Source: Spiroplasma phoeniceum (lineage in GTDB: Bacteria > Bacillota_I > Bacilli_A > Mycoplasmatales > Mycoplasmataceae). Taken from it: 64,000 bases of DNA. Positions 1 to 64,000 of this stretch are shown piece by piece; position 1 is the first letter of the stretch, and each line of letters begins with the position of its first letter. The notes under the pieces were generated by a model that saw only the letters and a program-made list of their open reading frames with translations, did not search any database and was not told where the DNA came from. The stretch is taken from positions 372,001 to 436,000 of the forward strand of contig CP110830.1 of NCBI GenBank assembly GCA_026239495.1, in the 5' to 3' direction. The position numbers and the translations under genes are program-made.

Positions 1-385
1 AAAATGTTTAATTCTTTTTTTATGTTTAATTCTAACTTCAGAACATATTTGCAATATCTTCATATAACGACATACAGTACTTGCTGATATTTTTATTTTT
101 TGTTCTTCCAAATCAAGGTTTATTTGTCGATGACCTTTATTTTTATTGTTTTTTTTAAATTATTTTAATTATTTCTAATATATTGTAATCAATTTTTCAT
201 TCATATTTTTCATGAATATTTTTATATTTATTTCATGCATCATATGAAATGCATAATATTTTTAAAAATCATCTTAATGGTAAGATTGAGTTGTTATTTA
301 ATTCGTTTTTAATAAAATTAATTTTTTTTCTAATATTCATCTTTGTTTTTGTTTTTGGAAGAGATTCAAGCTTTTTTAAAATATT
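1..385 (-). mobile_element. IS3/IS150-like element, 3' fragment
   Basis: Antisense to the middle of the fused OrfAB transposase seen more completely at 30086-33689 and 39525-40579. It covers the part that reads from the linker before OrfB into the OrfB N-terminus. The copy runs off the window edge and is cut at its other side by the IS5-B element starting at 386. It is a transposase remnant with no complete reading frame here. Confidence 0.8.
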
Positions 386-1458
386 AGACTTCTTGCGTAA
401 CCTATTAAAAAATTGCAAATATTTTTAAAAAGACACTAATAGAAAAATATAATTTTAATTAATTATGTTGTTTATTTAAAAAATTAATGTTTTGCCACAA
501 CAAAAAATTAATTTATTATTTAAATTCTTTAATTTTAAATAAATCTTCTATGCTAACTGCAAATTATAAATTGAAGCAATTAAATTAAATCTTAAACTAA
601 ATCGTTTTCTTCGATTACGATATTTTTCTGTAATAATTTTAAATTTTTTAAGAATAGCAAAAATATTTTCAATAATAATTCTCATTTTTGAAACTATTCT
701 ATTACGTTGTTTTTGTTCTTTATTTAAATGTTTTTTCTTTGTTTTTTTTGTAGTTATTAGAATATTATTGTGAATTTTTTGTATTCCTTGATAACCACTA
801 TCAACTATTAATTTGGTATTTTTTAAAATTGATATTTTTGATTCTTTAAATAAAGCATAATCATGTTTTTTTCCAAGCGAAAAACTTGTTGCAATATTTT
901 TTTGGTTTCTTGTTCGATAATTACTTGTTTTTTAATAGTGTTTTTTTCTTTTTACCAGAATAAGATTGTTTTTGTCTTTTTTTGTGCGCTGGATTGGGGT
1001 TTTAATAACATCAATAATAATAGTTTTATCATTAAAATAATCATTTATTAGTGATTTTTTACCAGCGAGTTGTTGAAAATAAGAGTGTTTAATTAAAATA
1101 TCTTCAATTCAATTGATATTGCTATAACAACTAGATTCACTAATATCAAAACTTTTAGCAAGATGAAAATAAGTCCGATATTCTCGTCAATACGATAAAG
1201 TCATCAATAATCGATTTTCTAGTGATAATTTATTAGCTTTGCCACCTTTTTTAAATTTTTCTATTTCAGATACTTGTAAAATATTTAACATTTTATTAAA
1301 AGTAGCTTTTTTACTCCGGTTAATCGCAATAATTATTTATCATTAATAAAATTAAATTTATCAAATTTCATAATTTTAATCTCCTATAATTTCTATTTTA
1401 ATTTAAAAATATTTTATAGGAATTTTAAAATAATTATATTAGGTTATGCAAGAAGTCT
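386..1458 (-). mobile_element. IS5-family element, subtype B, degraded copy
   Basis: Both ends carry AGACTTCTTGC-type inverted repeats (GCGTAACC end at 386, TTATGCAAGAAGTCT end at 1458). The flanks read ATT on both sides, the 3-bp duplication typical of this element. It belongs to the B subtype: its right end reads AAAAAGACACTAATAG, where subtype A has AAAAAGGGGTTAATA. It inserted into an IS3 copy on the left. Confidence 0.9.
548..1371 (-). pseudogene. IS5-family transposase (subtype B), inactivated
   Basis: This is the DDE transposase of the surrounding IS. The start codon follows an AGGAGATT ribosome site. The reading frame carries TAA at 1333-1335, where the sister copy at 62242-63068 has GAA. 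It is further disturbed around the frameshift zone, where the T-run is interrupted. The DSGYQG segment carrying the second catalytic Asp is still readable. No functional protein is expected. Confidence 0.85.
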
Positions 1459-1523
1459 ATTATTATATTTCAACCCAAGATGCAACATTGTAGCCAGCGG
1501 TGGGCAATTTTTTAACACATTTT

Positions 1524-2162
1524 ATGTTACAACCCATTAATGATGAAGATGAATATTGATTAAAAAATCAAGATGATAATACAATTTTCACAATATTTTC
1601 AAAAGAAAGAGAAGCTCATACTTTATGATCAATTATTAATTATAATTTTAATAATCCTTCAAATGTTCCAGCATTTGAGTTACCAACAACTAATGTTTTA
1701 TTTAAAACATATATTGCAAGTATGCTAACCCATTTGCTAACAGCTAACCAATTATATCGTGATTTTATTTTGTTTCCATTAATTCGTAATACAACGGAAG
1801 ATACTTGTACGACGTTACAAATAAAAATGGAAGAATATACTTTAGATTGTAGTCATTTTCCAACAACGATTTATTATTTAACAATTAATTTAAATTCAAA
1901 TGTTTTTTGAAGTTATAAATTTAATAAAGATTTACAAGAATATTTAATTAATTATATTCAGAATCATCCAAGGTTTATTTTTAAACAAAATATGACAAAA
2001 GCAGAAATTATTAAATTATGGCTAACAAATGTTTATAGTGATTCAAATAATTTTAAAATTAGTAATATTAAGACAATTGAAAATATTGATGAATTATATT
2101 GTTATTTAAAAAATAAAATTATTTTTCATTTTGATCAGTTAGATACTAGTAAAGTTAATTAA
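1524..2162 (+). CDS. Hypothetical protein, possibly 5'-truncated
   Basis: A 212-codon frame (UGA as Trp) starting MLQPINDEDEYW and ending DTSKVN. I do not recognise the family. It has no signal peptide or obvious membrane segment, and is rich in Asn, Ile, Thr and aromatic residues. The frame stays open upstream to about 1494, and no good Shine-Dalgarno site precedes the ATG. The true N-terminus may therefore have been removed by the IS5-B insertion that ends 65 bp upstream. It is followed by a strong bidirectional terminator shared with trpS. The gene reads cleanly to its stop, so the remaining part has not visibly decayed. Confidence 0.55.
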
Positions 2163-2256
2163 AATGGAAAATTTAATTTTAAAGTAACTTACCAAAATTG
2201 TAATTATATGTGAGAATTAAATGAATTAAAATACCAAATTCAAAACTAAATATAAC

Positions 2257-2298
2257 AAAAATAGACACATAAATTTTATACTTTATGTGTCTATTTTT
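2257..2298. terminator. Bidirectional rho-independent terminator
   Basis: A long hairpin with arms AAAAATAGACACATAAA and the matching TTTATGTGTCTATTTTT, with A and T runs on both sides. It lies between the convergent hypothetical gene ending at 2162 and trpS ending at 2309, and can serve both. Confidence 0.85.
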
Positions 2299-2308
2299 TA
2301 TTTAAAGG

Positions 2309-3331
2309 CTACTTTTTTTTATAATTTAATCCAACAACATTTTTAACTTTTGTTATTTTTTTATTAGCAATTGCTCGTGCTTTTGTTGATCCTAAATCAA
2401 TTAATTCATCAATTGCTTGATCTTGCATTAATTTGTGGTATTTTTTTTGAATTGGTTCTAAAACTTCAATAATTGTATTGGCAACTTGTTCTTTTAATTG
2501 GCCATAATCGTGTCGAGCAAATTCCTTAACAGCTGCTTCAATTGTTACTTTTTTTAAAACAGCATAAATTGTTAAAATATTACTTACGCCTGGTTTTTGT
2601 TCAGGATTATAAGCAATTTTTCCTTCTGAATCAGTTACGGCACTACGTATTTTTTTTCGAATTACTTCGGGTGCATCTAATAAGCCGATAAAAGATTTAG
2701 GATCATTGGAAGATTTACTCATTTTTTTAGTTGGATTTTGTAAATCCATAATTTTACCACCAATTGGTGGAATAAAGTCGGTCGGAATTTTAAATAAATA
2801 TTGTTGATAACGATTATTCATTCGTTCGGCAATATTTCGTATTAATTCAATGTGTTGTTTTTGGTCTTTTCCAACTGGAATTAAATCAGCATCATATAAT
2901 AAAATATCCGCGGCCATTAAAGTTGGGTAAGTTAATAATCCGGTTGGAATAAATTCAGTTCCATTTTCTGCTTTCATTTTTATTGATTTGTCTTTAAATT
3001 GTGTCATTCGTGATAATTCCCCAATAGTTGTATTGCACAATAAAATATGTGCCAATAAGGTAACTTCTAAGACATCTGATTGAACAAAAATTATTGCTTT
3101 TTGTGGGTTCAAACCACACGCATAATATAATGCAACCATATTTTTAATGTTATTTCGTAATTCTTCTTTGCTAATTGGAATTGTAATTGCATGTAAGTTT
3201 GCCACAAAAATAATTAAATTATTATCTTTTTGTAATTCAATAAAATTTTTTATCGCCCCAATATAATTTCCTAAAGTTAATTGCCCTGTCGCAGTAATGC
3301 CTGAAACAATTGTTGGTTTTTTTTGTTCCAT
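2309..3331 (-). CDS. trpS: Tryptophanyl-tRNA synthetase
   Basis: Charges tRNA-Trp with tryptophan in the cytoplasm. The protein is 340 residues, the usual bacterial TrpRS length. The class I signature is GQLTLGNYIGA at residues 16-26 (HIGH equivalent). The GKDQKQH substrate-pocket segment is near 154-160, and KMSKS is at 203-207. I start at the ATG preceded by AAGGGAGAAC; the frame is open 48 bp further upstream, but without a ribosome site. In Mollicutes this enzyme must serve tRNAs reading both UGG and UGA, consistent with the many in-frame TGA codons here. It is transcribed divergently from eno. I see no T-box leader in the 130 bp upstream. The gene is intact. Confidence 0.97.
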   Translation of the reverse strand: MEQKKPTIVSGITATGQLTLGNYIGAIKNFIELQKDNNLIIFVANLHAITIPISKEELRNNIKNMVALYYACGLNPQKAIIFVQSDVLEVTLLAHILLCNTTIGELSRMTQFKDKSIKMKAENGTEFIPTGLLTYPTLMAADILLYDADLIPVGKDQKQHIELIRNIAERMNNRYQQYLFKIPTDFIPPIGGKIMDLQNPTKKMSKSSNDPKSFIGLLDAPEVIRKKIRSAVTDSEGKIAYNPEQKPGVSNILTIYAVLKKVTIEAAVKEFARHDYGQLKEQVANTIIEVLEPIQKKYHKLMQDQAIDELIDLGSTKARAIANKKITKVKNVVGLNYKKK

Positions 3332-3462
3332 ATGTTCTCCCTTCTTGTCCAAATTTAATAACATATTTAGTAAAATCATAGCAAATATTTTATTTTTTCC
3401 AAAATAAAAACAATAAAAGTAGTATTTTTCTTGGATTTTTAACCAATTTTGTTTACTATTTT

Positions 3463-3491
3463 TTGAACAAATAATATAATAACATTATACA
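3463..3491 (+). promoter_or_regulatory. Promoter of eno
   Basis: A TTGAAC -35 box and a TATACA -10 box are separated by 17 bp, ending 22 bp before the eno start codon. The eno ribosome site AAGGAGAG follows. It looks like an ordinary housekeeping sigma promoter. Confidence 0.75.
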
Positions 3492-3513
3492 CTTAAAAGG
3501 AGAGTAAAAAATT

Positions 3514-4890
<1,377 letters not shown>

Positions 4891-4903
4891 CCTTTTATAA
4901 GGT

Positions 4904-5413
4904 TACAATGATTCTTTTAACTGAGAATATGAAATAAAAAACCTTTCTAGGTTATTATTAAATATATAAAGTTAGGAGAAACATTTTTTTATATGGGAAA
5001 TGGTAAAACTAAATGGTCAAAAGACCATGATATTGAATTTAAAACTAAAATTATTAACGAATATTACGAATATAATAAATCAATATCTTTAATATCTAAA
5101 GAATATGAAATAAGTACTGCAACTATTTCTAGGCGAAGTAATGTTTTTAATAAAGATAAAAAATTTGATAAACGAACATATATTAAAAAAATGCCAATTT
5201 TTAATAATCCGCATGATGAAACTATATATTTATTAACAAAAGAAAATGAACAAATAAAAGCAGAAAATAATATTTTAAAAAAGCTTGAATATATTCCAAA
5301 AACAAAAACAAAGATGAATATTAGAAAACAAATTGATTTTATTAAAAACGAACTAAATAACAAATCAACACTACCATTAAGATGATTTTTAAAAATATTA
5401 TGCATTTCATATG
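4904..5413 (+). mobile_element. IS3/IS150-like element, 5' half
   Basis: Starts with the left end TACAATGATTCTTTTAACTG and runs into the OrfB part of the transposase. It stops where the right end of an oppositely oriented copy (5414-7818) begins, so the two copies lie tail to tail and the 3' half of this one is missing. A small AACC/GGTT hairpin sits in the leader, as in the other copies. Confidence 0.85.
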
Positions 5414-5430
5414 TGCACAGTTTCAAATAA
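4993..5430 (+). pseudogene. IS3-family transposase OrfA part, truncated
   Basis: A 145-codon frame starting MGNGKTKWSKDHDIEF behind a TTAGGAGAA ribosome site. It contains the helix-turn-helix region (SLISKEYEISTATISRRSNV) and the leucine-zipper-like segment (LLTKENEQIKAENNILKKLE). It then continues in the same frame into the start of OrfB (LPLRWFLKILCISY), where it is cut by the next IS end. OrfA and OrfB are therefore one frame in this element, without the frameshift usual for IS3. The catalytic DDE region is absent. Confidence 0.85.
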
Positions 5431-6576
5431 CTGAGAATTATTTTTTTTAATTTAAAATGCTTTTTAATTCAAATTGAATTGGGGGCATTTTTAATTTTAA
5501 AACCCTTCTATAATTATTATACTCAACAATATAATTATCTATAATACTTTTTAGCTCATTAAAATTTTTGTATTTTGTTATATTTTTATTTTCTGTTTTT
5601 AAAATTGAAAACCAATTTTCAATAGGTGAATTATCTAAATAATTTCCACGTCGAGACATGCTTATAGTTATTCCATAATCTCTTAATAAATAAAAATATG
5701 CATGTGAAGTAAAATTAATGCCTTGATCATAATTAATTATTAATTTACCAGGTTTAATTTTCCGATTAATTAAGCTTTGTTTTAAACAATTAATTACTCA
5801 ATTTACTGCCATTCTTACTGTTAGTGATTATCCAACAATTGCATTACTAAATAAGTCTTTAATAGAAAATAAATATACTGATTATGAATATATTTTAATT
5901 ATTGTAATATCAATTGATCATTTTTGATTCATTTGATTAGAATGAAAATTACGTTTAAGTAAATAGGGGTATTTTTTATGTTAATATAACATATTATTAA
6001 AATGTTTAATTCGTTTTTTATGTTTAATTCTAACCTCAGAACATATTTGTAATATCTTCATATAAAGATATACAGTACTCGCTGATATTTTTATTTTTTG
6101 TTCTTCCAAATCAAGTTTTATTTGTCGATGACCTTTATTTTTATTTTTTTTCAAATTATTTTAATTATTTCTAATATATTGTAATCAATTTTTCATTCAT
6201 ATTTTTCATGAATATTTTTATATTTATTTCATGTATCATATGAAATGCATAATATTTTTAAAAATCATCTTAATGGTAAGATTGAGTTGTTATTTAATTC
6301 TTTTTTAATAAAATCAATTTTTTTCTAATATTAATCTTTGTTTTTGTTTTTGGAAGAGATTAAATCTTTTTTAAAATATTATTCTCTGCTTTTATTTGTT
6401 CATTTTCTTTTGTTAATAAATATATAGTTTCATCATGCGGATTATTAAAAATTGGCATTTTTTTTAATATATGTTTGTTTATCAAATTTTTTATCTTTAT
6501 TAAAAACATTACTTCGCCTAGAAATAGTTGCAGTACTTATTTCATATTTTTTAGATATTAAAGATATTGATTTATT

Positions 6577-7646
6577 AGACTTCTTGCATAACCCATTAAA
6601 ATAATTTCAAATATTTGTAAAAAGGGGTTAATATAAAATTATAATTTTAATTAATTATGTCTTTTATTTAAAAATTTAATATTTTGCCACAACGAAAAAT
6701 TATTTTATTATTCAAATTCGTTAATTTTAAATAAATCTTTTATGATAACTATAATAATTGTAAATTATAAATTGAAGCAATTAAATTAAATCTTAAACTA
6801 AATCGTTTTCTACGATTTCTATATTTTTCTGTAATAATTTTAAATTTTTTAAGAATAGCAAAAATATTTTCAATAATAATTCTTATTTTTGAAACTAGTC
6901 TATTATGTTGTTTTTGTTCTTTATTTAAATGTTTTTTCTTAGTTTTCTTTGTGGGCATTATAACATTATTGTGAATTTTTTGTATTCCTTGATAACCACT
7001 ATCAACTATTAATTTGGTATTTTTTAAAATTGCGATTTTTGATTCTTTAAATAAAGCATAATCGTGTTTTTTACCAAGTGAAAAACTTGTTGCAATAATT
7101 TTTTTGGTTTCTTGTTCGATAATTACTTGTGTTTTAATAGTGTGTTTTTTCTTTTTACCAGAATAAGATTGTTTTTGTCTTTTTTTGGGCGTTGGATTGG
7201 GGTTTCGGTAGCATCAATAATAATAGTTTTATCATTAAAATAATCATTTATTAGTGCTTTTTTACCAGCAACTTGCTGAAAATCAGGGTGTTTAATTAAA
7301 ATATCTTCAATTCACTTGATATTGCGATAACAATTAGATTCACTAATTCCGAAATTTTTTCCAAGATGAAAATAAGTTCGATATTCTCGTCAATACGATA
7401 AAGTCATCAATAATCGATTTTCTAGTGATAATTTATTAGCTTTGCCACCTTTTTTAAATTTTTCTATTTCAGCTACTTGTAAAATATCTAACATTTTATT
7501 AAAAATATCTTGTTTTATTCCTGTTAATCTTAATCATTATTTATCATTAATATTTTTAAATTCATCAAATTTCATAATTTAATATCCTCATAAATTATAT
7601 TTTATAATAATATTTTAATAATAAAACCAGGTATCGCAAGAAGTCT
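6577..7646 (-). mobile_element. IS5-family element, subtype A
   Basis: A 1,070-bp copy with ends AGACTTCTTGCATAACCC and, inverted, AGACTTCTTGCGATACC. ATT lies on both sides. It sits inside the IS3 copy at 5414-7818. Confidence 0.93.
6749..7575 (-). pseudogene. IS5-family transposase with nonsense mutation
   Basis: Transposase of the surrounding IS5-A. Codon positions 7537-7539 read TAA where almost all sister copies read GAA in NDKEWLR, so translation stops about 13 codons in. The remainder, including the frameshift site and the C-terminal MPTKKTKKKH... segment, matches the other copies. Confidence 0.85.
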
Positions 7647-7821
7647 ATTATATTCGTAATATTCGTTAATAATTTTAGTTTTAAATTCAATATCATAGTC
7701 TTTTAACCCTTTAGTTTTACCATTTCCCATATAAAAAATGTTTCTCCTAACTTTATATATTTAATAATAACCTAGAAAGGTTTTTTATTTCATATTCTCA
7801 GTTAAAAGAAACATTGTAAAA

Positions 7822-8089
7822 TTAATTTATCTCTCTTTTATTTTGTTCCAATTTTATAATTAATTCTTTTTCTTCTTTAATTTTATTATTAAATTTTGAA
7901 ATTGAATCAAAAACATCATTAAAACATTTTTCTTGGTCTTCTAAAATATCTCATACACCCAATATATAATCATTTTGTGTTTTTAAGTCAATAAGTTTAA
8001 TTAAAAAAACCACCATACTCTTTAAATTTTTTAATCTCAAAATTATTGCTATCAATTGATAATATTAAATTATTTGTTTTAAAAATCAT
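7822..8089 (-). pseudogene. Small hypothetical protein, frameshifted
   Basis: Starts MIFKTNNLILSIDSNNF, preceded by an AAAGAGGTAA ribosome site. It reads KKFKEYGGFFN and then hits a stop. One base earlier in the A-run near 8003-8010 the frame continues as LIDLKTQNDYILGVWDILE and ends KLEQNKREIN. About 88 residues would result from the joined frames, and the C-terminal half looks like a coiled coil. I do not recognise it. It abuts the left end of the IS3 copy. Confidence 0.45.
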
Positions 8090-8414
8090 TTTTTTTACCT
8101 CTTTGATTAAATTAATAAAGAGGTAAAAACCTTATCATTCTTACTTGAAATTATTATTTATTGATATATAATTACTAATAAAAATGATGAGTGGTCATTC
8201 TTTTTTTATTTAACTGGAATAATAATATCATACTATTTTACCAATATAATACCTTTTGTAAGACACAAAAAAAATAACTAAATTTAATATATTTTATTGC
8301 TAATTTAGGTCTTAAAACAAGTAATAAAGGTATTTAAAATAACTAATTTACCCTTATATATATATATATATAATTTGATAATTTAATAAATATCAGAAAA
8401 GAGGGTTAATTGGA
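8090..8414. other. Intergenic region, no gene seen
   Basis: AT-rich. It holds the ribosome site of the small gene to its left, a weak hairpin (AATGA/TCATT followed by a T-run near 8180-8210), and a TATATA run at 8355-8370 just before the lipoprotein start, which may be part of its promoter. Confidence 0.4.
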
Positions 8415-8672
8415 ATGAAACGATTATTAATTATAATAGGTGCAATTAGCTTAGTAGGAACAAGCACAACAAGTTTAGTTGCTTGCAATACACCATAAGA
8501 ATATACAAAATAAGAATTAAAAAACAAAAATAATATAACTACAAAAGATGGTATTTTAGAATGAATAGCGCCACAAGAATTTTGATTTAATGAAATTTAT
8601 AATAAGTTATATTATTTAGTGTGGCGTAATGATAAAAGTAATGATTTAAGAATTAATAAATTTAACAATAAT
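8415..8672 (+). pseudogene. Lipoprotein fragment with premature stops
   Basis: Begins MKRLLIIIGAISLVGTSTTS followed by LVAC, a textbook spiroplasmal lipoprotein signal with lipobox, so the ancestor was a surface lipoprotein. Two in-frame TAA codons follow within 15 codons of the Cys. Beyond them the frame stays open (GILEWIAPQEFWFNEIYNKL) until IS5-A cuts it at 8673. A GAGGG ribosome site precedes the start. It is a degraded, 3'-truncated lipoprotein gene; the rest is not found in the window. Confidence 0.75.
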
Positions 8673-9742
8673 AGACTTCTTGCATAACCCATTAAAATAA
8701 TTTCAAATATTTGTAAAAAGGGGTTAATATAAAATTATAATTTTAATTAATTATGTCTTTTATTTAAAAATTTAATATTTTGCCACAACGAAAAATTATT
8801 TTATTATTCAAATTCGTTAATTTTAAATAAATCTTTTATGATAACTATAATAATTGTAAATTATAAATTGAAGCAATTAAATTAAATCTTAAACTAAATC
8901 GTTTCCTTCGATTACGATATTTTTCTGTAATAATTTTAAATTTTTTAAGAATAGCAAAAATATTTTCAATAATAATTCTTATTTTTGAAACTAGTCTATT
9001 ATGTTGTTTTTGTTCTTTATTTAAATGTTTTTTCTTAGTTTTCTTTGTGGGCATTATAACATTATTGTGAATTTTTTGTATTCCTTGATAACCACTATCA
9101 ACTATTAATTTGGTATTTTTTAAAATTGCGATTTTTGATTCTTTAAATAAAGCATAATCGTGTTTTTTACCAAGCGAAAAACTTGTTGCAATAATTTTTT
9201 TGGTTTCTTGTTCGATAATTACTTGTGTTTTAATAGTGTGTTTTTTCTTTTTACCAGAATAAGATTGTTTTTGTCTTTTTTTGGGCGTTGGATTGGGGTT
9301 TCGGTAAAATCAATAATAATAGTTTTATCATTAAAATAATCATTTATTAGTGCTTTTTTACCAGCAACTTGCTGAAAATCAGGGTGTTTAATTAAAATAT
9401 CTTCAATTCACTTGATATTGCGATAACAATTAGCTTCACTAATTCCGAAATTTTTTCCAAGATGAAAATAAGTTCGATATTCTCGTCAATACGATAAAGT
9501 CATCAATAATCGATTTTCTAGTGATAATTTATTAGCTTTACCACCTTTTTTAAATTTTTCTATTTCAGCTACTTGTAAAATATCTAACATTTTATTAAAA
9601 ATATCTTGTTTTATTCCTGTTAATCTTAATCATTCTTTATCATTAATATTTTTAAATTCATCAAATTTCATAATTTAATATCCTCATAAATTATATTTTA
9701 TAATAATATTTTAATAATAAAACCAGGTATCGCAAGAAGTCT
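8673..9742 (-). mobile_element. IS5-family element, subtype A
   Basis: A 1,070-bp copy with both inverted ends intact and AAT on both sides. The left flank is a lipoprotein gene and the right flank a phage capsid-like gene, so this copy also marks a rearrangement junction, or replaced the intervening DNA by recombination between two IS copies. Confidence 0.92.
8845..9671 (-). CDS. IS5-family transposase (two frames, -1 frameshift)
   Basis: The first frame runs from MKFDEFKNINDKEW to just past the first catalytic Asp. The second frame carries the rest. They overlap at a CCCAAAAAAAGAC site suited to -1 slippage. In this copy the residue after the first catalytic Asp is altered (DFT instead of DAT). 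Otherwise no stop is seen. Confidence 0.75.
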
Positions 9743-10409
9743 AATATGTTGTTTCTTCAACAGTTTTCATTGCTCCACTTGTTGCAATTACGCTATTTAT
9801 TTGGTCGTTTACTCCAAGTTGTAACTGTAATTTATTACGAATTCCACGAATAAAATCAGCCGAACCTAATACAACTGTTTCTGATGGGGTAAAGCCATTT
9901 TCATATATTTTATCCATAATTTCATCATGTATTTGTAAAGCATTAGTATCATCTGCTTTTTGTCCTTGAATAGTTGTAACTGTTCCTTTATTAATAATTT
10001 CTAAAATTTTATTGCGTTTATAAGCAACTTCAGTATCAATTGCTTGCTCAATATCATCAGCCCAAAGATTAGGATTAAAATCACTTTCTACGGGGTCTAA
10101 TTTACGAGCAAAAGTTAAAATTGTATCTAATTCAACAATTCCATCTTCAAATTCCACTGTTGAATATTTTAGTAGGTTATCATCAGTATTAAATACTTGA
10201 CCGTTTGCTCCCAAACCTTCATTATATTTAATATTTTTCTTTCTTTTATATGTTAAACCAAACTTATTGGCTTCTTTTCAAGAAAATAGTGCTTCTCAAC
10301 TAAATTTTTGTTGATAAGTTTGTAAATATCATTGTTCAAATGTTTCTCGGTCTCTTTGTGTTGCTTGATCAGCAATATCTCCAAAAATTATTTTTTGGTT
10401 TTGTGCCAT
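9743..10409 (-). pseudogene. Phage capsid-like protein (P1), 3'-truncated
   Basis: Starts MAQNQKIIFGDIADQATQRD behind GGAAG. Residues about 70 onward read GLGANGQVFNTDDNLLKYST and continue to VEETTY, where IS5-A cuts the gene. The copies at 17165 and 43019 show that the whole protein is 408 residues. I call it capsid-like from its size, its position just after a scaffold-like coiled-coil gene, and its sequence style; this is inference, not a recognised match. In-frame TGA codons (W) occur in QWYLQTYQQKFSW. The last 185 or so residues are missing. Confidence 0.6.
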
Positions 10410-10426
10410 AATTTACTTCCTTCTTT

Positions 10427-10885
10427 CTATTTATTAAATACATTGTCTGTATCTAAAATATTGTTTTCTTTGTTTTCTACCTTTGGTACGCCGCCAGTAT
10501 TAACTGTTTGTAGCTTAATTAATTCATCATAAACACTTTGCAATTGTGCTTTAAGGATTTCAATATCATCGCTAATATCATAAGAATTTAATAAAACATT
10601 TTTAAATTATTCATTATCAGTTAAAGAATCAATAAAGTCAATTACTTCAATTTGTTTTAATTGAATTGTTTGTTGTTCAATTTGTGAAGTTAATTCAGTA
10701 TTTTTTGTTGGTAGTTCGTTGATTTGTTGATTATTATTTTCTAAATTACTTGCATTAAATTCTTCAACTTCAGCAGTATTTTCTAAAATAATTTCAGCAG
10801 TTTTAATATCTAAACTACCATCTTCATTTTTAATAGGTTCATTATTTTCATCAATAAGAACATATTTTACATTTTTTAATGCCAT
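10427..10885 (-). pseudogene. Scaffold-like coiled-coil protein (P1), nonsense
   Basis: Starts MALKNVKYVLIDENNEPIKN, is acidic, and has a central coiled coil (INELPTKNTELTSQIEQQTI). It ends at the position equivalent to the intact P2 copy (18409-18867). TAA at 10607-10609 replaces GAA of DNEEF in the P2 copy. It lies 17 bp upstream of the capsid-like gene, the usual place of a phage scaffolding gene. Confidence 0.65.
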
Positions 10886-10897
10886 TGTTTTTTCATC

Positions 10898-11296
10898 CTA
10901 TTTTTTAATATTTGTATTTGTTCTTTTTCTAATCGCTTTTTGTATAATTTCAAAACTATCTACTATAAAAGATAAAAAATAGCGTTTAGTTTTTATATTT
11001 AACTGATTAAATACTGAGCCTTTAATTTTTATCTCATCATCTTTTTTTAATTTTAAAAACTCAGTTAAAATAGATGGGTTATATATTGATAATGTTGAAT
11101 AATTTAATCCGTCTCATTGACATTTAGCCGAACAAGCATCAACTTCAACACCCCCAGCAACCAGTGCCTTAATTTTAGTTTTAATCGGATTTTCATGTAA
11201 TCTAACAGTTAATTCTAACTTATTAATTTTTTTATTTTTTATTTTAGGTTTATTAGTTATTGATTTTTTAGGTAAATTACTTTTTCTTTGTGCCAT
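10898..11296 (-). CDS. Phage-module small protein, possible OB-fold
   Basis: 132 residues, starting MAQRKSNLPKKSI behind AAGGAG. A basic, Lys/Asn-rich N-terminal 30 residues is followed by a conserved core KLELTVRLHENPIKTKI, VDACSAKCQ, then DDEIKIKGSVFNQ and KRYFLSFIVDSFEII. The alternating hydrophobic pattern of the last part resembles the strands of single-stranded-DNA-binding OB folds. That would fit its place next to a RuvC-like nuclease, but it is inference only. This copy is intact. It overlaps the end of the nuclease gene by 20 bp, implying coupled translation. Related copies: 18879-19280 (nonsense), 45807-47282 (IS-split), 61337-61741 (intact). Confidence 0.6.
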
Positions 11297-11771
11297 TTTT
11301 GTCAACTCCTTTTGCTAAAAAATACTGTAAATGTTTTCAAGCATCGTGTTCGTGCTCTGACATTTTAATACTTCCTTTATAAATATAATTTTTCTTAATG
11401 ACTGGTGATTGTAAAATATATTTTAAATTAAATAGATATTTGCATAAAACTTTTAAACCACCAATAAATTTAGGAGTAGATAATGGATTTTTTATTTTTA
11501 AACCTTTATGAAGTTGATAATCTTCAATTATTACAATAAATTTATTTAAATAAGAACAAATTTTATTTTTAAACTCATTTAATATTAAATACATATTATT
11601 TATTGCTTCATCTTCATTTTTAGAATTAAAAGTAATATTATTAATTATTTTCTTTTGCAAAACATTATAAATAATAATACCAGTTTGTCCAATTCCAGCA
11701 GGGTCAATTGCAATAATATATTTTAATTTATTTGTTTTATTTTTTGTCAATTTGTAATATTTTTCATCCAT
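11277..11771 (-). CDS. RuvC-like nuclease of phage module (P1)
   Basis: 164 residues. It begins MDEKYYKLTKNKTNKLKYII and continues AIDPAGIGQTGIIIYN, an RNase H-fold start with the first acidic residue in IDPAG. A second acidic motif, VIIEDYQLHKG, follows near residue 80; this spacing is typical of RuvC/Holliday-junction-resolvase-like proteins. A likely role is branch resolution during phage DNA replication (inference from motifs). It overlaps the previous gene by 35 bp and the next by 20 bp. This is the only complete copy: P2 and P3 have one extra A in the A-run after the first ten codons, and P4 is truncated. Confidence 0.65.
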
Positions 11772-12006
11772 CCGAAGCTAAATCTAAAATATCGTTAATT
11801 TTGTAATGTTGCATATAAGAAGCAATAACATTTCACTTGTCTTTAAATAAATTTAAGTACATTTTGGCTGATTCTAAACACTGCAAATCATAATGATTTT
11901 TATGATGTGAAATACGACAATTAATAGGCTGACAATTAACTCAATCAAATAATGTTGTTATTTCATTCCAATTTTTATTAATATATTTACTTTTATATTC
12001 TGTCAT
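11737..12006 (-). CDS. Small phage-module protein (MTEYK/MQEYK family)
   Basis: 89 residues behind GGAG: MTEYKSKYINKNWNEITTLF, then INCRISHHKNHYDLQCLESA, ending LASDGWKILQIDKK. The HHKNH segment and two cysteines suggest possible metal binding, but I do not recognise a family. Homologues starting MQEYK lie at 19707-19991 (nonsense) and 47709-47993 (intact). Its end overlaps the RuvC-like start, so the two are probably translated together. Confidence 0.6.
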
Positions 12007-12423
12007 TTATCTATACTCCTTACTAGGTAATTTGTCATATTTTGAATTATCTTTTAAAACACATCTTAAAGGTCTTGGAAAACACCCAATATCAATAAAT
12101 CTTTTTTCAAAATCTCCTTTAAACAATTGTTATTGTTGTAATTGTTTATTTTTTCCATTAATAATGTTATTTAGACAATCAATTAGTTCTTTTAAGTTAT
12201 CAATGTGATTTTTAATAATTACATCGATATTTTCACATTTTGGCTCAAATTCTTAACCATAGTTATTAAAAATCATTAATATTTTATTAATTGCTGCATT
12301 TTTTTCAGCAAGTTCTTTTTCATATTTATTTATTAAATCTTCTAATGTTTTTAATGCTAAAGCACTATTACATAATTTAATTTCTTGTTTTATTTTTACA
12401 ATTAATTTTTTAACTGTTGCCAT
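12007..12423 (-). pseudogene. Phage-module coiled-coil protein with stops
   Basis: Starts MATVKKLIVKIKQEIKLCNS behind a strong GGGAGG. The first part, to FNNYG, is followed in the same frame by TAA, then EFEPKCENIDVIIKNHIDNL, a second TAA after NKQLQQ, and then FEKRFIDIGCFPRPLRCVL to the stop next to the following start codon. Because the frame is shared and the sequence stays coherent, I read it as one gene of about 138 codons with two nonsense changes. No function is recognised. It is found only in P1. Confidence 0.45.
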
Positions 12424-12970
12424 TATTTTTCCTCCCAACCATTTGCTTTAAATGTTTCTTCTAAATTAATATTATAAATAATGCAATATTCTTCATCTTT
12501 TAAATAATATTCAATCAAATCTATATCATCAGTTAATCAACCATAGTTATTTTGTCAAAACAAAATATATTTATAATAACTGTCACATTTATAATAAATA
12601 TCACAAAAACATTCAATTTCATCTCCGCAATGTTTTTTATAAAGGAAATTAAATCACTTACTTTTATTCTTTGATATCGATCAAAAACTAATTTAAAATT
12701 ACAATTATTTTTGTGTCATTCTATAATTGAATTAATTTCAATATTTAATCGTGAATATTATTCTTTTTCTTTTTCACAATTACAATCAAAAATTTACATA
12801 TTAATACTTAATTGACAATTTTTAAAAATAGTAGTTTGATAATAATTAATTCCATCTGTTTTATTACAAACATTTTTAGAAATAATTTTATCAAAACTAT
12901 CTTCTTTTCTAATTTCTATTGTTTTTCTTTTTTGTTGAATTAATTCAGAAAATTTATTTTTTATTTTCAT
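12423..12970 (-). pseudogene. Phage-module protein, stops and frameshift
   Basis: Starts MKIKNKFSELIQQKRKTIEI, is interrupted by two TAA codons, and shifts frame near 12640. The C-terminal part then reads GDEIECFCDIYYKCDSYYKY and ends ETFKANGWEEK, overlapping the next gene by one base. Several cysteines cluster in the C-terminal part. Unrecognised; found only in P1. Confidence 0.45.
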
Positions 12971-13199
12971 TTAAGTTCACATATTTATTCCTTTCATTAT
13001 TTTTATTTTTTTCATTAAAAAATTCTAAACAGCATTGTTTTCTATTTGTAAAATTATAAATATCTTTATTTGAATTAAAATAATATACTTCTGATGAATT
13101 AAACATTATTTTTTTACAAAAATAACAATTTCAATTTTCTCTGTCATTAGTTATTTTATTATCAAAATTAAATCTTAATTGTTCTATGTTTAATTTCAT
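12954..13199 (-). CDS. Small Cys-containing protein, possible zinc ribbon
   Basis: 81 residues: MKLNIEQLRFNFDNKITNDR, then WNCYFCKKIMF, and later TNRKQCCLEFF. The CxxC plus CC pairing about 35 residues apart could bind zinc in a treble-clef-like fold (inference). It is the first gene downstream of the GC-rich hairpin of P1 and overlaps the next gene by 17 bp. The ribosome site AAAGGAAA is rather distant. Found only in P1; P2 and P3 lack this and the next two genes. Confidence 0.5.
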
Positions 13200-13302
13200 T
13201 TTTTCATCAAATATTTTCCTTTCTGTAAAAAAGCATAATATTCCCTTATTGGTTAATATTTTGATATTTAGTAAATAATTTATTTTAGTATTTAATTATT
13301 TC

Positions 13303-13338
13303 GCCGCCCGCTTCACTTCGGGGGTTAGCGGGGGCGGC
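13303..13338. promoter_or_regulatory. GC-rich hairpin of phage module (P1)
   Basis: GCCGCCCGC pairs with GCGGGGGCGGC across a short loop, in sequence otherwise about 80% A/T. The same structure is at 20108-20142 and 48110-48148, always between the small membrane protein and the first replication-type gene. It could be a replication or packaging signal. Confidence 0.6.
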
Positions 13339-13689
13339 AGGATATTTTGATATAATTTACCCCCATACGGAAATAAACAAAAAAAGTTTACCCAGTTATT
13401 AATTACGCTTCATCCATCCCTAGAAAACTTTATATAAAGAAAATAACCTTTTGGAGTTCCAACCCTTTTGTTTTTTTAGTGTCCGATATTGTTTTTTTCG
13501 GTTTAACAGCACTCTTTTTATGAAAACAAGCTAAAAAACACATGCTCTGACATTTCACAAGTGATTAATCTTGCCGAGAATTAAAGAAATAAATAGGATA
13601 ATAATTCCAATCGCTTTCACACTTTCTTTAATGCTTCTTGCCATAGATGAGTTATTCATTTTTAAGCATCAAAATATTAAGTTTTAGAT
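13339..13689 (-). pseudogene. Small basic membrane protein of phage module (P1)
   Basis: The start at 13659 gives MNNSSMARSIKESVKAIGII, a hydrophobic helix (ILFISLILG), then INHLWNVRACVF and a stop. A second frame stays open after this (VFIKRVLLNRKKQYRTLKKQ), so a membrane protein with a very basic tail was probably encoded. The counterparts at 20461 (P2), 48466 (P3) and 23742 (P5) show different indels. About 120 bp between this and the hairpin holds nothing else I can see. Confidence 0.4.
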
Positions 13690-13849
13690 TGCATTATTCA
13701 TCAGATAGTACCTTTATTAAAAATGATATTATTAGTTTTTAAACCGAAAAAATATAATAAATTACAGAAAGGAAATTATAAAAATTAACTAATTTGTTGG
13801 GAAAATATATTAATTTTAATTTTAAAGATACTATCTGATGAATAATGCA
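13690..13849. repeat. Phage-module long inverted repeat (P1)
   Basis: TGCATTATTCATCAGATAGT begins at 13690 and its reverse complement ends at 13849; the arms match over about 27 bp around a 105-bp centre. The same structure occurs at 20494-20634, 23569-23707 (inverted module) and 48501-48641, and half of it at 33876. Flanks are the same in each case, so it belongs to the phage rather than moving alone. Confidence 0.75.
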
Positions 13850-13857
13850 AATAAAAA

Positions 13858-13880
13858 AATCGCTCTAATAAGCGATTACT
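13858..13880. terminator. Hairpin terminator at phage-module edge
   Basis: AATCGCT and AGCGATT arms with a 6-base loop and an A-run on one side. Repeated in the opposite orientation at 33848-33872. Confidence 0.65.
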
Positions 13881-13952
13881 TTAATTTATATTTAATTACT
13901 TTATTTATAATTTTTACAAAATCTAAGCTTTTTTCCGACTACCAAATTTGAT

Positions 13953-14039
13953 AAATTTAATCTCCTATAATTTCTATTTTAATTTAAAAATATTTTATAG
14001 GAATTTTAAAATAATTAGATTAGGTTATGCAAGAAGTCT
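13953..14039. mobile_element. IS5 subtype B, left-end remnant
   Basis: Matches the last 80 or so bases of the B element (CTCCTATAATTTC... GGTTATGCAAGAAGTCT). The rest of the element is absent. Confidence 0.75.
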
Positions 14040-14040
14040 A

Positions 14041-14465
14041 TTAAAAAAAATAGCAAATTAACTAATTTTGTTATTAAATTACTTACATTAATTACAAGTT
14101 ATTATGATATTAATGACAATATTGAATTTATGGCATTAGGTTATGGTACTCCTTTAATTAAAAATATTGCAAAATTTATTCAAGAATATTTCTCTAAAAA
14201 TAAAGCACATTACACGATAGATAAATTTCATCTTACAAGTAGATTTAAAAAACTATATCCTTATCAAAGTAAAAACAAACAAAATAAAGAAACATATCAT
14301 AAAGCAGTTGATTATTTTTTTAATGCTAGATATGAAAAATTATTAGAATGTTTAGAAAACAGCGCTTCTTTTATAAAAGAATCAAAAATGAAATTATTAA
14401 AAGAGACAATTAGATTAATTAAAAATAACAAAGAAGGTGTCAGAAATCAAACATTATGAAATAAT
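14041..14465 (+). pseudogene. ISLre2-type (UPF0236) transposase fragment
   Basis: An open frame from the B-element remnant to the next IS5. It reads YYDINDNIEFMALGYGTPLI, YTIDKFHLTSRFKKL and NNKEGVRNQTLWNN. The DKFH segment and the N-x-EG-x-RN segment, with this spacing, are typical of ISLre2 family transposases. Both ends have been removed by IS5 copies, so it is an internal fragment. Confidence 0.65.
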
Positions 14466-15185
14466 AGACTTCTTGCATAACCCATTAAAATAATTTCAAA
14501 TATTTGTAAAAAGGGGTTAATATAAAATTATAATTTTAATTAATTATGTCTTTTATTTAAAAATTTAATATTTTGCCACAACGAAAAATTATTTTATTAT
14601 TCAAATTCGTTAATTTTAAATAAATCTTTTATGATAACTATAATAATTGTAAATTATAAATTGAAGCAATTAAATTAAATCTTAAACTAAATCGTTTTCT
14701 ACGATTTCTATATTTTTCTGTAATAATTTTAAATTTTTTAAGAATAGCAAAAATATTTTCAATAATAATTCTTATTTTTGAAACTAGTCTATTATGTTGT
14801 TTTTGTTCTTTATTTAAATGTTTTTTCTTAGTTTTCTTTGTGGGCATTATAATATTATTGTGAATTTTTTGTATTCCTTGATAACCACTATCAACTATTA
14901 ATTTGGTATTTTTTAAAATTGCGATTTTTGATTCTTTAAATAAAGCATAATCATGTTTTTTTCCAAGCGAAAAACTTGTTGCAATAATTTTTTTGGTTTC
15001 TTGTTCGATAATTACTTGTGTTTTAATAGTGTGTTTTTTCTTTTTACCAGAATAAGATTGTTTTTGTCTTTTTTTGGGCGTTGGATTGGGGTTTCGGTAG
15101 CATCAATAATAATAGTTTTATCATTAAAATAATCATTTATTAGTGATTTTTTACCAGCGAGTTGTTGAAAATCAGGGTGTTTAAT

Positions 15186-16254
15186 AGACTTCTTGCATAA
15201 CCCATTAAAATAATTTCAAATATTTGTAAAAAGGGGTTAATATAAAATTATAATTTTAATTAATTATGTCTTTTATTTAAAAATTTAATATTTTGCCACA
15301 ACGAAAAATTATTTTATTATTCAAATTTGTTAATTTTAAATAAATCTTTTATGATAACTATAATAATTGTAAATTATAAATTGAAGCAATTAAATTAAAT
15401 CTTAAACTAAATCGTTTTCTACGATTTCTATATTTTTCTGTAATAATTTTAAATTTTTTAAGAATAGCAAAAATATTTTCAATAATAATTCTTATTTTTG
15501 AAACTAGTCTATTATGTTGTTTTTGTTCTTTATTTAAATGTTTTTTCTTAGTTTTCTTTGTGGGCATTATAACATTATTGTGAATTTTTTGTATTCCTTG
15601 ATAACCACTATCAACTATTAATTTGGTATTTTTTAAAATTGCGATTTTTGATTCTTTAAATAAAGCATAATCATGTTTTTTTCCAAGCGAAAAACTTGTT
15701 GCAATAATTTTTTTGGTTTCTTGTTCGATAATTACTTGTGTTTTAATAGTGTGTTTTTTCTTTTTACCAGAATAAGATTGTTTTTGTCTTTTTTTGGGCG
15801 TTGGATTGGGGTTTCGGTAGCATCAATAATAATAGTTTTATCATTAAAATAATCATTTATTAGTGCTTTTTACCAGCAACTTGCTGAAAATCAGGGTGTT
15901 TAATTAAAATATCTTCAATTCACTTGATATTGCGATAACAATTAGCTTCACTAATTCCGAAATTTTTTCCAAGATGAAAATAAGTTCGATATTCTCGTCA
16001 ATACGATAAAGTCATCAATAATCGATTTTCTAGTAACAATTTATTAGTTTTGCCGCCTTTTTTAAATTTTTCTATTTCAGCTACTTGTAAAATATTTAAC
16101 ATTTTATTAAAAATATCTTGTTTTATTCCTGTTAATCTTAATCATTCTTTATCATTAATATTTTTAAATTCATCAAATTTCATAATTTAATATCCTCATA
16201 AATTATATTTTATAATAATATTTTAATAATAAAACCAGGTATCGCAAGAAGTCT
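15186..16254 (-). mobile_element. Nested IS5-family element, subtype A
   Basis: 1,069 bp, both ends intact, AAT target duplication, inserted in another copy of the same IS in the same orientation. Confidence 0.93.
15358..16183 (-). pseudogene. IS5-family transposase with 1-base deletion
   Basis: One T is missing from the T-run near 15867 compared with sister copies. This shifts the first frame well before the normal frameshift site. The catalytic segments are otherwise preserved. Confidence 0.75.
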
Positions 16255-16607
16255 AATTAAAATATCTTCAATTCACTTGATATTGCGATAACAATTAGCT
16301 TCACTAATTCCGAAATTTTTTCCAAGATGAAAATAAGTTCGATATTCTCGTCAATACGATAAAGTCATCAATAATCGATTTTCTAGTGATAATTTATTAG
16401 CTTTGCCGCCTTTTTTAAATTTTTCTATTTCAGCTACTTGTAAAATATTTAACATTTTATTAAAAATATCTTGTTTTATTCCTGTTAATCTTAATCATTC
16501 TTTATCATTAATATTTTTAAATTCATCAAATTTCATAATTTAATATCCTCATAAATTATATTTTATAATAATATTTTAATAATAAAACCAGGTATCGCAA
16601 GAAGTCT

Positions 16608-17130
16608 AATAAAGTTTCATTATTAGCCTGCTTTGTAAAATCAAATATTAATTTATCAGATAAAATCTTTTTACCTGTAACTTGTCTTCCAACATCTTCT
16701 AAGTTATTAGCACTTATTACACCTAATTTTTCAAGTAATTTAGTTTCTTTTGCTAATTTTAAAATTCTAGTTGTTCGTTCTGCGCGCGTTAATTTTCCAA
16801 TATCATCAATTGCTGGTAACAAATTTAAGGCGGTACTTTTTGCTGTTACTTCTGATGTTAATTTATCGTATATTTGATTTACAGCAAAATCGGTTGATGC
16901 TTCTACTCCAAACGAGATAAATGCTGCGGTGAAATTAGATAAACCAGCTCCAAGGCCAACAGCCGAAGCAATACCACCAGTTAAAACTGATAAAACAAGG
17001 GCTAAAACTTGAATTCCTAAAAATTATAATAACTGTAAACCAAAACTTTTTTCTTGTTGTTGGATTGACAATCTAGTTGGATTTTTTTAACAGCATAAAT
17101 AAGGGTTGTTTTAGATGTTCCAATTGGCAT
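16608..17130 (-). pseudogene. Phage membrane protein (P2), broken and truncated
   Basis: Starts MPIGTSKTTLIYAVKK. One A is missing from an A-run compared with the P3 copy, and TAA at 17034-17036 replaces GAA. The middle part reads GIASAVGLGAGLSNFTAAFI, a hydrophobic glycine-rich segment absent from P3, and the gene runs to FTKQANNETLL, where IS5-A cuts it. Its place just after the capsid-like gene suggests a minor virion or membrane protein; no function is recognised. Confidence 0.55.
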
Positions 17131-17164
17131 ATCTATCAAACGAAAAAGTACTATTTTTTAGTAC

Positions 17165-18391
17165 TTAAGAATTTTTAATTTTAACATCAATCGGATTTGT
17201 TTGACCAGTAGCATTGTTTTTGCCTTCAATTTGAACTTCAACAGTTTTATCATTTGTAATATTAATTGGTCAATCTTCTCCTTTACTTTCAATAAAGTAA
17301 TCAAAATCACTTTCAGTTAAAGAACTATCTACGGCTTTTACCGCTTGTAAAACAACATCTTTAAATTGTGGTTTTAGCTGTTCTGCTGTCGCCTTTGTTT
17401 GGTCCACAACATGAATAGTTGGTTTATTTAATTTATTAATTTTACTAATATCAATTTTTGTAACAATATGTTTAATAATTCCCTTGGGTTCAACTACTGC
17501 TCCACCTAAATATAAAACTCTTTCCATAATTAAAGTATTACCCATTCCAGTACCTAACGCAGCAGCACCAACCCTTAATAAAGTATGGTCTTTTTTGCGT
17601 AAAATAATAGGGTCATATTTTTTGCTAAATTTAAAGGCAATTGCATTAACACCTTCTGGCAATAAACTAATTGTTCCTTCTGAACCATTTTTATTAATAA
17701 TTGGTAATTTTTTAGGAACCATATAATATGTTGTTCCTTCAACAGTTTTCATTGCTCCACTTGTTGCAATTACGCTATTTATTTGGTCGTTTGCTCCAAG
17801 TTGTAACTGTAATTTATTACGAATTCCACGAATAAAATCAGCTGAATCCAAGACAACTGTTTCTGATGGGGTAAAACCATTTTCATATATTTTATCCATA
17901 ATTTCATCATGTATTTGTAAAACATTTGTATCATTTGCTTTTTGTCCTTGAATAGCTGTAACCATTCCTTTATTAATAATTTCTAAAATTTTATTGCGTT
18001 TATAAGCAACCTCAGTATCCATTGCTTGCTCAATATCAGCAGCCCAAAGATTAGGATTAAAATCAATTTCTACAGGGTCTAATTTAAGAGCAAAAGTTAA
18101 AATGGTATCTAATTCAACAATTCCATCTTCAAATTGCACTGTTGAATATTTTAGCAGGTTATTATCAGTATTAAATACTTGACCGTTCGCTCCCAAACCT
18201 TCATTGTATTTAATATTTTTCTTTCTTTTATATTTTAAACCAAACTTATTCGCTTATTTTCACGCAAATAAAGCCTCTCAACTAAATTTTTGTTGATAGG
18301 TTTGTAAATATCATTGTTCAAATGTTTCTTGGTCTCGTTTTGTTGCTTGATTAGCAATATCTCCGAAAATTATTTGTGGGTTTTGTGCCAT
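17165..18391 (-). pseudogene. Phage capsid-like protein (P2), nonsense mutation
   Basis: Full length (408 codons) except for TAA at 18254-18256 (codon 46), where the other two copies have GAA. After the stop the frame is open to the end: GLGANGQVFNTDNNLLKYST; NLWAADIEQAMDTEVAYKRN; NGFTPSETVVLDSADFIRGI; GAAALGTGMGNTLIMERVLY; and a C-terminal beta-rich tail DKTVEVQIEGKNNATGQTNP. The tail looks like a small Ig-like or spiralin-like domain. It gives the clearest view of the whole protein. Confidence 0.65.
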
Positions 18392-18408
18392 AATTTATTT
18401 CCTTCTTT

Positions 18409-18867
18409 CTATTTATTAAATACATTGTCTGTATCTAAAATATTGTTTTCTTTGTTTTCTACTTTTGGTACACCACCAGTGTTAACTGTTTGTACCTTAA
18501 TTAATTCATAATAAGCGCTTTGCAATTGTGTTTTAATGATTTCAATATCATCAGTAATATCATAAGACTTTGATAAAACATTTTTAAATTCTTCATTATC
18601 AGTTAAAGAATTAATAAAGTCAATTAATTCAATTTGTTTTAATTGAATGTTTTGTTGTTCAATTTGTGAAGTTAATTCAGTATTTTTTGTTTGTAGTTCG
18701 TTGATTTGCTGATTACTATTTTCTAAATTACTTGGATTAAATTCTTCAACTTCAGAAGTATTTTCTAAAATAATTTCTGCTGTTTTAATATCAAAAATAC
18801 CATCTTCATTTTTAATAGTTTCATTATTTTCATCAATAAGAACATATTTTACATTTTTTACTGCCAT
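18409..18867 (-). CDS. Scaffold-like coiled-coil protein (P2), intact
   Basis: 152 residues, strongly acidic and without Cys or Trp. The N-terminal part VKYVLIDENNETIKNEDGIF is beta-rich; the centre is a coiled coil (QQINELQTKNTELTSQIEQQ) and the C-terminal part is helical (ITDDIEIIKTQLQSAYYELI). Composition, size and position immediately upstream of the capsid-like gene match phage scaffolding proteins, which is how I assign it. The ribosome site is GGAGGAAAAACA. This is the only undamaged copy; P1 has a stop, P3 an IS5 and P4 is cut. Confidence 0.6.
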   Translation of the reverse strand: MAVKNVKYVLIDENNETIKNEDGIFDIKTAEIILENTSEVEEFNPSNLENSNQQINELQTKNTELTSQIEQQNIQLKQIELIDFINSLTDNEEFKNVLSKSYDITDDIEIIKTQLQSAYYELIKVQTVNTGGVPKVENKENNILDTDNVFNK

Positions 18868-18878
18868 TGTTTTTCCTC

Positions 18879-19280
18879 CTATTTTTTAATATTTGTATTT
18901 GTTCTTGTTCTAATCGCTTTTTGGATAATTTAAAAACTATCGACTCGAAAAGATAAAAAATAGCGTTTAGATTTTATATTTAACTGATTAAATATTGAGT
19001 TTTTAACTTTTATCTCATCACCTTTTATTAATTTCAAAAACTCAGTTAAAACAGATGAGTTATATATTGATAATGTTGAGTAATTTAATCCTTCTCCCTG
19101 ACATTTAGCTGAACAAGCATCAACTTCAACACCACCAGCAACCAGTGCATTAATTTTAGTTTTAATCGGATTTTCATGTAATCTAACAGTTAATTCTAAC
19201 TTATTAACTCTTTTATTTTTTGTTTTTGTCTTATTAGTAGTGATTGTTTTTTTAGATAAATTACTTTTTGTTTTTACCAT
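18879..19280 (-). pseudogene. Possible OB-fold protein (P2), C-terminal nonsense
   Basis: Starts MVKTKSNLSKKTITTNKTKT and keeps the whole core, ending at TAA (18930-18932) after YFLSFRVDSF, where P1 and P4 read GAA. The missing tail is about 17 basic residues, so partial function is conceivable. Confidence 0.55.
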
Positions 19281-19756
19281 TATTTATCACTTCCTTTTTT
19301 AAAAAATATTGCAAATGTTTTCAAGCATCTAATTCATGCTCTGTAATTTTAATATTTCCTTTATAAACATAATTTTTCTTAACAACTGGCGATTGTAAAA
19401 CATAATTTAAATTAAATAGATATTTGCATAAAACTTTTAAACCACCAATGAATTTAGGGGTAGATAATGGATTTTTTATTTTTAAACCTTTGTGAAGTTG
19501 ATAATCTTCAATTATTACAATAACTTTATTTAAATAATAACAAATTTTATTTTTAAATTGATTTAATATTAAATACATATTATTTATTGCTTCTTCTTCA
19601 TTTTTGGAATTAAAAGTAATATTATTAATTATTTTCTTTTGCAAAACATTATAGATAATAATACCGGTTTGTCCAATTCCGGCAGGGTCAATTGCAATAA
19701 TATATTTTAATTTATTAGTTTTATTTTTTTCTCAATTTGTAATATCTTTCAACCAT
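19261..19756 (-). pseudogene. RuvC-like nuclease (P2), frameshifted
   Basis: The start codon frame (MVERYYKLRKK) stops after the A-run because it has seven A where P1 has six. Beyond that the RuvC frame is open from KNKTNKLKYIIAIDPAGIGQ to the end. The acidic motifs IDPAG and VIIEDYQLHKG are present. Confidence 0.55.
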
Positions 19757-19991
19757 CTTTATCCAAATCTAAAATATCATTAATTTTGTAATGTTGCATA
19801 TATGAATTAATAACATCTCATTTATATTCAAATAAATTTAAATACATTTTTGCTCATTATAAACATTGTAAATCATAATGATTTTTATGGTGCGAAATAC
19901 GACAATCAACGGACTTACAATTAACTCAATCAAATGATGTTGTTATTTCATTTCAAGTTTTATTGATATATTTACTTTTATATTCTTGCAT
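19707..19991 (-). pseudogene. MQEYK-family small protein (P2), nonsense
   Basis: 94 codons, starting MQEYKSKYINKTWNEIT, with TAA at 19857-19859 where P1 and P3 have GAA in QCLE. In P2 this gene directly follows the GC-rich hairpin, the three upstream genes of P1 being absent. Confidence 0.55.
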
Positions 19992-20107
19992 AATATTTTT
20001 TTCCTTTCTTTTTATTTATATTTTTTAAATAAACAGAAAAATTCTTTGTTGGTTAATATTTTGATATTTAGTAAATAATGTATTGTATTTTAGTATTTAT
20101 TTATTTC

Positions 20108-20142
20108 GCCGCCCGCTTCACCTCGGGAGTGAGTGGGGGCGG
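20108..20142. promoter_or_regulatory. GC-rich hairpin of phage module (P2)
   Basis: GCCGCCC pairs with GGGCGGT across the centre. See 13303-13338. Confidence 0.6.
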
Positions 20143-20248
20143 TAAGGTTATTTAGACAGAGTTTATCCCCCTACGGAAGTAAAAAAAGTTTACCCAGTTA
20201 TTAATTACGCTTCATCCATCCCTAGACAACTTTATATAAAGAAAATAA

Positions 20249-20461
20249 CCTTTTGGAGCTCCAACCCTCTTGTTTTTTTAGTGTCCGATATTGTTTTTTC
20301 AGTTTAACAACACTCTTTTTATGAAAACAAGCCAAAAAACACATGCTCTGACATTTCGCAAGTGATTAATTTTGCCGAGAATTAAAAAAATAAATAGGAG
20401 TAGTAAATCCAATCGCTTTCACACTTTCTTTAAGGCTTCGTGCCATAGATGAGTTATCCAT
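20249..20461 (-). pseudogene. Small basic membrane protein of phage module (P2)
   Basis: Starts MDNSSMARSLKESVKAIGF, then shifts frame in the hydrophobic helix compared with the P5 copy. A Lys/Arg-rich frame continues after it. About 100 bp between the hairpin and this gene holds no other feature. Confidence 0.35.
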
Positions 20462-20493
20462 CTTTAAGCATCAAAATATTAAGTTTTAAATGT

Positions 20494-20634
20494 TGCATTA
20501 TTCATCGGATAATACCTTTATTTGAAAGGAAATTTATAAAAAAATATCGTTTATTTTGTGTAGGGAAAACATAATAACATCTGTTTTTATGATAAAAGTT
20601 CTAAATTTAAAGATGCTATCCGATGAATAATGCA
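20494..20634. repeat. Phage-module long inverted repeat (P2)
   Basis: Arms TGCATTATTCATCGGATAA and TATCCGATGAATAATGCA around about 90 bp. Confidence 0.75.
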
Positions 20635-20665
20635 AATAAATTTATGTTTTTAATATAAAAATAAA

Positions 20666-20692
20666 AAAACAATCTCACAAGAATTGTTTTTT
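20666..20692. terminator. Hairpin terminator at phage-module end
   Basis: ACAAT/ATTGT arms with an A-run before and a T-run after. Repeated near 23515 (inverted), 48670 and 58210. Confidence 0.5.
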
Positions 20693-20715
20693 GCCGGTTC
20701 ATCGTACAGAACGCC
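20693..20715. repeat. Phage-module boundary motif
   Basis: GCCGGTTCATCGTACAG followed by AACGCC. Left of it is phage-module sequence; right of it the reading frame of an IS3-type transposase begins mid-gene. The same 23-bp motif marks the module edge at 48699-48721 and 58233-58255 and, inverted and degraded, at 23489-23509. Confidence 0.65.
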
Positions 20716-21335
20716 AAATATTAAAAATTAATTCTATTCAGAATAAAATAAAACCGAATTATTTTAAATAAGGTCCTCTAAGATTCCCAAATATCTTAAA
20801 ACGAGATTTTGTTAAATCTGAACCAAACAAAAAATGAGTAACAGATATAACATATTTAACTATTAATAATGGCGTGGCATATTTATCAATTATCCGTGAC
20901 TTATTCAATGGTGAAATAATAGATTGAAAATTATCAAATCATGCTAATGTTAATTTGAGTTTTAAGAATTTAGTATCAGCCTGAAATTATGCAGGACGTC
21001 CCAAAAAATTAATTATTCATTCAGATCAAGGCTATGCATATATATCGCCGCAATGAAAAGAATTGTCTGAAAAAATTAGAATTATTATTTCGATGTCTCG
21101 CCGTGGTAATTCACGAGATAATGGTGCTTGTGAAACTTTATTCAGTTCATTTAAAAATGAATGTTTTTTCTTATATAAACGAAACAGTCTTAATTTTAGT
21201 AATATTATGAATATTGTTTCAAATTATGTTGATTTCTATAATTTTGTCAGACCTAGAGTTAAAAAAAGAAAAACTCCATTTGTTTTTCAAATGGAGTTTC
21301 AAAATAAAAATGTCTCTTTTTTCTGTCAATTTTAA
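20716..21335 (+). pseudogene. IS3-family (second type) transposase, C-terminal half
   Basis: OrfB from before the first catalytic Asp to the end: GPLRFPNILKRDFVKSEPNK, WVTDITYLTINNGVAYLSII (first D), IIHSDQGYAYISPQW (second D), SRRGNSRDNGACETLFSSFK (E). An in-frame TAA lies in the first 20 codons. The matching N-terminal half lies in opposite orientation at 26447-27023, about 5.7 kb away. The element ends with the inverted repeat TGTCTCTTTTTTCTGTCAAT at 21311-21333. Confidence 0.8.
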
Positions 21336-21361
21336 TCGACATTGCCACTTAGTCGTATTTT

Positions 21362-22126
21362 TTATATTAATTTATTATCTTGTAAAATGGCAACTAATCC
21401 TTTAAAAAGTAAATCTTTATCATAGTGGTAATTAACTAATTTTTTAATGTAAAAAGCATTACCTCCTGTTAAAATTACTTGTGGTTTTATTGCTTCAGTT
21501 GCCAGTTGGTTAACAAAAGCAGTAATTGCTAATAAATGACCATTGACTAATCCAATATTGATTGCTTGTCTAGTATTTTTTCCTAAAGTCGCATTGTCAT
21601 AAGAAAAATCAAATTTTTGTAATAATTGTGCCCTTTCAAATAAAGCTTCTGCTGCTGTTTCTAAGCCTGGCATAATAATTGTTCCTAATAGAATTCCTTG
21701 TTTTAGTAATGAAATTGTTGTTGCTGTTCCCATATTAACTAAAATAACATCTTTTTTAGGAAATAAAACTAATGTTGCATATGAACCAACAATTAAATCA
21801 GCACCAAGATTGTGAAGATTAGGAATGTCTGTTTTTAATCACTCAGTAAACAAATTTTTTTTAACTTGATAAAAAGGAATTTTTAAATCTGCAGCTAATT
21901 GGTAAAATAAATCATCTCACATTGGCCGAACAGAAGATAAAGCTAATAATGTAATATCTGTTAAAACTAATTTTATTATACTTAAATCAGTTATTATTTT
22001 TTGCCGAAAATTCTTTTCATCAACTAATTCGCGACTAGACATTGTTAAAAAAACAATAATCTTTTTTTGAGAATTAAGAATTGCAAATTTAATTGCTGTA
22101 TTACCAATATCAACTAATAATTTCAT
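21362..22126 (-). CDS. coaX: Type III pantothenate kinase
   Basis: Phosphorylates pantothenate, the first step of coenzyme A synthesis. 254 residues, the usual CoaX size. ASKHA-fold motifs: MKLLVDIGNTAIKFAIL at the N-terminus (DxGNT phosphate loop), LHNLGADLIVGSYA (catalytic-Asp region), VNMGTATTISLL (second phosphate loop) and QVILTGGNAFYIKK near the C-terminus. Three in-frame TGA codons are Trp. The start codon overlaps the coaBC stop (TAATG), so the pair is translationally coupled. Together with coaBC it gives pantothenate to 4'-phosphopantetheine. The C-terminus lies 27 bp from the IS3-type remnant. Intact. Confidence 0.95.
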
Positions 22127-23292
22127 TACTGTGTTCGCTCCTTTATTAATTCACTAATTGCTGCTAAAATTTCTTTTGCAATAATAATTTTTTTTTGACT
22201 AGTAATTTGTTGATGACCTTTTTTTGTTAACAAAATGATTTCATTTTGATCAGTACCCGTAACATTAATTTGATTGATAATAATTAAATCTAAATTTTTT
22301 GCAATTAACTTTTGAAGAGCATAATCTAAATCAAAATTATTTTGAGCACTAAAACCAACTAAAATTTGGCGCTGTTTTAACTTACCTAATTCAGACAAGA
22401 CATCAACATTAGGAAGTAATGATACAGCAAGTTGAGGATTTTTTCGCTTACTAATTTTTCCTTTAATAGGAACCGCAACTTGATAATCATTTAAACCAGC
22501 ACAAGCAATAATAATGTCTTGTTCTTTATACGTTTTTAACATTGCTGTTAACATTTCATCATTTGTGTTTGCTTTAACATACTCATAATAAATTGGAAAA
22601 TCACAATCACCAACAATTGTTGTTAAGTAACAGTTTGTTCATGTTAATACAGTGTGCAATGCATTTCCCATTTTCCCGCTCGAACTATTTGTCAAATAAC
22701 GAATATCATCTAAATATGTTTTTGTTCGCCCAAAATTAAGCATAACTTTTTTATCTTTTCACAAGTTTTTTCAAACTAAAAATTGCTTTATTTCCTTTAG
22801 AACATCTTCTCATTCTCAGGCACGACCAATCCCAACCATATTGCAAGCAAGCATCCCTGAACGAGGTTCATAAATTTGATTCCCATCTGCTATTAATTGT
22901 GCTAAATTCCGTAAATTAGCTGGTGATAAATACATCTTGCTATTCATTGCAGGAAAAATCATTTTATAACTTTGCGTAGCACTATACACTAAACTCGCTA
23001 ACGTATTTGTAAAACCATGAGCAATATGAGCAATAAAGTTTTGTGTTGCTGGGTAAACAACAAATAAATCAGCTTGCTCAGCAATTGCAATATGTTCTGA
23101 TAAGTCTTTTTTATCATAATATTTTTTCATAAAAATTTCGGTTTTTGTTGTTGTTGGTCAATCCTTTAAAAATTTTAAAGCATCTTGTGTTAAAAGCAAT
23201 TCAACATCATGTTCTTTCTTCAATGTTTCATATAAGTGAAGGCCCTTATGAGCAGAAATGCCTCCCGTAATAACTAAAATAATTTTTGCCAT
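22126..23292 (-). CDS. coaBC: Phosphopantothenoylcysteine synthetase/decarboxylase
   Basis: A bifunctional enzyme of coenzyme A synthesis that joins cysteine to phosphopantothenate, then decarboxylates the product. 388 residues, a common length. The N-terminal flavin-dependent CoaC domain shows ITGGISAHKGLHLYETL, EHIAIAEQADLFVVYPATQN and FPAMNSKMY. The C-terminal CoaB domain shows LNFGRTKTYLDDIRYLTNS, then SSGKMG, and IIACAGLNDYQV (where CoaB usually has AAV-DY). The start follows GAGGTG. It lies directly upstream of coaX in one operon. Upstream is a 19-bp perfect palindrome (23324-23367). Intact despite the surrounding mobile DNA. Confidence 0.95.
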
Positions 23293-23323
23293 CTTAACAC
23301 CTCACTCATTTTTATAATTATAT

Positions 23324-23367
23324 AATTAAAAATCGATATATTAACATAAATATATCGATTTTTAATT
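23324..23367. promoter_or_regulatory. Perfect 19-bp palindrome upstream of coaBC
   Basis: AATTAAAAATCGATATATT, a 6-base spacer, then its exact reverse complement, ending 32 bp upstream of the coaBC start. As DNA it could be an operator. As RNA it forms a stable hairpin followed by only short T-runs, so it may instead terminate transcription arriving from the phage side. Confidence 0.5.
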
Positions 23368-23488
23368 ATTACCTTGTTGTTTTCTTTGCAAAAAGGTCGC
23401 ATGGAAAAAGAAGGATTTAAAGAAAATATATAGAAATTGAATAAAAATAATAAATTAAACCATTTACTAAAATAGTTTTTTTATTTTG
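23368..23488. other. Intergenic region, no gene seen
   Basis: Upstream region of coaBC as far as the inverted phage remnant. I see only short frames and A/T runs. Confidence 0.4.
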
Positions 23489-23509
23489 TGTCCTGTAAGA
23501 TGAAACGGC
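23489..23509. repeat. Phage-module boundary motif, inverted and degraded
   Basis: Reads GTCCTGTAAGATGAAACGGC on the plus strand, the reverse complement of the boundary motif with a few changes. It marks the edge of the inverted phage remnant P5. Confidence 0.55.
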
Positions 23510-23568
23510 AAAAAACAATTCTTGTGAGATTGTTTTTTTATTTTTATATTAAAAAACATAAATTTATT

Positions 23569-23707
23569 TGCATTATTCATCGGATAGTATCTTTAAATTT
23601 AGAATTTTTATCATAAAAACATATATTATTCTGTTTTCCCTACACAAAATAAACGATGTTTTTATAAATTTACTTTTAAATAAAGGTATTATCCGATGAA
23701 TAATGCA
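23569..23707. repeat. Phage-module long inverted repeat (P5, inverted)
   Basis: TGCATTATTCATCGGATAG at one end and TATCCGATGAATAATGCA at the other. Confidence 0.75.
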
Positions 23708-23741
23708 ACCCCTAAAATTTAATATTTTTTGATGCTTAAAG

Positions 23742-23969
23742 ATGGATAACCCATCTAGGGTACGAAGTCTTAAAGAAAGTGTGAAAGCGACTGGATTTAT
23801 TCTCCTATTTATTTCTTTAATTTTCGGCAAGATTAATCACTTGCGAAATGTTAGAGCACGTGTTTTTGCTTGTTTTTATAAAAAGAGTCATGTTAAACCA
23901 AAAAAAACAATATTGGACACTAAAAAAACAAGAGGGTTGGAACTCCAAAAGGTTATTTTCTTTATATAA
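23742..23969 (+). CDS. Small basic membrane protein of phage module (P5)
   Basis: 75 residues: MDNPSRVRSLKESVKATGF, a hydrophobic helix ILLFISLIFGKI at about residues 20-31, then KNHLRNVRARVF-like and Lys-rich sequence ending KVIFFI. The tail may be in the wrong frame, since an alternative frame (VFIKRVMLNQKKQYWTLKKQ) is also open and is the one conserved in P1. It lies in an inverted phage remnant, so expression is doubtful. The counterparts in P1-P3 are disrupted. Confidence 0.35.
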   Translation: MDNPSRVRSLKESVKATGFILLFISLIFGKINHLRNVRARVFACFYKKSHVKPKKTILDTKKTRGLELQKVIFFI

Positions 23970-24209
23970 AGTTGTCTAGGGGTGGATGAATCGTAAATAA
24001 CTGGGTAAATTTGTTTTACTTCCGTTGGGTAATAAACTCTGTTTAAATATAGAATTTTAGTATCGCCATCACTCACCCACAAAGTGAAGTGGATGCCAAA
24101 TTAAGCTAATTAAATCAAAATACAAATATTCTTACTAAATATCAAAATATTAACCGACAAAGGAATTTTCTGTTTATTTAAAAAAATAAAAAGAAAGGAA
24201 TAAAATATT
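23970..24209. other. Decayed phage leader with relic of GC-rich hairpin
   Basis: Aligns in reverse to the region between the small membrane protein and the first gene of P2 and P3. The hairpin equivalent near 24064-24100 (GCCATCACTCACCCAC ... AAGTGAAGTGG) has lost most of its pairing. Confidence 0.5.
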
Positions 24210-24231
24210 ATGCAAGAATATAAAATTAAAT

Positions 24232-25301
24232 AGACTTCTTGCGATACCTGGTTTTATTATTAAAATATTATTATAAAATATAATTTATGAGGATATTAAA
24301 TTATGAAATTTGATGAATTTAAAAATATTAATGATAAAGAATGATTAAGATTAACAGGAATAAAACAAGATATTTTTAATAAAATGTTAAATATTTTACA
24401 AGTAGCTGAAATAGAAAAATTTAAAAAAGGCGGCAAAGCTAATAAATTATCACTAGAAAATCGATTATTGATGACTTTATCGTATTGACGAGAATATCGA
24501 ACTTATTTTCATCTTGTAAAAAATTTCGGAATTAGTGAAGCTAATTGTTATCGCAATATCAAGTGAATTGAAGATATTTTAATTAAACACCCTGATTTTC
24601 AGCAAGTTGCTGGTAAAAAAGTACTAATAAACGATTATTTTAATGATAAAACTATTATTATTGATGCTACCGAAACCCCAATCCAACGCCCAAAAAAAGA
24701 CAAAAACAATCTTATTCTGGTAAAAAGAAAAAACACACTATTAAAACACAAGTAATTATCGAACAAGAAACCAAAAAAATTATTGCAACAAGTTTTTCGC
24801 TTGGAAAAAAACATGATTATGCTTTATTTAAAGAATCAAAAATCGCAATTTTAAAAAATACCAAATTAATAGTTGATAGTGGTTATCAAGGAATACAAAA
24901 AATTCATAATAATGTTATAATGCCCACAAAGAAAACTAAGAAAAAACATTTAAATAAAGAACAAAAACAACATAATAGACTAGTTTCAAAAATAAGAATT
25001 ATTATTGAAAATATTTTTGCTATTCTTAAAAAATTTAAAATTATTACAGAAAAATATAGAAATCGTAGAAAACGATTTAGTTTAAGATTTAATTTAATTG
25101 CTTCAATTTATAATTTACAATTATTATAGTTATCATAAAAGATTTATTTAAAATTAACAAATTTGAATAATAAAATAATTTTTCGTTGTGACAAAATATT
25201 AAATTTTTAAATAAAAGACATAATTAATTAAAATTATAATTTTATATTAACCCCTTTTTACAAATATTTGAAATTATTTTAATGGGTTATGCAAGAAGTC
25301 T
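24232..25301 (+). mobile_element. IS5-family element, subtype A
   Basis: 1,070 bp with both ends intact and AAT duplicated, inserted in the IS30-type transposase gene. Confidence 0.93.
24303..25129 (+). CDS. IS5-family transposase (two frames, -1 frameshift)
   Basis: Frame 1 starts MKFDEFKNINDKEWLRLTGI behind GAGGATA, includes the helix-turn-helix part (NKLSLENRLLMTLSYWREYR) and first catalytic Asp (IIIDATETPIQRP), and stops soon after. Frame 2, one base back, carries SYSGKKKKHTIKTQVIIEQE, LIVDSGYQGIQ (second Asp) and RIIIENIFAILKKF (Glu). The overlap has the slippery run CCAAAAAAAG at 24690-24699. A -1 shift joins them into 275 residues, typical of IS5-family transposases with a D-D-E domain. 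No nonsense change is seen, but two Gly/Ala to Val changes distinguish this copy. Confidence 0.8.
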
Positions 25302-25837
25302 AATATACAAGATTATAATCCATATCAAGCACAAAAAGATTGTAAACAAAAACGTAAAAAATGCATTAAAAAACTACATAAATTTACAAAAGAGCAGTTA
25401 GATTTTATTAAAATAAGATTTAATAAATACCACGATACACCTGAACAATTAATTTATCGTTATTTCTTGGAGTTTGGTGTTAAATTTCCTGCTTGTGTTA
25501 AAACATTGTATAAATGAATTCGCTTAGGTGAATTTGGATTAAAAAAAGAAAATTTAATCCATCGTGGTAAAAAATACAAAACAAAAGGAAAACCTGATAA
25601 TCGTGGTAAATTAACTAACTTTAAATCAATTTGAGATATTGAAAATAAATTTTCTAATGTTGGATGATTTGAAATGGATACTGTTGTAGGAAAAGACCAT
25701 CAATCTAGTAATTTAGTTTTAGTAGAACAATCAAGTAAAAATTATTTTGTAATGAAATTAAAAAATAATACTGCTAATGAAGTTTTAGAAAAATTTAAAG
25801 ATATTGTTAAAAATAATAATTTAATTAGGAAAATTAA

Positions 25838-25988
25838 GGTAGTAAGAAAAGGGTTGAGGTTTTGGTATAAAAAGTATTTTTTTAATGTTATTGATGAATT
25901 TAAAACACTAATAAATCAGGATTTTTAAAAATTTATCCAATTATTTTATTTATATTTTTTATAAAACCTCAACTTTTGTAATGCTATC
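25838..25988. mobile_element. 151-bp MITE, copy 1
   Basis: Bounded by AAAATTAA direct repeats (25830-25837 and 25989-25996). The ends GGTAGTAAGAAAAGG and, inverted, GATAGCATTACAAAAG share an imperfect inverted repeat extending through GTTGAGGTTTT. It codes for no transposase. Identical, base for base as far as I can read, to 53032-53182. Confidence 0.85.
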
Positions 25989-26276
25989 AAAATTAAAGGA
26001 ATAATAACTGATAGAGGAAAATAATTTAGTAAATGAAAAGAAATGGAAATATTTGCTGAAACACAAATTTATTTTTGTGACCCCGGTAAACCACAACAAA
26101 AACCATTAATTGAGTATATGAACGATTAATTTAGATATTTACTTTCTAAGGGAACTGATTTTAATAATATTAGTCAAAAAATGATAGACTGAGTAGTTAA
26201 TGTTATAAATGATAAACTCCGACCATGTTTAAATTGACTAAGTGCAGAGACAATGTTTTTACAAAATTTTAAATAA

Positions 26277-26423
26277 ATTTATTAGTTAAAATTTAATAAA
26301 TTATTTTTAGTGTGCTTAAATATGAATAAAATAAGATAAAATTACAAAAATTTAATTTTTTCTGAAAAAGTTGTTGCAATTTATTAAAAATATTTTATTA
26401 TTAACTTAACAAGATATAAATTT
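26277..26423. other. IS30-side intergenic region
   Basis: A/T-rich sequence between the IS30-type gene and the degraded boundary motif at 26424-26446 (GCCGTTTATATC then TCCACAGCGCC), which resembles the phage boundary motif. No gene seen. Confidence 0.4.
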
Positions 26424-26446
26424 GCCGTTTATATCTCCACAGCGCC

Positions 26447-27023
26447 TTTTAATATAGCGATAGACTACTCATTTGTTAACTTTGATATTTTTATATTTTT
26501 CTAACAAAATCGTAATCATTGGGTACCAATAAACACCTTTAAATTTATTAAATATTTTAAGTATTATTTCTGCTAAAAAAAAATTATAGTTTTTATACAT
26601 AGGTTTTCCTTGTTTAATCCATAAGTAATAACCTTGTCTAGTAATACCTAATTTTCTATATAGAAAATCAACAGAATAATCTGCTGATAATTTATTTACT
26701 GCGAGGAACTTTTCTTTAATAGTATTAGCCTCATACTTTTTTAATGCAAAATGTAATTTATCAACCTCTTATAATTCAGAACGTGACATTTTTTTGACAT
26801 CATTTGAGTCAATTGTTAAAATACTAATTCTTCTTTTTGTCTTTTTTTTACTTTGAGATCCACGACCTCATTATAGGTTATCAAAATTGTTTTGTGCCTC
26901 TAGACGTCATCTATGTATGGTAGATTTGGCTATGTTATATTTTTGAACTGTTAGTTTAATGCCATTTAACTCAGCAAATGTTAAAATTTCTAGTTTTTCA
27001 TTTTTGTTTCATTGTTTTGCCAT
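26447..27023 (-). pseudogene. IS3-family (second type) transposase, N-terminal half
   Basis: Starts MAKQWNKNEKLEILTFAELN with a helix-turn-helix (KLTVQKYNIAKSTIHRWRLE), then SQSKKKTKRR, TAA near 26769, and the OrfB start (EANTIKEKFLAVNKLSADYS; LYRKLGITRQGYYLWI) to VVYRYIKRR, where it ends. A further TAA interrupts after FDNL. The left inverted repeat lies at about 27070-27091. Its missing C-terminal half is at 20716-21335 in the other orientation. Confidence 0.8.
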
Positions 27024-27091
27024 AAGAAAAGAACATCCTTTCAATAAAATTATATAACAGAAAATGTTTGTCTCTTTTTTCTGTCAATTTT

Positions 27092-27662
27092 ATTTTAGAT
27101 GTTCAAAGTCCTATTTTTTATATTTTTTGAGATATTTTATAGGAATTTTAAAAGTAATTTAGGTATTTAATACATTTATCTGTGTTCGTTGCTTTATTTT
27201 ATTAAAAAATAAAGATTACCTAACATGTTTAATTTTCTTATTTTGATTTACTTATTTGTTTACTTAAGACATTTTTAATAATAACATACATTTTTGAAAT
27301 TACAAGATTTTAAAAGTAATTTTTTTGTTTTAGACAAATAAAAAAATTAATTGAAGAAAAATAAACAGCCTATAAGAAACTTCAATTAATTTTTAAAAAC
27401 GTATGAAAAACAAACTTTAAGATTATTTTAGATTTAAATATTGTCACAAAATATAAATTTAGCACAAAAGGAAAGGCTAGAATAATTTAAGAAAGATACA
27501 AATGTAACAATATTTATTTTTCATACATAAACATCATAAACTATATTTTTCTAATAATCAATTAATTTTGTAAAAAATACGATAAAAATAATGTAATTTT
27601 TTAATCAGTTTTAGGAATATATTAAAAAGTGATATAATATTTCAGGAAGTGGGGTGGTTATT
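27092..27662. other. Intergenic region before truB
   Basis: About 570 bp. Near 27130-27165 there is a decayed trace of the IS5-B left end (TATTTTATAGGAATTTTAAAA). Otherwise no gene. A TATAAT box at 27634-27639 followed by AGGAAGTGGGGTGG marks the probable truB promoter and ribosome site. Confidence 0.5.
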
Positions 27663-28574
27663 ATGCATGACGGTATTTTTTTAATCAATAAACCAACAAG
27701 AAAAACAAGTAATCAGGTTATTCAAGAAATTAAACAAAAATTGCAAATAAATAAAATTGGTCACGCAGGAACATTAGATCCACTAGCAACAGGATTGTTA
27801 GTTGTTTTAGTTAATAATGCTACGAAAATGAGTGAATATTTGCTAACAGCAGATAAAGCGTATGATGTTGAAATGCGATTATTTGTTGAGACAGATACTG
27901 GTGATATTACTGGGAATGTGCTTAATGAAACAGCGCCATTTAAGATTCAAAAGAAAATATTAAAAAAAATCTTTAATGAATTTAATGGATTTATTTATGA
28001 GCAATATCCGCCAAAATATTCTGCTATTAAAGTTAATGGTAAAAAACTTTACGAGTATGCACGCCAAGATAAAGAAGTAAAAATTAAACCACGAACTGTT
28101 ACAATTAAGGCAATTAAATTAAAAAAATATGATGTACATAATCATACAATTAAATTTAGTGTGTTATGTACTAAAGGAACATATATTAGAAGTTTAGTAC
28201 ATGATATTGCGGCAAAATTAAATACTATTGCTACTGTTACAGCTTTATGCCGTACGCAATCAGGAAATTTTATGCTATCTAAAGCAATTAACCCTGAAGC
28301 AGTAAATTTTAATGAGTTAATATCGATGTATAATGCTTTATTTATTAATAATCAACAATTATTACTTTATCATCATGATGAAGAAATTAGGCAAGGAAAA
28401 CCTATTGTTATTATTAATCATACTGACCCAATTATTTTTATTATTGATAAAAATAAAAATGTTTTAGCAATTTATAAACATATTGGAAAACATGTTTATG
28501 CTTGCCAACGTGGACTATGAGGATATATTGAACCTAAAAACCAAGATGACAGAGAGAAGGATGATCATTATTAA
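27663..28574 (+). CDS. truB: tRNA pseudouridine(55) synthase
   Basis: Makes pseudouridine 55 in the T loop of tRNAs. 303 residues, normal for TruB. The N-terminal motif GIFLINKPTRKTSN is followed by KIGHAGTLDPLATGLLVV, which holds the catalytic Asp (LDP). Further family segments are YDVEMRLFVETDTGD, YEQYPPKYSAIKVNGKKLYE, and CTKGTYIRSLVHDIAAKL. I start at ATG 27663 behind GGAAGTGGGG rather than the GTG three codons earlier. A TGA-encoded Trp near the C-terminus lies in RGLWGYIEP. It ends by overlapping the ribF start (TAATG), the common truB-ribF arrangement. Intact. Confidence 0.96.
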
Positions 28575-29461
28575 TGAAAAATTTAGTATGAAATAAGCCC
28601 AGTGATAAGAAACCAAAAGTTGCTTGCTTAGGTTTGTTTGATGGTTTTCATCAAGGTCATTTAAAATTAATTACACGTTTAATGGAGATTAAAAAACAGT
28701 ATAACCTTGCAATATTATTTTTTACTATGTCACAAAGTGTTGGTGATTTTTTACAACAAACAAATACAAAAATAGTAGATAATCATTCAAAACAACAAAT
28801 TGTTGAAAAATTAGGATTTGATTATTATTTAGAAGTGCCGCTTAGTACTACATTTATAAATTTATCTGCACAACAATTTTTAACAATTTTAAAAAAAAAA
28901 TTTAATGTTACAAAAATTGTAATTGGCTCTGATTTTCGGTTTGGAAAAAATCGTGAAGGGGATTTTAATGATATTATTACTTTTTTTGGTCAAGAAAATG
29001 TTTATTTAATTACTCGCCAAGATAATTTGTTTTCTTCAACAACAATTCGAAATTTTTTATTAAAATATGATTTAGTGTCAGCAAATAAATTATTGTATGA
29101 AGATTATAATTTACGCGGAGAAGTAAAACCAGGAAAACAATTAGGACGAACAATTAATTTTCCAACGGCAAATATTTATTTGCCACAAAAAGTAATTTTA
29201 CCCCATAGTGTTTATATAACAGAAACATTAGCACAAGGCAAACTTTATCCTTCAATGACATCTTATCGGTTATTTGAAGGGAAAGAAGTTGCTGAAACAT
29301 ATTTGCTAAATGTTAATTTTGATTTATATGGTCAGGAAATCATTGTTTATTTTAAAAAATATCTTCGAGAAAATATTAAAATTAATAATTTAGCAGAATT
29401 AGTTACGCTTTTAGAACAAGATTTAGTTAATACCCTTGCTTTTTTTTCTAAAAAAGCATAA
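28574..29461 (+). CDS. ribF: Riboflavin kinase / FAD synthetase
   Basis: Converts riboflavin to FMN and FMN to FAD. 295 residues, normal for bifunctional RibF. The N-terminal adenylyltransferase domain shows GLFDGFHQGHLKLI (nucleotide-binding HxGH type), VIGSDFRFGKNREGDF and STTIRNFL. The C-terminal flavokinase domain shows GEVKPGKQLGRTINFPTANI. The start overlaps the truB stop by one base. After the stop, an imperfect hairpin (GGTTGTTAT/ATAACC) precedes rpsO. Intact; Spiroplasma, with few biosynthetic genes, depends on this step for flavins. Confidence 0.95.
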
Positions 29462-29557
29462 TATTAATAAGGTTGTTATTTCGTTGATTTAAGATAACCC
29501 TTTCTTAAATTCTTTGTTTTAACATAATAAGCCACTAAATGAAGGGAGAAAACAGTA

Positions 29558-29824
29558 ATGGTTTCAAAAGAAAAAAAAGCAGAATTAGTCACAAAGTTTG
29601 GTCAAAATGCCAAAGATACTGGTTCAACAAAAGTTCAAATTGCAATCTTAACAGAAGATATTAATAATTTAACCGAACACTTAAAAATACATCGAAAAGA
29701 TATTGTATCAAGAAGAAGTTTATTGCAAAAAGTAGCACAAAGAAAACACTTGCTTGCATATTTAACCAAAACTGATTTTAATGAATATAAAGCAATCATT
29801 GAAACATTAGGAATTAGAAAATAA
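29558..29824 (+). CDS. rpsO: 30S ribosomal protein S15
   Basis: 88 residues, the standard S15 length; binds the central domain of 16S rRNA. Recognised by GSTKVQIAILTEDINNLTEH, LKIHRKDIVSRRSLLQKVAQ and RKHLLAYLTKTD. The ribosome site is AAGGGAG. Located after truB-ribF, a common bacterial order. Followed by a terminator hairpin (29828-29850). Intact. Confidence 0.97.
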   Translation: MVSKEKKAELVTKFGQNAKDTGSTKVQIAILTEDINNLTEHLKIHRKDIVSRRSLLQKVAQRKHLLAYLTKTDFNEYKAIIETLGIRK

Positions 29825-29827
29825 AGT

Positions 29828-29850
29828 TTAAGGTTTTTAACCTTTTTTAA
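29828..29850 (+). terminator. rpsO terminator
   Basis: AAGGTT, two-base loop region, AACCTT followed by a T-run. Confidence 0.75.
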
Positions 29851-31051
29851 AATTTTAATATGGAGTTTAATTAAATAAATTAATAATTTATTTAATTGCA
29901 ACAATTACTATTATTTTAGTTAATAAATTTGTTATTGTTATTGTGCATTTAATTTACATTTAAAAAAAATTATTTTACTTAATGTGTATACTGTAAAAAT
30001 AAATCATAAAAAATTAATGAAATTATAACAAATTAAAAATAAAAATCAATAATTACAAAAAATAACTAAATAAAAATATTATTTTTGCACAGTTTCAAAT
30101 AACTGAGAATTATTTTTTTAATTTAAAATGCTTTTTAATTCAAATTTAATTGGAGGCATTTTTAATTTTAAAACCCTTCTATAATTATTATGCTCAACAA
30201 TATAATTATCTACCATATTTTTTGGCTCATTAAAATTTTTGTATTTTGTTATATTTTTATTTTCTGTTTTTAAAATTGAAAACCAATTTTCAATAAGTGA
30301 ATTATCTAAACAATTTCCACGTCGATACATACTTATAGTTATTCCATAATCTCTTAATAAATCAAAATATGAATGTGAAGTAAAATGAATGCTTTGATCA
30401 GAATTAATTATTAATTGACCAGGTTTAATTTTTCGATTAATTAAGCTTTGTTTTAAACAATTAATTACTCAATTTACTGTTAGCCTTACTGTTAGTGATT
30501 ACCCAACAATTGCATTACTAAATAAGTCTTTAATAGCAAATAAATATACTGATTCTGAATATATTTTAATTATTGTAACATCAATTGATCATTTTTGATT
30601 CATTTGATTAGAATGAAAATTACTTTTAAGTAAATAGGGGTGTTTTTTATGTTCATATAACATATTATTAAAATGTTTAATTCGTTTTTTATGTTTAATT
30701 CTAACTTCAGAACATATTTATAATATCTTCATATAACGATATACATTACTTGCTGATATTTTTATTTTTTGTTCTTCCAAATCAATTTTTATTTGTCGAT
30801 GACCTTTATTTTTATTGTTTTTTTAAATTATTTTAATTATTTCTAATATATTGTAATCAATTTTTCATTCATATTTTTCATGAATATTTTTATATTTATT
30901 TCATGTATCATATGAAATGCATAATATTTTTAAAAATCATCTTAATGGTAAGATTGAGTTGTTATTTAATTCGTTTTTAATAAAATCAATTTTTTTTAAT
31001 ATTCATCTTTGTTTTTGTTTTTGGAAGAGATTCAAGCTTTTTTAAAATATT

Positions 31052-32121
31052 AGACTTCTTGCATAACCCATTAAAATAATTTCAAATATTTGTAAAAAGG
31101 GGTTAATATAAAATTATAATTTTAATTAATTATGTCCTTTATTTAAAAATTTAATATTTTGCCACAACGAAAAATTATTTTATTATTCAAATTAGTTAAT
31201 TTTAAATAAATTTTTTATGATAACTATAATAATTGTAAATTATAAATTGAAGCAATTAAATTAAATCTTAAACTAAATCGTTTTCTACGATTTCTATATT
31301 TTTCTGTAATAATTTTAAATTTTTTAAGAATAGCAAAAATATTTTCAATAATAATTCTTATTTTTGAAACTAGTCTATTATGTTGTTTTTGTTCTTTATT
31401 TAAATGTTTTTTCTTAGTTTTCTTTGTGGGCATTATAACATTATTGTGAATTTTTTGTATTCCTTGATAACCACTATCAACTATTAATTTGGTATTTTTT
31501 AAAATTGCGATTTTTGATTCTTTAAATAAAGCATAATCGTGTTTTTTACCAAGTGAAAAACTTGTTGCAATAATTTTTTTGGTTTCTTGTTCGATAATTA
31601 CTTGTGTTTTAATAGTGTGTTTTTTCTTTTTACCAGAATAAGATTGTTTTTGTCTTTTTTTGGGCGTTGGATTGGGGTTTCGGTAGCATCAATAATAATA
31701 GTTTTATCATTAAAATAATCATTTATTAGTGCTTTTTTACCAGCAACTTGCTGAAAATCAGGGTGTTTAATTAAAATATCTTCAATTCACTTGATATTGC
31801 GATAACAATTAGCTTCACTAATTCCGAAATTTTTTCCAAGATGAAAATAAGTTCGATATTCTCGTCAATACGATAAAGTCATCAATAATCGATTTTCTAG
31901 TGATAATTTATTAGCTTTGCCACCTTTTTTAAATTTTTCTATTTCAGCTACTTGTAAAATATCTAACATTTTATTAAAAATATCTTGTTTTATTCCTGTT
32001 AATCTTAATCATTCTTTATCATTAATATTTTTAAATTCATCAAATTTCATAATTTAATATCCTCATAAATTATATTTTATAATAATATTTTAATAATAAA
32101 ACCAGGTATCGCAAGAAGTCT
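31052..32121 (-). mobile_element. IS5-family element, subtype A, best-preserved copy
   Basis: 1,070 bp, both ends intact, ATT duplicated. Inserted in the IS3 transposase gene. Confidence 0.93.
31224..32050 (-). CDS. IS5-family transposase, reference copy (-1 frameshift)
   Basis: I see no stop or indel apart from the frame change at the seven-A run. Frame 1 (MKFDEFKNINDKEW to IIIDATETPIQRPKK) and frame 2 (QKQSYSGKKKKHTIK to SIYNLQLL) join by -1 slippage to 275 residues with the full D-D-E triad (IDAT, VDSGYQG, IIENIF). The start follows GAGGATATTAA. A TATAAAATATAAT stretch within the element's left end is a likely promoter. This or the copy at 35561-36387 would be the best candidate for an active source. 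Confidence 0.82.
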
Positions 32122-32210
32122 ATTATTTTCTGCTTTTATTTGTTCATTTCCTTTTGTTAATAAATATATAGTTTCATCATGCGGATTGTTAAAAATTGGC
32201 ATTTTTTAAT

Positions 32211-33280
32211 AGACTTCTTGCATAACCCATTAAAATAATTTCAAATATTTGTAAAAAGGGGTTAATATAAAATTATAATTTTAATTAATTATGTCTTTTA
32301 TTTAAAAATTTAATATTTTGCCACAACGAAAAATTATTTTATTATTCAAATTCGTTAATTTTAAATAAATCTTTTATGATAACTATAATAATTGTAAATT
32401 ATAAATTGAAGCAATTAAATTAAATCTTAAACTAAATCGTTTTCTTCGATTACGATATTTTTCTGTAATAATTTTAAATTTTTTAAGAATAGCAAAAATA
32501 TTTTCAATAATAATTCTTATTTTTGAAACTAGTCTATTATGTTGTTTTTGTTCTTTATTTAAATGTTTTTTCTTAGTTTTCTTTGTGGGCATTATAACAT
32601 TATTGTGAATTTTTTGTATTCCTTGATAACCACTATCAACTATTAATTTGGTATTTTTTAAAATTGCGATTTTTGATTCTTTAAATAAAGCATAATCATG
32701 TTTTTTTCCAAGCGAAAAACTTGTTGCAATAATTTTTTTGGTTTCTTGTTCGATAATTACTTGTGTTTTAATAGTGTGTTTTTTCTTTTTACCAGAATAA
32801 GATTGTTTTTGTCTTTTTTTGGGCGTTGGATTGGGGTTTCGGTAACATCAATAATAATAGTTTTATCATTAAAATAATCATTTATTAGTGCTTTTTTACC
32901 AGCAACTTGCTGAAAATCAGGGTGTTTAATTAAAATATCTTCAATTCACTTGATATTGCGATAACAATTAGCTTCACTAATTACGAAATTTTTTCCAAGA
33001 TGAAAATAAGTTCGATATTCTCGTCAATACGATAAAGTCATCAATAATCGATTTTCTAGTGATAATTTATTAGCTTTGCCACCTTTTTTAAATTTTTCTA
33101 TTTCAGCTACTTGTAAAATATCTAACATTTTATTAAAAATATCTTGTTTTATTCCTGTTAATCTTAATCATTCTTTATCATTAATATTTTTAAATTCATC
33201 AAATTTCATAATTTAATATCCTCATAAATTATATTTTATAATAATATTTTAATAATAAAACCAGGTGTCGCAAGAAGTCT
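32211..33280 (-). mobile_element. IS5-family element, subtype A
   Basis: 1,070 bp with AAT on both sides. The left flank is IS3; the right flank is the end of an IS5-B copy (33281-33412). It sits at the same IS3 position as the insertion at 40580. Confidence 0.92.
32383..33209 (-). CDS. IS5-family transposase (-1 frameshift)
   Basis: The two frames join at the seven-A site. Differs from the reference copy by DVT in place of DAT at the first catalytic motif and by a Gly to Val change in KNFGIS. No stop seen. Confidence 0.75.
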
Positions 33281-33412
33281 AATAAATTCATTTTTTGTTG
33301 TGGCAAAATATTAAATTTTTAAATAAAAAACATAATTAATTAAAATTATATTTTTATATTAGTGTCTTTTTACAAATATTTGCAATTTTTTAATAGGTTA
33401 TGCAAGAAGTCT
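33281..33412. mobile_element. IS5 subtype B, right-end remnant
   Basis: About 130 bp matching the B right end, ending TTATGCAAGAAGTCT, then AATATATG of the interrupted IS3. The rest of the B copy is replaced by the adjacent IS5-A. Confidence 0.8.
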
Positions 33413-33704
33413 AATATATGTTCGTTTATCAAATTTTTTATCTTTATCGAAAACATTAATTCACCTAGAAATAGTTGCAGTACTTATTTCATATTATTTA
33501 GATATTAAAGATATTGATTTATTATATTCGTAATATTAGTTAATAATTTTAGTTTTAAATTCAATATCATGGTCTTTTAACCCTTTAGTTTTACCCCTTT
33601 CCATATAAAAAATGTTTCTCCTAACTTTATATATTTAATAACCTAGAAAGGTTTTTTATTTCATATTATCAGTTAAAAGAAACATTGTAAAAAATATTAT
33701 TTTT

Positions 33705-34027
33705 AATATTTATTTTCAGAATTATAAAAATAAGCACAACAAAAAATAAATTTTTACTAATCTTATACAAACAATAAATTTGGTAGTAAGAAAAAAGTTG
33801 AGGTTTTATAAAAAATATAAATAAAGTAATTAAATACAAATTAAAGTAATCGCTTATTAGAGCGATTTTTTTATTTGCATTATTCATCAGATAGTATTTT
33901 TAAAATTAAAAATTAACCTATTTTCTCCATCAATTAGTTAATTTTTATAATTTCCTTTCTGTGATTTATTATATTTTTTCGGTTTAACAAAAGTAAAAAC
34001 AAAATTATCATCTCTAAAAATAATGTT
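33705..34027. other. Phage-derived noncoding region
   Basis: Contains a MITE-like arm at 33782-33825 (GGTAGTAAG ... AAGTTGAGGTTTT), the AATCGCT/AGCGATT terminator at 33848-33872, and one arm of the long inverted repeat from 33876. It mirrors the region right of P1 (13850-13952). No gene seen. Confidence 0.6.
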
Positions 34028-34165
34028 TTAAATGTAATAAAATAATTTGACATTTATGATATTAATAATAATTTTATTAAATCAGTTTATAGTTTAAATT
34101 TATTATATAAACCAGGGCTTAATTTAATTTTAGATGAAAACGGTAATGTAAAAGTTAATGAATAA
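34028..34165 (+). pseudogene. C-terminal fragment of an unknown protein
   Basis: Frame reading NVLNVIK, a TAA, then FDIYDINNNFIKSVYSLNLL and YKPGLNLILDENGNVKVNE to the stop. No start is associated with it, and its 5' part is absent. A perfect terminator follows directly. Unrecognised. Confidence 0.45.
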
Positions 34166-34168
34166 TAT

Positions 34169-34198
34169 AAAAAAGTCATTTTAATAAATGACTTTTTT
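34169..34198. terminator. Bidirectional terminator
   Basis: AAAAAAGTCATTT, a 4-base loop, and AAATGACTTTTTT: perfect arms with A and T runs on both sides, between two convergent gene fragments. Confidence 0.85.
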
Positions 34199-34490
34199 AT
34201 ATTTCTAAAGTAATTAATGATAATTTTTCATTGTTTTTATTAAATAATTGTATGTTGTTAATAACAATTTTTTCTTTTTCTGTAGAAATTATAATATCAT
34301 AATTTCCATAACCCCATATTCAAGATATTTCAATTTCATTTAAAGCAAATAGTTTAACATCATAAGTTATTTTAATATTATCTTCAACTAAATCTTTAGT
34401 TATATTTATCCAAGCTGCTTTAGAATAAAGTAAATTATATCGTTGAGAAAAGTAATTTAAATAGTCTTCTAATTTGTCATTATAAATAAT
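34197..34490 (-). pseudogene. Unknown protein, 5' truncated by IS5-B remnant
   Basis: Open frame of 97 codons ending ISTEKEKIVINNIQLFN...LITLEI. It begins at the IS end (IIYNDKLEDYLNYFSQRYNL). Includes AAWINITKDLVEDNIKITYD and ISWIWGYGNYDI. No stops inside. I do not recognise it. Confidence 0.5.
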
Positions 34491-34517
34491 AGACTCCTTG
34501 CGTAACCTATTAAAAAA
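34491..34517. mobile_element. IS5 subtype B, 27-bp end remnant
   Basis: AGACTCCTTGCGTAACC then TATTAAAAAA, the terminal bases of a B right end only. Confidence 0.65.
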
Positions 34518-34868
34518 CGATTACCGCAATAATTAAAAGAAAAATACCCAAAAGGAACTACTAAATTAACATTACCAACAGTTCAAAAATTAAATCAAAT
34601 TAAAAAGTTTATTAATAATTTAAAAATTGGACATTTTAATTTTAATTTTGCTGGTGAAATTAATAATAAAAAATGGTATCGTGAACGCCGAAGTGATGTT
34701 AAAAATATTAATAATTTATATAAAACACCAGTTAAAAATATTTTTTACAAAACTAATCAAACTATTAAAAAAATTAAAAAATTACAAAGAAAAATTAATA
34801 GTTATAAGCCAAGTAATTTAAAAAATAAATATCGTAATCAATTAAGGGGTGTTTTATATGGAAAATAA
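34518..34868 (+). pseudogene. Basic protein fragment, 5' truncated
   Basis: Reads, after an early TAA, LKEKYPKGTTKLTLPTVQKL, NFAGEINNKKWYRERRSDVK, KTPVKNIFYKTNQTIKKIKK and ends NQLRGVLYGK. Very basic, possibly nucleic-acid binding. It overlaps the next start codon by 11 bp, so the two formed an operon. Probably phage-derived; unrecognised. Confidence 0.45.
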
Positions 34869-35095
34869 TTTAAGTAATTTGTTATTTATAAAAGTTGAAG
34901 ATGTGAAATAAAGTAGACTTTGACAACCTATTAATGATAGAAAACAATCTGCTTATAATGATAATTTAATTTATAATGCTATTTTAAAAACTAGTTTATG
35001 AATGGATAAATTATCAGGTGGGACAATTTCAGATAAAATAAATAAAAAAGATTTATTTCCCTGAGTAAAAAAAGATAATACTGGTTTAATTCAAT
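34858..35095 (+). pseudogene. Unknown protein, nonsense and 3' truncated
   Basis: Starts MENNLSNLLFIKVEDVK behind AAGGGGTG, then TAA at 34909-34911, and continues SRLWQPINDRKQSAYNDNLI and KTSLWMDKLSGGTISDKINK until an IS5-B end cuts it. No family recognised. Confidence 0.45.
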
Positions 35096-35228
35096 AGACT
35101 TCTTGCGTAACCTATTAAAAAATTGCAAATATTTGTAAAAAGACGCTAATAGAAAAATATAATTTTAGTTAATTATGTTTTTTATTTAAAAATTTAATAT
35201 TTTGCCACAACAAAAAAATGAATTTATT
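35096..35228. mobile_element. IS5 subtype B, right-end remnant
   Basis: About 130 bp of B right end (AGACTTCTTGCGTAACC inward), cut by an A-type right end. Confidence 0.8.
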
Positions 35229-35388
35229 AGACTTCTTGCATAACCCATTAAAATAATTTCAAATATTTGTAAAAAGGGGTTAATATAAAATTATAATTTT
35301 AATTAATTATGTTTTTTATTTAAAAATTTAATATTTTGCCACAACGAAAAATTATTTTATTATTCAAATTCGTTAATTTTAAATAAAT
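35229..35388. mobile_element. IS5 subtype A, right-end fragment
   Basis: The first 160 bp of an A copy (noncoding part up to AAATAAAT), immediately followed by a full A copy in the same orientation. The arrangement suggests recombination or insertion next to an older copy. Confidence 0.8.
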
Positions 35389-36458
35389 AGACTTCTTGCA
35401 TAACCCATTAAAATAATTTCAAATATTTGTAAAAAGGGGTTAATATAAAATTATAATTTTAATTAATTATGTCTTTTATTTAAAAATTTAATATTTTGCC
35501 ACAACGAAAAATTATTTTATTATTCAAATTCGTTAATTTTAAATAAATCTTTTATGATAACTATAATAATTGTAAATTATAAATTGAAGCAATTAAATTA
35601 AATCTTAAACTAAATCGTTTTCTACGATTTCTATATTTTTCTGTAATAATTTTAAATTTTTTAAGAATAGCAAAAATATTTTCAATAATAATTCTTATTT
35701 TTGAAACTAGTCTATTATGTTGTTTTTGTTCTTTATTTAAATGTTTTTTCTTAGTTTTCTTTGTGGGCATTATAACATTATTGTGAATTTTTTGTATTCC
35801 TTGATAACCACTATCAACTATTAATTTGGTATTTTTTAAAATTGCGATTTTTGATTCTTTAAATAAAGCATAATCGTGTTTTTTACCAAGTGAAAAACTT
35901 GTTGCAATAATTTTTTTGGTTTCTTGTTCGATAATTACTTGTGTTTTAATAGTGTGTTTTTTCTTTTTACCAGAATAAGATTGTTTTTGTCTTTTTTTGG
36001 GCGTTGGATTGGGGTTTCGGTAACATCAATAATAATAGTTTTATCATTAAAATAATCATTTATTAGTGCTTTTTTACCAGCAACTTGCTGAAAATCAGGG
36101 TGTTTAATTAAAATATCTTCAATTCACTTGATATTGCGATAACAATTAGCTTCACTAATTCCGAAATTTTTTCCAAGATGAAAATAAGTTCGATATTCTC
36201 GTCAATACGATAAAGTCATCAATAATCGATTTTCTAGTGATAATTTATTAGCTTTGCCACCTTTTTTAAATTTTTCTATTTCAGCTACTTGTAAAATATC
36301 TAACATTTTATTAAAAATATCTTGTTTTATTCCTGTTAATCTTAATCATTCTTTATCATTAATATTTTTAAATTCATCAAATTTCATAATTTAATATCCT
36401 CATAAATTATATTTTATAATAATATTTTAATAATAAAACCAGGTATCGCAAGAAGTCT
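35389..36458 (-). mobile_element. IS5-family element, subtype A
   Basis: 1,070 bp with both ends intact and AAT on both sides. Confidence 0.93.
35561..36387 (-). CDS. IS5-family transposase (-1 frameshift)
   Basis: No stop or indel seen outside the seven-A frameshift site; DVT at the first catalytic motif. Otherwise as the copy at 31224-32050. Confidence 0.78.
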
Positions 36459-36880
36459 AATCTTATTCTGGTAAAAAGAAAAAACACACCATTAAAACAC
36501 ACGCAGTTATCGAACAAGAAACCAAAAAAATTATTGCACCAATTTTTTCGCTTGTAAAAAAACATTATTATGCTTTATTTAAAGAATCAAAAATCTCAAT
36601 TTTAAAAAATACCAAATTAATAGTTGATAGTGGTTATCAAGGAATTCAAAAAATTCACAATAATGTTCTAATGCCTACAAAAAAACAAAGAAAAACCCTT
36701 TAAATAAAGTAAAAAAACAACGTAATAGAATAGTTTCAAAAATGAGAATTATTATTGAAAATATTTTTTTTATTCTTAAAAAATTTAAAATTATTACAGA
36801 AAAATATCGTAATCGAAGAAAACGATTTAGTTTAAGATTTAATTTAATTGCTTCAATTTATAATTTACATTTAGCATAGA
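36459..36880 (+). pseudogene. IS5-B transposase, C-terminal remnant
   Basis: Frame SYSGKKKKHTIKTHAVIEQE ... LIVDSGYQGIQKIHNN, then a frameshift in MPTKK, and RIIIENIFFILKKF. N-terminal half absent. Confidence 0.8.
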
Positions 36881-36967
36881 AGATTTATTTAAAATTAAAG
36901 AATTTAAATAATAAATTCATTTTTTTGTTGTGGCAAAATATTAAATTTTTAAATAAAAAACATAATT

Positions 36968-38038
36968 AGACTTCTTGCGATACCTGGTTTTATTATTAAA
37001 ATATTATTATAAAATATAATTTATGAGGATATTAAATTATGAAATTTGATGAATTTAAAAATATTAATGATAAAGAATGATTAAGATTAACAGGAATAAA
37101 ACAAGATATTTTTAATAAAATGTTAGATATTTTACAAGTAGCTGAAATAGAAAAATTTAAAAAAGGTGGCAAAGCTAATAAATTATCACTAGAAAATCGA
37201 TTATTGATGACTTTATCGTATTGACGAGAATATCGAACTTATTTTCATCTTGGAAAAAATTTCGGAATTAGTGAAGCTAATTGTTATCGCAATATCAAGT
37301 GAATTGAAGATATTTTAATTAAACACCCTGATTTTCAGCAAGTTGCTGGTAAAAAAGCACTAATAAATGATTATTTTAATGATAAAACTATTATTATTGA
37401 TGCTACCGAAACCCCAATCCAACGCCCAAAAAAAGACAAAAAACAATCTTATTCTGGTAAAAAGAAAAAACACACTATTAAAACACAAGTAATTATCGAA
37501 CAAGAAACCAAAAAAATTATTGCAACAAGTTTTTCACTTGGTAAAAAACACGATTATGCTTTATTTAAAGAATCAAAAATCGCAATTTTAAAAAATACCA
37601 AATTAATAGTTGATAGTGGTTATAAAGGAATACAAAAAATTCACAATAATGTTATAATGCCAACAAAGAAAACTAAGAAAAAACATTTAAATAAAGAACA
37701 AAAACAACATAATAGACTAGTTTCAAAAATAAGAATTATTATTGAAAATATTTTTGCTATTCTTAAAAAATTTAAAATTATTACAGAAAAATATATAAAT
37801 AGTAGAAAACGATTTAGTTTAAGATTTAATTTAATTGCTTCAATTTATAATTTACAATTATTATAGTTATCATAAAAGATTTATTTAAAATTAACAAATT
37901 TGAATAATAAAATAATTTTTCGTTGTGGCAAAATATTAAATTTTTAAATAAAAGACATAATTAATTAAAATTATAATTTTATATTAACCCCTTTTTACAA
38001 ATATTTGAAATTATTTTAATGGGTTATGCAAGAGGTCT
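36968..38038 (+). mobile_element. IS5-family element, subtype A, fused-frame copy
   Basis: 1,071 bp, one base longer than most because of an extra A next to the frameshift site. ATT lies on both sides; removing it restores the B sequence CATAATTAATTAAA. The right end is altered (GCAAGAGGTCT). Confidence 0.93.
37039..37866 (+). CDS. IS5-family transposase, single 275-residue frame
   Basis: Unlike the other copies, the sequence after RPKKDK has six A instead of five (GACAAAAAAC), so both halves read in one frame without slippage. This gives a complete D-D-E protein (IDATETPIQRP; LIVDSGYKGIQ; RIIIENIFAI). Three changes (Q to K in SGYQG, and R to I and R to S near the C-terminus) lie in otherwise invariant positions, so activity is uncertain. 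The fused protein would not be under frameshift control. Confidence 0.85.
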
Positions 38039-38116
38039 ATTAATTAAAATTATATTTTTCTATTAGTGTCTTTTTAAAAATATTTGCAATTTTTTAATAG
38101 GTTACGCAATAAGTCT

Positions 38117-38528
38117 AATACTTAAATTATCTTATCATGCAAATAAATTGTCTAATGTTTTTGTTAATAATTTGTATAATTCATTATCAAATTGATGGTC
38201 AACAACCGCCTGCTTAGAAATTTCACAAATTAATGTTGCTAATAAATAATCATCATATAATCATCATAATTTTGTGCTAATTTAATTCTTGTTTTTAATA
38301 AATTTCCTGTCTTTAATTTACTTAACTTATTATTATGATATGATAAAAATATTTCAAGTTCACTTGTTGCTAATAATTGTATTGCATACTAATTTTTTGA
38401 TGTAATTTTTTGTACCCCAGGTGCAAAAAAACTAATTTTCTTAATTCTTGTGACAAAATCGTAATAATTGCACCGCTATCATCGCCGGGTCATTTATTCA
38501 ATACGATTCCTGTTAATTTTTGAATCAT
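38117..38528 (-). pseudogene. recO: DNA repair protein RecO, decayed and truncated
   Basis: The N-terminal part reads MIQKLTGIVLNKWPGDDSGA then IITILSQELRKLVF, the OB-fold start typical of RecO (recombination mediator working with RecF/RecR). The frame then shifts in a T-run (HLG versus APGVQKITSKN), meets a TAG, continues as YAIQLLATSELEIFLSYHNN and KTGNLLKTRIKLAQNYDDY, shifts again to LLATLICEISKQAVVDHQFD, and is cut by an IS5-B end. Overlap with the end of era and the usual era-recO order support the assignment. RecO is therefore probably lost, unless a second copy exists elsewhere. Confidence 0.72.
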
Positions 38529-38529
38529 T

Positions 38530-39423
38530 TTAATAACTTTCTTTGTTATAACCTAGACGGGCAATCATTGAAGGTTTATCCCGTCATTTATCCACTACTT
38601 TAACAAATAATTCTAAAAATATTTTTGTTCCTAAAATTTGTTCTAATTCTAAGCGGGCTTGCGTTCCAATTTGCTTAATTAAACGGCCTTGTTTCCCAAT
38701 AATAATTCCTTTTTGCGAATCCCGTTCAACACAAATTGAAGCCACAATTTTTAATAAGTGTGGTTGGTCATCGATTTTATCAATTAAAATGGCAACACTA
38801 TGCGGAATCTCATCTTCTGTTAACAACAAAATTTTTTCCCGAATAATTTCACGAATTAAAAACTTTTCTGGTTGATCGGTTAACATATAATCAGTATAAT
38901 ATTGTGGCCCTAGTGCTAAATGTGTTTTTAATAAAGTTAATAATGTTTCAATATTTTTATGTTTAACGGTTGAAACCGGAATGATAGCAGTAAACTGATT
39001 AATTTTTTCTCATTCAGAAATTTTTACTATTAAATTACCTTTGGAAACTAAATCAATTTTTGTTACAACTAAAACAATTGCAATTGCGCGCTCTTGTAGT
39101 GCTCTGATAATATAACGGTCATTATCACCAATGTGTTCATTTGCTGGAGCTAAAAATAAAATAACATCGGCTGCTTTTGTTGCTGATAAAGCAACTTTAT
39201 TCATAAATTTTCCCATTTCATGATGAGCTTTATGAATGCCGGGGGTATCCATAAAAACAATTTGTGATTCTTGATCATTATAAATCCCTTGAATACGGTT
39301 TCGTGTTGTTTGTGCCTTTGCTGTTACAATTGCTACTTTATTATTTAAAATTGTATTTAATAATGTTGATTTGCCAACATTTGGTCGCCCCACAATTGCA
39401 ACAAAACCTGATTTAATTGACAT
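38530..39423 (-). CDS. era: GTPase Era
   Basis: An essential GTPase for 16S rRNA maturation and 30S assembly, working at the 3' end of 16S rRNA. 297 residues, normal length. The G domain has GRPNVGKST (residues about 12-20), DTPGIHKAHHEMG and TKIDLV. The C-terminal KH RNA-binding domain has QKGIIIGKQGRLIKQIGTQA followed by LELFVKVVDKWRDKP. I choose the ATG behind AGAGGTG (MSIKSGFVAIV) rather than one three codons earlier. UGA-coded Trp occurs in the middle. It was the upstream gene of recO. Intact. Confidence 0.96.
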
Positions 39424-39524
39424 TTTCTTCACCTCTTAATTATTCTAATTATAAAGGAAAATATCAAAAAAGGAGTGTTGCAAAGATACGGGTTTTAATT
39501 AAAAACAAGATTATATCTGAACAT

Positions 39525-40579
39525 TGCACAGTTTTAAATAACTGAGAATTATTTTTTTAATTTAAAATGCTTTTTAATTCAAATTGAATTGGAGTCATTT
39601 TTAATTTTAAAACCTTTCTATAATTATTATACTCAACAATATAATTATCTATCATATTTTTTAGCTCATCAAAATTTTTGTATTTTGTTATATTTTTATT
39701 TTCTGTTTTTAAAATTGAAAACCAATTTTCAATAGGTGAATTATCTAAACAATTTCCACGTCGAGACATACTTATAGTTACTACATAATCTCTTAACAAA
39801 TCAAAATATGCATGTGCAGTAAAATGAATGCCTTGATCAGAATTAATTATTAATTGACCAGGTTTAATTTTTCGATTAATTAAGCTTTGTTTTAAACAAT
39901 TAATTAATCAATTTACTGTTGGTCTTGCTGTTAGTGAGTATCAAACAATTGCATTACTAAATAATTCTTTAATAGCAAATAAATATACTGATTCTGAATA
40001 TATTTTAATTATTGTAATATCAATTGATCATTTTTGGTTAATTTGATTAGAATGAAAATTACCTTTAAGTAAATAGGGGTATTTTTTATGTTCATATAAC
40101 ATATTATTAAAATGTTTAATTCGTTTTTTATGTTTAATTCTAACTTCAGAACATATTTGTAATATCTTCATATAACGATATACAGTACTTGCTGATATTT
40201 TTATTTTTTGTTATTCCAAATCAAGTTTTATTTGTCGATGACCTTTATTTTTATTGTTTTTTCAAATTATTTTAATTATTTCTAATATATTGTAATCAAT
40301 TTTTCATTCATATTTTTCATGAATATTTTTATATTTATTTAATGTATCATATGAAATGCATAATATTTTTAAAAATCATCTTAATGGTAAGATTGAGTTG
40401 TTATTTAATTCGTTTTTAATAAAATCAATTTGTTTTCTAATATTCATCTTTGTTTTTGTTTTTGGAAGAGATTCAAGCTTTTTTAAAATATTATTTTTTG
40501 CTTTTATTTGTTCATTTTCTTTTGTTAATAAATATATAGTTTCATAATGCGGATTATTAAAAATTGGCATTTTTTTAAT
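39525..40579 (-). mobile_element. IS3/IS150-like element, 3' part
   Basis: Right end near 39525, cut at 40579 by an IS5-A copy at the same position (after GGCATTTTTTTAAT) where the copy at 32211 also inserted. The 5' part is not found next to it. Confidence 0.85.
39557..40579 (-). pseudogene. IS3-family transposase, nonsense and truncated
   Basis: OrfAB from MPIFNNPHYETIYLLTKENE to IQFELKSILN. TAA at 40211-40213 replaces GAA in LEEQKIKIS. All three catalytic regions (DITIIK, INSDQGIHFT, DNSPIENWF) can be read. The OrfA start is missing. Confidence 0.85.
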
Positions 40580-41649
40580 AGACTTCTTGCGATACCTGGT
40601 TTTATTATTAAAATATTATTATAAAATATAATTTATGAGGATATTAAATTATGAAATTTGATGAATTTAAAAATATTAATGATAAAGAATGATTAAGATT
40701 AACAGGAATAAAACAAGATATTTTTAATAAAATGTTAAATATTTTACAAGTAGCTGAAATAGAAAAATTTAAAAAAGGTGGCAAAGCTAATAAATTATCA
40801 CTAGAAAATCGATTATTGATGACTTTATCGTATTGACGAGAATATCGAACTTATTTTCATCTTGGAAAAAATTTCGGAATTAGTGAAGCTAATTGTTATC
40901 GCAATATCAAGTGAATTGAAGATATTTTAATTAAACACCCTGATTTTCAGCAAGTTGCTGGTAAAAAAGCACTAATAAATGATTATTTTAATGATAAAAC
41001 TATTATTATTGATGATACCGAAACCCCAATCCAACGCCCAAAAAAAGACAAAAACAATCTTATTCTGGTAAAAATAAAAAACACACTATTAAAACACAAG
41101 TAATTATCGAACAAGAAACCAAAAAAAATATTGCAACAAGTTTTTCACTTGGTAAAAAACACGATTATGCTTTATTTAAAGAATCAAAAATCGCAATTTT
41201 AAAAAATACCAAATTAATAGTTGATAGTGGTTATCAAGGAATACAAAAAATTCACAATAATGTTATAATGCCCACAAAGAAAACTAAGAAAAAACATTTA
41301 AATAAAGAACAAAAACAACATAATAGACTAGTTTCAAAAATAAGAATTATTATTGAAAATATTTTTGCTATTCTTAAAAAATTTAAAATTATTACAGAAA
41401 AATATAGAAATCGAAGAAAACGATTTAGTTTAAGATTTAATTTAATTGCTTCAATTTATAATTTACAATTATTATAGTTATCATAAAAGATTTATTTAAA
41501 ATTAACGAATTTGAATAATAAAATAATTTTTCGTTGTGGCAAAATATTAAATTTTTAAATAAAAGACATAATTAATTAAAATTATAATTTTATATTAACC
41601 CCTTTTTACAAATATTTGAAATTATTTTAATGGGTTATGCAAGAAGTCT
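40580..41649 (+). mobile_element. IS5-family element, subtype A
   Basis: 1,070 bp, intact ends, AAT on both sides. The right flank is another IS5-A copy in the opposite orientation. Confidence 0.93.
40651..41477 (+). CDS. IS5-family transposase (-1 frameshift)
   Basis: Standard two-frame arrangement. Substitutions: DDT for DAT at the first catalytic motif, K to N after SGK, and I to N in TKKIIAT. No stop seen. Confidence 0.75.
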
Positions 41650-42562
41650 AATCTTTTATGATAACTATAATAATTGTAAATTATAAATTGAAGCAATTAA
41701 ATTAAATCTTAAACTAAATCGTTTTCTTCGATTTCTATATTTTTCTGTAATAATTTTAAATTTTTTAAGAATAGCAAAAATATTTTCAATAATAATTCTT
41801 ATTTTTGAAACTAGTCTATTATGTTGTTTTTGTTCTTTATTTAAATGTTTTTTCTTAGTTTTCTTTGTGGGCATTATAACATTATTGTGAATTTTTTGTA
41901 TTCCTTGATAACCACTATCAACTATTAATTTGGTATTTTTTAAAATTGCGATTTTTGATTCTTTAAATAAAGCATAATCGTGTTTTTTACCAAGTGAAAA
42001 ACTTGTTGCAATAATTTTTTTGGTTTATTGTTCGATAATTACTTGTGTTTTAATAGTGTGTTTTTTCTTTTTACCAGAATAAGATTGTTTTTGTCTTTTT
42101 TTGGGCGTTGGATTGGGGTTTCGGTATCATCAATAATAATAGTTTTATCATTAAAATAATCATTTATTAGTACTTTTTTACCAGCAACTTGCTGAAAATC
42201 AGGGTGTTTAATTAAAATATCTTCAATTCACTTGATATTGCGATAACAATTATCTTCACTAATTCCGAAATTTTTTCCAAGATGAAAATAAGTTCGATAT
42301 TCTCGTCAATACGATAAAGTCATCAATAATCGATTTTCTAGTGATAATTTATTAGCTTTGCCACCTTTTTTAAATTTTTCTATTTCAGCTACTTGTAAAA
42401 TATTTAACATTTTATTAAAAATATCTTGTTTTATTCCTGTTAATCTTAATCATTCTTTATCATTAATATTTTTAAATTCATCAAATTTCATAATTTAATA
42501 TCCTCATAAATTATATTTTATAATAATATTTTAATAATAAAACCAGGTATCGCAAGAAGTCT
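41650..42562 (-). mobile_element. IS5-family element, subtype A, right end missing
   Basis: Lacks the first 157 bp (noncoding right end) and begins at ATCTTTTATGATAAC next to the previous copy. The left end is intact at 42562. Confidence 0.9.
41665..42491 (-). CDS. IS5-family transposase in end-deleted copy
   Basis: The coding part is complete with the usual two frames; DDT at the first catalytic motif and an Ala to Asp change upstream. The element lacks one end, so it cannot move by itself. Confidence 0.72.
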
Positions 42563-42984
42563 ATTGTTTCTAAATTAGAAACCTTAAAACCTTTATAAAA
42601 ATCATTTCGTGCTAATTTACCAATTGTATATAATAAAGTTTCATTATTAGCCTGCTTTGTAAAATCAAATATTAATTTATCAGATAAAATCTTTTTACCT
42701 GTAACTTGTCTTCCAACATCTTCTAAGTTATTAGCAGTTATTACACCTAATTTTTCAAGTAATTTAGTTTCTTTTGCTAATTTTAAAATTCTAGTTGTTC
42801 GTGCTGCACGCGTTAATTTTCCAATACCACCAGTTAAAACTGATAAACCAAGGGCTAAAACTTGAATTCCTAAAAATTCTAATAACTGTAAACCAAAACT
42901 TTTTTCTTGTTGTTGGATTGACAATCTAGTTGGATTTTTTTTAACAGCATAAATAAGGGCTGTTTTAGATGTTCCAATTGGCAT
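42563..42984 (-). pseudogene. Phage membrane protein (P3), deleted and truncated
   Basis: MPIGTSKTALIYAVKKNPTR, LEFLGIQVLALGLSVLTGG, then directly IGKLTRAARTTRILKLAKET: about 144 bp present in P2 are deleted here. The gene ends at YKGFKVSNLET at the IS5-A end. A GTG seven codons upstream is an alternative start. It follows the capsid-like gene by 34 bp. Confidence 0.55.
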
Positions 42985-43018
42985 ATCTATCAAACGAAAA
43001 AGCACTATTTTTTAGTAC

Positions 43019-44246
43019 TTAAGAATTTTTAATTTTAACATCAATCGGATTTGTTTGACCAGTAGCATTGTTTTTACCTTCAATTTGAACTTCAACAGTT
43101 TTATCATTTGTAATATTAATTGGTCAATCTTCTCCTTTACTTTCGATAAAGTAATCAAAATCACTTTCAGTTAAAGAACTATCTACGGCTTTTACTGCTT
43201 GTAAAACAACATCTTTAAATTGTGGTTTTAGCTGTTCTGCTGTCACCTTTGTTGGGTCTACAACATGAATAGTTGGTTTATTTAATTTATTAATTTTACT
43301 AATATCAATTTTTGTAACAATATGTTTAATAATTCCCTTGGGTTCAACTACTGCTCCACCTAAATATAAAACTCTTTCCATAATTAAAGTATTACCCATT
43401 CCAGTACCTAACGCAGCAGCACAAACCCTTAATGGAGTATGGTCTTTTTTGCGTAAAATAATAGGGTCATATTTTTTTGCTAAATTTAAAGGCAATTGCA
43501 TTAACACCTTCTGGTAATAAACTAATTGTTCCTTCTGAACCATCTTTATTAATAATTGGTAATTTTTTAGGAACCATATAATATGTTGTTCCTTCAACAG
43601 TTTTAATTGCTCCGCTTGTTGCAATTACGCTATTTATTTGGTCGTTTGCTCCAAGTTTTAACTGTAATTTATTACGAATTCCACGAATAAAATCAGCTGA
43701 ACCCAAGACAACTGTTTCTGATGGGGTAAAACCATTTTCATATATTTTATCCATAATTTCATCATGTATTTGTAAAACATTTGTATCATTTTCTTTTTGT
43801 CCTTGAATAGTTGTAACTATTCCTTTATTAATAATTTCTAAAATTTTATTGCGTTTATAAGCAACCTCAGTATCCATTGCTTGCTCAATATCAGCAGCCC
43901 AAAGATTAGGATTAAAATCACTTTCTACAGGGTCTAATTTACGAGCAAAAGTTAAAATGGTATCTAATTCAACAATTCCATCTTCAAATTGCACTGTTGA
44001 ATATTTTAGCAGGTTATCATCAGTATTAAATACTTGACCATTTGCTCCCAAAACTTCATTGTATTTAATATTTTTCTTTCTTTTATATGTTAAACCAAAC
44101 TTATTCGCTTCTTTTCACGCAAATAAAGCTTCTCAACTAAATTTTTGTTGATAGGTTTGTAAATATCATTGTTCAAATGTTTCTTGGTCTCGTTTTGTTG
44201 CTTGATTAGCAATATCTCCGAAAATTCTTTGTGGGTTTTGTGCCAT
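43019..44246 (-). pseudogene. Phage capsid-like protein (P3), frameshifted
   Basis: Same 408-residue protein as P2, starting MAQNPQRIFGDIANQATKRD, but with one extra base in the T-run near 43474 that shifts the frame at KFSKK. Codon 46 is GAA here, unlike P2. The two halves overlap and each is otherwise open. Confidence 0.65.
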
Positions 44247-44499
44247 AATTTATTTCCTTCTTTCTATTTATTAAATACATTGTCTGTATCTAAAATATTG
44301 TTTTCTTTGTTTTCTACTTTTGGCACACCACCAGTGTTAACTGTTTGTACCTTAATTAATTCATAATAAACACTTTGCAATTGTATTTTAATGATTTCAA
44401 TATCATCAGTAATATCACAAGACCTTGATAAAACATTTTTAAATTCTTCATTATCAGTTAAAGAATTAATAAAGTCAATTAATTCAATTTGTTTTAATT

Positions 44500-45569
44500 A
44501 GACTTCTTGCATAACCCATTAAAATAATTTCAAATATTTGTAAAAAGGGGTTAATATAAAATTATAATTTTAATTAATTATGTCTTTTATTTAAAAATTT
44601 AATATTTTGCCACAACGAAAAATTATTTTATTATTCAAATTCGTTAATTTTAAATAAATCTTTTATGATAACTATAATAATTGTAAATTATAAATTGAAG
44701 CAATTAAATTAAATCTTAAACTAAATCGTTTCCTTCGATTACGATATTTTTCTGTAATAATTTTAAATTTTTTAAGAATAGCAAAAATATTTTCAATAAT
44801 AATTCTTATTTTTGAAACTAGTCTATTATGTTGTTTTTGTTCTTTATTTAAATGTTTTTTCTTAGTTTTCTTTGTGGGCATTATAACATTATTGTGAATT
44901 TTTTGTATTCCTTGATAACCACTATCAACTATTAATTTGGTATTTTTTAAAATTGCGATTTTTGATTCTTTAAATAAAGCATAATCGTGTTTTTTACCAA
45001 GCGAAAAACTTGTTGCAATAATTTTTTTGGTTTCTTGTTCGATAATTACTTGTGTTTTAATAGTGTGTTTTTTCTTTTTACCAGAATAAGATTGTTTTTG
45101 TCTTTTTTTGGGCGTTGGATTGGGGTTTCGGTAACATCAATAATAATAGTTTTATCATTAAAATAATCATTTATTAGTGCTTTTTTACCAGCAACTTGCT
45201 GAAAATCAGGGTGTTTAATTAAAATATCTTCAATTCACTTGATATTGCGATAACAATTAGATTCACTAATTCCGAAATTTTTTCCAAGATGAAAATAAGT
45301 TCGATATTCTCGTCAATACGATAAAGTCATCAATAATCGATTTTCTAGTGATAATTTATTAGCTTTGCCACCTTTTTTAAATTTTTCTATTTCAGCTACT
45401 TGTAAAATATCTAACATTTTATTAAAAATATCTTGTTTTATTCCTGTTAATCTTAATCATTCTTTATCATTAATATTTTTAAATTCATCAAATTTCATAA
45501 TTTAATATCCTCATAAATTATATTTTATAATAATATTTTAATAATAAAACCAGGTATCGCAAGAAGTCT
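44500..45569 (-). mobile_element. IS5-family element, subtype A
   Basis: 1,070 bp. The ATT target duplication is proven by comparison with the uninterrupted P2 gene near 18645. Confidence 0.95.
44672..45498 (-). CDS. IS5-family transposase (-1 frameshift)
   Basis: Standard two frames; DVT at the first catalytic motif. No stop seen. Confidence 0.77.
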
Positions 45570-45921
45570 ATTGAATGTTTTGTTGTTCAATTTGTGAAGT
45601 TAATTCAGTATTTTTTGTTTGTAGTTCGTTGATTTGCTGATTACTATTTTCTAAATTACTTGCATTAAATTCTTCAACTTCAGAAGTATTTTCTAAAATA
45701 ATTTCTGCTGTTTTAATATCAAAAATACCATCTTTATTTTTAATAGGTTCATCATTTTCATCAATAAGAACATATTTTACATTTTTTACTGCCATTGTTT
45801 TTCCTCCTATTTTTTAATATTTGTATTTGTTCTTGTTCTAATCGCTTTTTGGATAATTTCAAAACTATCGACTATAAAAGATAAAAAATAGCGTTTAGAT
45901 TTTATATTTAACTGATTAAAT

Positions 45922-46992
45922 AGACTTCTTGCATAACCCATTAAAATAATTTCAAATATTTGTAAAAAAGGGTTAATATAAAACTATAATTTTAATTAAT
46001 TATGTCTTTTATTTAAAAATTTAATATTTTGCCACAACGAAAAATTATTTTATTATTCAAATTTGTTAATTTTAAATAAATCTTTTATGATAACTATAAT
46101 AATTGTAAATTATAAATTGAAGCAATTAAATTAAATCTTAAACTAAATCGTTTCCTTCGATTACGATATTTTTCTGTAATAATTTTAAATTTTTTAAGAA
46201 TAGCAAAAATATTTTCAATAATAATTCTTATTTTTGAAACTAGTCTATTATGTTGTTTTTGTTCTTTATTTAAATGTTTTTTCTTAGTTTTCTTTGTGGG
46301 CATTATAACATTATTGTGAATTTTTTGTATTCCTTGATAACCACTATCAACTATTAATTTGGTATTTTTTAAAATTACGATTTTTGATTCTTTAAATAAA
46401 GCATAATCGTGTTTTTTACCAAGTGAAAAACTTGTTGCAATAATTTTTTTGGTTTCTTGTTCGATAATTACTTTTGTTTTAATAGTGTGTTTTTTTCTTT
46501 TTACCAGAATAAGATTGTTTTTGTCTTTTTTTGGGCGTTGGATTGGGGTTTCGGTAGCATCAATAATAATAGTTTTATAATTAAAATAATCATTTATTAG
46601 TGCTTTTTTACCAGCAACTTGCTGAAAATCAGGGTGTTTAATTAAAATATCTTCAATTCACTTGATATTGCGATAACAATTAGCTTCACTAATTCCGAAA
46701 TTTTTTCCAAGATGAAAATAAGTTCTATATTCTCGTCAATACGATAAAGTCATCAATAATCGATTTTCTAGTGATAATTTATTAGCTTTGCCACCTTTTT
46801 TAAATTTTTCTATTTCAGCTACTTGTAAAATATCTAACATTTTATTAAAAATATCTTGTTTTATTCCTGTTAATCTTAATTATTCTTTATCATTAATATT
46901 TTTAAATTCATCAAATTTCATAATTTAATATCCTCATAAATTATATTTTATAATAATATTTTAATAATAAAACCAGGTATCGCAAGAAGTCT
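45922..46992 (-). mobile_element. IS5-family element, subtype A
   Basis: 1,071 bp. The AAT duplication is proven by comparison with P2 near 18990. Confidence 0.95.
46094..46921 (-). pseudogene. IS5-family transposase, stop and extra base
   Basis: TAA replaces TGA (Trp) in NDKEWLR near the N-terminus, and one extra T in a T-run near 46493 shifts the second frame. Confidence 0.8.
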
Positions 46993-47262
46993 AATATTGA
47001 GCCTTTAACTTTTATCTCATTACCTTTTATTAATTTCAAAAACTCAGTTAAAACAGACGAGTTATATATTGATAATGTTGAGTAATTTAATCCTTCTCAC
47101 TGACATTTAGCTGAACAAGCATCAACTTCAACACCACCAGCAACCAGTGCCTTAATTTTAGTTTTAATCTGATTTTCATGTAATCTAACAGTTAATTCTA
47201 ACTTATTAACTCTTTTATTTTTTGTTTTTGTCTTATTAGTAGTGACTGTTGTTTTAGATAAA

Positions 47263-47758
47263 TTACTTTTTGTTTTTACCATTATTTATCACTTCCTTTT
47301 TTAAAAAATATTGCAAATGTTTTCAAGCATCTAATTCATGCTCTGTCATTTTAACAGTTCCTTTATAAACATAATTTTTCTTAACAACTGGCGATTGTAA
47401 AACATAATTTAAATTAAATAGATATTTGCATAAAACTTTTAAACCACCAATGAATTTAGGGGTAGATAATGGATTTTTTATTTTTAAACCTTTGTGAAGT
47501 TTATAATATTCAATTATTACAATAACTTTATTTAAATAATAACAAATTTTATTTTTAAATTGATTTAATATTAAATACACATTATTTATTGCTTCTTCTT
47601 CATTTTTGGAATTAAAAGTAATATTATTAATTATTTTCTTTTGCAAAACATTATAGATAATAATGTCAGTTTGTCCAATTGCAGCATGGTCAATTGCAAT
47701 AATATATTTTAATTTATTTGTTTTATTTTTTTCTCAATTTGTAATATCTTTCAACCAT
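47263..47758 (-). pseudogene. RuvC-like nuclease (P3), frameshifted and mutated
   Basis: As P2, the A-run has seven A, breaking the frame after ten codons. In addition the first motif reads IDHAAIGQTD and the second IIEYYKLHKG, so active-site surroundings have changed. Decaying copy. Confidence 0.55.
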
Positions 47759-47993
47759 CTTTAGCCAAATCTAAAATATCATTAATTTTGTAATGTTGCA
47801 TATATGAATTAATAACATCTCATTTATCTTCAAATAAATTTAAATACATTTTTGCTCATTCTAAACATTGTAAATCATAATGATTTTTATGGTGCGAAAT
47901 ACGACAATCAACGGACTTACAATTAACTCAATCAAATGATGTTGTTATTTCATTTCAAGTTTTATTGATATATTTACTTTTATATTCTTGCAT
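47709..47993 (-). CDS. MQEYK-family small protein (P3)
   Basis: 94 residues, MQEYKSKYINKTWNEIT ... CRISHHKNHYDLQCLEWA ... GWKILQIEKKIKQIN, with no internal stop, unlike the P2 copy. The ribosome site AAAGGAAA is a little distant. It follows the GC-rich hairpin region directly. Function unknown. Confidence 0.5.
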
Positions 47994-48109
47994 AATATTT
48001 TTTTCCTTTCTTTTTATTTATATTTTTTAAATAAACAGAAAAATCCTTTGTTGGTTAATATTTTGATATTTAGTAAATAATGTATTGTATTTTAGTATTT
48101 ATTTATTTC

Positions 48110-48148
48110 GCCGCCCGCTTCACTTCGGGAGTTAGTGGGGGGGGGGTA
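48110..48148. promoter_or_regulatory. GC-rich hairpin of phage module (P3), altered
   Basis: GCCGCCCGC arm kept; the other arm has become a run of ten G, so pairing is partial. Confidence 0.55.
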
Positions 48149-48248
48149 AGGTTATTTAGACATAGTTTATATCCCCCTACGGAAGTAAAAAAAGTTTACC
48201 CAGTTATTAATTACGCTTCGTCCATCCCTAGACAACTTTATATAAAGA

Positions 48249-48466
48249 AAATAACTTTTTGGATTTCCAACCCTCTTGTTTTTTTAGTGTCCGATATTGT
48301 TTTTTCAGTTTAACAACAATCTTTTTATGAAAACAAGCCAAAAAACACATGCTCTGACATTTCGCAAGTGATTAATCTTGCCAAGAATTAAATAAATAAA
48401 TAGGAGAATAAATCCAGTCGCCTTAACACTTTATTTAAGACTTCGTGCCATAGATGGATTATCCAT
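48249..48466 (-). pseudogene. Small basic membrane protein of phage module (P3)
   Basis: The start at 48466 reads MDNPSMARSLK-like sequence, with frame changes in the hydrophobic part; the basic tail KKQYRTLKKQEGW is readable. Confidence 0.35.
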
Positions 48467-48500
48467 CTTTAAGCATCAAAAAATATTAAGTTTTAGGGGC

Positions 48501-48641
48501 TGTATTATTCATCGTATAATACCTTTATTTGAAAGGAAATTTATAAAAAAATATCGTTTATTTTGTGTAGGAAAAACATAATAACATCTGTTTTTATGAT
48601 AAAAGTTCTAAATTTAAAGATACTATCCGATGAATAATGCA
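48501..48641. repeat. Phage-module long inverted repeat (P3)
   Basis: TGTATTATTCATCG ... CGATGAATAATGCA, with one end mutated (C to T, and G to T after TCG). Confidence 0.72.
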
Positions 48642-48698
48642 AATAAAGTTATGTTTTTAATATAAAAATAAAAAAACAATCTCACAATAATTTTTTTT

Positions 48699-48721
48699 GC
48701 CGGTTCATCGTACAGGACGCC
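48699..48721. repeat. Phage-module boundary motif
   Basis: GCCGGTTCATCGTACAGG then ACGCC. To its right, IS5-B transposase sequence begins in the middle of the gene. Confidence 0.65.
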
Positions 48722-49386
48722 TAAATGATTATTTTAATGATAAAACTATTATTATTGATGCTACCGAAACCCCAATCCAACGCCCAAAAAAAGACAAAAA
48801 CAATCTTATTCTGGTAAAAAGAAAAAACACACCATTAAAACACAAGTAATTATCGAACAAGAAACCAAAAAAATTATTGCAACAAGTTTTTCGCTTGGAG
48901 AAAAACATGATTATGCTTTATTTAAAGAATGAAAAATCTCAATTTTAAAAAAATAATAAATTAATAGTTGATAGTGGTTATCAAGGAATTCAAAAAATTC
49001 ACAATAATGTTCTAATACCTACAAAAAAAACAAAGAAAAACTATTTAAATAAAGTACAAAAACAACGTAATAGAATAGTTTAAAAAATGAGAATTATTAT
49101 TGAAAATATTTTTGCTATTCTTAAAAAATTTAAAATTATTACAGAAAAATATCGTAATCGAAGAAAACGATTTAGTTTAAGATTTAATTTAATTGCTTCA
49201 ATTTATAATTTGCAGTTAGCATAGAAGATTTATTTAAAATTAAAGAATTTAAACAATAAATTCATTTTTTGTTGTGGCAAAATATTAAATTTTTAAAGAA
49301 GAAACATAATTAATTAAAATTATATTTTTCTATTAGTGTCTTTTTACAAATATTTGCAATTTTTTAATAGGTTACGCAAGAAGTAT
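48722..49386 (+). pseudogene. IS5 subtype B, 3' part of transposase and right end
   Basis: From LNDYFNDKTIIIDATETPIQ to the right end (GCAAGAAGTAT at 49386, one base changed). The seven-A frameshift site is present. Several stops occur, for example in KNTKLIV. Confidence 0.85.
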
Positions 49387-49630
49387 AATATTCAATCTAT
49401 AAAATAAATTGGCATAATAAAAAATAAAATTAATCATTCCCTCGCATTGTAATTTTTAATTAAATATATTGAAATTTATTGCGAAAAAAATATATCACAG
49501 TTAAATAATTGTCAATTCTAAAAATATATATTAAAAATATGAATATTTTTTTTTATTTTATTACAAAGTTGGCTATATTAATCCAAACCACAATTCAATT
49601 ACCAACAAAAATAACACAAAACAACTTATA
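49387..49630. other. Intergenic region, no gene seen
   Basis: A/T-rich, between the IS5-B remnant and the small membrane protein gene. Confidence 0.4.
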
Positions 49631-49783
49631 CTAACATATAATATTATTCGGCAAGTTTTTTTGTATTTTGTTAACTCAATTTTTTTTCATTTTTTTAAAT
49701 TTAATACCAAGAAACTTTAATAAACAACCAAACAAACCAATTACAGCAATTGTTACCATCATTCCTATTATTGTGTTTAACAT
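49631..49783 (-). CDS. 50-residue membrane protein
   Basis: MLNTIIGMMVTIAVIGLFGC followed by LLKFLGIKFKKMKKNWVNKI and QKNLPNNIIC. One hydrophobic helix (residues about 3-23) with a basic cytoplasmic tail containing a UGA-coded Trp. A good ribosome site, GGAAGTG, lies 8 bases before the ATG. Size and layout resemble small inovirus/plectrovirus virion or membrane proteins, but this is only a resemblance. It is the last gene of the minus-strand cluster that runs up to 53734. Confidence 0.55.
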
Positions 49784-49851
49784 AATTTACACTTCCTTTC
49801 TTTTTTATTTCTTATTTGTGGTAAATAACTTGTAAAGTATTCTTTTCAAAA

Positions 49852-50759
49852 TTATCATATTTTTGTTTGTACAGTTTGTTTTGTTAATAACCAATATGCA
49901 AGTCCCTCCGCCAATAACCGGTCATCATCACTCAATGAATAATTACTGTTAGCAAATATCTTTAACACTTTTTCTTTGTCTAGTTCTGCAAACTTATTTA
50001 AGTTATTAATTTTCTGTCCTAAAAATTGCTTTAAATAAAAAATATGATTAATTTTAAATGTTTCTCAATCATAAAAATAAAAGATATGTCCTAATTCATG
50101 GATTAAAATATGCATAAATTTATTGGTTGTAAATTGTCTTTTGTGTCATTCACTATTTATTGTTTTTTCAAACGCACAAGATAAAACATTTTTGTTTAGC
50201 AAAATAGTTTGGTGATTATTTGTTTGTCCTAAGATATTATTATCACCATCAATGATATTTTTAATTTCTATTTTTTGTAAAATTTCATTAATATTTGTTT
50301 TATTTTAAATATTAGCAACAAAATTATAAAACAATAAAATAATTTGCTTTAAATTATTTTGGTATTGTTGACAAATATTATTCAATAAATTTTGTCAATA
50401 ATTTTGTTATTCTATTTTTAAATAATGTTGTAGTTGTTGATAAGTACTAAATTCTGTTTTAAATTTAATTTCTAAATTAATATCTGCTTTACTTAAAAAG
50501 CATCTGTTAAATTTTTGATTGCATTTGTTTTATATTGATTAAATAAAGCTCCTTTATATCCTCGCTTTTGAATTAAAACAGGGTGGGGCAAGTACATTTT
50601 TTCTAAATTAATATTTGTTTCTAAATTTACTTTTAAAACATTTACTAAATTATTAGTTAAATTTGTTTTGTTATTTGCAATATTTTCACAACTAATCAAA
50701 TTCACTGTGTTTTTACATAAAAACGAAAATATCGCTAAAAAAATAAGTAATTTTTTCAT
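49852..50759 (-). pseudogene. HELGH metallopeptidase-like lipoprotein, broken
   Basis: The N-terminus MKKLLIFLAIFSFLCKNTVN then LISC is a lipoprotein signal with lipobox. The frame shifts in a T-run near 50497, then reads SKADINLEIKFKTEFSTYQQ, two TAA codons, and a C-terminal part with KFMHILIHELGHIFYFYDWE. LLAEGLAYWLLTKQ follows about 70 residues later. HExxH plus a downstream Glu (AEG) is the zinc-ligand pattern of gluzincin metallopeptidases. The ancestor was probably a surface-anchored zinc protease. At least one frameshift and two stops make it inactive now. Confidence 0.6.
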
Positions 50760-50794
50760 ACATTTTTATTATTCCCTTTCTATTTTGATAAAAT

Positions 50795-50824
50795 TAAAAA
50801 CAGCAAATTTAGTTGCTGTTTTTT
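50795..50824. terminator. Bidirectional terminator
   Basis: AAAAACAGCAA, 6-base loop, TTGCTGTTTTTT, between the lipoprotein gene and the multi-pass membrane protein gene. Confidence 0.75.
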
Positions 50825-50882
50825 AATATGTTTCTAATTTTTATTTAGTTTTTGTTTATTTTTAATGTATATTTAATTTTTA

Positions 50883-51710
50883 CTAAGGGAATAATTTTTT
50901 ATTATTTTTTATCTTTATTTTTTTAATAAAAATATAAATATAAAATAATGTAATTGTTAATAATATAGCTATTATAATAAAACAAATTCAATTTGTTTTT
51001 CTTTTTAAATATTTTTTTTCTTCTAATGATAATATATCTGTTCCTCAATAACATATTATTTGTGTTTTAGTTTTTTTAAAGTGAATAAAACAAAAACAAT
51101 GCAAAACAAAAAATAATAATATTAATGAACTAGTTATTATTATTTCTGTTTGTAAATTTTTTATTGTTCCTATTTTTCAAAAACCTAAATAAAAAATATT
51201 TTCATTATTAATATACTGATATTGTAATCATATTAATATAGACAATGCAATTACACCAACTATATAAGAAAAAATGCAAAATCAATCAGCAATAATTTTA
51301 CATACAATACTTTTTTTATATACACTATATATAAATTCCGGAATAGTATTTTCATCATTTTTTAATCATAATTTATATTTTTTTTCTTGTTTTTTTATCA
51401 TTGTTAAATTAAAACAACCATATATAAATATAATAAAAAAAATTATTAATAAAAAAATTAATAAAAATGGATAGGGAATTAATTCTATTTCTAAAGATTT
51501 AACAATCTTATCAAAGATAAAATTAATATTTGTATCTAATTTAAAAATTTTGTTTTTATAATCAATATTATAATATAAAAATAATATAAAAGATAAAAGT
51601 AAAAGTAAAAATAAAGAAAATAATATTTGAAAAAAAGAAAATACTTTAATAAAAGTAATTTTATTTTTAATAAATCTAGGAATTGTTTTTTTATTTTCAA
51701 AATAACTCAT
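50883..51710 (-). CDS. Multi-pass membrane protein, unknown
   Basis: 275 residues with no premature stop. Starts MSYFENKKTIPRFIKNKITF. Hydrophobic helices lie near residues 20-48 (ILFSLFLLLLLSFILFLYY), 78-104 (FLLIFLLIIFFIIFIYGCF), 139-163 (WFCIFSYIVGVIALSILIWL), 188-213 (IIITSSLILLFFVLHCFCFI) and 242-265 (WICFIIIAILLTITLFYIYI). Short charged loops contain UGA-coded Trp. I do not recognise a transporter or secretion family. It is one of the few genes of this cluster that stayed intact. Confidence 0.65.
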
Positions 51711-51727
51711 TTATTAATTTAACTCCT

Positions 51728-51967
51728 TTACTTTTTATACTTTTTCTTATTTTCTTGTTGTCTAATACTACCATTAATACAAACTTGACATTTTTTTAAT
51801 AAACAAACTTGACAAGAAATACATTTTAAACAACTTTTACACCCTTGAAAAGAACCTATACAAACACGACAAGTATAACAATTATGAGCTCCGCCAGGAC
51901 AACAAATTTCTAACATATTTTTTTTTCCTTTACATTTAATTACTTTTACTAATTTCTTCGTTTTCAT
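51728..51967 (-). CDS. Cysteine-rich small protein (13 Cys)
   Basis: 79 residues starting MKTKKLVKVIKCKGKKN, then LEICCPGGAHNCYTCRVC, IGSFQGCKSCLKCISCQVC and LLKKCQVCING, and ending with a Lys-rich tail. Thirteen cysteines, many as CxxC, fit metal clusters or zinc knuckles more than disulfides, as there is no signal peptide. An upstream TTG is a possible alternative start. It overlaps the end of the S1-domain gene by 31 bp and precedes the membrane protein by 17 bp, so the three were probably one operon. No family recognised; intact. Confidence 0.6.
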   Translation of the reverse strand: MKTKKLVKVIKCKGKKNMLEICCPGGAHNCYTCRVCIGSFQGCKSCLKCISCQVCLLKKCQVCINGSIRQQENKKKYKK

Positions 51968-52897
51968 TTGTCTTACCAATATTTTTAATATTTTCTGTTT
52001 TATTTTTTTTATTTAATTTTTTAAAAGCTGCTTTTATCTGTTGAATTTCATTATCATAAGTTTTTAATAACTCAGGATGACACTTTTTATAACTTAATTT
52101 AAGATGTTTTCTAATTTGATTAAAATCAAGTACTTTAACTTCAATTTCATAATTAATATTAAAAAAATCTCTGATATCTATAACAAAGCAATCTTAAACT
52201 TCAATAATATGGATTAAACCATCAGCTCTTTCTGTTCTACAAAAAGCACCATAAGGAGTGATATTTGTTATTTTTACAATAACTTTATTTCCTTTTTCAT
52301 ATGTAAATTTTCATTTTCAATGGTTAACTCAGGTTTTTCTTCTTGTTGCTTTTGCATTTCTTTTGCTTTCAACGATTTCAATTCTCTTTTTAATTCATTA
52401 ATTTTTACTTGTTTTTCAGGAATATTTTTTTCACAATTTTTAATAATTTTTTTAGTAAGACGATCTGGTTTTTGTTCTGATTTACATTTTTAAAACATTT
52501 TTATATCATCTTCTAATTATTTTTCTCGGATTTGAATGCGATATTTGAGAAATGGAATTGCACCGCTTTTGTATGCGCCATATCATTCTAACGCTTGATC
52601 TCAATCTTTTTTATTTTCTAAACTGTGTTTTCGTTTTAATCGTTGTTGAGGATCAAGATATGATTTTGATAAAAATGTATATCTATTTAAATCAGGAACT
52701 TGGCGACCAAACTTTTCTAACACTCACGTGACATTATTTTTGTCATCATCATTTAATCTATCAATCTTTAAAGTTGATACCCCCCCCCGAGTGGCATGAA
52801 TAATTGCACCGTGAATTTCAGTTGCAAGACCTCTGTCATTTATTCTAGCAACGCGTTCTCAGTTGACTTCACCACCTAATAATCGTCATAATCCCAT
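51936..52897 (-). pseudogene. S1-domain RNA-binding protein with novel N-terminus
   Basis: Starts MGLWRLLGGEVNWERVARIN behind GGAG, then RGLATEIHGAIIHATRGGVS, LEKFGRQVPDLNRYTFLSKS and a helical Lys/Glu-rich part with two TAA codons. After a frameshift near 52325 an S1 domain follows: YEKGNKVIVKITNITPYGAF, RADGLIHIIEV (TAA, Ser expected), FNINYEIEVKVLDFNQI, RKHLKLSYK. S1 domains bind single-stranded RNA. A run of nine C at 52780-52788 lies in frame. The N-terminal 130 residues are unrecognised. At least three stops and one frameshift make it inactive. Confidence 0.55.
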
Positions 52898-53031
52898 GAT
52901 TTATCACTCCTTTTTATTTATATTATACCGCATTTATTATTTTTGTCAGGTTTTTTTTACTTATGACTTTTTCTTTTATGCTTTTTTATCATCTTTTTTA
53001 TCTCATTTTTTCTTTCTATCATCAGATATTT
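52898..53031. other. Cluster upstream region and gene tail
   Basis: Contains the ribosome site of the S1-type gene and the A/T-rich tail of the gene split by the MITE (reads DDRKKKWDKKDDKK on the minus strand). Confidence 0.4.
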
Positions 53032-53182
53032 GGTAGTAAGAAAAGGGTTGAGGTTTTGGTATAAAAAGTATTTTTTTAATGTTATTGATGAATTTAAAAC
53101 ACTAATAAATCAGGATTTTTAAAAATTTATCCAATTATTTTATTTATATTTTTTATAAAACCTCAACTTTTGTAATGCTATC
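53032..53182. mobile_element. 151-bp MITE, copy 2
   Basis: Identical to 25838-25988 and in the same orientation. Direct repeats CAGATATTT flank it (53023-53031 and 53183-53191). Confidence 0.85.
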
Positions 53183-53225
53183 CAGATATTTCCTTATGAT
53201 TAAATAGTTTTTTATTAATTCTTGT

Positions 53226-53734
53226 TTATTTTTTATTTAAATTTTTAACAGAAACTTTTTTGTTATGTTTCAAATCGCTTTTTGTTGTTGGTTTAATATA
53301 TGAAAAAATATTTTTTATAGTAAATTTGTTTTCTACTTTAAATAGTTTTTTGTTTAAATATTTTTCTTTTATATCACCATAATCTTTTATTTTTAACTTA
53401 TTATTTTTATTACCACTATTTGCAAGCTGTGGATTAAATCTTTTACCAATTGCTTTGAATGGTGTTGCAATCCCAGTTCCAAATTGACGGAAAAATCCTT
53501 TTGCCCAACCTCCTCAAGCTGCTCCCACTAGTTTACTTGTTGCAATCGTTGTGACCCCAAGCCCAAATCCTGCTAAACCAACAATTCCAGCTCTTGAACT
53601 CATTCCCTCAAGAACACCAGCTGCTTCACCAATTAAGTTGGCAACAACATCTGAAAACGCCATCACTGCCAATCCTCCACCACACATCATCAGAATTACA
53701 AACAATGATTTTCCAATTCCATCAATGCCAATTA
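53226..53734 (-). pseudogene. Glycine-rich membrane protein, 5' truncated
   Basis: Begins at the junction with an IS3 remnant: IGIDGIGKSLFVILMMCGGG, LAVMAFSDVVANLIGEAAGV, GIVGLAGFGLGVTTIATSKL, then AWGGWAKGFFRQFGTGIATP and a basic tail ending NLNKK. Long hydrophobic glycine/alanine-rich helices followed by a basic tail are seen in conjugation membrane proteins such as VirB6/TrbL and in some phage proteins, but I cannot assign it. The stop at 53226 may itself be premature, because the frame goes on for 35 more codons into the MITE region. Confidence 0.5.
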
Positions 53735-53921
53735 AAGAAAAATTTAAAGTTTTATTTACTGATGTAGCTTATTTAATTTTAAATGGTAAAAAACATTATC
53801 AATCAACAATACTTGATGGATATACTAAAGAAATTGTTGATGTGCAGTGATCAAAAAATAATGATAACAAAATTGTTATTAACACTTTTTTATTAATACT
53901 TACTAAACTGGGTACAGTCTA
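53735..53921 (+). pseudogene. IS3-type (third kind) transposase fragment
   Basis: FTDVAYLILNGKKHYQSTIL, GYTKEIVDVQWSKNNDNKI, the first catalytic Asp region of an OrfB, then an abrupt join to the element's right end (TACTTACTAAACTGGGTACA). The remaining catalytic part is at 56761-57124 on the minus strand. Confidence 0.75.
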
Positions 53922-54074
53922 CTCTCTTTTTGGTAATAACTAGTAAAATTGTAAATTTTTTGCAAATTTATGCAAAATTATTTCTAATGTTAATTATTTG
54001 GTAAAACAAAAAAACATGTTACATTAATAATCTAACAGGTGTTATATTATTGGCAAAAGATATTAAATACAATC

Positions 54075-54290
54075 TTATTTTGCACGTTTCATTGAATTCA
54101 TAACCTTTTTAATATCTGCTTCCGACGGTTTGCGTCCCATTTGCATATACATTGCCCGAATTTGTTTTTCAGTAATTGGCGGATTATCACGTAATTGTTT
54201 TTGCACAATTTTTTTGGTAATTAAAAATCCTAAAACCCCACCAATAACTAAACAACCAATCCCAATAATAAGTCCTCCTCATCAGGGCAT
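54075..54290 (-). CDS. UPF0154 (YneF-like) membrane protein
   Basis: 71 residues: MPWWGGLIIGIGCLVIGGVL then GFLITKKIVQKQLRDNPPIT, EKQIRAMYMQMGRKPSEADI and KKVMNSMKRAK. A single N-terminal membrane helix followed by the NPPI and MYMQMGRKPS segments is characteristic of the UPF0154/YneF family of small single-pass proteins in Firmicutes and Mollicutes; function unknown. Two consecutive TGA codons (W3 W4) hide it under the standard code. A strong ribosome site AAGGAGGA precedes it. Intact and chromosomal rather than mobile. Confidence 0.85.
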
Positions 54291-54494
54291 TCTTGTTGTC
54301 CTCCTTTTTTTGTAATAAGTAATTATTATTATAATTCCTATGATATTTTAACATATTTTTTTAAATAAGTCTTATTTTCTTGGTTTTTAAGAATATGCTT
54401 TTCTTCGATTACATTTAGTATGTATAGCAATGATATTATAATTTGAATTTGTTCCACCCTGTGATTTAACTGTAATATCTATTTTTACATATTG
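54291..54494. other. Intergenic region with a short gene remnant
   Basis: The minus strand reads VKIDITVKSQGGTNSNYNII then AIHTKCNRRKAYS to a stop near 54388, the possible C-terminal end of a gene cut by the IS3-like end at 54495. Unrecognised. Confidence 0.35.
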
Positions 54495-54870
54495 TGCACA
54501 GTTTCAAATAACTGAGAATTATTTTTTTAATTTAAAATGCTTTTTAATTCAAATTGAATTGGAGGCACTTTTAATTTTAAAACCCTTCTATAATTATTAT
54601 GCTCAACAATATAATTATCTACCATATTTTTTGGCTCATTAAAATTTTTGTATTTTGTTATATTTTTATTTTCTGTTTTTAAAATTGAAAACCAATTTTC
54701 AATAAGTGAATTATCTAAACAATTTCCGCGTCGATACATACTTATAGTTATTCCATAATCTCTTAATAAATCAAAATATGCATGTGAAACAAAATTAATG
54801 CCTTGATCAGAATTAATTATTAATTGACCAGGTTTAATTTTTCGATTAATTAAGCTTTGTTTTAAACAAT
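54495..54870 (-). mobile_element. IS3/IS150-like element, 3' fragment
   Basis: Right end TGCACAGTTTCAAATAACTG and 344 bp of transposase (LINRKIKPGQLIINSDQGIN to LKSILN), cut by IS5-A at 54871. The second catalytic Asp (NSDQG) and the Glu region (DNSLIENWF) are readable. Confidence 0.85.
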
Positions 54871-55895
54871 AGACTTCTTGCATAACCCATTAAAATAATT
54901 TCAAATATTTGTAAAAAGGGGTTAATATAAAATTATAATTTTAATTAATTATGTCTTTTATTTAAAAATTTAATATTTTGCCACAACGAAAAATTATTTT
55001 ATTATTCAAATTTGTTAATTTTAAATAAATCTTTTATGATAACTATAATAATTGTAAATTATAAATTGAAGCAATTAAATTAAATCTTAAACTAAATCGT
55101 TTTCTACGATTTCTATATTTTTCTGTAATAATTTTAAATTTTTTAAGAATAGCAAAAATATTTTCAATAATAATTCTTATTTTTGAAACTAGTCTATTAT
55201 GTTGTTTTTGTTCTTTATTTAAATGTTTTTTCTTAGTTTTCTTTGTGGGCATTATAACATTATTGTGAATTTTTTGAATTCCTTGATAACCACTATCAAC
55301 TATTAATTTGGTATTTTTTAAAATTGCGATTTTTGATTCTTTAAATAAAGCATAATCGTGTTTTTTGCCAAGTGAAAAACTTGTTACAATAATTTTTTTG
55401 GTTTCTTGTTCGATAATTACTTGTGTTTTAATAGTGTGTTTTTTCTTTTTACCAGAATAAGATTGTTTTTGTCTTTTTTTTGGGCGTTGGATTGGGGTTT
55501 TTGTAGCATCAATAATAATAGTTTTATCATTAAAATAATCATTTATTAGCGCTTTTTTACCAGCAACTTGCTGAAAATCAGGGTGTTTAATTAAAATATC
55601 TTCAATTCACTTGATATTGCGATAACAATTAGCTTCACTAATTCCGAAATTTTTTCCAAGATGAAAATAAGTTCGATATTCTCGTCAATACGATAAAGTC
55701 ATCAATAATCGATTTTCTAGTGATAATTTATTAGCTTTGCCACCTTTTTTAAATTTTTCTATTTTGCTCCGGTTAATCGCAATAATTCTTTATCATTAAT
55801 AAAATTAAATTTATCAAATTTCATAATTTAATATCCTCATAAATTATATTTTATAATAATATTTTAATAATAAAACCAGGTATCGCAAGAAGTCT
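54871..55895 (-). mobile_element. IS5 A/B chimeric element with internal deletion
   Basis: 1,025 bp. Mostly subtype A, but the N-terminal coding part (TTTGCTCCGGTTAATCGC ... AAATTTATCAAATTTC) is subtype B, and about 45 bp at the switch point are missing. The flanks do not match (AAT left, ATT right), consistent with recombination. Confidence 0.88.
55043..55824 (-). pseudogene. IS5-family transposase, chimeric
   Basis: N-terminal residues come from subtype B (MKFDKFNFINDKELLRLTGAK-like), then a deletion joins to KFKKGGKANKLSLENRL. The frameshift site has eight A instead of seven, so the two halves are in one frame here. The loss of about 15 residues of the N-terminal domain probably inactivates it. 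Confidence 0.75.
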
Positions 55896-56632
55896 ATTTT
55901 ATTTAAAATAAACTTTTTGATATTTAATAGTGTTTTTGTTTTAATTGTTTTGTTTAAATATTGTTTTGTTCTGAGTTGTTTATATGCTTTAAATACTAGT
56001 CCATCACCCAATAAACTAGTAACCGCACGATCTTCTAACGTATTTAACAATTTATCTTTATTAAAGTTATTTTTAAATTGTTCTTGCATTTTTAATATCT
56101 TAGCAAGTGTCCGATATATTTTAAAACTATCTTTTACTACTTGCTGATAAGCAAGTGGAGCAAAAGAAACTAAATTAAACAAACTTGTTTTTTTAAATCC
56201 CCAACCAATAAATCACTCACTGTTCATATATAATTTAAACGGTTCAGGAGCCAAAACAAACTGTTCTGCTTTGATTAAAGTTGTCATAACGACAATAGGG
56301 GCATATTTAGGATTTTTATAATATATTTTTAAAGCAACCTTCGCCCGCAACTGATAATGGAACAATTTTTACTGCTAAAAAAACATCAGAACCATAAAAA
56401 AAGGTAATAATTGACCTTTTTTAATAGATTTAGTTTCAAATTTATACAATATTTTTTTAGTATTATCGGTAATTTTACTAATTACTTTTTGTTTAATAGT
56501 AATTATTTGTTTTTAAATTGGGGCTAATAATTTTTTAGTTACTTTTTGAATATAAAAATTTGGGTTTAAATGATTTGAAATTTTATTTAATTTAATTGGT
56601 GTTTGGTACAAAATATTTAATAATTTATTATT
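55896..56632 (-). pseudogene. Phage structural protein fragment, decayed
   Basis: Frames read NNLLNILYQTPIKLNKISNH, SKITDNTKKILYKFETKSIK, LPFFYGSDVFLAVKIVPLSV, then (after a frameshift) ALKIYYKNPKYAPIVVMTTL, EWFIGWGFKKTSLFNLVSFA and KTLLNIKKFILNK up to the IS5 end. A TAA interrupts after KKLLAP. It resembles no other window gene but has the style of the phage-module membrane protein, and may be its continuation. Unrecognised. Confidence 0.45.
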
Positions 56633-56760
56633 AGACTTCTTGCATAACCCATTAAAATAATTTCAAATATTTGTAAAAAGGGGTTAATATAAAATTATAT
56701 TTTTCTATTAGTGTCTTTTTACAAATATTTGCAATTTTTTAATAGGTTACGCAATAATTC
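56633..56760. mobile_element. Mini-IS5: A right end fused to B right end
   Basis: About 65 bp of an A right end (AGACTTCTTGCATAACCC...) joined to about 60 bp of a B right end in inverse orientation (...TTACGCAATAATTCT). No coding sequence. Both ends are recognisable IS ends. Confidence 0.8.
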
Positions 56761-57124
56761 TATTATATCTTTTTCTTTACGACTTGAATATAATTTATTT
56801 CATTTTTTAACATCATTAATATATTCATCATGAAATAAATAAATATTGTTATGAATTGTTGCTTTTTTTAATAAAGAATGAAAACTTTCAATAACAATAT
56901 TATCAGCACAATGATAATTTTTGCCCATAGAAATTCTAATTTCACTAGATATACATTTATTATATATTTTTGATGTGTATTGAAATCCATGATCTGAATG
57001 AATTATTATGTTGCTGAGATCTTTTTTTGTTTGTTTAATTTTATTAATTTCAGCATCTAAATTTGTTCATAATAATTTTGTTATCATTATATTTTGATCA
57101 CTGCACATCAACAATTTCTTTAGT
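56761..57124 (-). pseudogene. IS3-type (third kind) transposase, catalytic part
   Basis: WTNLDAEINKIKQTKKDLSN, IIIHSDHGFQYTSKIYNKC (second Asp), RISMGKNYHCADNIVIESFH (Glu), DEYINDVKKWNKLYSSRKEK. Cut by IS elements at both sides; the preceding part is at 53735 and the last 15 codons are at 58256. Confidence 0.8.
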
Positions 57125-58194
57125 AGACTTCTTTCATAACCCATTAAAATAATTTCAAATATTTGTAAAAAGGGGTTAATATAAAATTATAATTTTAATT
57201 AATTATGTCTTTTATTTAAAAATTTAATATTTTGCCACAACGAAAAATTATTTTATTATTCAAATTCGTTAATTTTAAATAAATCTTTTATGATAACTAT
57301 AATAATTGTAAATTATAAATTGAAGCAATTAAATTAAATCTTAAACTAAATCTTTTTCTTCGATTGCGATATTTTTCTGTAATAATTTTAAATTTTTTAA
57401 GAATAGCAAAAATATTTTCAATAATAATTCTTATTTTTGAAACTAGTCTATTATGTTGTTTTTGTTCTTTATTTAAATGTTTTTTCTTAGTTTTCTTTGT
57501 GGGCATTATAACATTATTGTGAATTTTTTGTATTCCTTGACAACCATTATCAACTATTAATTTGGTATTTTTTAAAATTGCGATTTTTGATTCTTTAAAT
57601 AAAGCATAATCGTGTTTTTTACCAAGTGAAAAACTTGTTGCAATAATTTTTTTGGTTTCTTGTTCGATAACTACTTGCGTTTTAATAGTGTGTTTTTTCT
57701 TTTTACCAGAATAAGATTGTTTTTGTCTTTTTTTGGGCGTTGGATTGGGGTTTCGGTAACATCAATAATAATAGTTTTATCATTAAAATAATCATTTATT
57801 AGTGCTTTTTTACCAGCAACTTGCTGAAAATCAGGGTGTTTAATTAAAATATCTTCAATTCACTTGATATTGCGATAACAACTAGATTAACTAATTCCGA
57901 AATTTTTTCCAAGATGAAAATAAGTTCGATATTCTCGTCAATACGATAAAGTCATCAATAATCGATTTTCTAGTGATAATTTATTAGCTTTGCCACCTTT
58001 TTTAAATTTTTCTATTTCAGCTACTTGTAAAATATCTAACATTTTATTAAAAATATCTTGTTTTATTCCTGTTAATCTTAATAATTCTTTATCATTAATA
58101 TTTTTAAATTCATCAAATTTCATAATTTAATATCCTCATAAATTATATTTTATAATAATATTTTAATAATAAAACCAGGTATCGCAAGAATTCT
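57125..58194 (-). mobile_element. IS5-family element, subtype A, ends mutated
   Basis: 1,070 bp. Both ends carry a G to T change (AGACTTCTTTC and CAAGAATTCT). The flanks are unlike each other. Confidence 0.92.
57297..58123 (-). pseudogene. IS5-family transposase with nonsense mutation
   Basis: TAA at 57887-57889 replaces GAA in GISEANCYRN. Other changes include W to L in KEWLRL. The frameshift site is normal. Confidence 0.82.
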
Positions 58195-58232
58195 AATATA
58201 AAAATAAAAAAATCTCACAATAATTGTTTTTT

Positions 58233-58255
58233 GCCGGTTCATCGTACAGGACGCC
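58233..58255. repeat. Phage-module boundary motif
   Basis: GCCGGTTCATCGTACAGG then ACGCC, preceded by the module's terminator-like hairpin and followed by the last codons of the third IS3-type transposase. Confidence 0.65.
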
Positions 58256-58362
58256 TAAATGATATTCAAGTCGTAAAGAAAAAGATATAATAAATAAAAG
58301 TTTATAACTCTTTTTTATTATTACTTACTAAATAATACTTACTAAACTGGGTGCAGTCTATG
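58256..58362 (+). mobile_element. IS3-type (third kind), 3' end
   Basis: Last codons YSSRKEKDIINKSL and the right end TACTTACTAAACTGGGTGCA, matching the end at 53901-53921. Confidence 0.7.
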
Positions 58363-58656
58363 TAATTATCTTAAAATGATTTAAAAAACATATTAATAAT
58401 GTTATAAACTGAGAATTTAAGATAAATTTTGGTTATAATAATTTTGCATATTCTTTTATTCCTAATAATGAAAAATACTTGATTAATAACATTGATTATA
58501 AAGCCTATGCAAGATTAGACACAATTGAATTTCAGATTAAAAAATCTAATGTTTAAAATTTCTTATCCATTTTTTGTATTTTATTAAATTTATTATATAT
58601 TATCTGAATTAGTCCAAAATGTTAATGAATATTTAGAAAATAAATTCTCAATATTA
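58363..58656. other. Gene remnant upstream of infC
   Basis: The plus strand reads HINNVINWEFKINFGYNNFA, YSFIPNNEKYLINNIDY and, one base shifted, AYARLDTIEFQIKKSNV to a stop at 58556. A frameshifted C-terminal remnant of an unrecognised gene; nothing else seen. Confidence 0.35.
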
Positions 58657-58685
58657 TTGACTAAACTAAAAAAATATCATATAAT
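58657..58685 (+). promoter_or_regulatory. Promoter of infC-rpmI-rplT
   Basis: TTGACT, a 17-bp spacer and TATAAT, a near-consensus promoter, leaving a leader of about 170 bp before infC. Confidence 0.8.
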
Positions 58686-58817
58686 TAAAATTGAAAAATG
58701 TTAAAGTAGCTAATGCTCACCCGTGCCCTTTAGTGTGGTTAACAGGTTTTACAAGATAAAATTAAATTTTTTAATGATTATTTTAATCGTTTAAGAAGAT
58801 AATTCTTGTTAATGAAA

Positions 58818-58843
58818 GCGCTACTTTTGAGCGTTTTTTTAAT
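58818..58843 (+). terminator. Hairpin with T-run in the infC leader
   Basis: CGCT and AGCG arms followed by seven T, 20 bp before the infC start and inside the transcribed leader. Position fits an attenuator of the IF3-L35-L20 operon, as known in other Firmicutes, but the stem is short. Confidence 0.45.
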
Positions 58844-58864
58844 TAATTAAAATGGAGGTATTGG

Positions 58865-59395
58865 ATGAACCAACCCACTAAAAACAATAAAAATATCGAG
58901 CAAGTAAATTATGATATTAGAGCACGTGAAGTTTTAATTATTTTAGATGATGGTAATAAAGTTGGTCCTTTAAGGATAAATGAAGCAGTTTGTTTTGCTG
59001 AAGAAAAAGGTTTAGATTTATTGTTAGTATCATCTGCTTCAAATCCACCAATAGCAAAATTGGTTGATTATGGAAAATATAAATACGAACAAAAGAAAAA
59101 AAATAAAGAAAATAAGAAAAATCAACATTTAACTGAAAATAAAGAGATGCGTTTACGAACAGGAATTGGTGAACATGATTTGGAATTTAAGGCAAAAAAA
59201 GTTCGTGAATTTCTAACTGATGGAAACCGTGTTAAAATTTCTTTAAAGTTTCGTGGTCGAGAAGTTGCAAGACCTGAATATGGCAAAGAAACATTAGATA
59301 AATTTTTTAGTTATATTGAAGATTTGGCAAAGATTGAAAAAGAACCCCATTTAAATGGATTGTTTTTAGATATGTATGTTGTACCAAAAAAATAA
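58865..59395 (+). CDS. infC: Translation initiation factor IF-3
   Basis: Binds the 30S subunit and checks initiator tRNA and start codon. 176 residues, normal length. N-terminal domain DIRAREVLIILDDGNKVGPL then RINEAVCFAEEKGLDLLLVS; linker PPIAKLVDYGKYKYEQKKK; C-terminal domain EMRLRTGIGEHDLEFKAKKV, RVKISLKFRGREVARPEYG. The ATG start follows ATGGAGG. First gene of infC-rpmI-rplT, the usual bacterial operon. Intact. Confidence 0.97.
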   Translation: MNQPTKNNKNIEQVNYDIRAREVLIILDDGNKVGPLRINEAVCFAEEKGLDLLLVSSASNPPIAKLVDYGKYKYEQKKKNKENKKNQHLTENKEMRLRTGIGEHDLEFKAKKVREFLTDGNRVKISLKFRGREVARPEYGKETLDKFFSYIEDLAKIEKEPHLNGLFLDMYVVPKK

Positions 59396-59439
59396 TTAAT
59401 TAAATTAACTTTTAAAAGAAAAGACAAGGAGGAAAATTT

Positions 59440-59634
59440 ATGCCAAAAATGAAAACGAAAAAATCTTTAGCAAAAAGAGTTAAAATAACAGGTACAGGAA
59501 AATGAAAGATTGCGCATGCATATACTTCACATTTAGCCCAAAATAAAACAACAAAACAAAAACGTCATTTACGTAAAGGTGGTTTAATGGATCAAACTGA
59601 TCAGAGTCGATTAAAACAACTATTACAAGGATAA
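59440..59634 (+). CDS. rpmI: 50S ribosomal protein L35
   Basis: 64 residues, the standard L35 length: MPKMKTKKSLAKRVKITGTG, then KWKIAHAYTSHLAQNKTTKQ and KRHLRKGGLMDQTDQSRLKQ, ending LLQG. An in-frame TGA gives the Trp in GKWKI, so a standard-code scan misses the gene. Strong AAGGAGG ribosome site. Lies between infC and rplT. Confidence 0.96.
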
Positions 59635-59658
59635 AGAAAGATAAGGGAGTATTAACAG

Positions 59659-60018
59659 ATGGCAAGAGTTAAAGGCGGACCAACAACAAGGAAACGTCGT
59701 AAAAAAATTATTAAAGAAGCAAAAGGATATTTTGGAACAAAATCAACGCATTACAAAAAAGCAAAAGAACAAGTAATGAAATCATGAGCGTATGCCTTTC
59801 GTGATCGTAAGCAACGTAAAAGAGATTTTCGTTCATTATGAATCCAAAGAATTAATGCTGCAGTACGTGAACATGATATGTCGTATTCACAATTTATGAA
59901 TGGTTTAAATAAAAATAACATTGAAGTAAATCGTAAGATGTTATCAGAATTAGCAATTCATAATCCAAGTGAATTTAAAGTGTTAGTAGAAAAATCAAAA
60001 CAAGCTTTAAAAAATTAA
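59659..60018 (+). CDS. rplT: 50S ribosomal protein L20
   Basis: 119 residues: [80 protein letters not shown]. Two TGA-coded Trp are at positions invariant for Trp in L20. L20 binds 23S rRNA early in 50S assembly and in some bacteria represses this operon through the leader. Ribosome site AAGGGAG. The operon's terminator is not visible: an IS3-like element begins 20 bp after the stop. Confidence 0.97.
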
Positions 60019-60070
60019 CAAAACTATTTTTCAGAAAGTGCACAGTTTCAAACAACTGATAATTATTTTT

Positions 60071-61092
60071 TTAATTTAAAATGCTTTTTAATTCAAATTG
60101 AATTGGAGGCATTTTTAATTTTAAAACTCTTCTATAATTATTATACTCAACAATATAATTATCTATCATATTTTTTAGCTCATTAAAATTTTTTTATTTT
60201 GTTATATTTTTATTTTCTTTTTTTAAAATTGAAAACCAATTTTCAATAGGTGAATTATCTAAACAATTTCCACGTCGAGACATACCTATAGTTACTCCAT
60301 AATCTCTTAATAAATCAAAATATGCATATGAAGTAAAATGAATGCCTTGATCATAATTAATTATTAATTGACCAGGTTTAATTTTTCGATTAATTAAGCT
60401 TTGTTTTAAAAAATTAATTACTCAATTTAATGTTGACCTTACTGTTAGTGAGTATTCAACAATTGCATTACTAAATAAGTCTTTAATAGCAAATAAATAT
60501 ACTGATTCTGAATATATTTTAATTATTGTAATATCAATTGATCATTTTTGATTAATTTGATTAGAATGAAAATTACGTTTAAGTAAATAGGGGTATTTTT
60601 TATGTTCATATAACATATTATTAAAATGTTTAATTCGTTTTTTATGTTTAATTCTAACTTCAGAACATATTTGTAATATCTTCATATAACGATAGACAGT
60701 ACTTTCTGATATTTTTATTTTTTGTTCTTCCAAATCAAGTTTTATTTGTCGATGACCTTTATTTTTATTGTTTTTTCAAATTATTTTAATTATTTCTAAT
60801 ATATTTTAATCAATTTTTCATTCATATTTTTCATGAATATTTTTATATTTATTTCATGTATCATATGAAATGCATAATATTTTTAAAAATCATCTTAATG
60901 GTAAGATTGAGTTGTTATTTAATTCGTTTTTAATAAAATCAATTTGTTTTCTAATATTCATCTTTGTTTTTGTTTTTGGAAGAGATTCAAGCTTTTTAAA
61001 ATATTATTTTCTGCTTTTATTTGTTCATTTTCTTTTGTTAATAAATATATAGTTTCATCATGCGTATTATTAAAAATTGGTATTTATTAATT
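60071..61092 (-). pseudogene. IS3-family transposase, 5' part lost
   Basis: OrfB reads KHKKRIKHFNNMLYEHKKYP, SDQG-equivalent region and DNSPIENWFSI. Here NSDQG is INYDQG (AATTATGATCAAGG), losing a conserved Ser. The OrfA start has been replaced by other DNA. Confidence 0.82.
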
Positions 61093-61236
61093 AGACTTCT
61101 TGCATAACCTATTAAAAAATTGCAAATATTTGTAAAAAGACACTAATAAAAAAATATAATTTTAATTAATTATATTTTTTTATTAGTGTCTTTTTACAAA
61201 TATTTGCAATTTTTTAATAGGTTATGCAAGAAGTCT
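61093..61236. mobile_element. 144-bp palindromic mini-IS5 (two B right ends)
   Basis: The sequence from AGACTTCTTGCATAACC to the centre is repeated exactly as its reverse complement: arms of 69 bp around a 6-bp centre. Each arm is a subtype B right end. It has IS ends and no coding sequence, so it could be moved by the IS5 transposase in trans. Confidence 0.88.
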
Positions 61237-61317
61237 AATATCTAAACTACCATCTTCATTTTTAATAGTTTTATTATTTTCATCAATAATAACATATTTT
61301 ACATTTTTTAATGCCAT
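61237..61317 (-). pseudogene. Scaffold-like protein (P4), N-terminal fragment
   Basis: MALKNVKYVIIDENNKTIKN then EDGSLDI, cut by the palindromic element. Confidence 0.6.
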
Positions 61318-61336
61318 TGTTTTTTCCTCCTATTTT

Positions 61337-61741
61337 TTAATATTTATATTTGATATTTGTATTTGTTCTTTTTCTAATCGCTTTTTGTATAATTTCAAAA
61401 CTATCTACTCTAAAAGATAAAAAATAGCGTTTATTTTTTATATTTAACTGATTAAATAGTGAGCCTTTAATTTTTATCTCATCATCTTTTTTTAATTTCA
61501 AAAACTCAGTTAAAATATATGGGCTGTATATTGATAATGTTGAGTAATTTAATCCTTCTCACTGACATTTAGCCGAACAAGCGTCAACTTCAACAACACC
61601 AGCAACCAGTGCCTTAATTTTAGTTTTAATCGGATTTTCATGTAATCTAACAGTTAGTTCTAATTTGTTAATTCTTTTACTTTTTATTTTAGGTTTATTA
61701 GTTATTGATTTTTTAGGTAAATTACTTTTTGTTTGTGCCAT
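61337..61741 (-). CDS. Possible OB-fold protein (P4), intact
   Basis: 134 residues: MAQTKSNLPKKSITNKPKIK, LELTVRLHENPIKTKIKALV, VDACSAKCQWEG, DDEIKIKGSLFNQ, KRYFLSFRVDSFEIIQKAIR. A 13-bp insertion near the 3' end changes only the last few residues compared with P1. Ribosome site AAAGGAG. It overlaps the RuvC-like gene end. The module around it is truncated, so it is probably not expressed from its native promoter. Confidence 0.5.
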
Positions 61742-62056
61742 TTTTATCAACTCCTTTTGTTAAAAAATATTGTAAATGTTTTCATGCATCGTATTCGTGC
61801 TCTGTCATTTTAATATTTCCTTTATAAATATAATTTTTCTTAGCAAATTGCGATTGTAAAACATATTTTAAATTAAATAGATATTTACATAAAACCTTTA
61901 AACCACCAATAAATTTAGGAGTAGATAGTGGGTTTGTTATTTTTAATCCCTTATGAAGTTGATAATCTTCAATTATTACAAGAACTTTATTTAAATAAGA
62001 ACAAGTTTTATTTTTAAATTCATTTAATATTAAATATATATTATTTATTGCTTTAC
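61722..62056 (-). pseudogene. RuvC-like nuclease (P4), N-terminus missing
   Basis: C-terminal two thirds: LNEFKTKTCSYLNKVLVIIE, DYQLHKGLKITNPLSTPKFI, KNYIYKGNIKMTEHEYDAW. Cut at the IS3 leader on its 5' side, so the first acidic motif is absent. Confidence 0.55.
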
Positions 62057-62081
62057 AATGTTTCTCCTAACTTTATATATC

Positions 62082-63155
62082 AGACTTCCTGCGTAACCTA
62101 TTAAAAAATTGCAAATATTTGTAAAAAGACACTAATAGAAAAATATAATTTTAATTAATTATGTTTTTTATTTAAAAATTTAATATTTTGCCACAAAAAA
62201 ATGAATTTATTATTTAAATTCTTTAATTTTAAATAAATCTTCTATGCTAACTGCAAATTATAAATTGAAGCAATTAAATTAAATCTTAAACTAAATCGTT
62301 TTCTTCGATTACGATATTTTTCTGTAATAATTTTAAATTTTTTAAGAATAGCAAAAATATTTTCAATAATAATTCTCATTTTTGAAACTATTCTATTGCG
62401 TTGTTTTTGTACTTTATTTAAAGGGTTTTTCTTTGTTTTTTTTGTGGGGTATTAGAACATTAATGTTAATTTTTTGAATTCCTTGATAACCACTATCAAC
62501 TATTAATTTGGTATTTTTTAAAATTGAGATTTTTGATTCTTTAAATAAAGCATAATCATGTTTTTTTCCAAGCGAAAAAATTATTGCAACATTTTTTTTG
62601 GTTTCTTGTTCGATAATTACTTGTGTTTTAATGGTGTGTTTTTTCTTTTTACCATAATAAGATTGTTTTTGTCTTTTTTGGGCGTTGGATTGGGGTTTCG
62701 GTAACATCAATAATAATAGTTTTATCATTAAAATAATCATTTATTAGTGATTTTTTACCAGCGAGTTGTTGAAAATCAGAGTGTTTAATTAAAATATCTT
62801 TAATTCACTTGATATTGCGATAAAAACTAGATTCACTAATATCAAAACTTTTAGCAATATGAAAATAAGCCCGATATTCTCGTCAATACGATAAGGTCGT
62901 CAGTAGCCGATTTTCTAGTGATAATTTATTATTTTTGCCACCTTTTTTAAATTTTTCTATTTCAGCTACTTGTAAAATATTTAACATTTTATTAAAAGTA
63001 TCTTTTTTTGCTCCGATTAATCGCAATAATTCTTTATCATTAATAAAATTAAATTTATCAAATTTCATAATTTTAATCTCCTATAATTTCTATTTTAATT
63101 TAAAAATATTTTATAGGAATTTTAAAATAATTAGATTATGTTATGCAAGAAGTCT
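62082..63155 (-). mobile_element. IS5-family element, subtype B, near-complete
   Basis: 1,074 bp. Right end AGACTTCCTGCGTAACC (one change) and left end TTATGCAAGAAGTCT. Sits in the IS3 leader. Confidence 0.9.
62242..63068 (-). pseudogene. IS5-family transposase (subtype B), frame damaged
   Basis: Starts MKFDKFNFINDKELLRLIGA behind AGGAGATT; contains KSLINDYFNDKTIIIDVTET, then a six-A run instead of seven, which cannot be rescued by a -1 shift. The second part (QKQSYYGKKKKHTIKTQVII; LIVDSGYQGIQKINI) continues with a further frame change in the MPTKK region. It gives the best view of the B protein. Confidence 0.8.
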
Positions 63156-63232
63156 ATTTAATAATAACCTAGAAAGGTTTTTTATTTCATATTATCAGTT
63201 AAAAGAAACATTGTACTTATTTTTCAGAAAAG

Positions 63233-63345
63233 TATTTTTTTATTTTAATATTAAGTTCACTCTTACCTTGGATTTTTTTATGATAAGTTGCTAATTTTTT
63301 TAATTAAGCATAAAATTTTAACAAACATAAGGGGAAGAATAAAAA
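63233..63345. other. Upstream region of uvrC
   Basis: A/T-rich. The ribosome site AAGGGGAAG ends 8 bases before the start. I see no clear -10/-35 pair that I would assert. Confidence 0.4.
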
Positions 63346-64000
63346 ATGTCAGAAAAAGTATCGTTAAAAGAGCAGTTTGAGATTTTACCAACTAAACCAG
63401 GATGCTATTTATTTTACAATAATTATCATCAAGTATTATATGTTGGAAAGGCAAAAAACTTACGAAGTCGTGTTAGTTCTTATTTTAACAAAGTGTATAA
63501 TTATAAAACAACTCGCTTAGTTCAAGAAATAGTTCGTTTAGAAACAATTATTACGAAAACTGAAAAAGAAGCACTAATTTTAGAACATAATTTAATTAAG
63601 CAGTACAAACCAAAATACAATATTTTGTTAAATGATGATAAACATTATCCTTATATTGTAATTACAAAAGAAAAAAACCCTCAATATTTGTATGTTCGTA
63701 ATGTTCATCAAAAATATGCTCGCTATTATGGACCATTCCCAGAGGGGAGTCGTGCGCGGGAAATTATTAAAGTTTTAGAACGATTATATCCTTTACGTCG
63801 TTGTAAAGGAAATATTGGAAAACCTTGCCTTTATTATCATATTAATCAATGCTCAGGTGCTTGTTTTAAATCAGTTCCTTCAGAGTATTATACAAAAATG
63901 ATTAAAAAAGGTCATAATTTTTTTAAAGGTAATTTTACTGAAACAAAAAAAATACTAGAGAAACGAATGTTTCAGGCCGCAGATAACTTACAATTTGAAG
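63346..64000 (+). CDS. uvrC: UvrABC system protein C (partial, runs off window)
   Basis: The excinuclease subunit that makes both incisions in nucleotide excision repair. The first 218 codons are present: LKEQFEILPTKPGCYLFYNN, QVLYVGKAKNLRSRVSSYF (GIY-YIG nuclease domain: GCYLF, YVGKAKNLR with the catalytic Arg, and a later Glu in EALILEHNLIKQYKPKYNI), then YYGPFPEGSRAREIIKVLER and LYPLRRCKGNIGKPCLYYHI, the Cys-containing region. No stop in the visible part. Transcribed away from the IS3 element. Confidence 0.95.
   Translation, partial: MSEKVSLKEQFEILPTKPGCYLFYNNYHQVLYVGKAKNLRSRVSSYFNKVYNYKTTRLVQEIVRLETIITKTEKEALILEHNLIKQYKPKYNILLNDDKHYPYIVITKEKNPQYLYVRNVHQKYARYYGPFPEGSRAREIIKVLERLYPLRRCKGNIGKPCLYYHINQCSGACFKSVPSEYYTKMIKKGHNFFKGNFTETKKILEKRMFQAADNLQFE

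Follow-up and report, generated by a model that had tools for sequence, protein, structure and literature searches.

The 151-bp repeat that occurs twice in the stretch of Spiroplasma DNA analysed here appears to be a non-autonomous miniature transposon (MITE), both of whose ends are versions of the right end of a prophage, here called type B, and it is probably moved in trans by the transposase of that prophage; we put the probability of this reading at roughly 85%. We infer the acting enzyme from the structure of the repeat, its many copies, their target duplications, and the open candidate genes for a transposase. The window, 64,000 nucleotides in all, corresponds to G000:C1:372001-436000 in a single-contig genome of 2,179,570 bases, read with genetic code 4. 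Its two copies are identical, and the direct repeats that a preliminary description had named beside them are both present; the inverted ends given there agree at 19 of 26 bases. The features concerned are the following.

25830..25837, no strand: left target duplication of copy 1, AAAATTAA, 8 bp
25838..25988, + strand: MITE copy 1, 151 bp, within an IS30 transposase gene
25838..25863, + strand: left inverted end of copy 1, matching the S. citri prophage right end at 24/26 bases and the own-genome prophage right end at 22/26
25963..25988, - strand: right inverted end of copy 1, which with the inner 19 bp matches the prophage right end at 37-39/45 bases
25989..25996, no strand: right target duplication of copy 1, AAAATTAA, 8 bp
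53023..53031, no strand: left target duplication of copy 2, CAGATATTT, 9 bp
53032..53182, + strand: MITE copy 2, 151 bp, identical to copy 1, flanked by two minus-strand ORFs
53183..53191, no strand: right target duplication of copy 2, CAGATATTT, 9 bp

The search of the genome for the ends that had been proposed as a check did bring out more copies: patterns for the left and right ends, with up to three mismatches allowed, occur 62 and 60 times, respectively, and reversed control patterns do not occur. Among the best 40 of 849 candidates scored, at least 33 places are identical to the 151-bp sequence. We collected 63 complete copies of 147 to 154 bp from 65 loci, requiring ends with at most five mismatches from two consensus pairs, a set that is not a full census; 45 of them are 151 bp long, 33 of these being identical, and 9 are 148 bp long. 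An older subfamily of 147 to 149 bp comprises at least 16 near-complete copies with 91% or more identity to one member (that member included), together with one shorter match. Target duplications of at least 8 bp flank 53 of the 63 copies (47 of 8 bp, five of 9 bp, and one of 10 bp). Fewer than eight identical flanking bases are found at the other 10, eight of which belong to the 13 copies shorter than 151 bp; at 151 bp and above, 48 of 50 copies have a duplication of 8 bp or more. The first half of the duplications is A-rich and the second half T-richer, and their palindromic look is weak (1.91 of 4 complementary pairs versus 1.61 in shuffles, with a shuffle maximum of 2.09). Different copies have their eight flanking bases in common in 12 of 3906 pairings, and one pair (L014:182-329 and L047:518-665) has the same flanks and may therefore derive from a larger duplication. 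The repeat is thus short and non-coding, with inverted ends and target duplications, and many of its copies are identical with 8- to 9-bp duplications as the rule, so that its proposed designation as a MITE holds. No match to it was found among phage records. Elsewhere in the genome, a 75-bp piece (L046:453-527; G000:C1:1550252-1550326) consists of two left-type MITE ends facing each other. A sister genome (G012; L113-L132) carries its own family of 172- to 173-bp MITEs with related ends, several of them inserted in IS1595-like genes; both ends are present in 17 of 22 loci, two of which are the same place.

Empty sites are available as well. One MITE lies within a prophage of a second kind, type A, and is absent at that point from all seven sibling prophages, which show one base difference inside the duplicated octamer. 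With these seven siblings, and with different flanks at the two window copies, the repeat did not turn out to be part of a longer duplicated block, the outcome that had been named as a refutation. Given the duplications and the empty sites, the earlier argument that excision restores both reading frames becomes unnecessary, and it stands in part. The gene in which copy 1 lies does encode an IS30 transposase (NF033563, 89.7 bits; cut-off, 80), and joining its flanks with 159 bp taken out keeps a single frame across the site; the next stop follows about eight codons on, so the restoration is local and the gene is broken anyway. Copy 2 had been assigned to an unrelated gene. It sits between minus-strand ORFs at 52517-52897 and 53226-53705, neither of which has a match in Pfam or among phage records, and it interrupts no gene; removal of 160 bp leaves a sole long frame over the join, antisense to the first ORF, and nothing is restored. 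The window also contains near-identical IS5-type transposase frames at 24303-24755, 31598-32050, 32757-33209, 35935-36387, 40651-41103, 42039-42491, and 45046-45498, all seven of which stop at a shared A-rich position after 150 codons, and a 275-codon copy at 37039-37866. The 150-codon frames are either broken or read through via a programmed frameshift.

The preliminary description had also called for a full-length partner. This genome does contain one with ends of the same kind, which is no simple insertion sequence (IS) but a prophage of about 16 kb. Five complete type B prophages of 15.8 to 17.8 kb carry GGTAG-type inverted ends, each with a perfect 8-bp duplication.

1207457-1223300: complete type B prophage, own genome
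2153153-2170141: complete type B prophage, own genome
219039-236436: complete type B prophage, own genome
441635-459421: complete type B prophage, own genome
1251750-1267746: complete type B prophage, own genome

These are five of eight loci examined in the genome; of the other three, one has the left end only and two have no ends. A MITE is inserted in two of the five complete prophages. A 440-codon transposase ORF adjoins one end in four of the five, and in the fifth a late first ATG leaves 333 codons; a search with the transposase family found five places in the genome with a stop-free frame of 457 codons, one of them adjoining an unpaired left end. Type B remnants lie in the window itself.

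9742..12001, - strand: type B remnant, 91.5% to the complete prophage B1
13342..13943, - strand: second type B remnant right end, outer end at 13943
16607..20534, - strand: type B remnant with capsid-candidate gene, 91.4% to B1
33782..33990, + strand: type B remnant right end, its outermost 45 bp equal to the right end of the S. citri plasmid element
42563..44499, - strand: type B remnant with a broken capsid-candidate gene (two pieces)
45570..48541, - strand: type B remnant in two pieces, 45570-45922 and 46993-48541

The right part of the MITE matches three S. citri plasmids (two of which were inspected) and many places in relatives; in the sister genome G012 many of these belong to the 172- to 173-bp MITE family, and in the citri clade they form the right end of a long element. 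Two complete type B elements of 16,338 and 16,319 bp, 99.85% alike, lie on S. citri plasmids at different sites and with perfect 8-bp duplications; one record annotates the gene beside the left end as UPF0236 transposase-like, the other as hypothetical. A complete type B copy of 16,640 bp with a perfect 8-bp duplication occurs in S. poulsonii, as does a 469-bp copy with both prophage ends and an 8-bp duplication of its own (L143:18529-18997), best read as an internally deleted prophage derivative. In S. phoeniceum, a 13,376-bp element has both ends and a perfect 8-bp duplication. Among 12 prophage-type right ends in relatives (L135-L146), four have a left end and an identical 8-bp flank in the stretch examined, and of eight more loci, taken from S. 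poulsonii and S. phoeniceum, two have both ends and matching flanks.

That type B is a phage is supported by relationship at the sequence level. Its large terminase scores 22.5 bits, just below the cut-off of 23.2, and in a 408-residue protein, 98 residues near the end show 82% identity to the end of the type A capsid gene, itself identified through gene order against the annotation of its depositors. PHROGs, Pfam, and NCBIfam, each applied to 10 proteins, name almost no type B structural protein, the remaining type B products giving no informative family match, and the type B capsid candidate has no match among viral records. The type B transposase matches one viral contig, in which the left end adjoins the gene and other DNA lies beyond. 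Predicted models are poor, with a mean pLDDT of 35 for the capsid candidate and 51 for the transposase.

The link between MITE and prophage resides in the ends. The MITE right end agrees with the prophage right end at 37 of 45 bases in the own genome and at 39 of 45 in S. citri, compared with background maxima of 28-29/45 and 17-18/26 over about 126,000 window places from which the MITEs and two prophage ends had been excluded; its outermost 15 bp are unlike the prophage right end. The MITE left end, compared with the same prophage right end over 45 bases, scores 28 in the own genome and 31 in S. citri, which equals or barely exceeds the background (28 and 29), and its agreement is found in the outer 26 bases (22 and 24, as listed above). 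Compared with the left end of the prophage, the two MITE ends reach 17-18/26 and 24-26/45, within background (maxima, 19 and 29), and they have only the GGTAG-like and TGAGGTTTT blocks in common with it. The left and right ends of the type B prophage are themselves imperfect repeats, alike at 18 of 26 bases. On the basis of these scores, the MITE looks as if it were built from two prophage right ends, the left one preserved in its outer 26 bases alone.

The prophage transposase is, judging from its sequence, a DDE enzyme of the Mutator superfamily, from a sister family of IS256. Three transposase proteins match NF046004 with 226.5, 218.7, and 273.5 bits (cut-off, 162), and the type B transposases of the own genome score 225.9 bits. 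When 60 genomes of the family were searched, 24 matched, 20 of them above the cut-off, and none of 14 control genomes did. D169, D257, D283-x-x-H286, and E370 are invariant in five transposase sequences, which provides a DDE triad and, following its second D, the D-x-x-H signature; the catalytic residues, assigned through inspection, are putative. Since NF046004 and p-MULT 5 are both tied to the transposase of Mycoplasma integrative and conjugative elements (ICEs), we read the two names as one family, an equation that is our own. According to passages of a 2014 survey (PMC3942029), Mutator superfamily elements have inverted repeats of 18 to 39 bp with a terminal C, duplications of 8 or 9 bp, and circles with joined ends, and in p-MULT 5, whose members known to that survey were all Mycoplasma ICEs, the transposase gene adjoins one repeat. 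The partner prophage fits this description, with inverted repeats in the 18- to 39-bp range, a terminal C, and 8- to 9-bp duplications, its repeats being imperfect.

We envisage that the transposase, encoded beside the prophage left end and produced in the cell, would bind ends of about 26 bp (GGTAG...TGAGGTTTT) and either excise the MITE or copy it in trans. Insertion would then take place into AT-rich octamers through a staggered cut of 8 bp, sometimes 9 to 10 bp. The prophage itself probably moves via a circle, with a few base pairs of spacer linking its left and right ends.

A different source of the enzyme has to be considered, since duplications of 8 to 9 bp are made by IS256 and several other families, and this genome has an IS1595-like element flanked by 8-bp duplications. 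Conceivably, a simple IS of this sort moves the MITE and the likeness to the prophage is an AT-rich coincidence. We consider this improbable: IS256, named beforehand as the candidate mover, is not represented in the genome by any transposase detectable with PF00872 (0 matches), the IS1595-like element ends in CTTTAATTTTGTCGAAAACTCTTGAT and does not resemble the MITE, and the right ends of MITE and prophage are alike far above background. The families with 8- to 9-bp duplications that were checked are IS256, UPF0236/ISLre2 (UPF0236 genes lie at 14 places in the genome), and one IS1595-like element. Some apparent partners were discarded on inspection. A 1,224-bp stretch (G000:C1:1010220-1011443) is just a MITE with an IS5-type element inserted, the IS1595-like genes beside MITE ends in the sister genome (L099 and L112) are insertion targets, and the ends of the own-genome IS1595-like element differ from those of the MITE.

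The MITE might instead belong to the type A family, whose transposase is related (43% identity to that of type B, both above the NF046004 cut-off) and whose left end, located from the point where copies diverge, is seen with nine different flanks in the own genome. The type A ends, however, read GGTTGTATG... and GGTCGCATG... and lack the GGTAG and TGAGGTTTT blocks that the MITE and type B have in common, which makes this assignment very unlikely. Finally, a terminator-like palindrome in the MITE interior, read by eye, could suggest a selected functional unit, such as a terminator, a regulatory RNA, or a phage packaging site, spread by recombination; the duplications and the seven empty-site siblings are marks of transposition, and against them this idea is hardly credible.

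The proposed circle can be considered in the light of type A, which corresponds to the deposited Spiroplasma phage MaM-2019a (OL689226 and OL689227), a 19-kb phage of S. poulsonii NSRO in which the depositors annotated a portal, capsid, terminase, connector, and transposase. The MaM-2019a contigs derived from the DNA of phage-like particles, according to a passage in a paper that cites them (PMC12453411). Type A encodes a large terminase (41.7 bits; cut-off, 23.2), ERF, and SSB, and its chromosomal copies in S. poulsonii are 80 to 99%, mostly 89 to 99%, identical to the MaM-2019a records over nearly the whole length. Each of the two records is a linear map cut open close to the transposase gene, and in each the left end meets the right end with 5 bp between them (ATAAT and ATTTT). 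Similarly, two tandem type A elements in the S. poulsonii chromosome are joined by 5 bp (ATAAA; L168:828-922, G008:C1 about 1887361-1887385), as though integration had involved a circle or a dimer. A pattern for joined ends that covers types A and B found this tandem as its sole match in 14 genomes; for type B, the pattern search found no joined ends in those genomes. Joined ends are what a circle made by the transposase should show, and we read them in this way, but an identical sequence could also arise when tandem copies are assembled. One S. poulsonii type A element has both ends and a perfect 8-bp duplication; it contains a gap of 100 Ns with a repeated stretch alongside, so that its length of 23,655 bp is unreliable. 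Another copy (from 1868240) measures 19,128 bp between its ends, and a second element begins 5 bp further on, which is why the flanks of this copy disagree.

These prophages resemble the Mycoplasma ICEs (p-MULT 5; NF046004; CDS22) in having a transposase above the same curated cut-off, encoded beside one inverted repeat, and, as far as passages of the published descriptions go (PMC3942029 and PMC7466169), in their short duplications, scattered insertion sites, and, for type A, putative joined-end circles. They differ in gene content, a large terminase, ERF, and SSB being present in type A and a weak terminase match in type B. A Pfam scan of 10 proteins from each type found no conjugation or type IV secretion genes, and on the S. 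citri plasmids the annotated transfer genes are not part of the type B element. The spacing is different as well, with 5 bp between the joined prophage ends as opposed to 6 to 10 bp in the superfamily circles described in passages of the survey (PMC3942029). The IS256 family (p-MULT 1) is of the same superfamily and makes 8- to 9-bp duplications and circles, yet its PF00872 transposase was not found in the own genome. Phage Mu has a MuA-type transposase and generates 5-bp duplications. Mu and Mu-like phages also insert at many sites by means of a DDE transposase; the prophage transposase, in contrast, belongs to NF046004, the duplications are of 8 bp and not 5 bp, and the joined ends suggest a circle over replication from insertion to insertion. 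MaM-2019a shares its DNA with type A, including the transposase gene annotated by its depositors. For this phage we found no description of target duplications, of a transposition junction at the joined ends, or of derived MITEs in the literature searched, the original paper being outside it.

MITEs and transposable phages are known as kinds, and a type A phage with a transposase gene has been deposited. A transposon-like insertion of type A, a tie between this transposase family and phages, and phage-derived MITEs were not found described in the literature searched, which did not include the particle paper. These elements may represent a second kind of transposable phage in Spiroplasma, unrelated to Mu, a proposal whose chances we regard as evenly balanced: a small tailed-phage-like element with a Mutator-type transposase shared with ICEs would be replicated and packaged as a circle, integrate at numerous sites, duplicating 8 bp each time, and shed MITEs that multiply as its parasites. 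Prophage accumulation has been reported, in passages of PMC13375240, as a driver of the growth of some Spiroplasma genomes. If true, a second kind of transposable phage would help to explain such prophage-driven growth of large Spiroplasma genomes, the mechanism offered being transposition and not site-specific integration. The MITE burst would be linked to a phage, with a prophage supplying the enzyme of a miniature transposon, and phages would be added to a transposase family that, in the passages of the 2014 survey concerned, was known from Mycoplasma conjugative elements alone.

The IS1595-like element (L079:5210-5343) with its 8-bp duplications and CTTTAATTTTGTCGAAAACTCTTGAT ends is also present inside the own prophages at 2153153-2170141 and 441635-459421, and its transposase scores 74.4 bits (cut-off, 75). 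A piece of about 130 bp beside the type A transposase has nearly the same ends and looks like a MITE of the IS1595-like element itself. In addition, a 152-bp piece at L130:1194-1345 has two identical GGTAGTCGGAAAAAAGCTTAGGTTTT ends.

Follow-up and report, generated by a model that had tools for sequence, protein, structure and literature searches.

The main finding of this work is that the Cys-rich gene found in a 64,000-nucleotide stretch of the S. phoeniceum genome (the window; genome G000, 2.18 Mb, translated by code 4) is, as judged from gene order, alignments and trees, a plasmid-borne extra copy of a strongly conserved chromosomal family. Its neighbours, read in the same way, are the decayed, IS-riddled remains, now in the chromosome, of an ICE-type T4SS operon from a Spiroplasma conjugative plasmid; what is new is the Cys-rich protein itself and not the cluster as a system. 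We put at about 55% the probability of the whole account that we favour, in which this operon remnant would carry an extra copy of a chromosomal family whose product acts as a small cytoplasmic metal-thiolate carrier or buffer.

The open frame at 51728-51967 (minus strand, code 4) encodes 79 residues with 13 Cys, and the first-pass annotation, made from the sequence alone, described the protein in this form. The frame does exist, but translation very probably begins with the ATG at 51916 and not with that at 51967, since a Shine-Dalgarno sequence lies directly upstream of it, the relatives start near the same place, and the 17 extra codons run into the end of the S1 gene in a frame that is lost in the S. 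citri copy (Table 1). This 17-aa N-terminal extension holds the thirteenth Cys, and in the alignment its frame is unconserved in loci L033, L072 and L069; the overlap with the S1 gene that had been pointed out is present in the 79-aa frame but falls within the probably spurious part. Cys makes up 0.64% of the residues of ORFs of at least 150 aa in the window and related loci, and against this background 12 Cys per 62 aa lie far beyond chance (p ~1e-14); no other of the window's 362 open frames with 50 codons or more is as dense in Cys. Conservation across genomes, as seen in the alignments, excludes chance more strongly than this density does. As had been proposed, no signal peptide is apparent in the protein, and an enzyme domain is absent. 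No structured RNA or tRNA was found in the window.

Table 1. Features of the operon remnant, in window positions (L033, locus of S. citri R8; L067 and L072, other Spiroplasma loci).
Feature	Positions	Strand	Remarks
50-aa single-pass membrane ORF, same operon	49631..49783	-	Open; 75-86% identical pieces in L033, L067 and L072
Lipoprotein with HELGH motif (zinc-peptidase-like)	49780..50759	-	Split in the window: pieces 49852-50202 and 50493-50759
MSC_0882-family multi-pass (five-helix) membrane protein	50883..51710	-	275 aa, whole; NCBIfam NF045846, 105.8 bits (cut-off 60)
Cys-rich protein gene, start corrected (very probable)	51728..51916	-	62 aa, 12 Cys, frame whole: MLEICCPGGAHNCYTCRVCIGSFQGCKSCLKCISCQVCLLKKCQVCINGSIRQQENKKKYKK
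N-terminal extension of the 79-aa ORF, probably spurious	51917..51967	-	Contains the 3' end of the S1 gene and the Shine-Dalgarno sequence of the Cys gene
S1-domain gene remnant	51957..52301	-	One in-frame stop; 79-80% identity to the whole 117-aa S1 protein of L033
Remnant of the operon gene upstream of S1	52286..52897	-	Opens at 52897, passes a 9-C run (52780-52788), then cut short
Truncated Mbov_0396-family ICE transmembrane (VirB6-like) gene	53196..53750	-	62-64% identity to parts of L033 10576-12243

The window was compared with S. citri R8-A2 (G015), S. poulsonii MSRO_BK (G021), other Spiroplasma genomes and the S. citri plasmids pSciBLHMB-2 (CP047439) and CP047440. A common gene string emerged, which runs dcm, Mbov_0396 membrane protein, an unnamed gene with a poly-G tract, S1 protein, the Cys gene where present, MSC_0882, lipoprotein, 50-aa membrane protein, Mbov_0399, VirB4, relaxase and VirD4. 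The first-pass annotation had suggested an undescribed accessory element, half decayed, with the Cys-rich and multi-pass proteins preserved, and had advised a search for the same gene set on Spiroplasma plasmids. The set was indeed found on pSciBLHMB-2 and CP047440, and the decay is as described, with a stop in the S1 gene, a split lipoprotein and whole Cys and MSC_0882 ORFs. The element is thus accessory and half decayed, but its gene set is recognisable as a conjugation operon, an outcome that the first-pass annotation had itself named as one that would refute its proposal: the fuller relatives match the NCBIfam families Mbov_0396 (E=1e-81), Mbov_0397/VirB4 (VirB4_plasma, E=2e-276) and Mbov_0399 (E=2e-55). 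On pSciBLHMB-2, VirB4, VirD4, a VirB6-like protein and a relaxase lie in one operon, the composition of an ICE-type T4SS (T4SS-DNA_transf, E=1e-16; Mob_Pre relaxase, E=6e-13, over the Pfam cut-off, with a MobV match under the NCBIfam cut-off).

The window shares its gene order with the operons of pSciBLHMB-2 and CP047440, with ~90% DNA identity across three quarters of the remnant. Unlike them, it is chromosomal and keeps the middle part of the operon alone; relatives of VirB4, VirD4 and relaxase are all absent from the remnant, which does not amount to a functional T4SS set. Conversely, pSciBLHMB-2 has kept the T4SS genes, whereas its Cys gene is reduced to a 21-aa deletion remnant. On both sides the window remnant is flanked by ORFs that we take to be transposase-like. 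Among the genes that survive, the five-helix membrane gene next to the Cys gene, correctly recognised at first reading, is a member of the MSC_0882 family and is likewise present in L072, L069 and L173. The truncated Mbov_0396-family gene corresponds to a region of S. citri R8 (L033 10576-12243) that matches NF045889 (E=4e-78), and the S1 relative in L072 matches the Pfam S1 domain (E=2.7e-15). The metallopeptidase lipoprotein and the 50-residue membrane protein said to follow were both located, the former split and with family matches below threshold only, although whole relatives occur on S. citri plasmids. No PHROGs family names the proteins of the cluster. A phage origin was rejected, as the Cys protein had no match in phages and viral contigs and the Mbov_0396 protein none in phages; a terminase-like ORF (L033 17345-18001; phrog_3717, E=7e-4) is located ~8 kb away from the Cys gene that the S. 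citri R8 element carries. A defence system was likewise rejected, with no match in PADLOC.

The gene upstream of S1 carries a poly-G tract of 6-9 G (coding strand) at a fixed site near codon 37, which was compared between the window (52780-52788), L033, L065, L066, L067, L069 and L072. Tract length determines whether the ORF is read through: it is open at 9 G (window) and 8 G (L066, L067) and closed at 7 G (L065, L069, L072) and 6 G (L033). L065 (7 G) and L066 (8 G) are elements of one genome (G024), otherwise 99.9% identical, that differ at the tract. The tract looks like a phase-variable switch within the conjugation operon, homopolymer sequencing error being possible.

In pSciBLHMB-2 and in S. 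poulsonii, the two ends of the Cys gene are fused in frame between S1 and MSC_0882, with the 41-codon Cys core deleted and 21 aa left, which indicates that the gene is an old operon member; from this arrangement we read it as an old cargo or accessory gene lying between S1 and MSC_0882. Plasmid-type copies are still complete in the window, at L033 of S. citri R8, and in G505, which shares the taxonomic order of these two but not their GTDB family. In G505 the gene order S1-Cys-MSC_0882 is the same, S1 and its upstream gene are broken, and Cys and MSC_0882 are open. Between the window and S. citri copies (95% identity), 4 changes are nonsynonymous and 7 synonymous, and the plasmid copy is under purifying selection in this comparison (binomial p=0.001 against neutrality). 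The signal is weaker for G505 (omega 0.37-0.44), whose copy lacks one of the Cys that are invariant elsewhere, so the constraint is not uniform. In a tree of 64 columns, the plasmid copies group with the chromosomal copies of the g8 lineage (support 92/92); a grouping with the citri clade is not rejected by the AU test on the same 64 columns (p=0.17), and other placements are possible. The plasmid copies carry a C-terminal tail that is absent from the chromosomal copies of the citri clade.

Two other explanations were weighed. In the first, the Cys and five-helix proteins would act jointly in an undescribed accessory system, for defence or transfer, as the open state of both ORFs in two decayed remnants (window and G505) and the nearly whole five-helix ORF of S. 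poulsonii could suggest. We consider it very improbable, since the element of S. citri R8 has the Cys gene and no five-helix gene there, MSC_0882 genes occur without the Cys gene and chromosomal Cys genes without MSC_0882, neither protein fits a PADLOC model, and the constraint on the five-helix ORF between the remnants is not strong (omega ~0.43). In the second, the protein would be a structural zinc adaptor, a multi-zinc module that binds protein or nucleic acid and, together with the plasmid S1 protein, regulates translation or operon expression. Its position beside an S1 RNA-binding gene of CvfD/GSP13 type and the conserved basic C-terminal tail of the long forms agree with such a role; nevertheless, S1 remains whole in L072 and L069 despite the loss of the Cys core, and no S1 gene was recognised beside the chromosomal copies, and we regard the adaptor as unlikely.

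The Cys-rich protein had been seen as part of the accessory element, and it does lie in the operon, but it is not peculiar to it, chromosomal copies being found across Spiroplasma. Of the 60 genomes of the GTDB family, 37 gave a match in a profile search; about 35 are counted, the match in G058 being marginal (E=0.007) and the gene in G024 broken. Beyond this GTDB family, class-wide and phylum-wide samples of ~390 genomes apiece yielded only the plasmid-type copy of G505, and a pattern scan of 85,000 genomes, from which records close to the window's genome may have been withheld, returned Spiroplasma records only. No family match beyond chance level was obtained in Pfam (32 members searched), NCBIfam (14 members searched), PHROGs, PADLOC or PDB sequences, and the literature search returned no description of such a protein. 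We take the Cys-rich protein for a real, conserved and apparently undescribed Spiroplasma-clade family.

Across the alignment the invariant positions, in window numbering, are C5, C6, H11, C13, C16, R17, C19, C26, S28, C32, I33, C35, C38 and C43, that is, ten Cys and one His among them, while C29 and C45 are conserved in at least 90%. The family core can be written CC-P-x3-H-[NDE]-C-x2-CRxC ... C-x-S ... CI-x-C-x2-C, and the window copy holds all the invariant positions. Conservation extends to residues other than Cys, as in PGGAHNCYTCRVCSGSFHGC and SARQQENKAKY.

Chromosomal copies are found in two main settings. In the citri clade (g1) the gene lies directly downstream of ispG, whose identity is confirmed by PF04551, and adjoins a dual-specificity phosphatase gene and nfo. 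In the g8, g4, g5 and g6 lineages it adjoins genes that we take to be plsX-rnc(-smc) or fakA, and a few species have other neighbours. The g8 chromosomal gene has a promoter of its own: 16 of 20 species of this lineage show a TATAAT sequence 28-39 bases ahead of its start, whereas 22 of 89 background ORFs have one within 65 bases. The host of the window also has a chromosomal copy, ~6 kb from ispG, with 44% identity and altered residues at positions that are conserved elsewhere in the family. A record of 123 kb from S. citri (NZ_CP047429, pSciBLH13-1), labelled as a plasmid, contains fib, nfo, greA and the dual-specificity phosphatase gene, chromosomal elsewhere, as well as an unannotated chromosomal-type Cys gene, and it may represent either a piece of chromosome carried by a plasmid or an error of assembly.

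As to function, the protein is most likely a putative cytoplasmic thiolate protein that binds metal or Fe-S, a reading that follows from the invariant Cys and His, the lack of an apparent signal peptide and the absence of an enzyme domain. In the account that we favour, the ten invariant Cys, the near-invariant Cys and the invariant His would bind Zn2+ or Fe/Fe-S, and the protein would carry or buffer metal or clusters in the cytoplasm and would not be part of the transfer machine, with the plasmid copy providing the host with a second, mobile dose of it. The AlphaFold model, which is small and helical, has middling confidence (pLDDT 79, pTM 0.59; 68 and 0.47 for a second member); Foldseek found no fold match for it in PDB or BFVD, and a sequence profile search of PDB returned chance-level matches only. 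The repeated CxxC spacing recalls 4Fe-4S ferredoxins, but their signature CxxCxxCxxxCP is absent from the alignment and there is no family or fold match. Bacterial metallothioneins resemble the protein in being small, very rich in Cys and without a visible signal peptide. A metallothionein-like buffer would sequester excess Zn, Cu or Cd, and with its plasmid copy the bacterium would tolerate metal better inside its insect or plant host; ~20% Cys, the richness in CxxC, the missing enzyme domain and the extra copy on a plasmid all fit. We see this as possible, though on balance somewhat unlikely, given that the strong conservation of non-Cys residues, as in PGGAHNCYTCRVCSGSFHGC and SARQQENKAKY, is unusual for a plain buffer, that none of the directly adjacent genes was recognised as a metal regulator or transporter, that the chromosomal copies adjoin housekeeping genes and have their own promoter, and that the protein, unlike bacterial metallothioneins, matches nothing in Pfam or NCBIfam. 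A precursor of a ribosomally made, modified peptide (SCIFF/ranthipeptide-like) would equally be short, Cys-dense and conserved; however, no maturase (radical SAM) gene was recognised among the neighbours of any copy and no RiPP family of Pfam or NCBIfam was matched, which makes it extremely improbable.

A more specific, and weaker, part of the carrier proposal is that the housekeeping client might be the Fe-S arm of isoprenoid synthesis, IspG and IspH. Among the 60 genomes IspG is found in 39, IspH in 38 and SufU in all, and the distribution of the Cys gene loosely tracks IspG/IspH and not SufU; since SufU is universal, we rejected the idea of a general link to Fe-S assembly. In favour of this client are the position of the Cys gene next to ispG in the citri clade, its presence in 34 of the 38 ispH-positive genomes, and its frameshift in G024, the only citri-clade genome without ispH. 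It appears frameshifted in G025 as well, at a poly-A run, maybe by assembly error. Flavodoxin (PF00258) was detected in 1 of the 60 genomes, and the ferredoxin signature CxxCxxCxxxCP gave six scattered, mostly chance-like matches in the same set. In the strongest form of the proposal, the protein would be a so far unrecognised carrier of Fe-S or donor of electrons for IspG and IspH, taking the place of a flavodoxin or ferredoxin apparently missing from these genomes, and conjugative plasmids would have captured and spread it. We hold this form to be quite improbable, because the Cys gene is missing from G020 and from three genomes of g9 that possess both IspG and IspH, the g8 gene lies beside plsX and away from ispG, and the RpoB tree yields only three independent pairs, too few for the sign test to reach significance. 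In S. citri R8-A2 (L034 8775-10058), ispG and the Cys gene are read as one 427-aa ORF; a functional fusion was set aside, since the joining hinges on a single base of a poly-A run and a Shine-Dalgarno sequence is retained ahead of the Cys gene.

We infer the function of the Cys-rich protein from its sequence and genomic settings, and its candidate helper role for IspG/IspH is testable but unproven. For Spiroplasma, a genus that lives in symbiosis with insects and plants, this work delimits a gene family that is conserved and apparently unannotated, and it shows a copy on a conjugative element in three or more genomes from two GTDB families. How IspG and IspH work in spiroplasmas becomes a concrete question, given that PF00258 flavodoxin is almost absent and that the classical ferredoxin signature has few, mostly chance-like matches.
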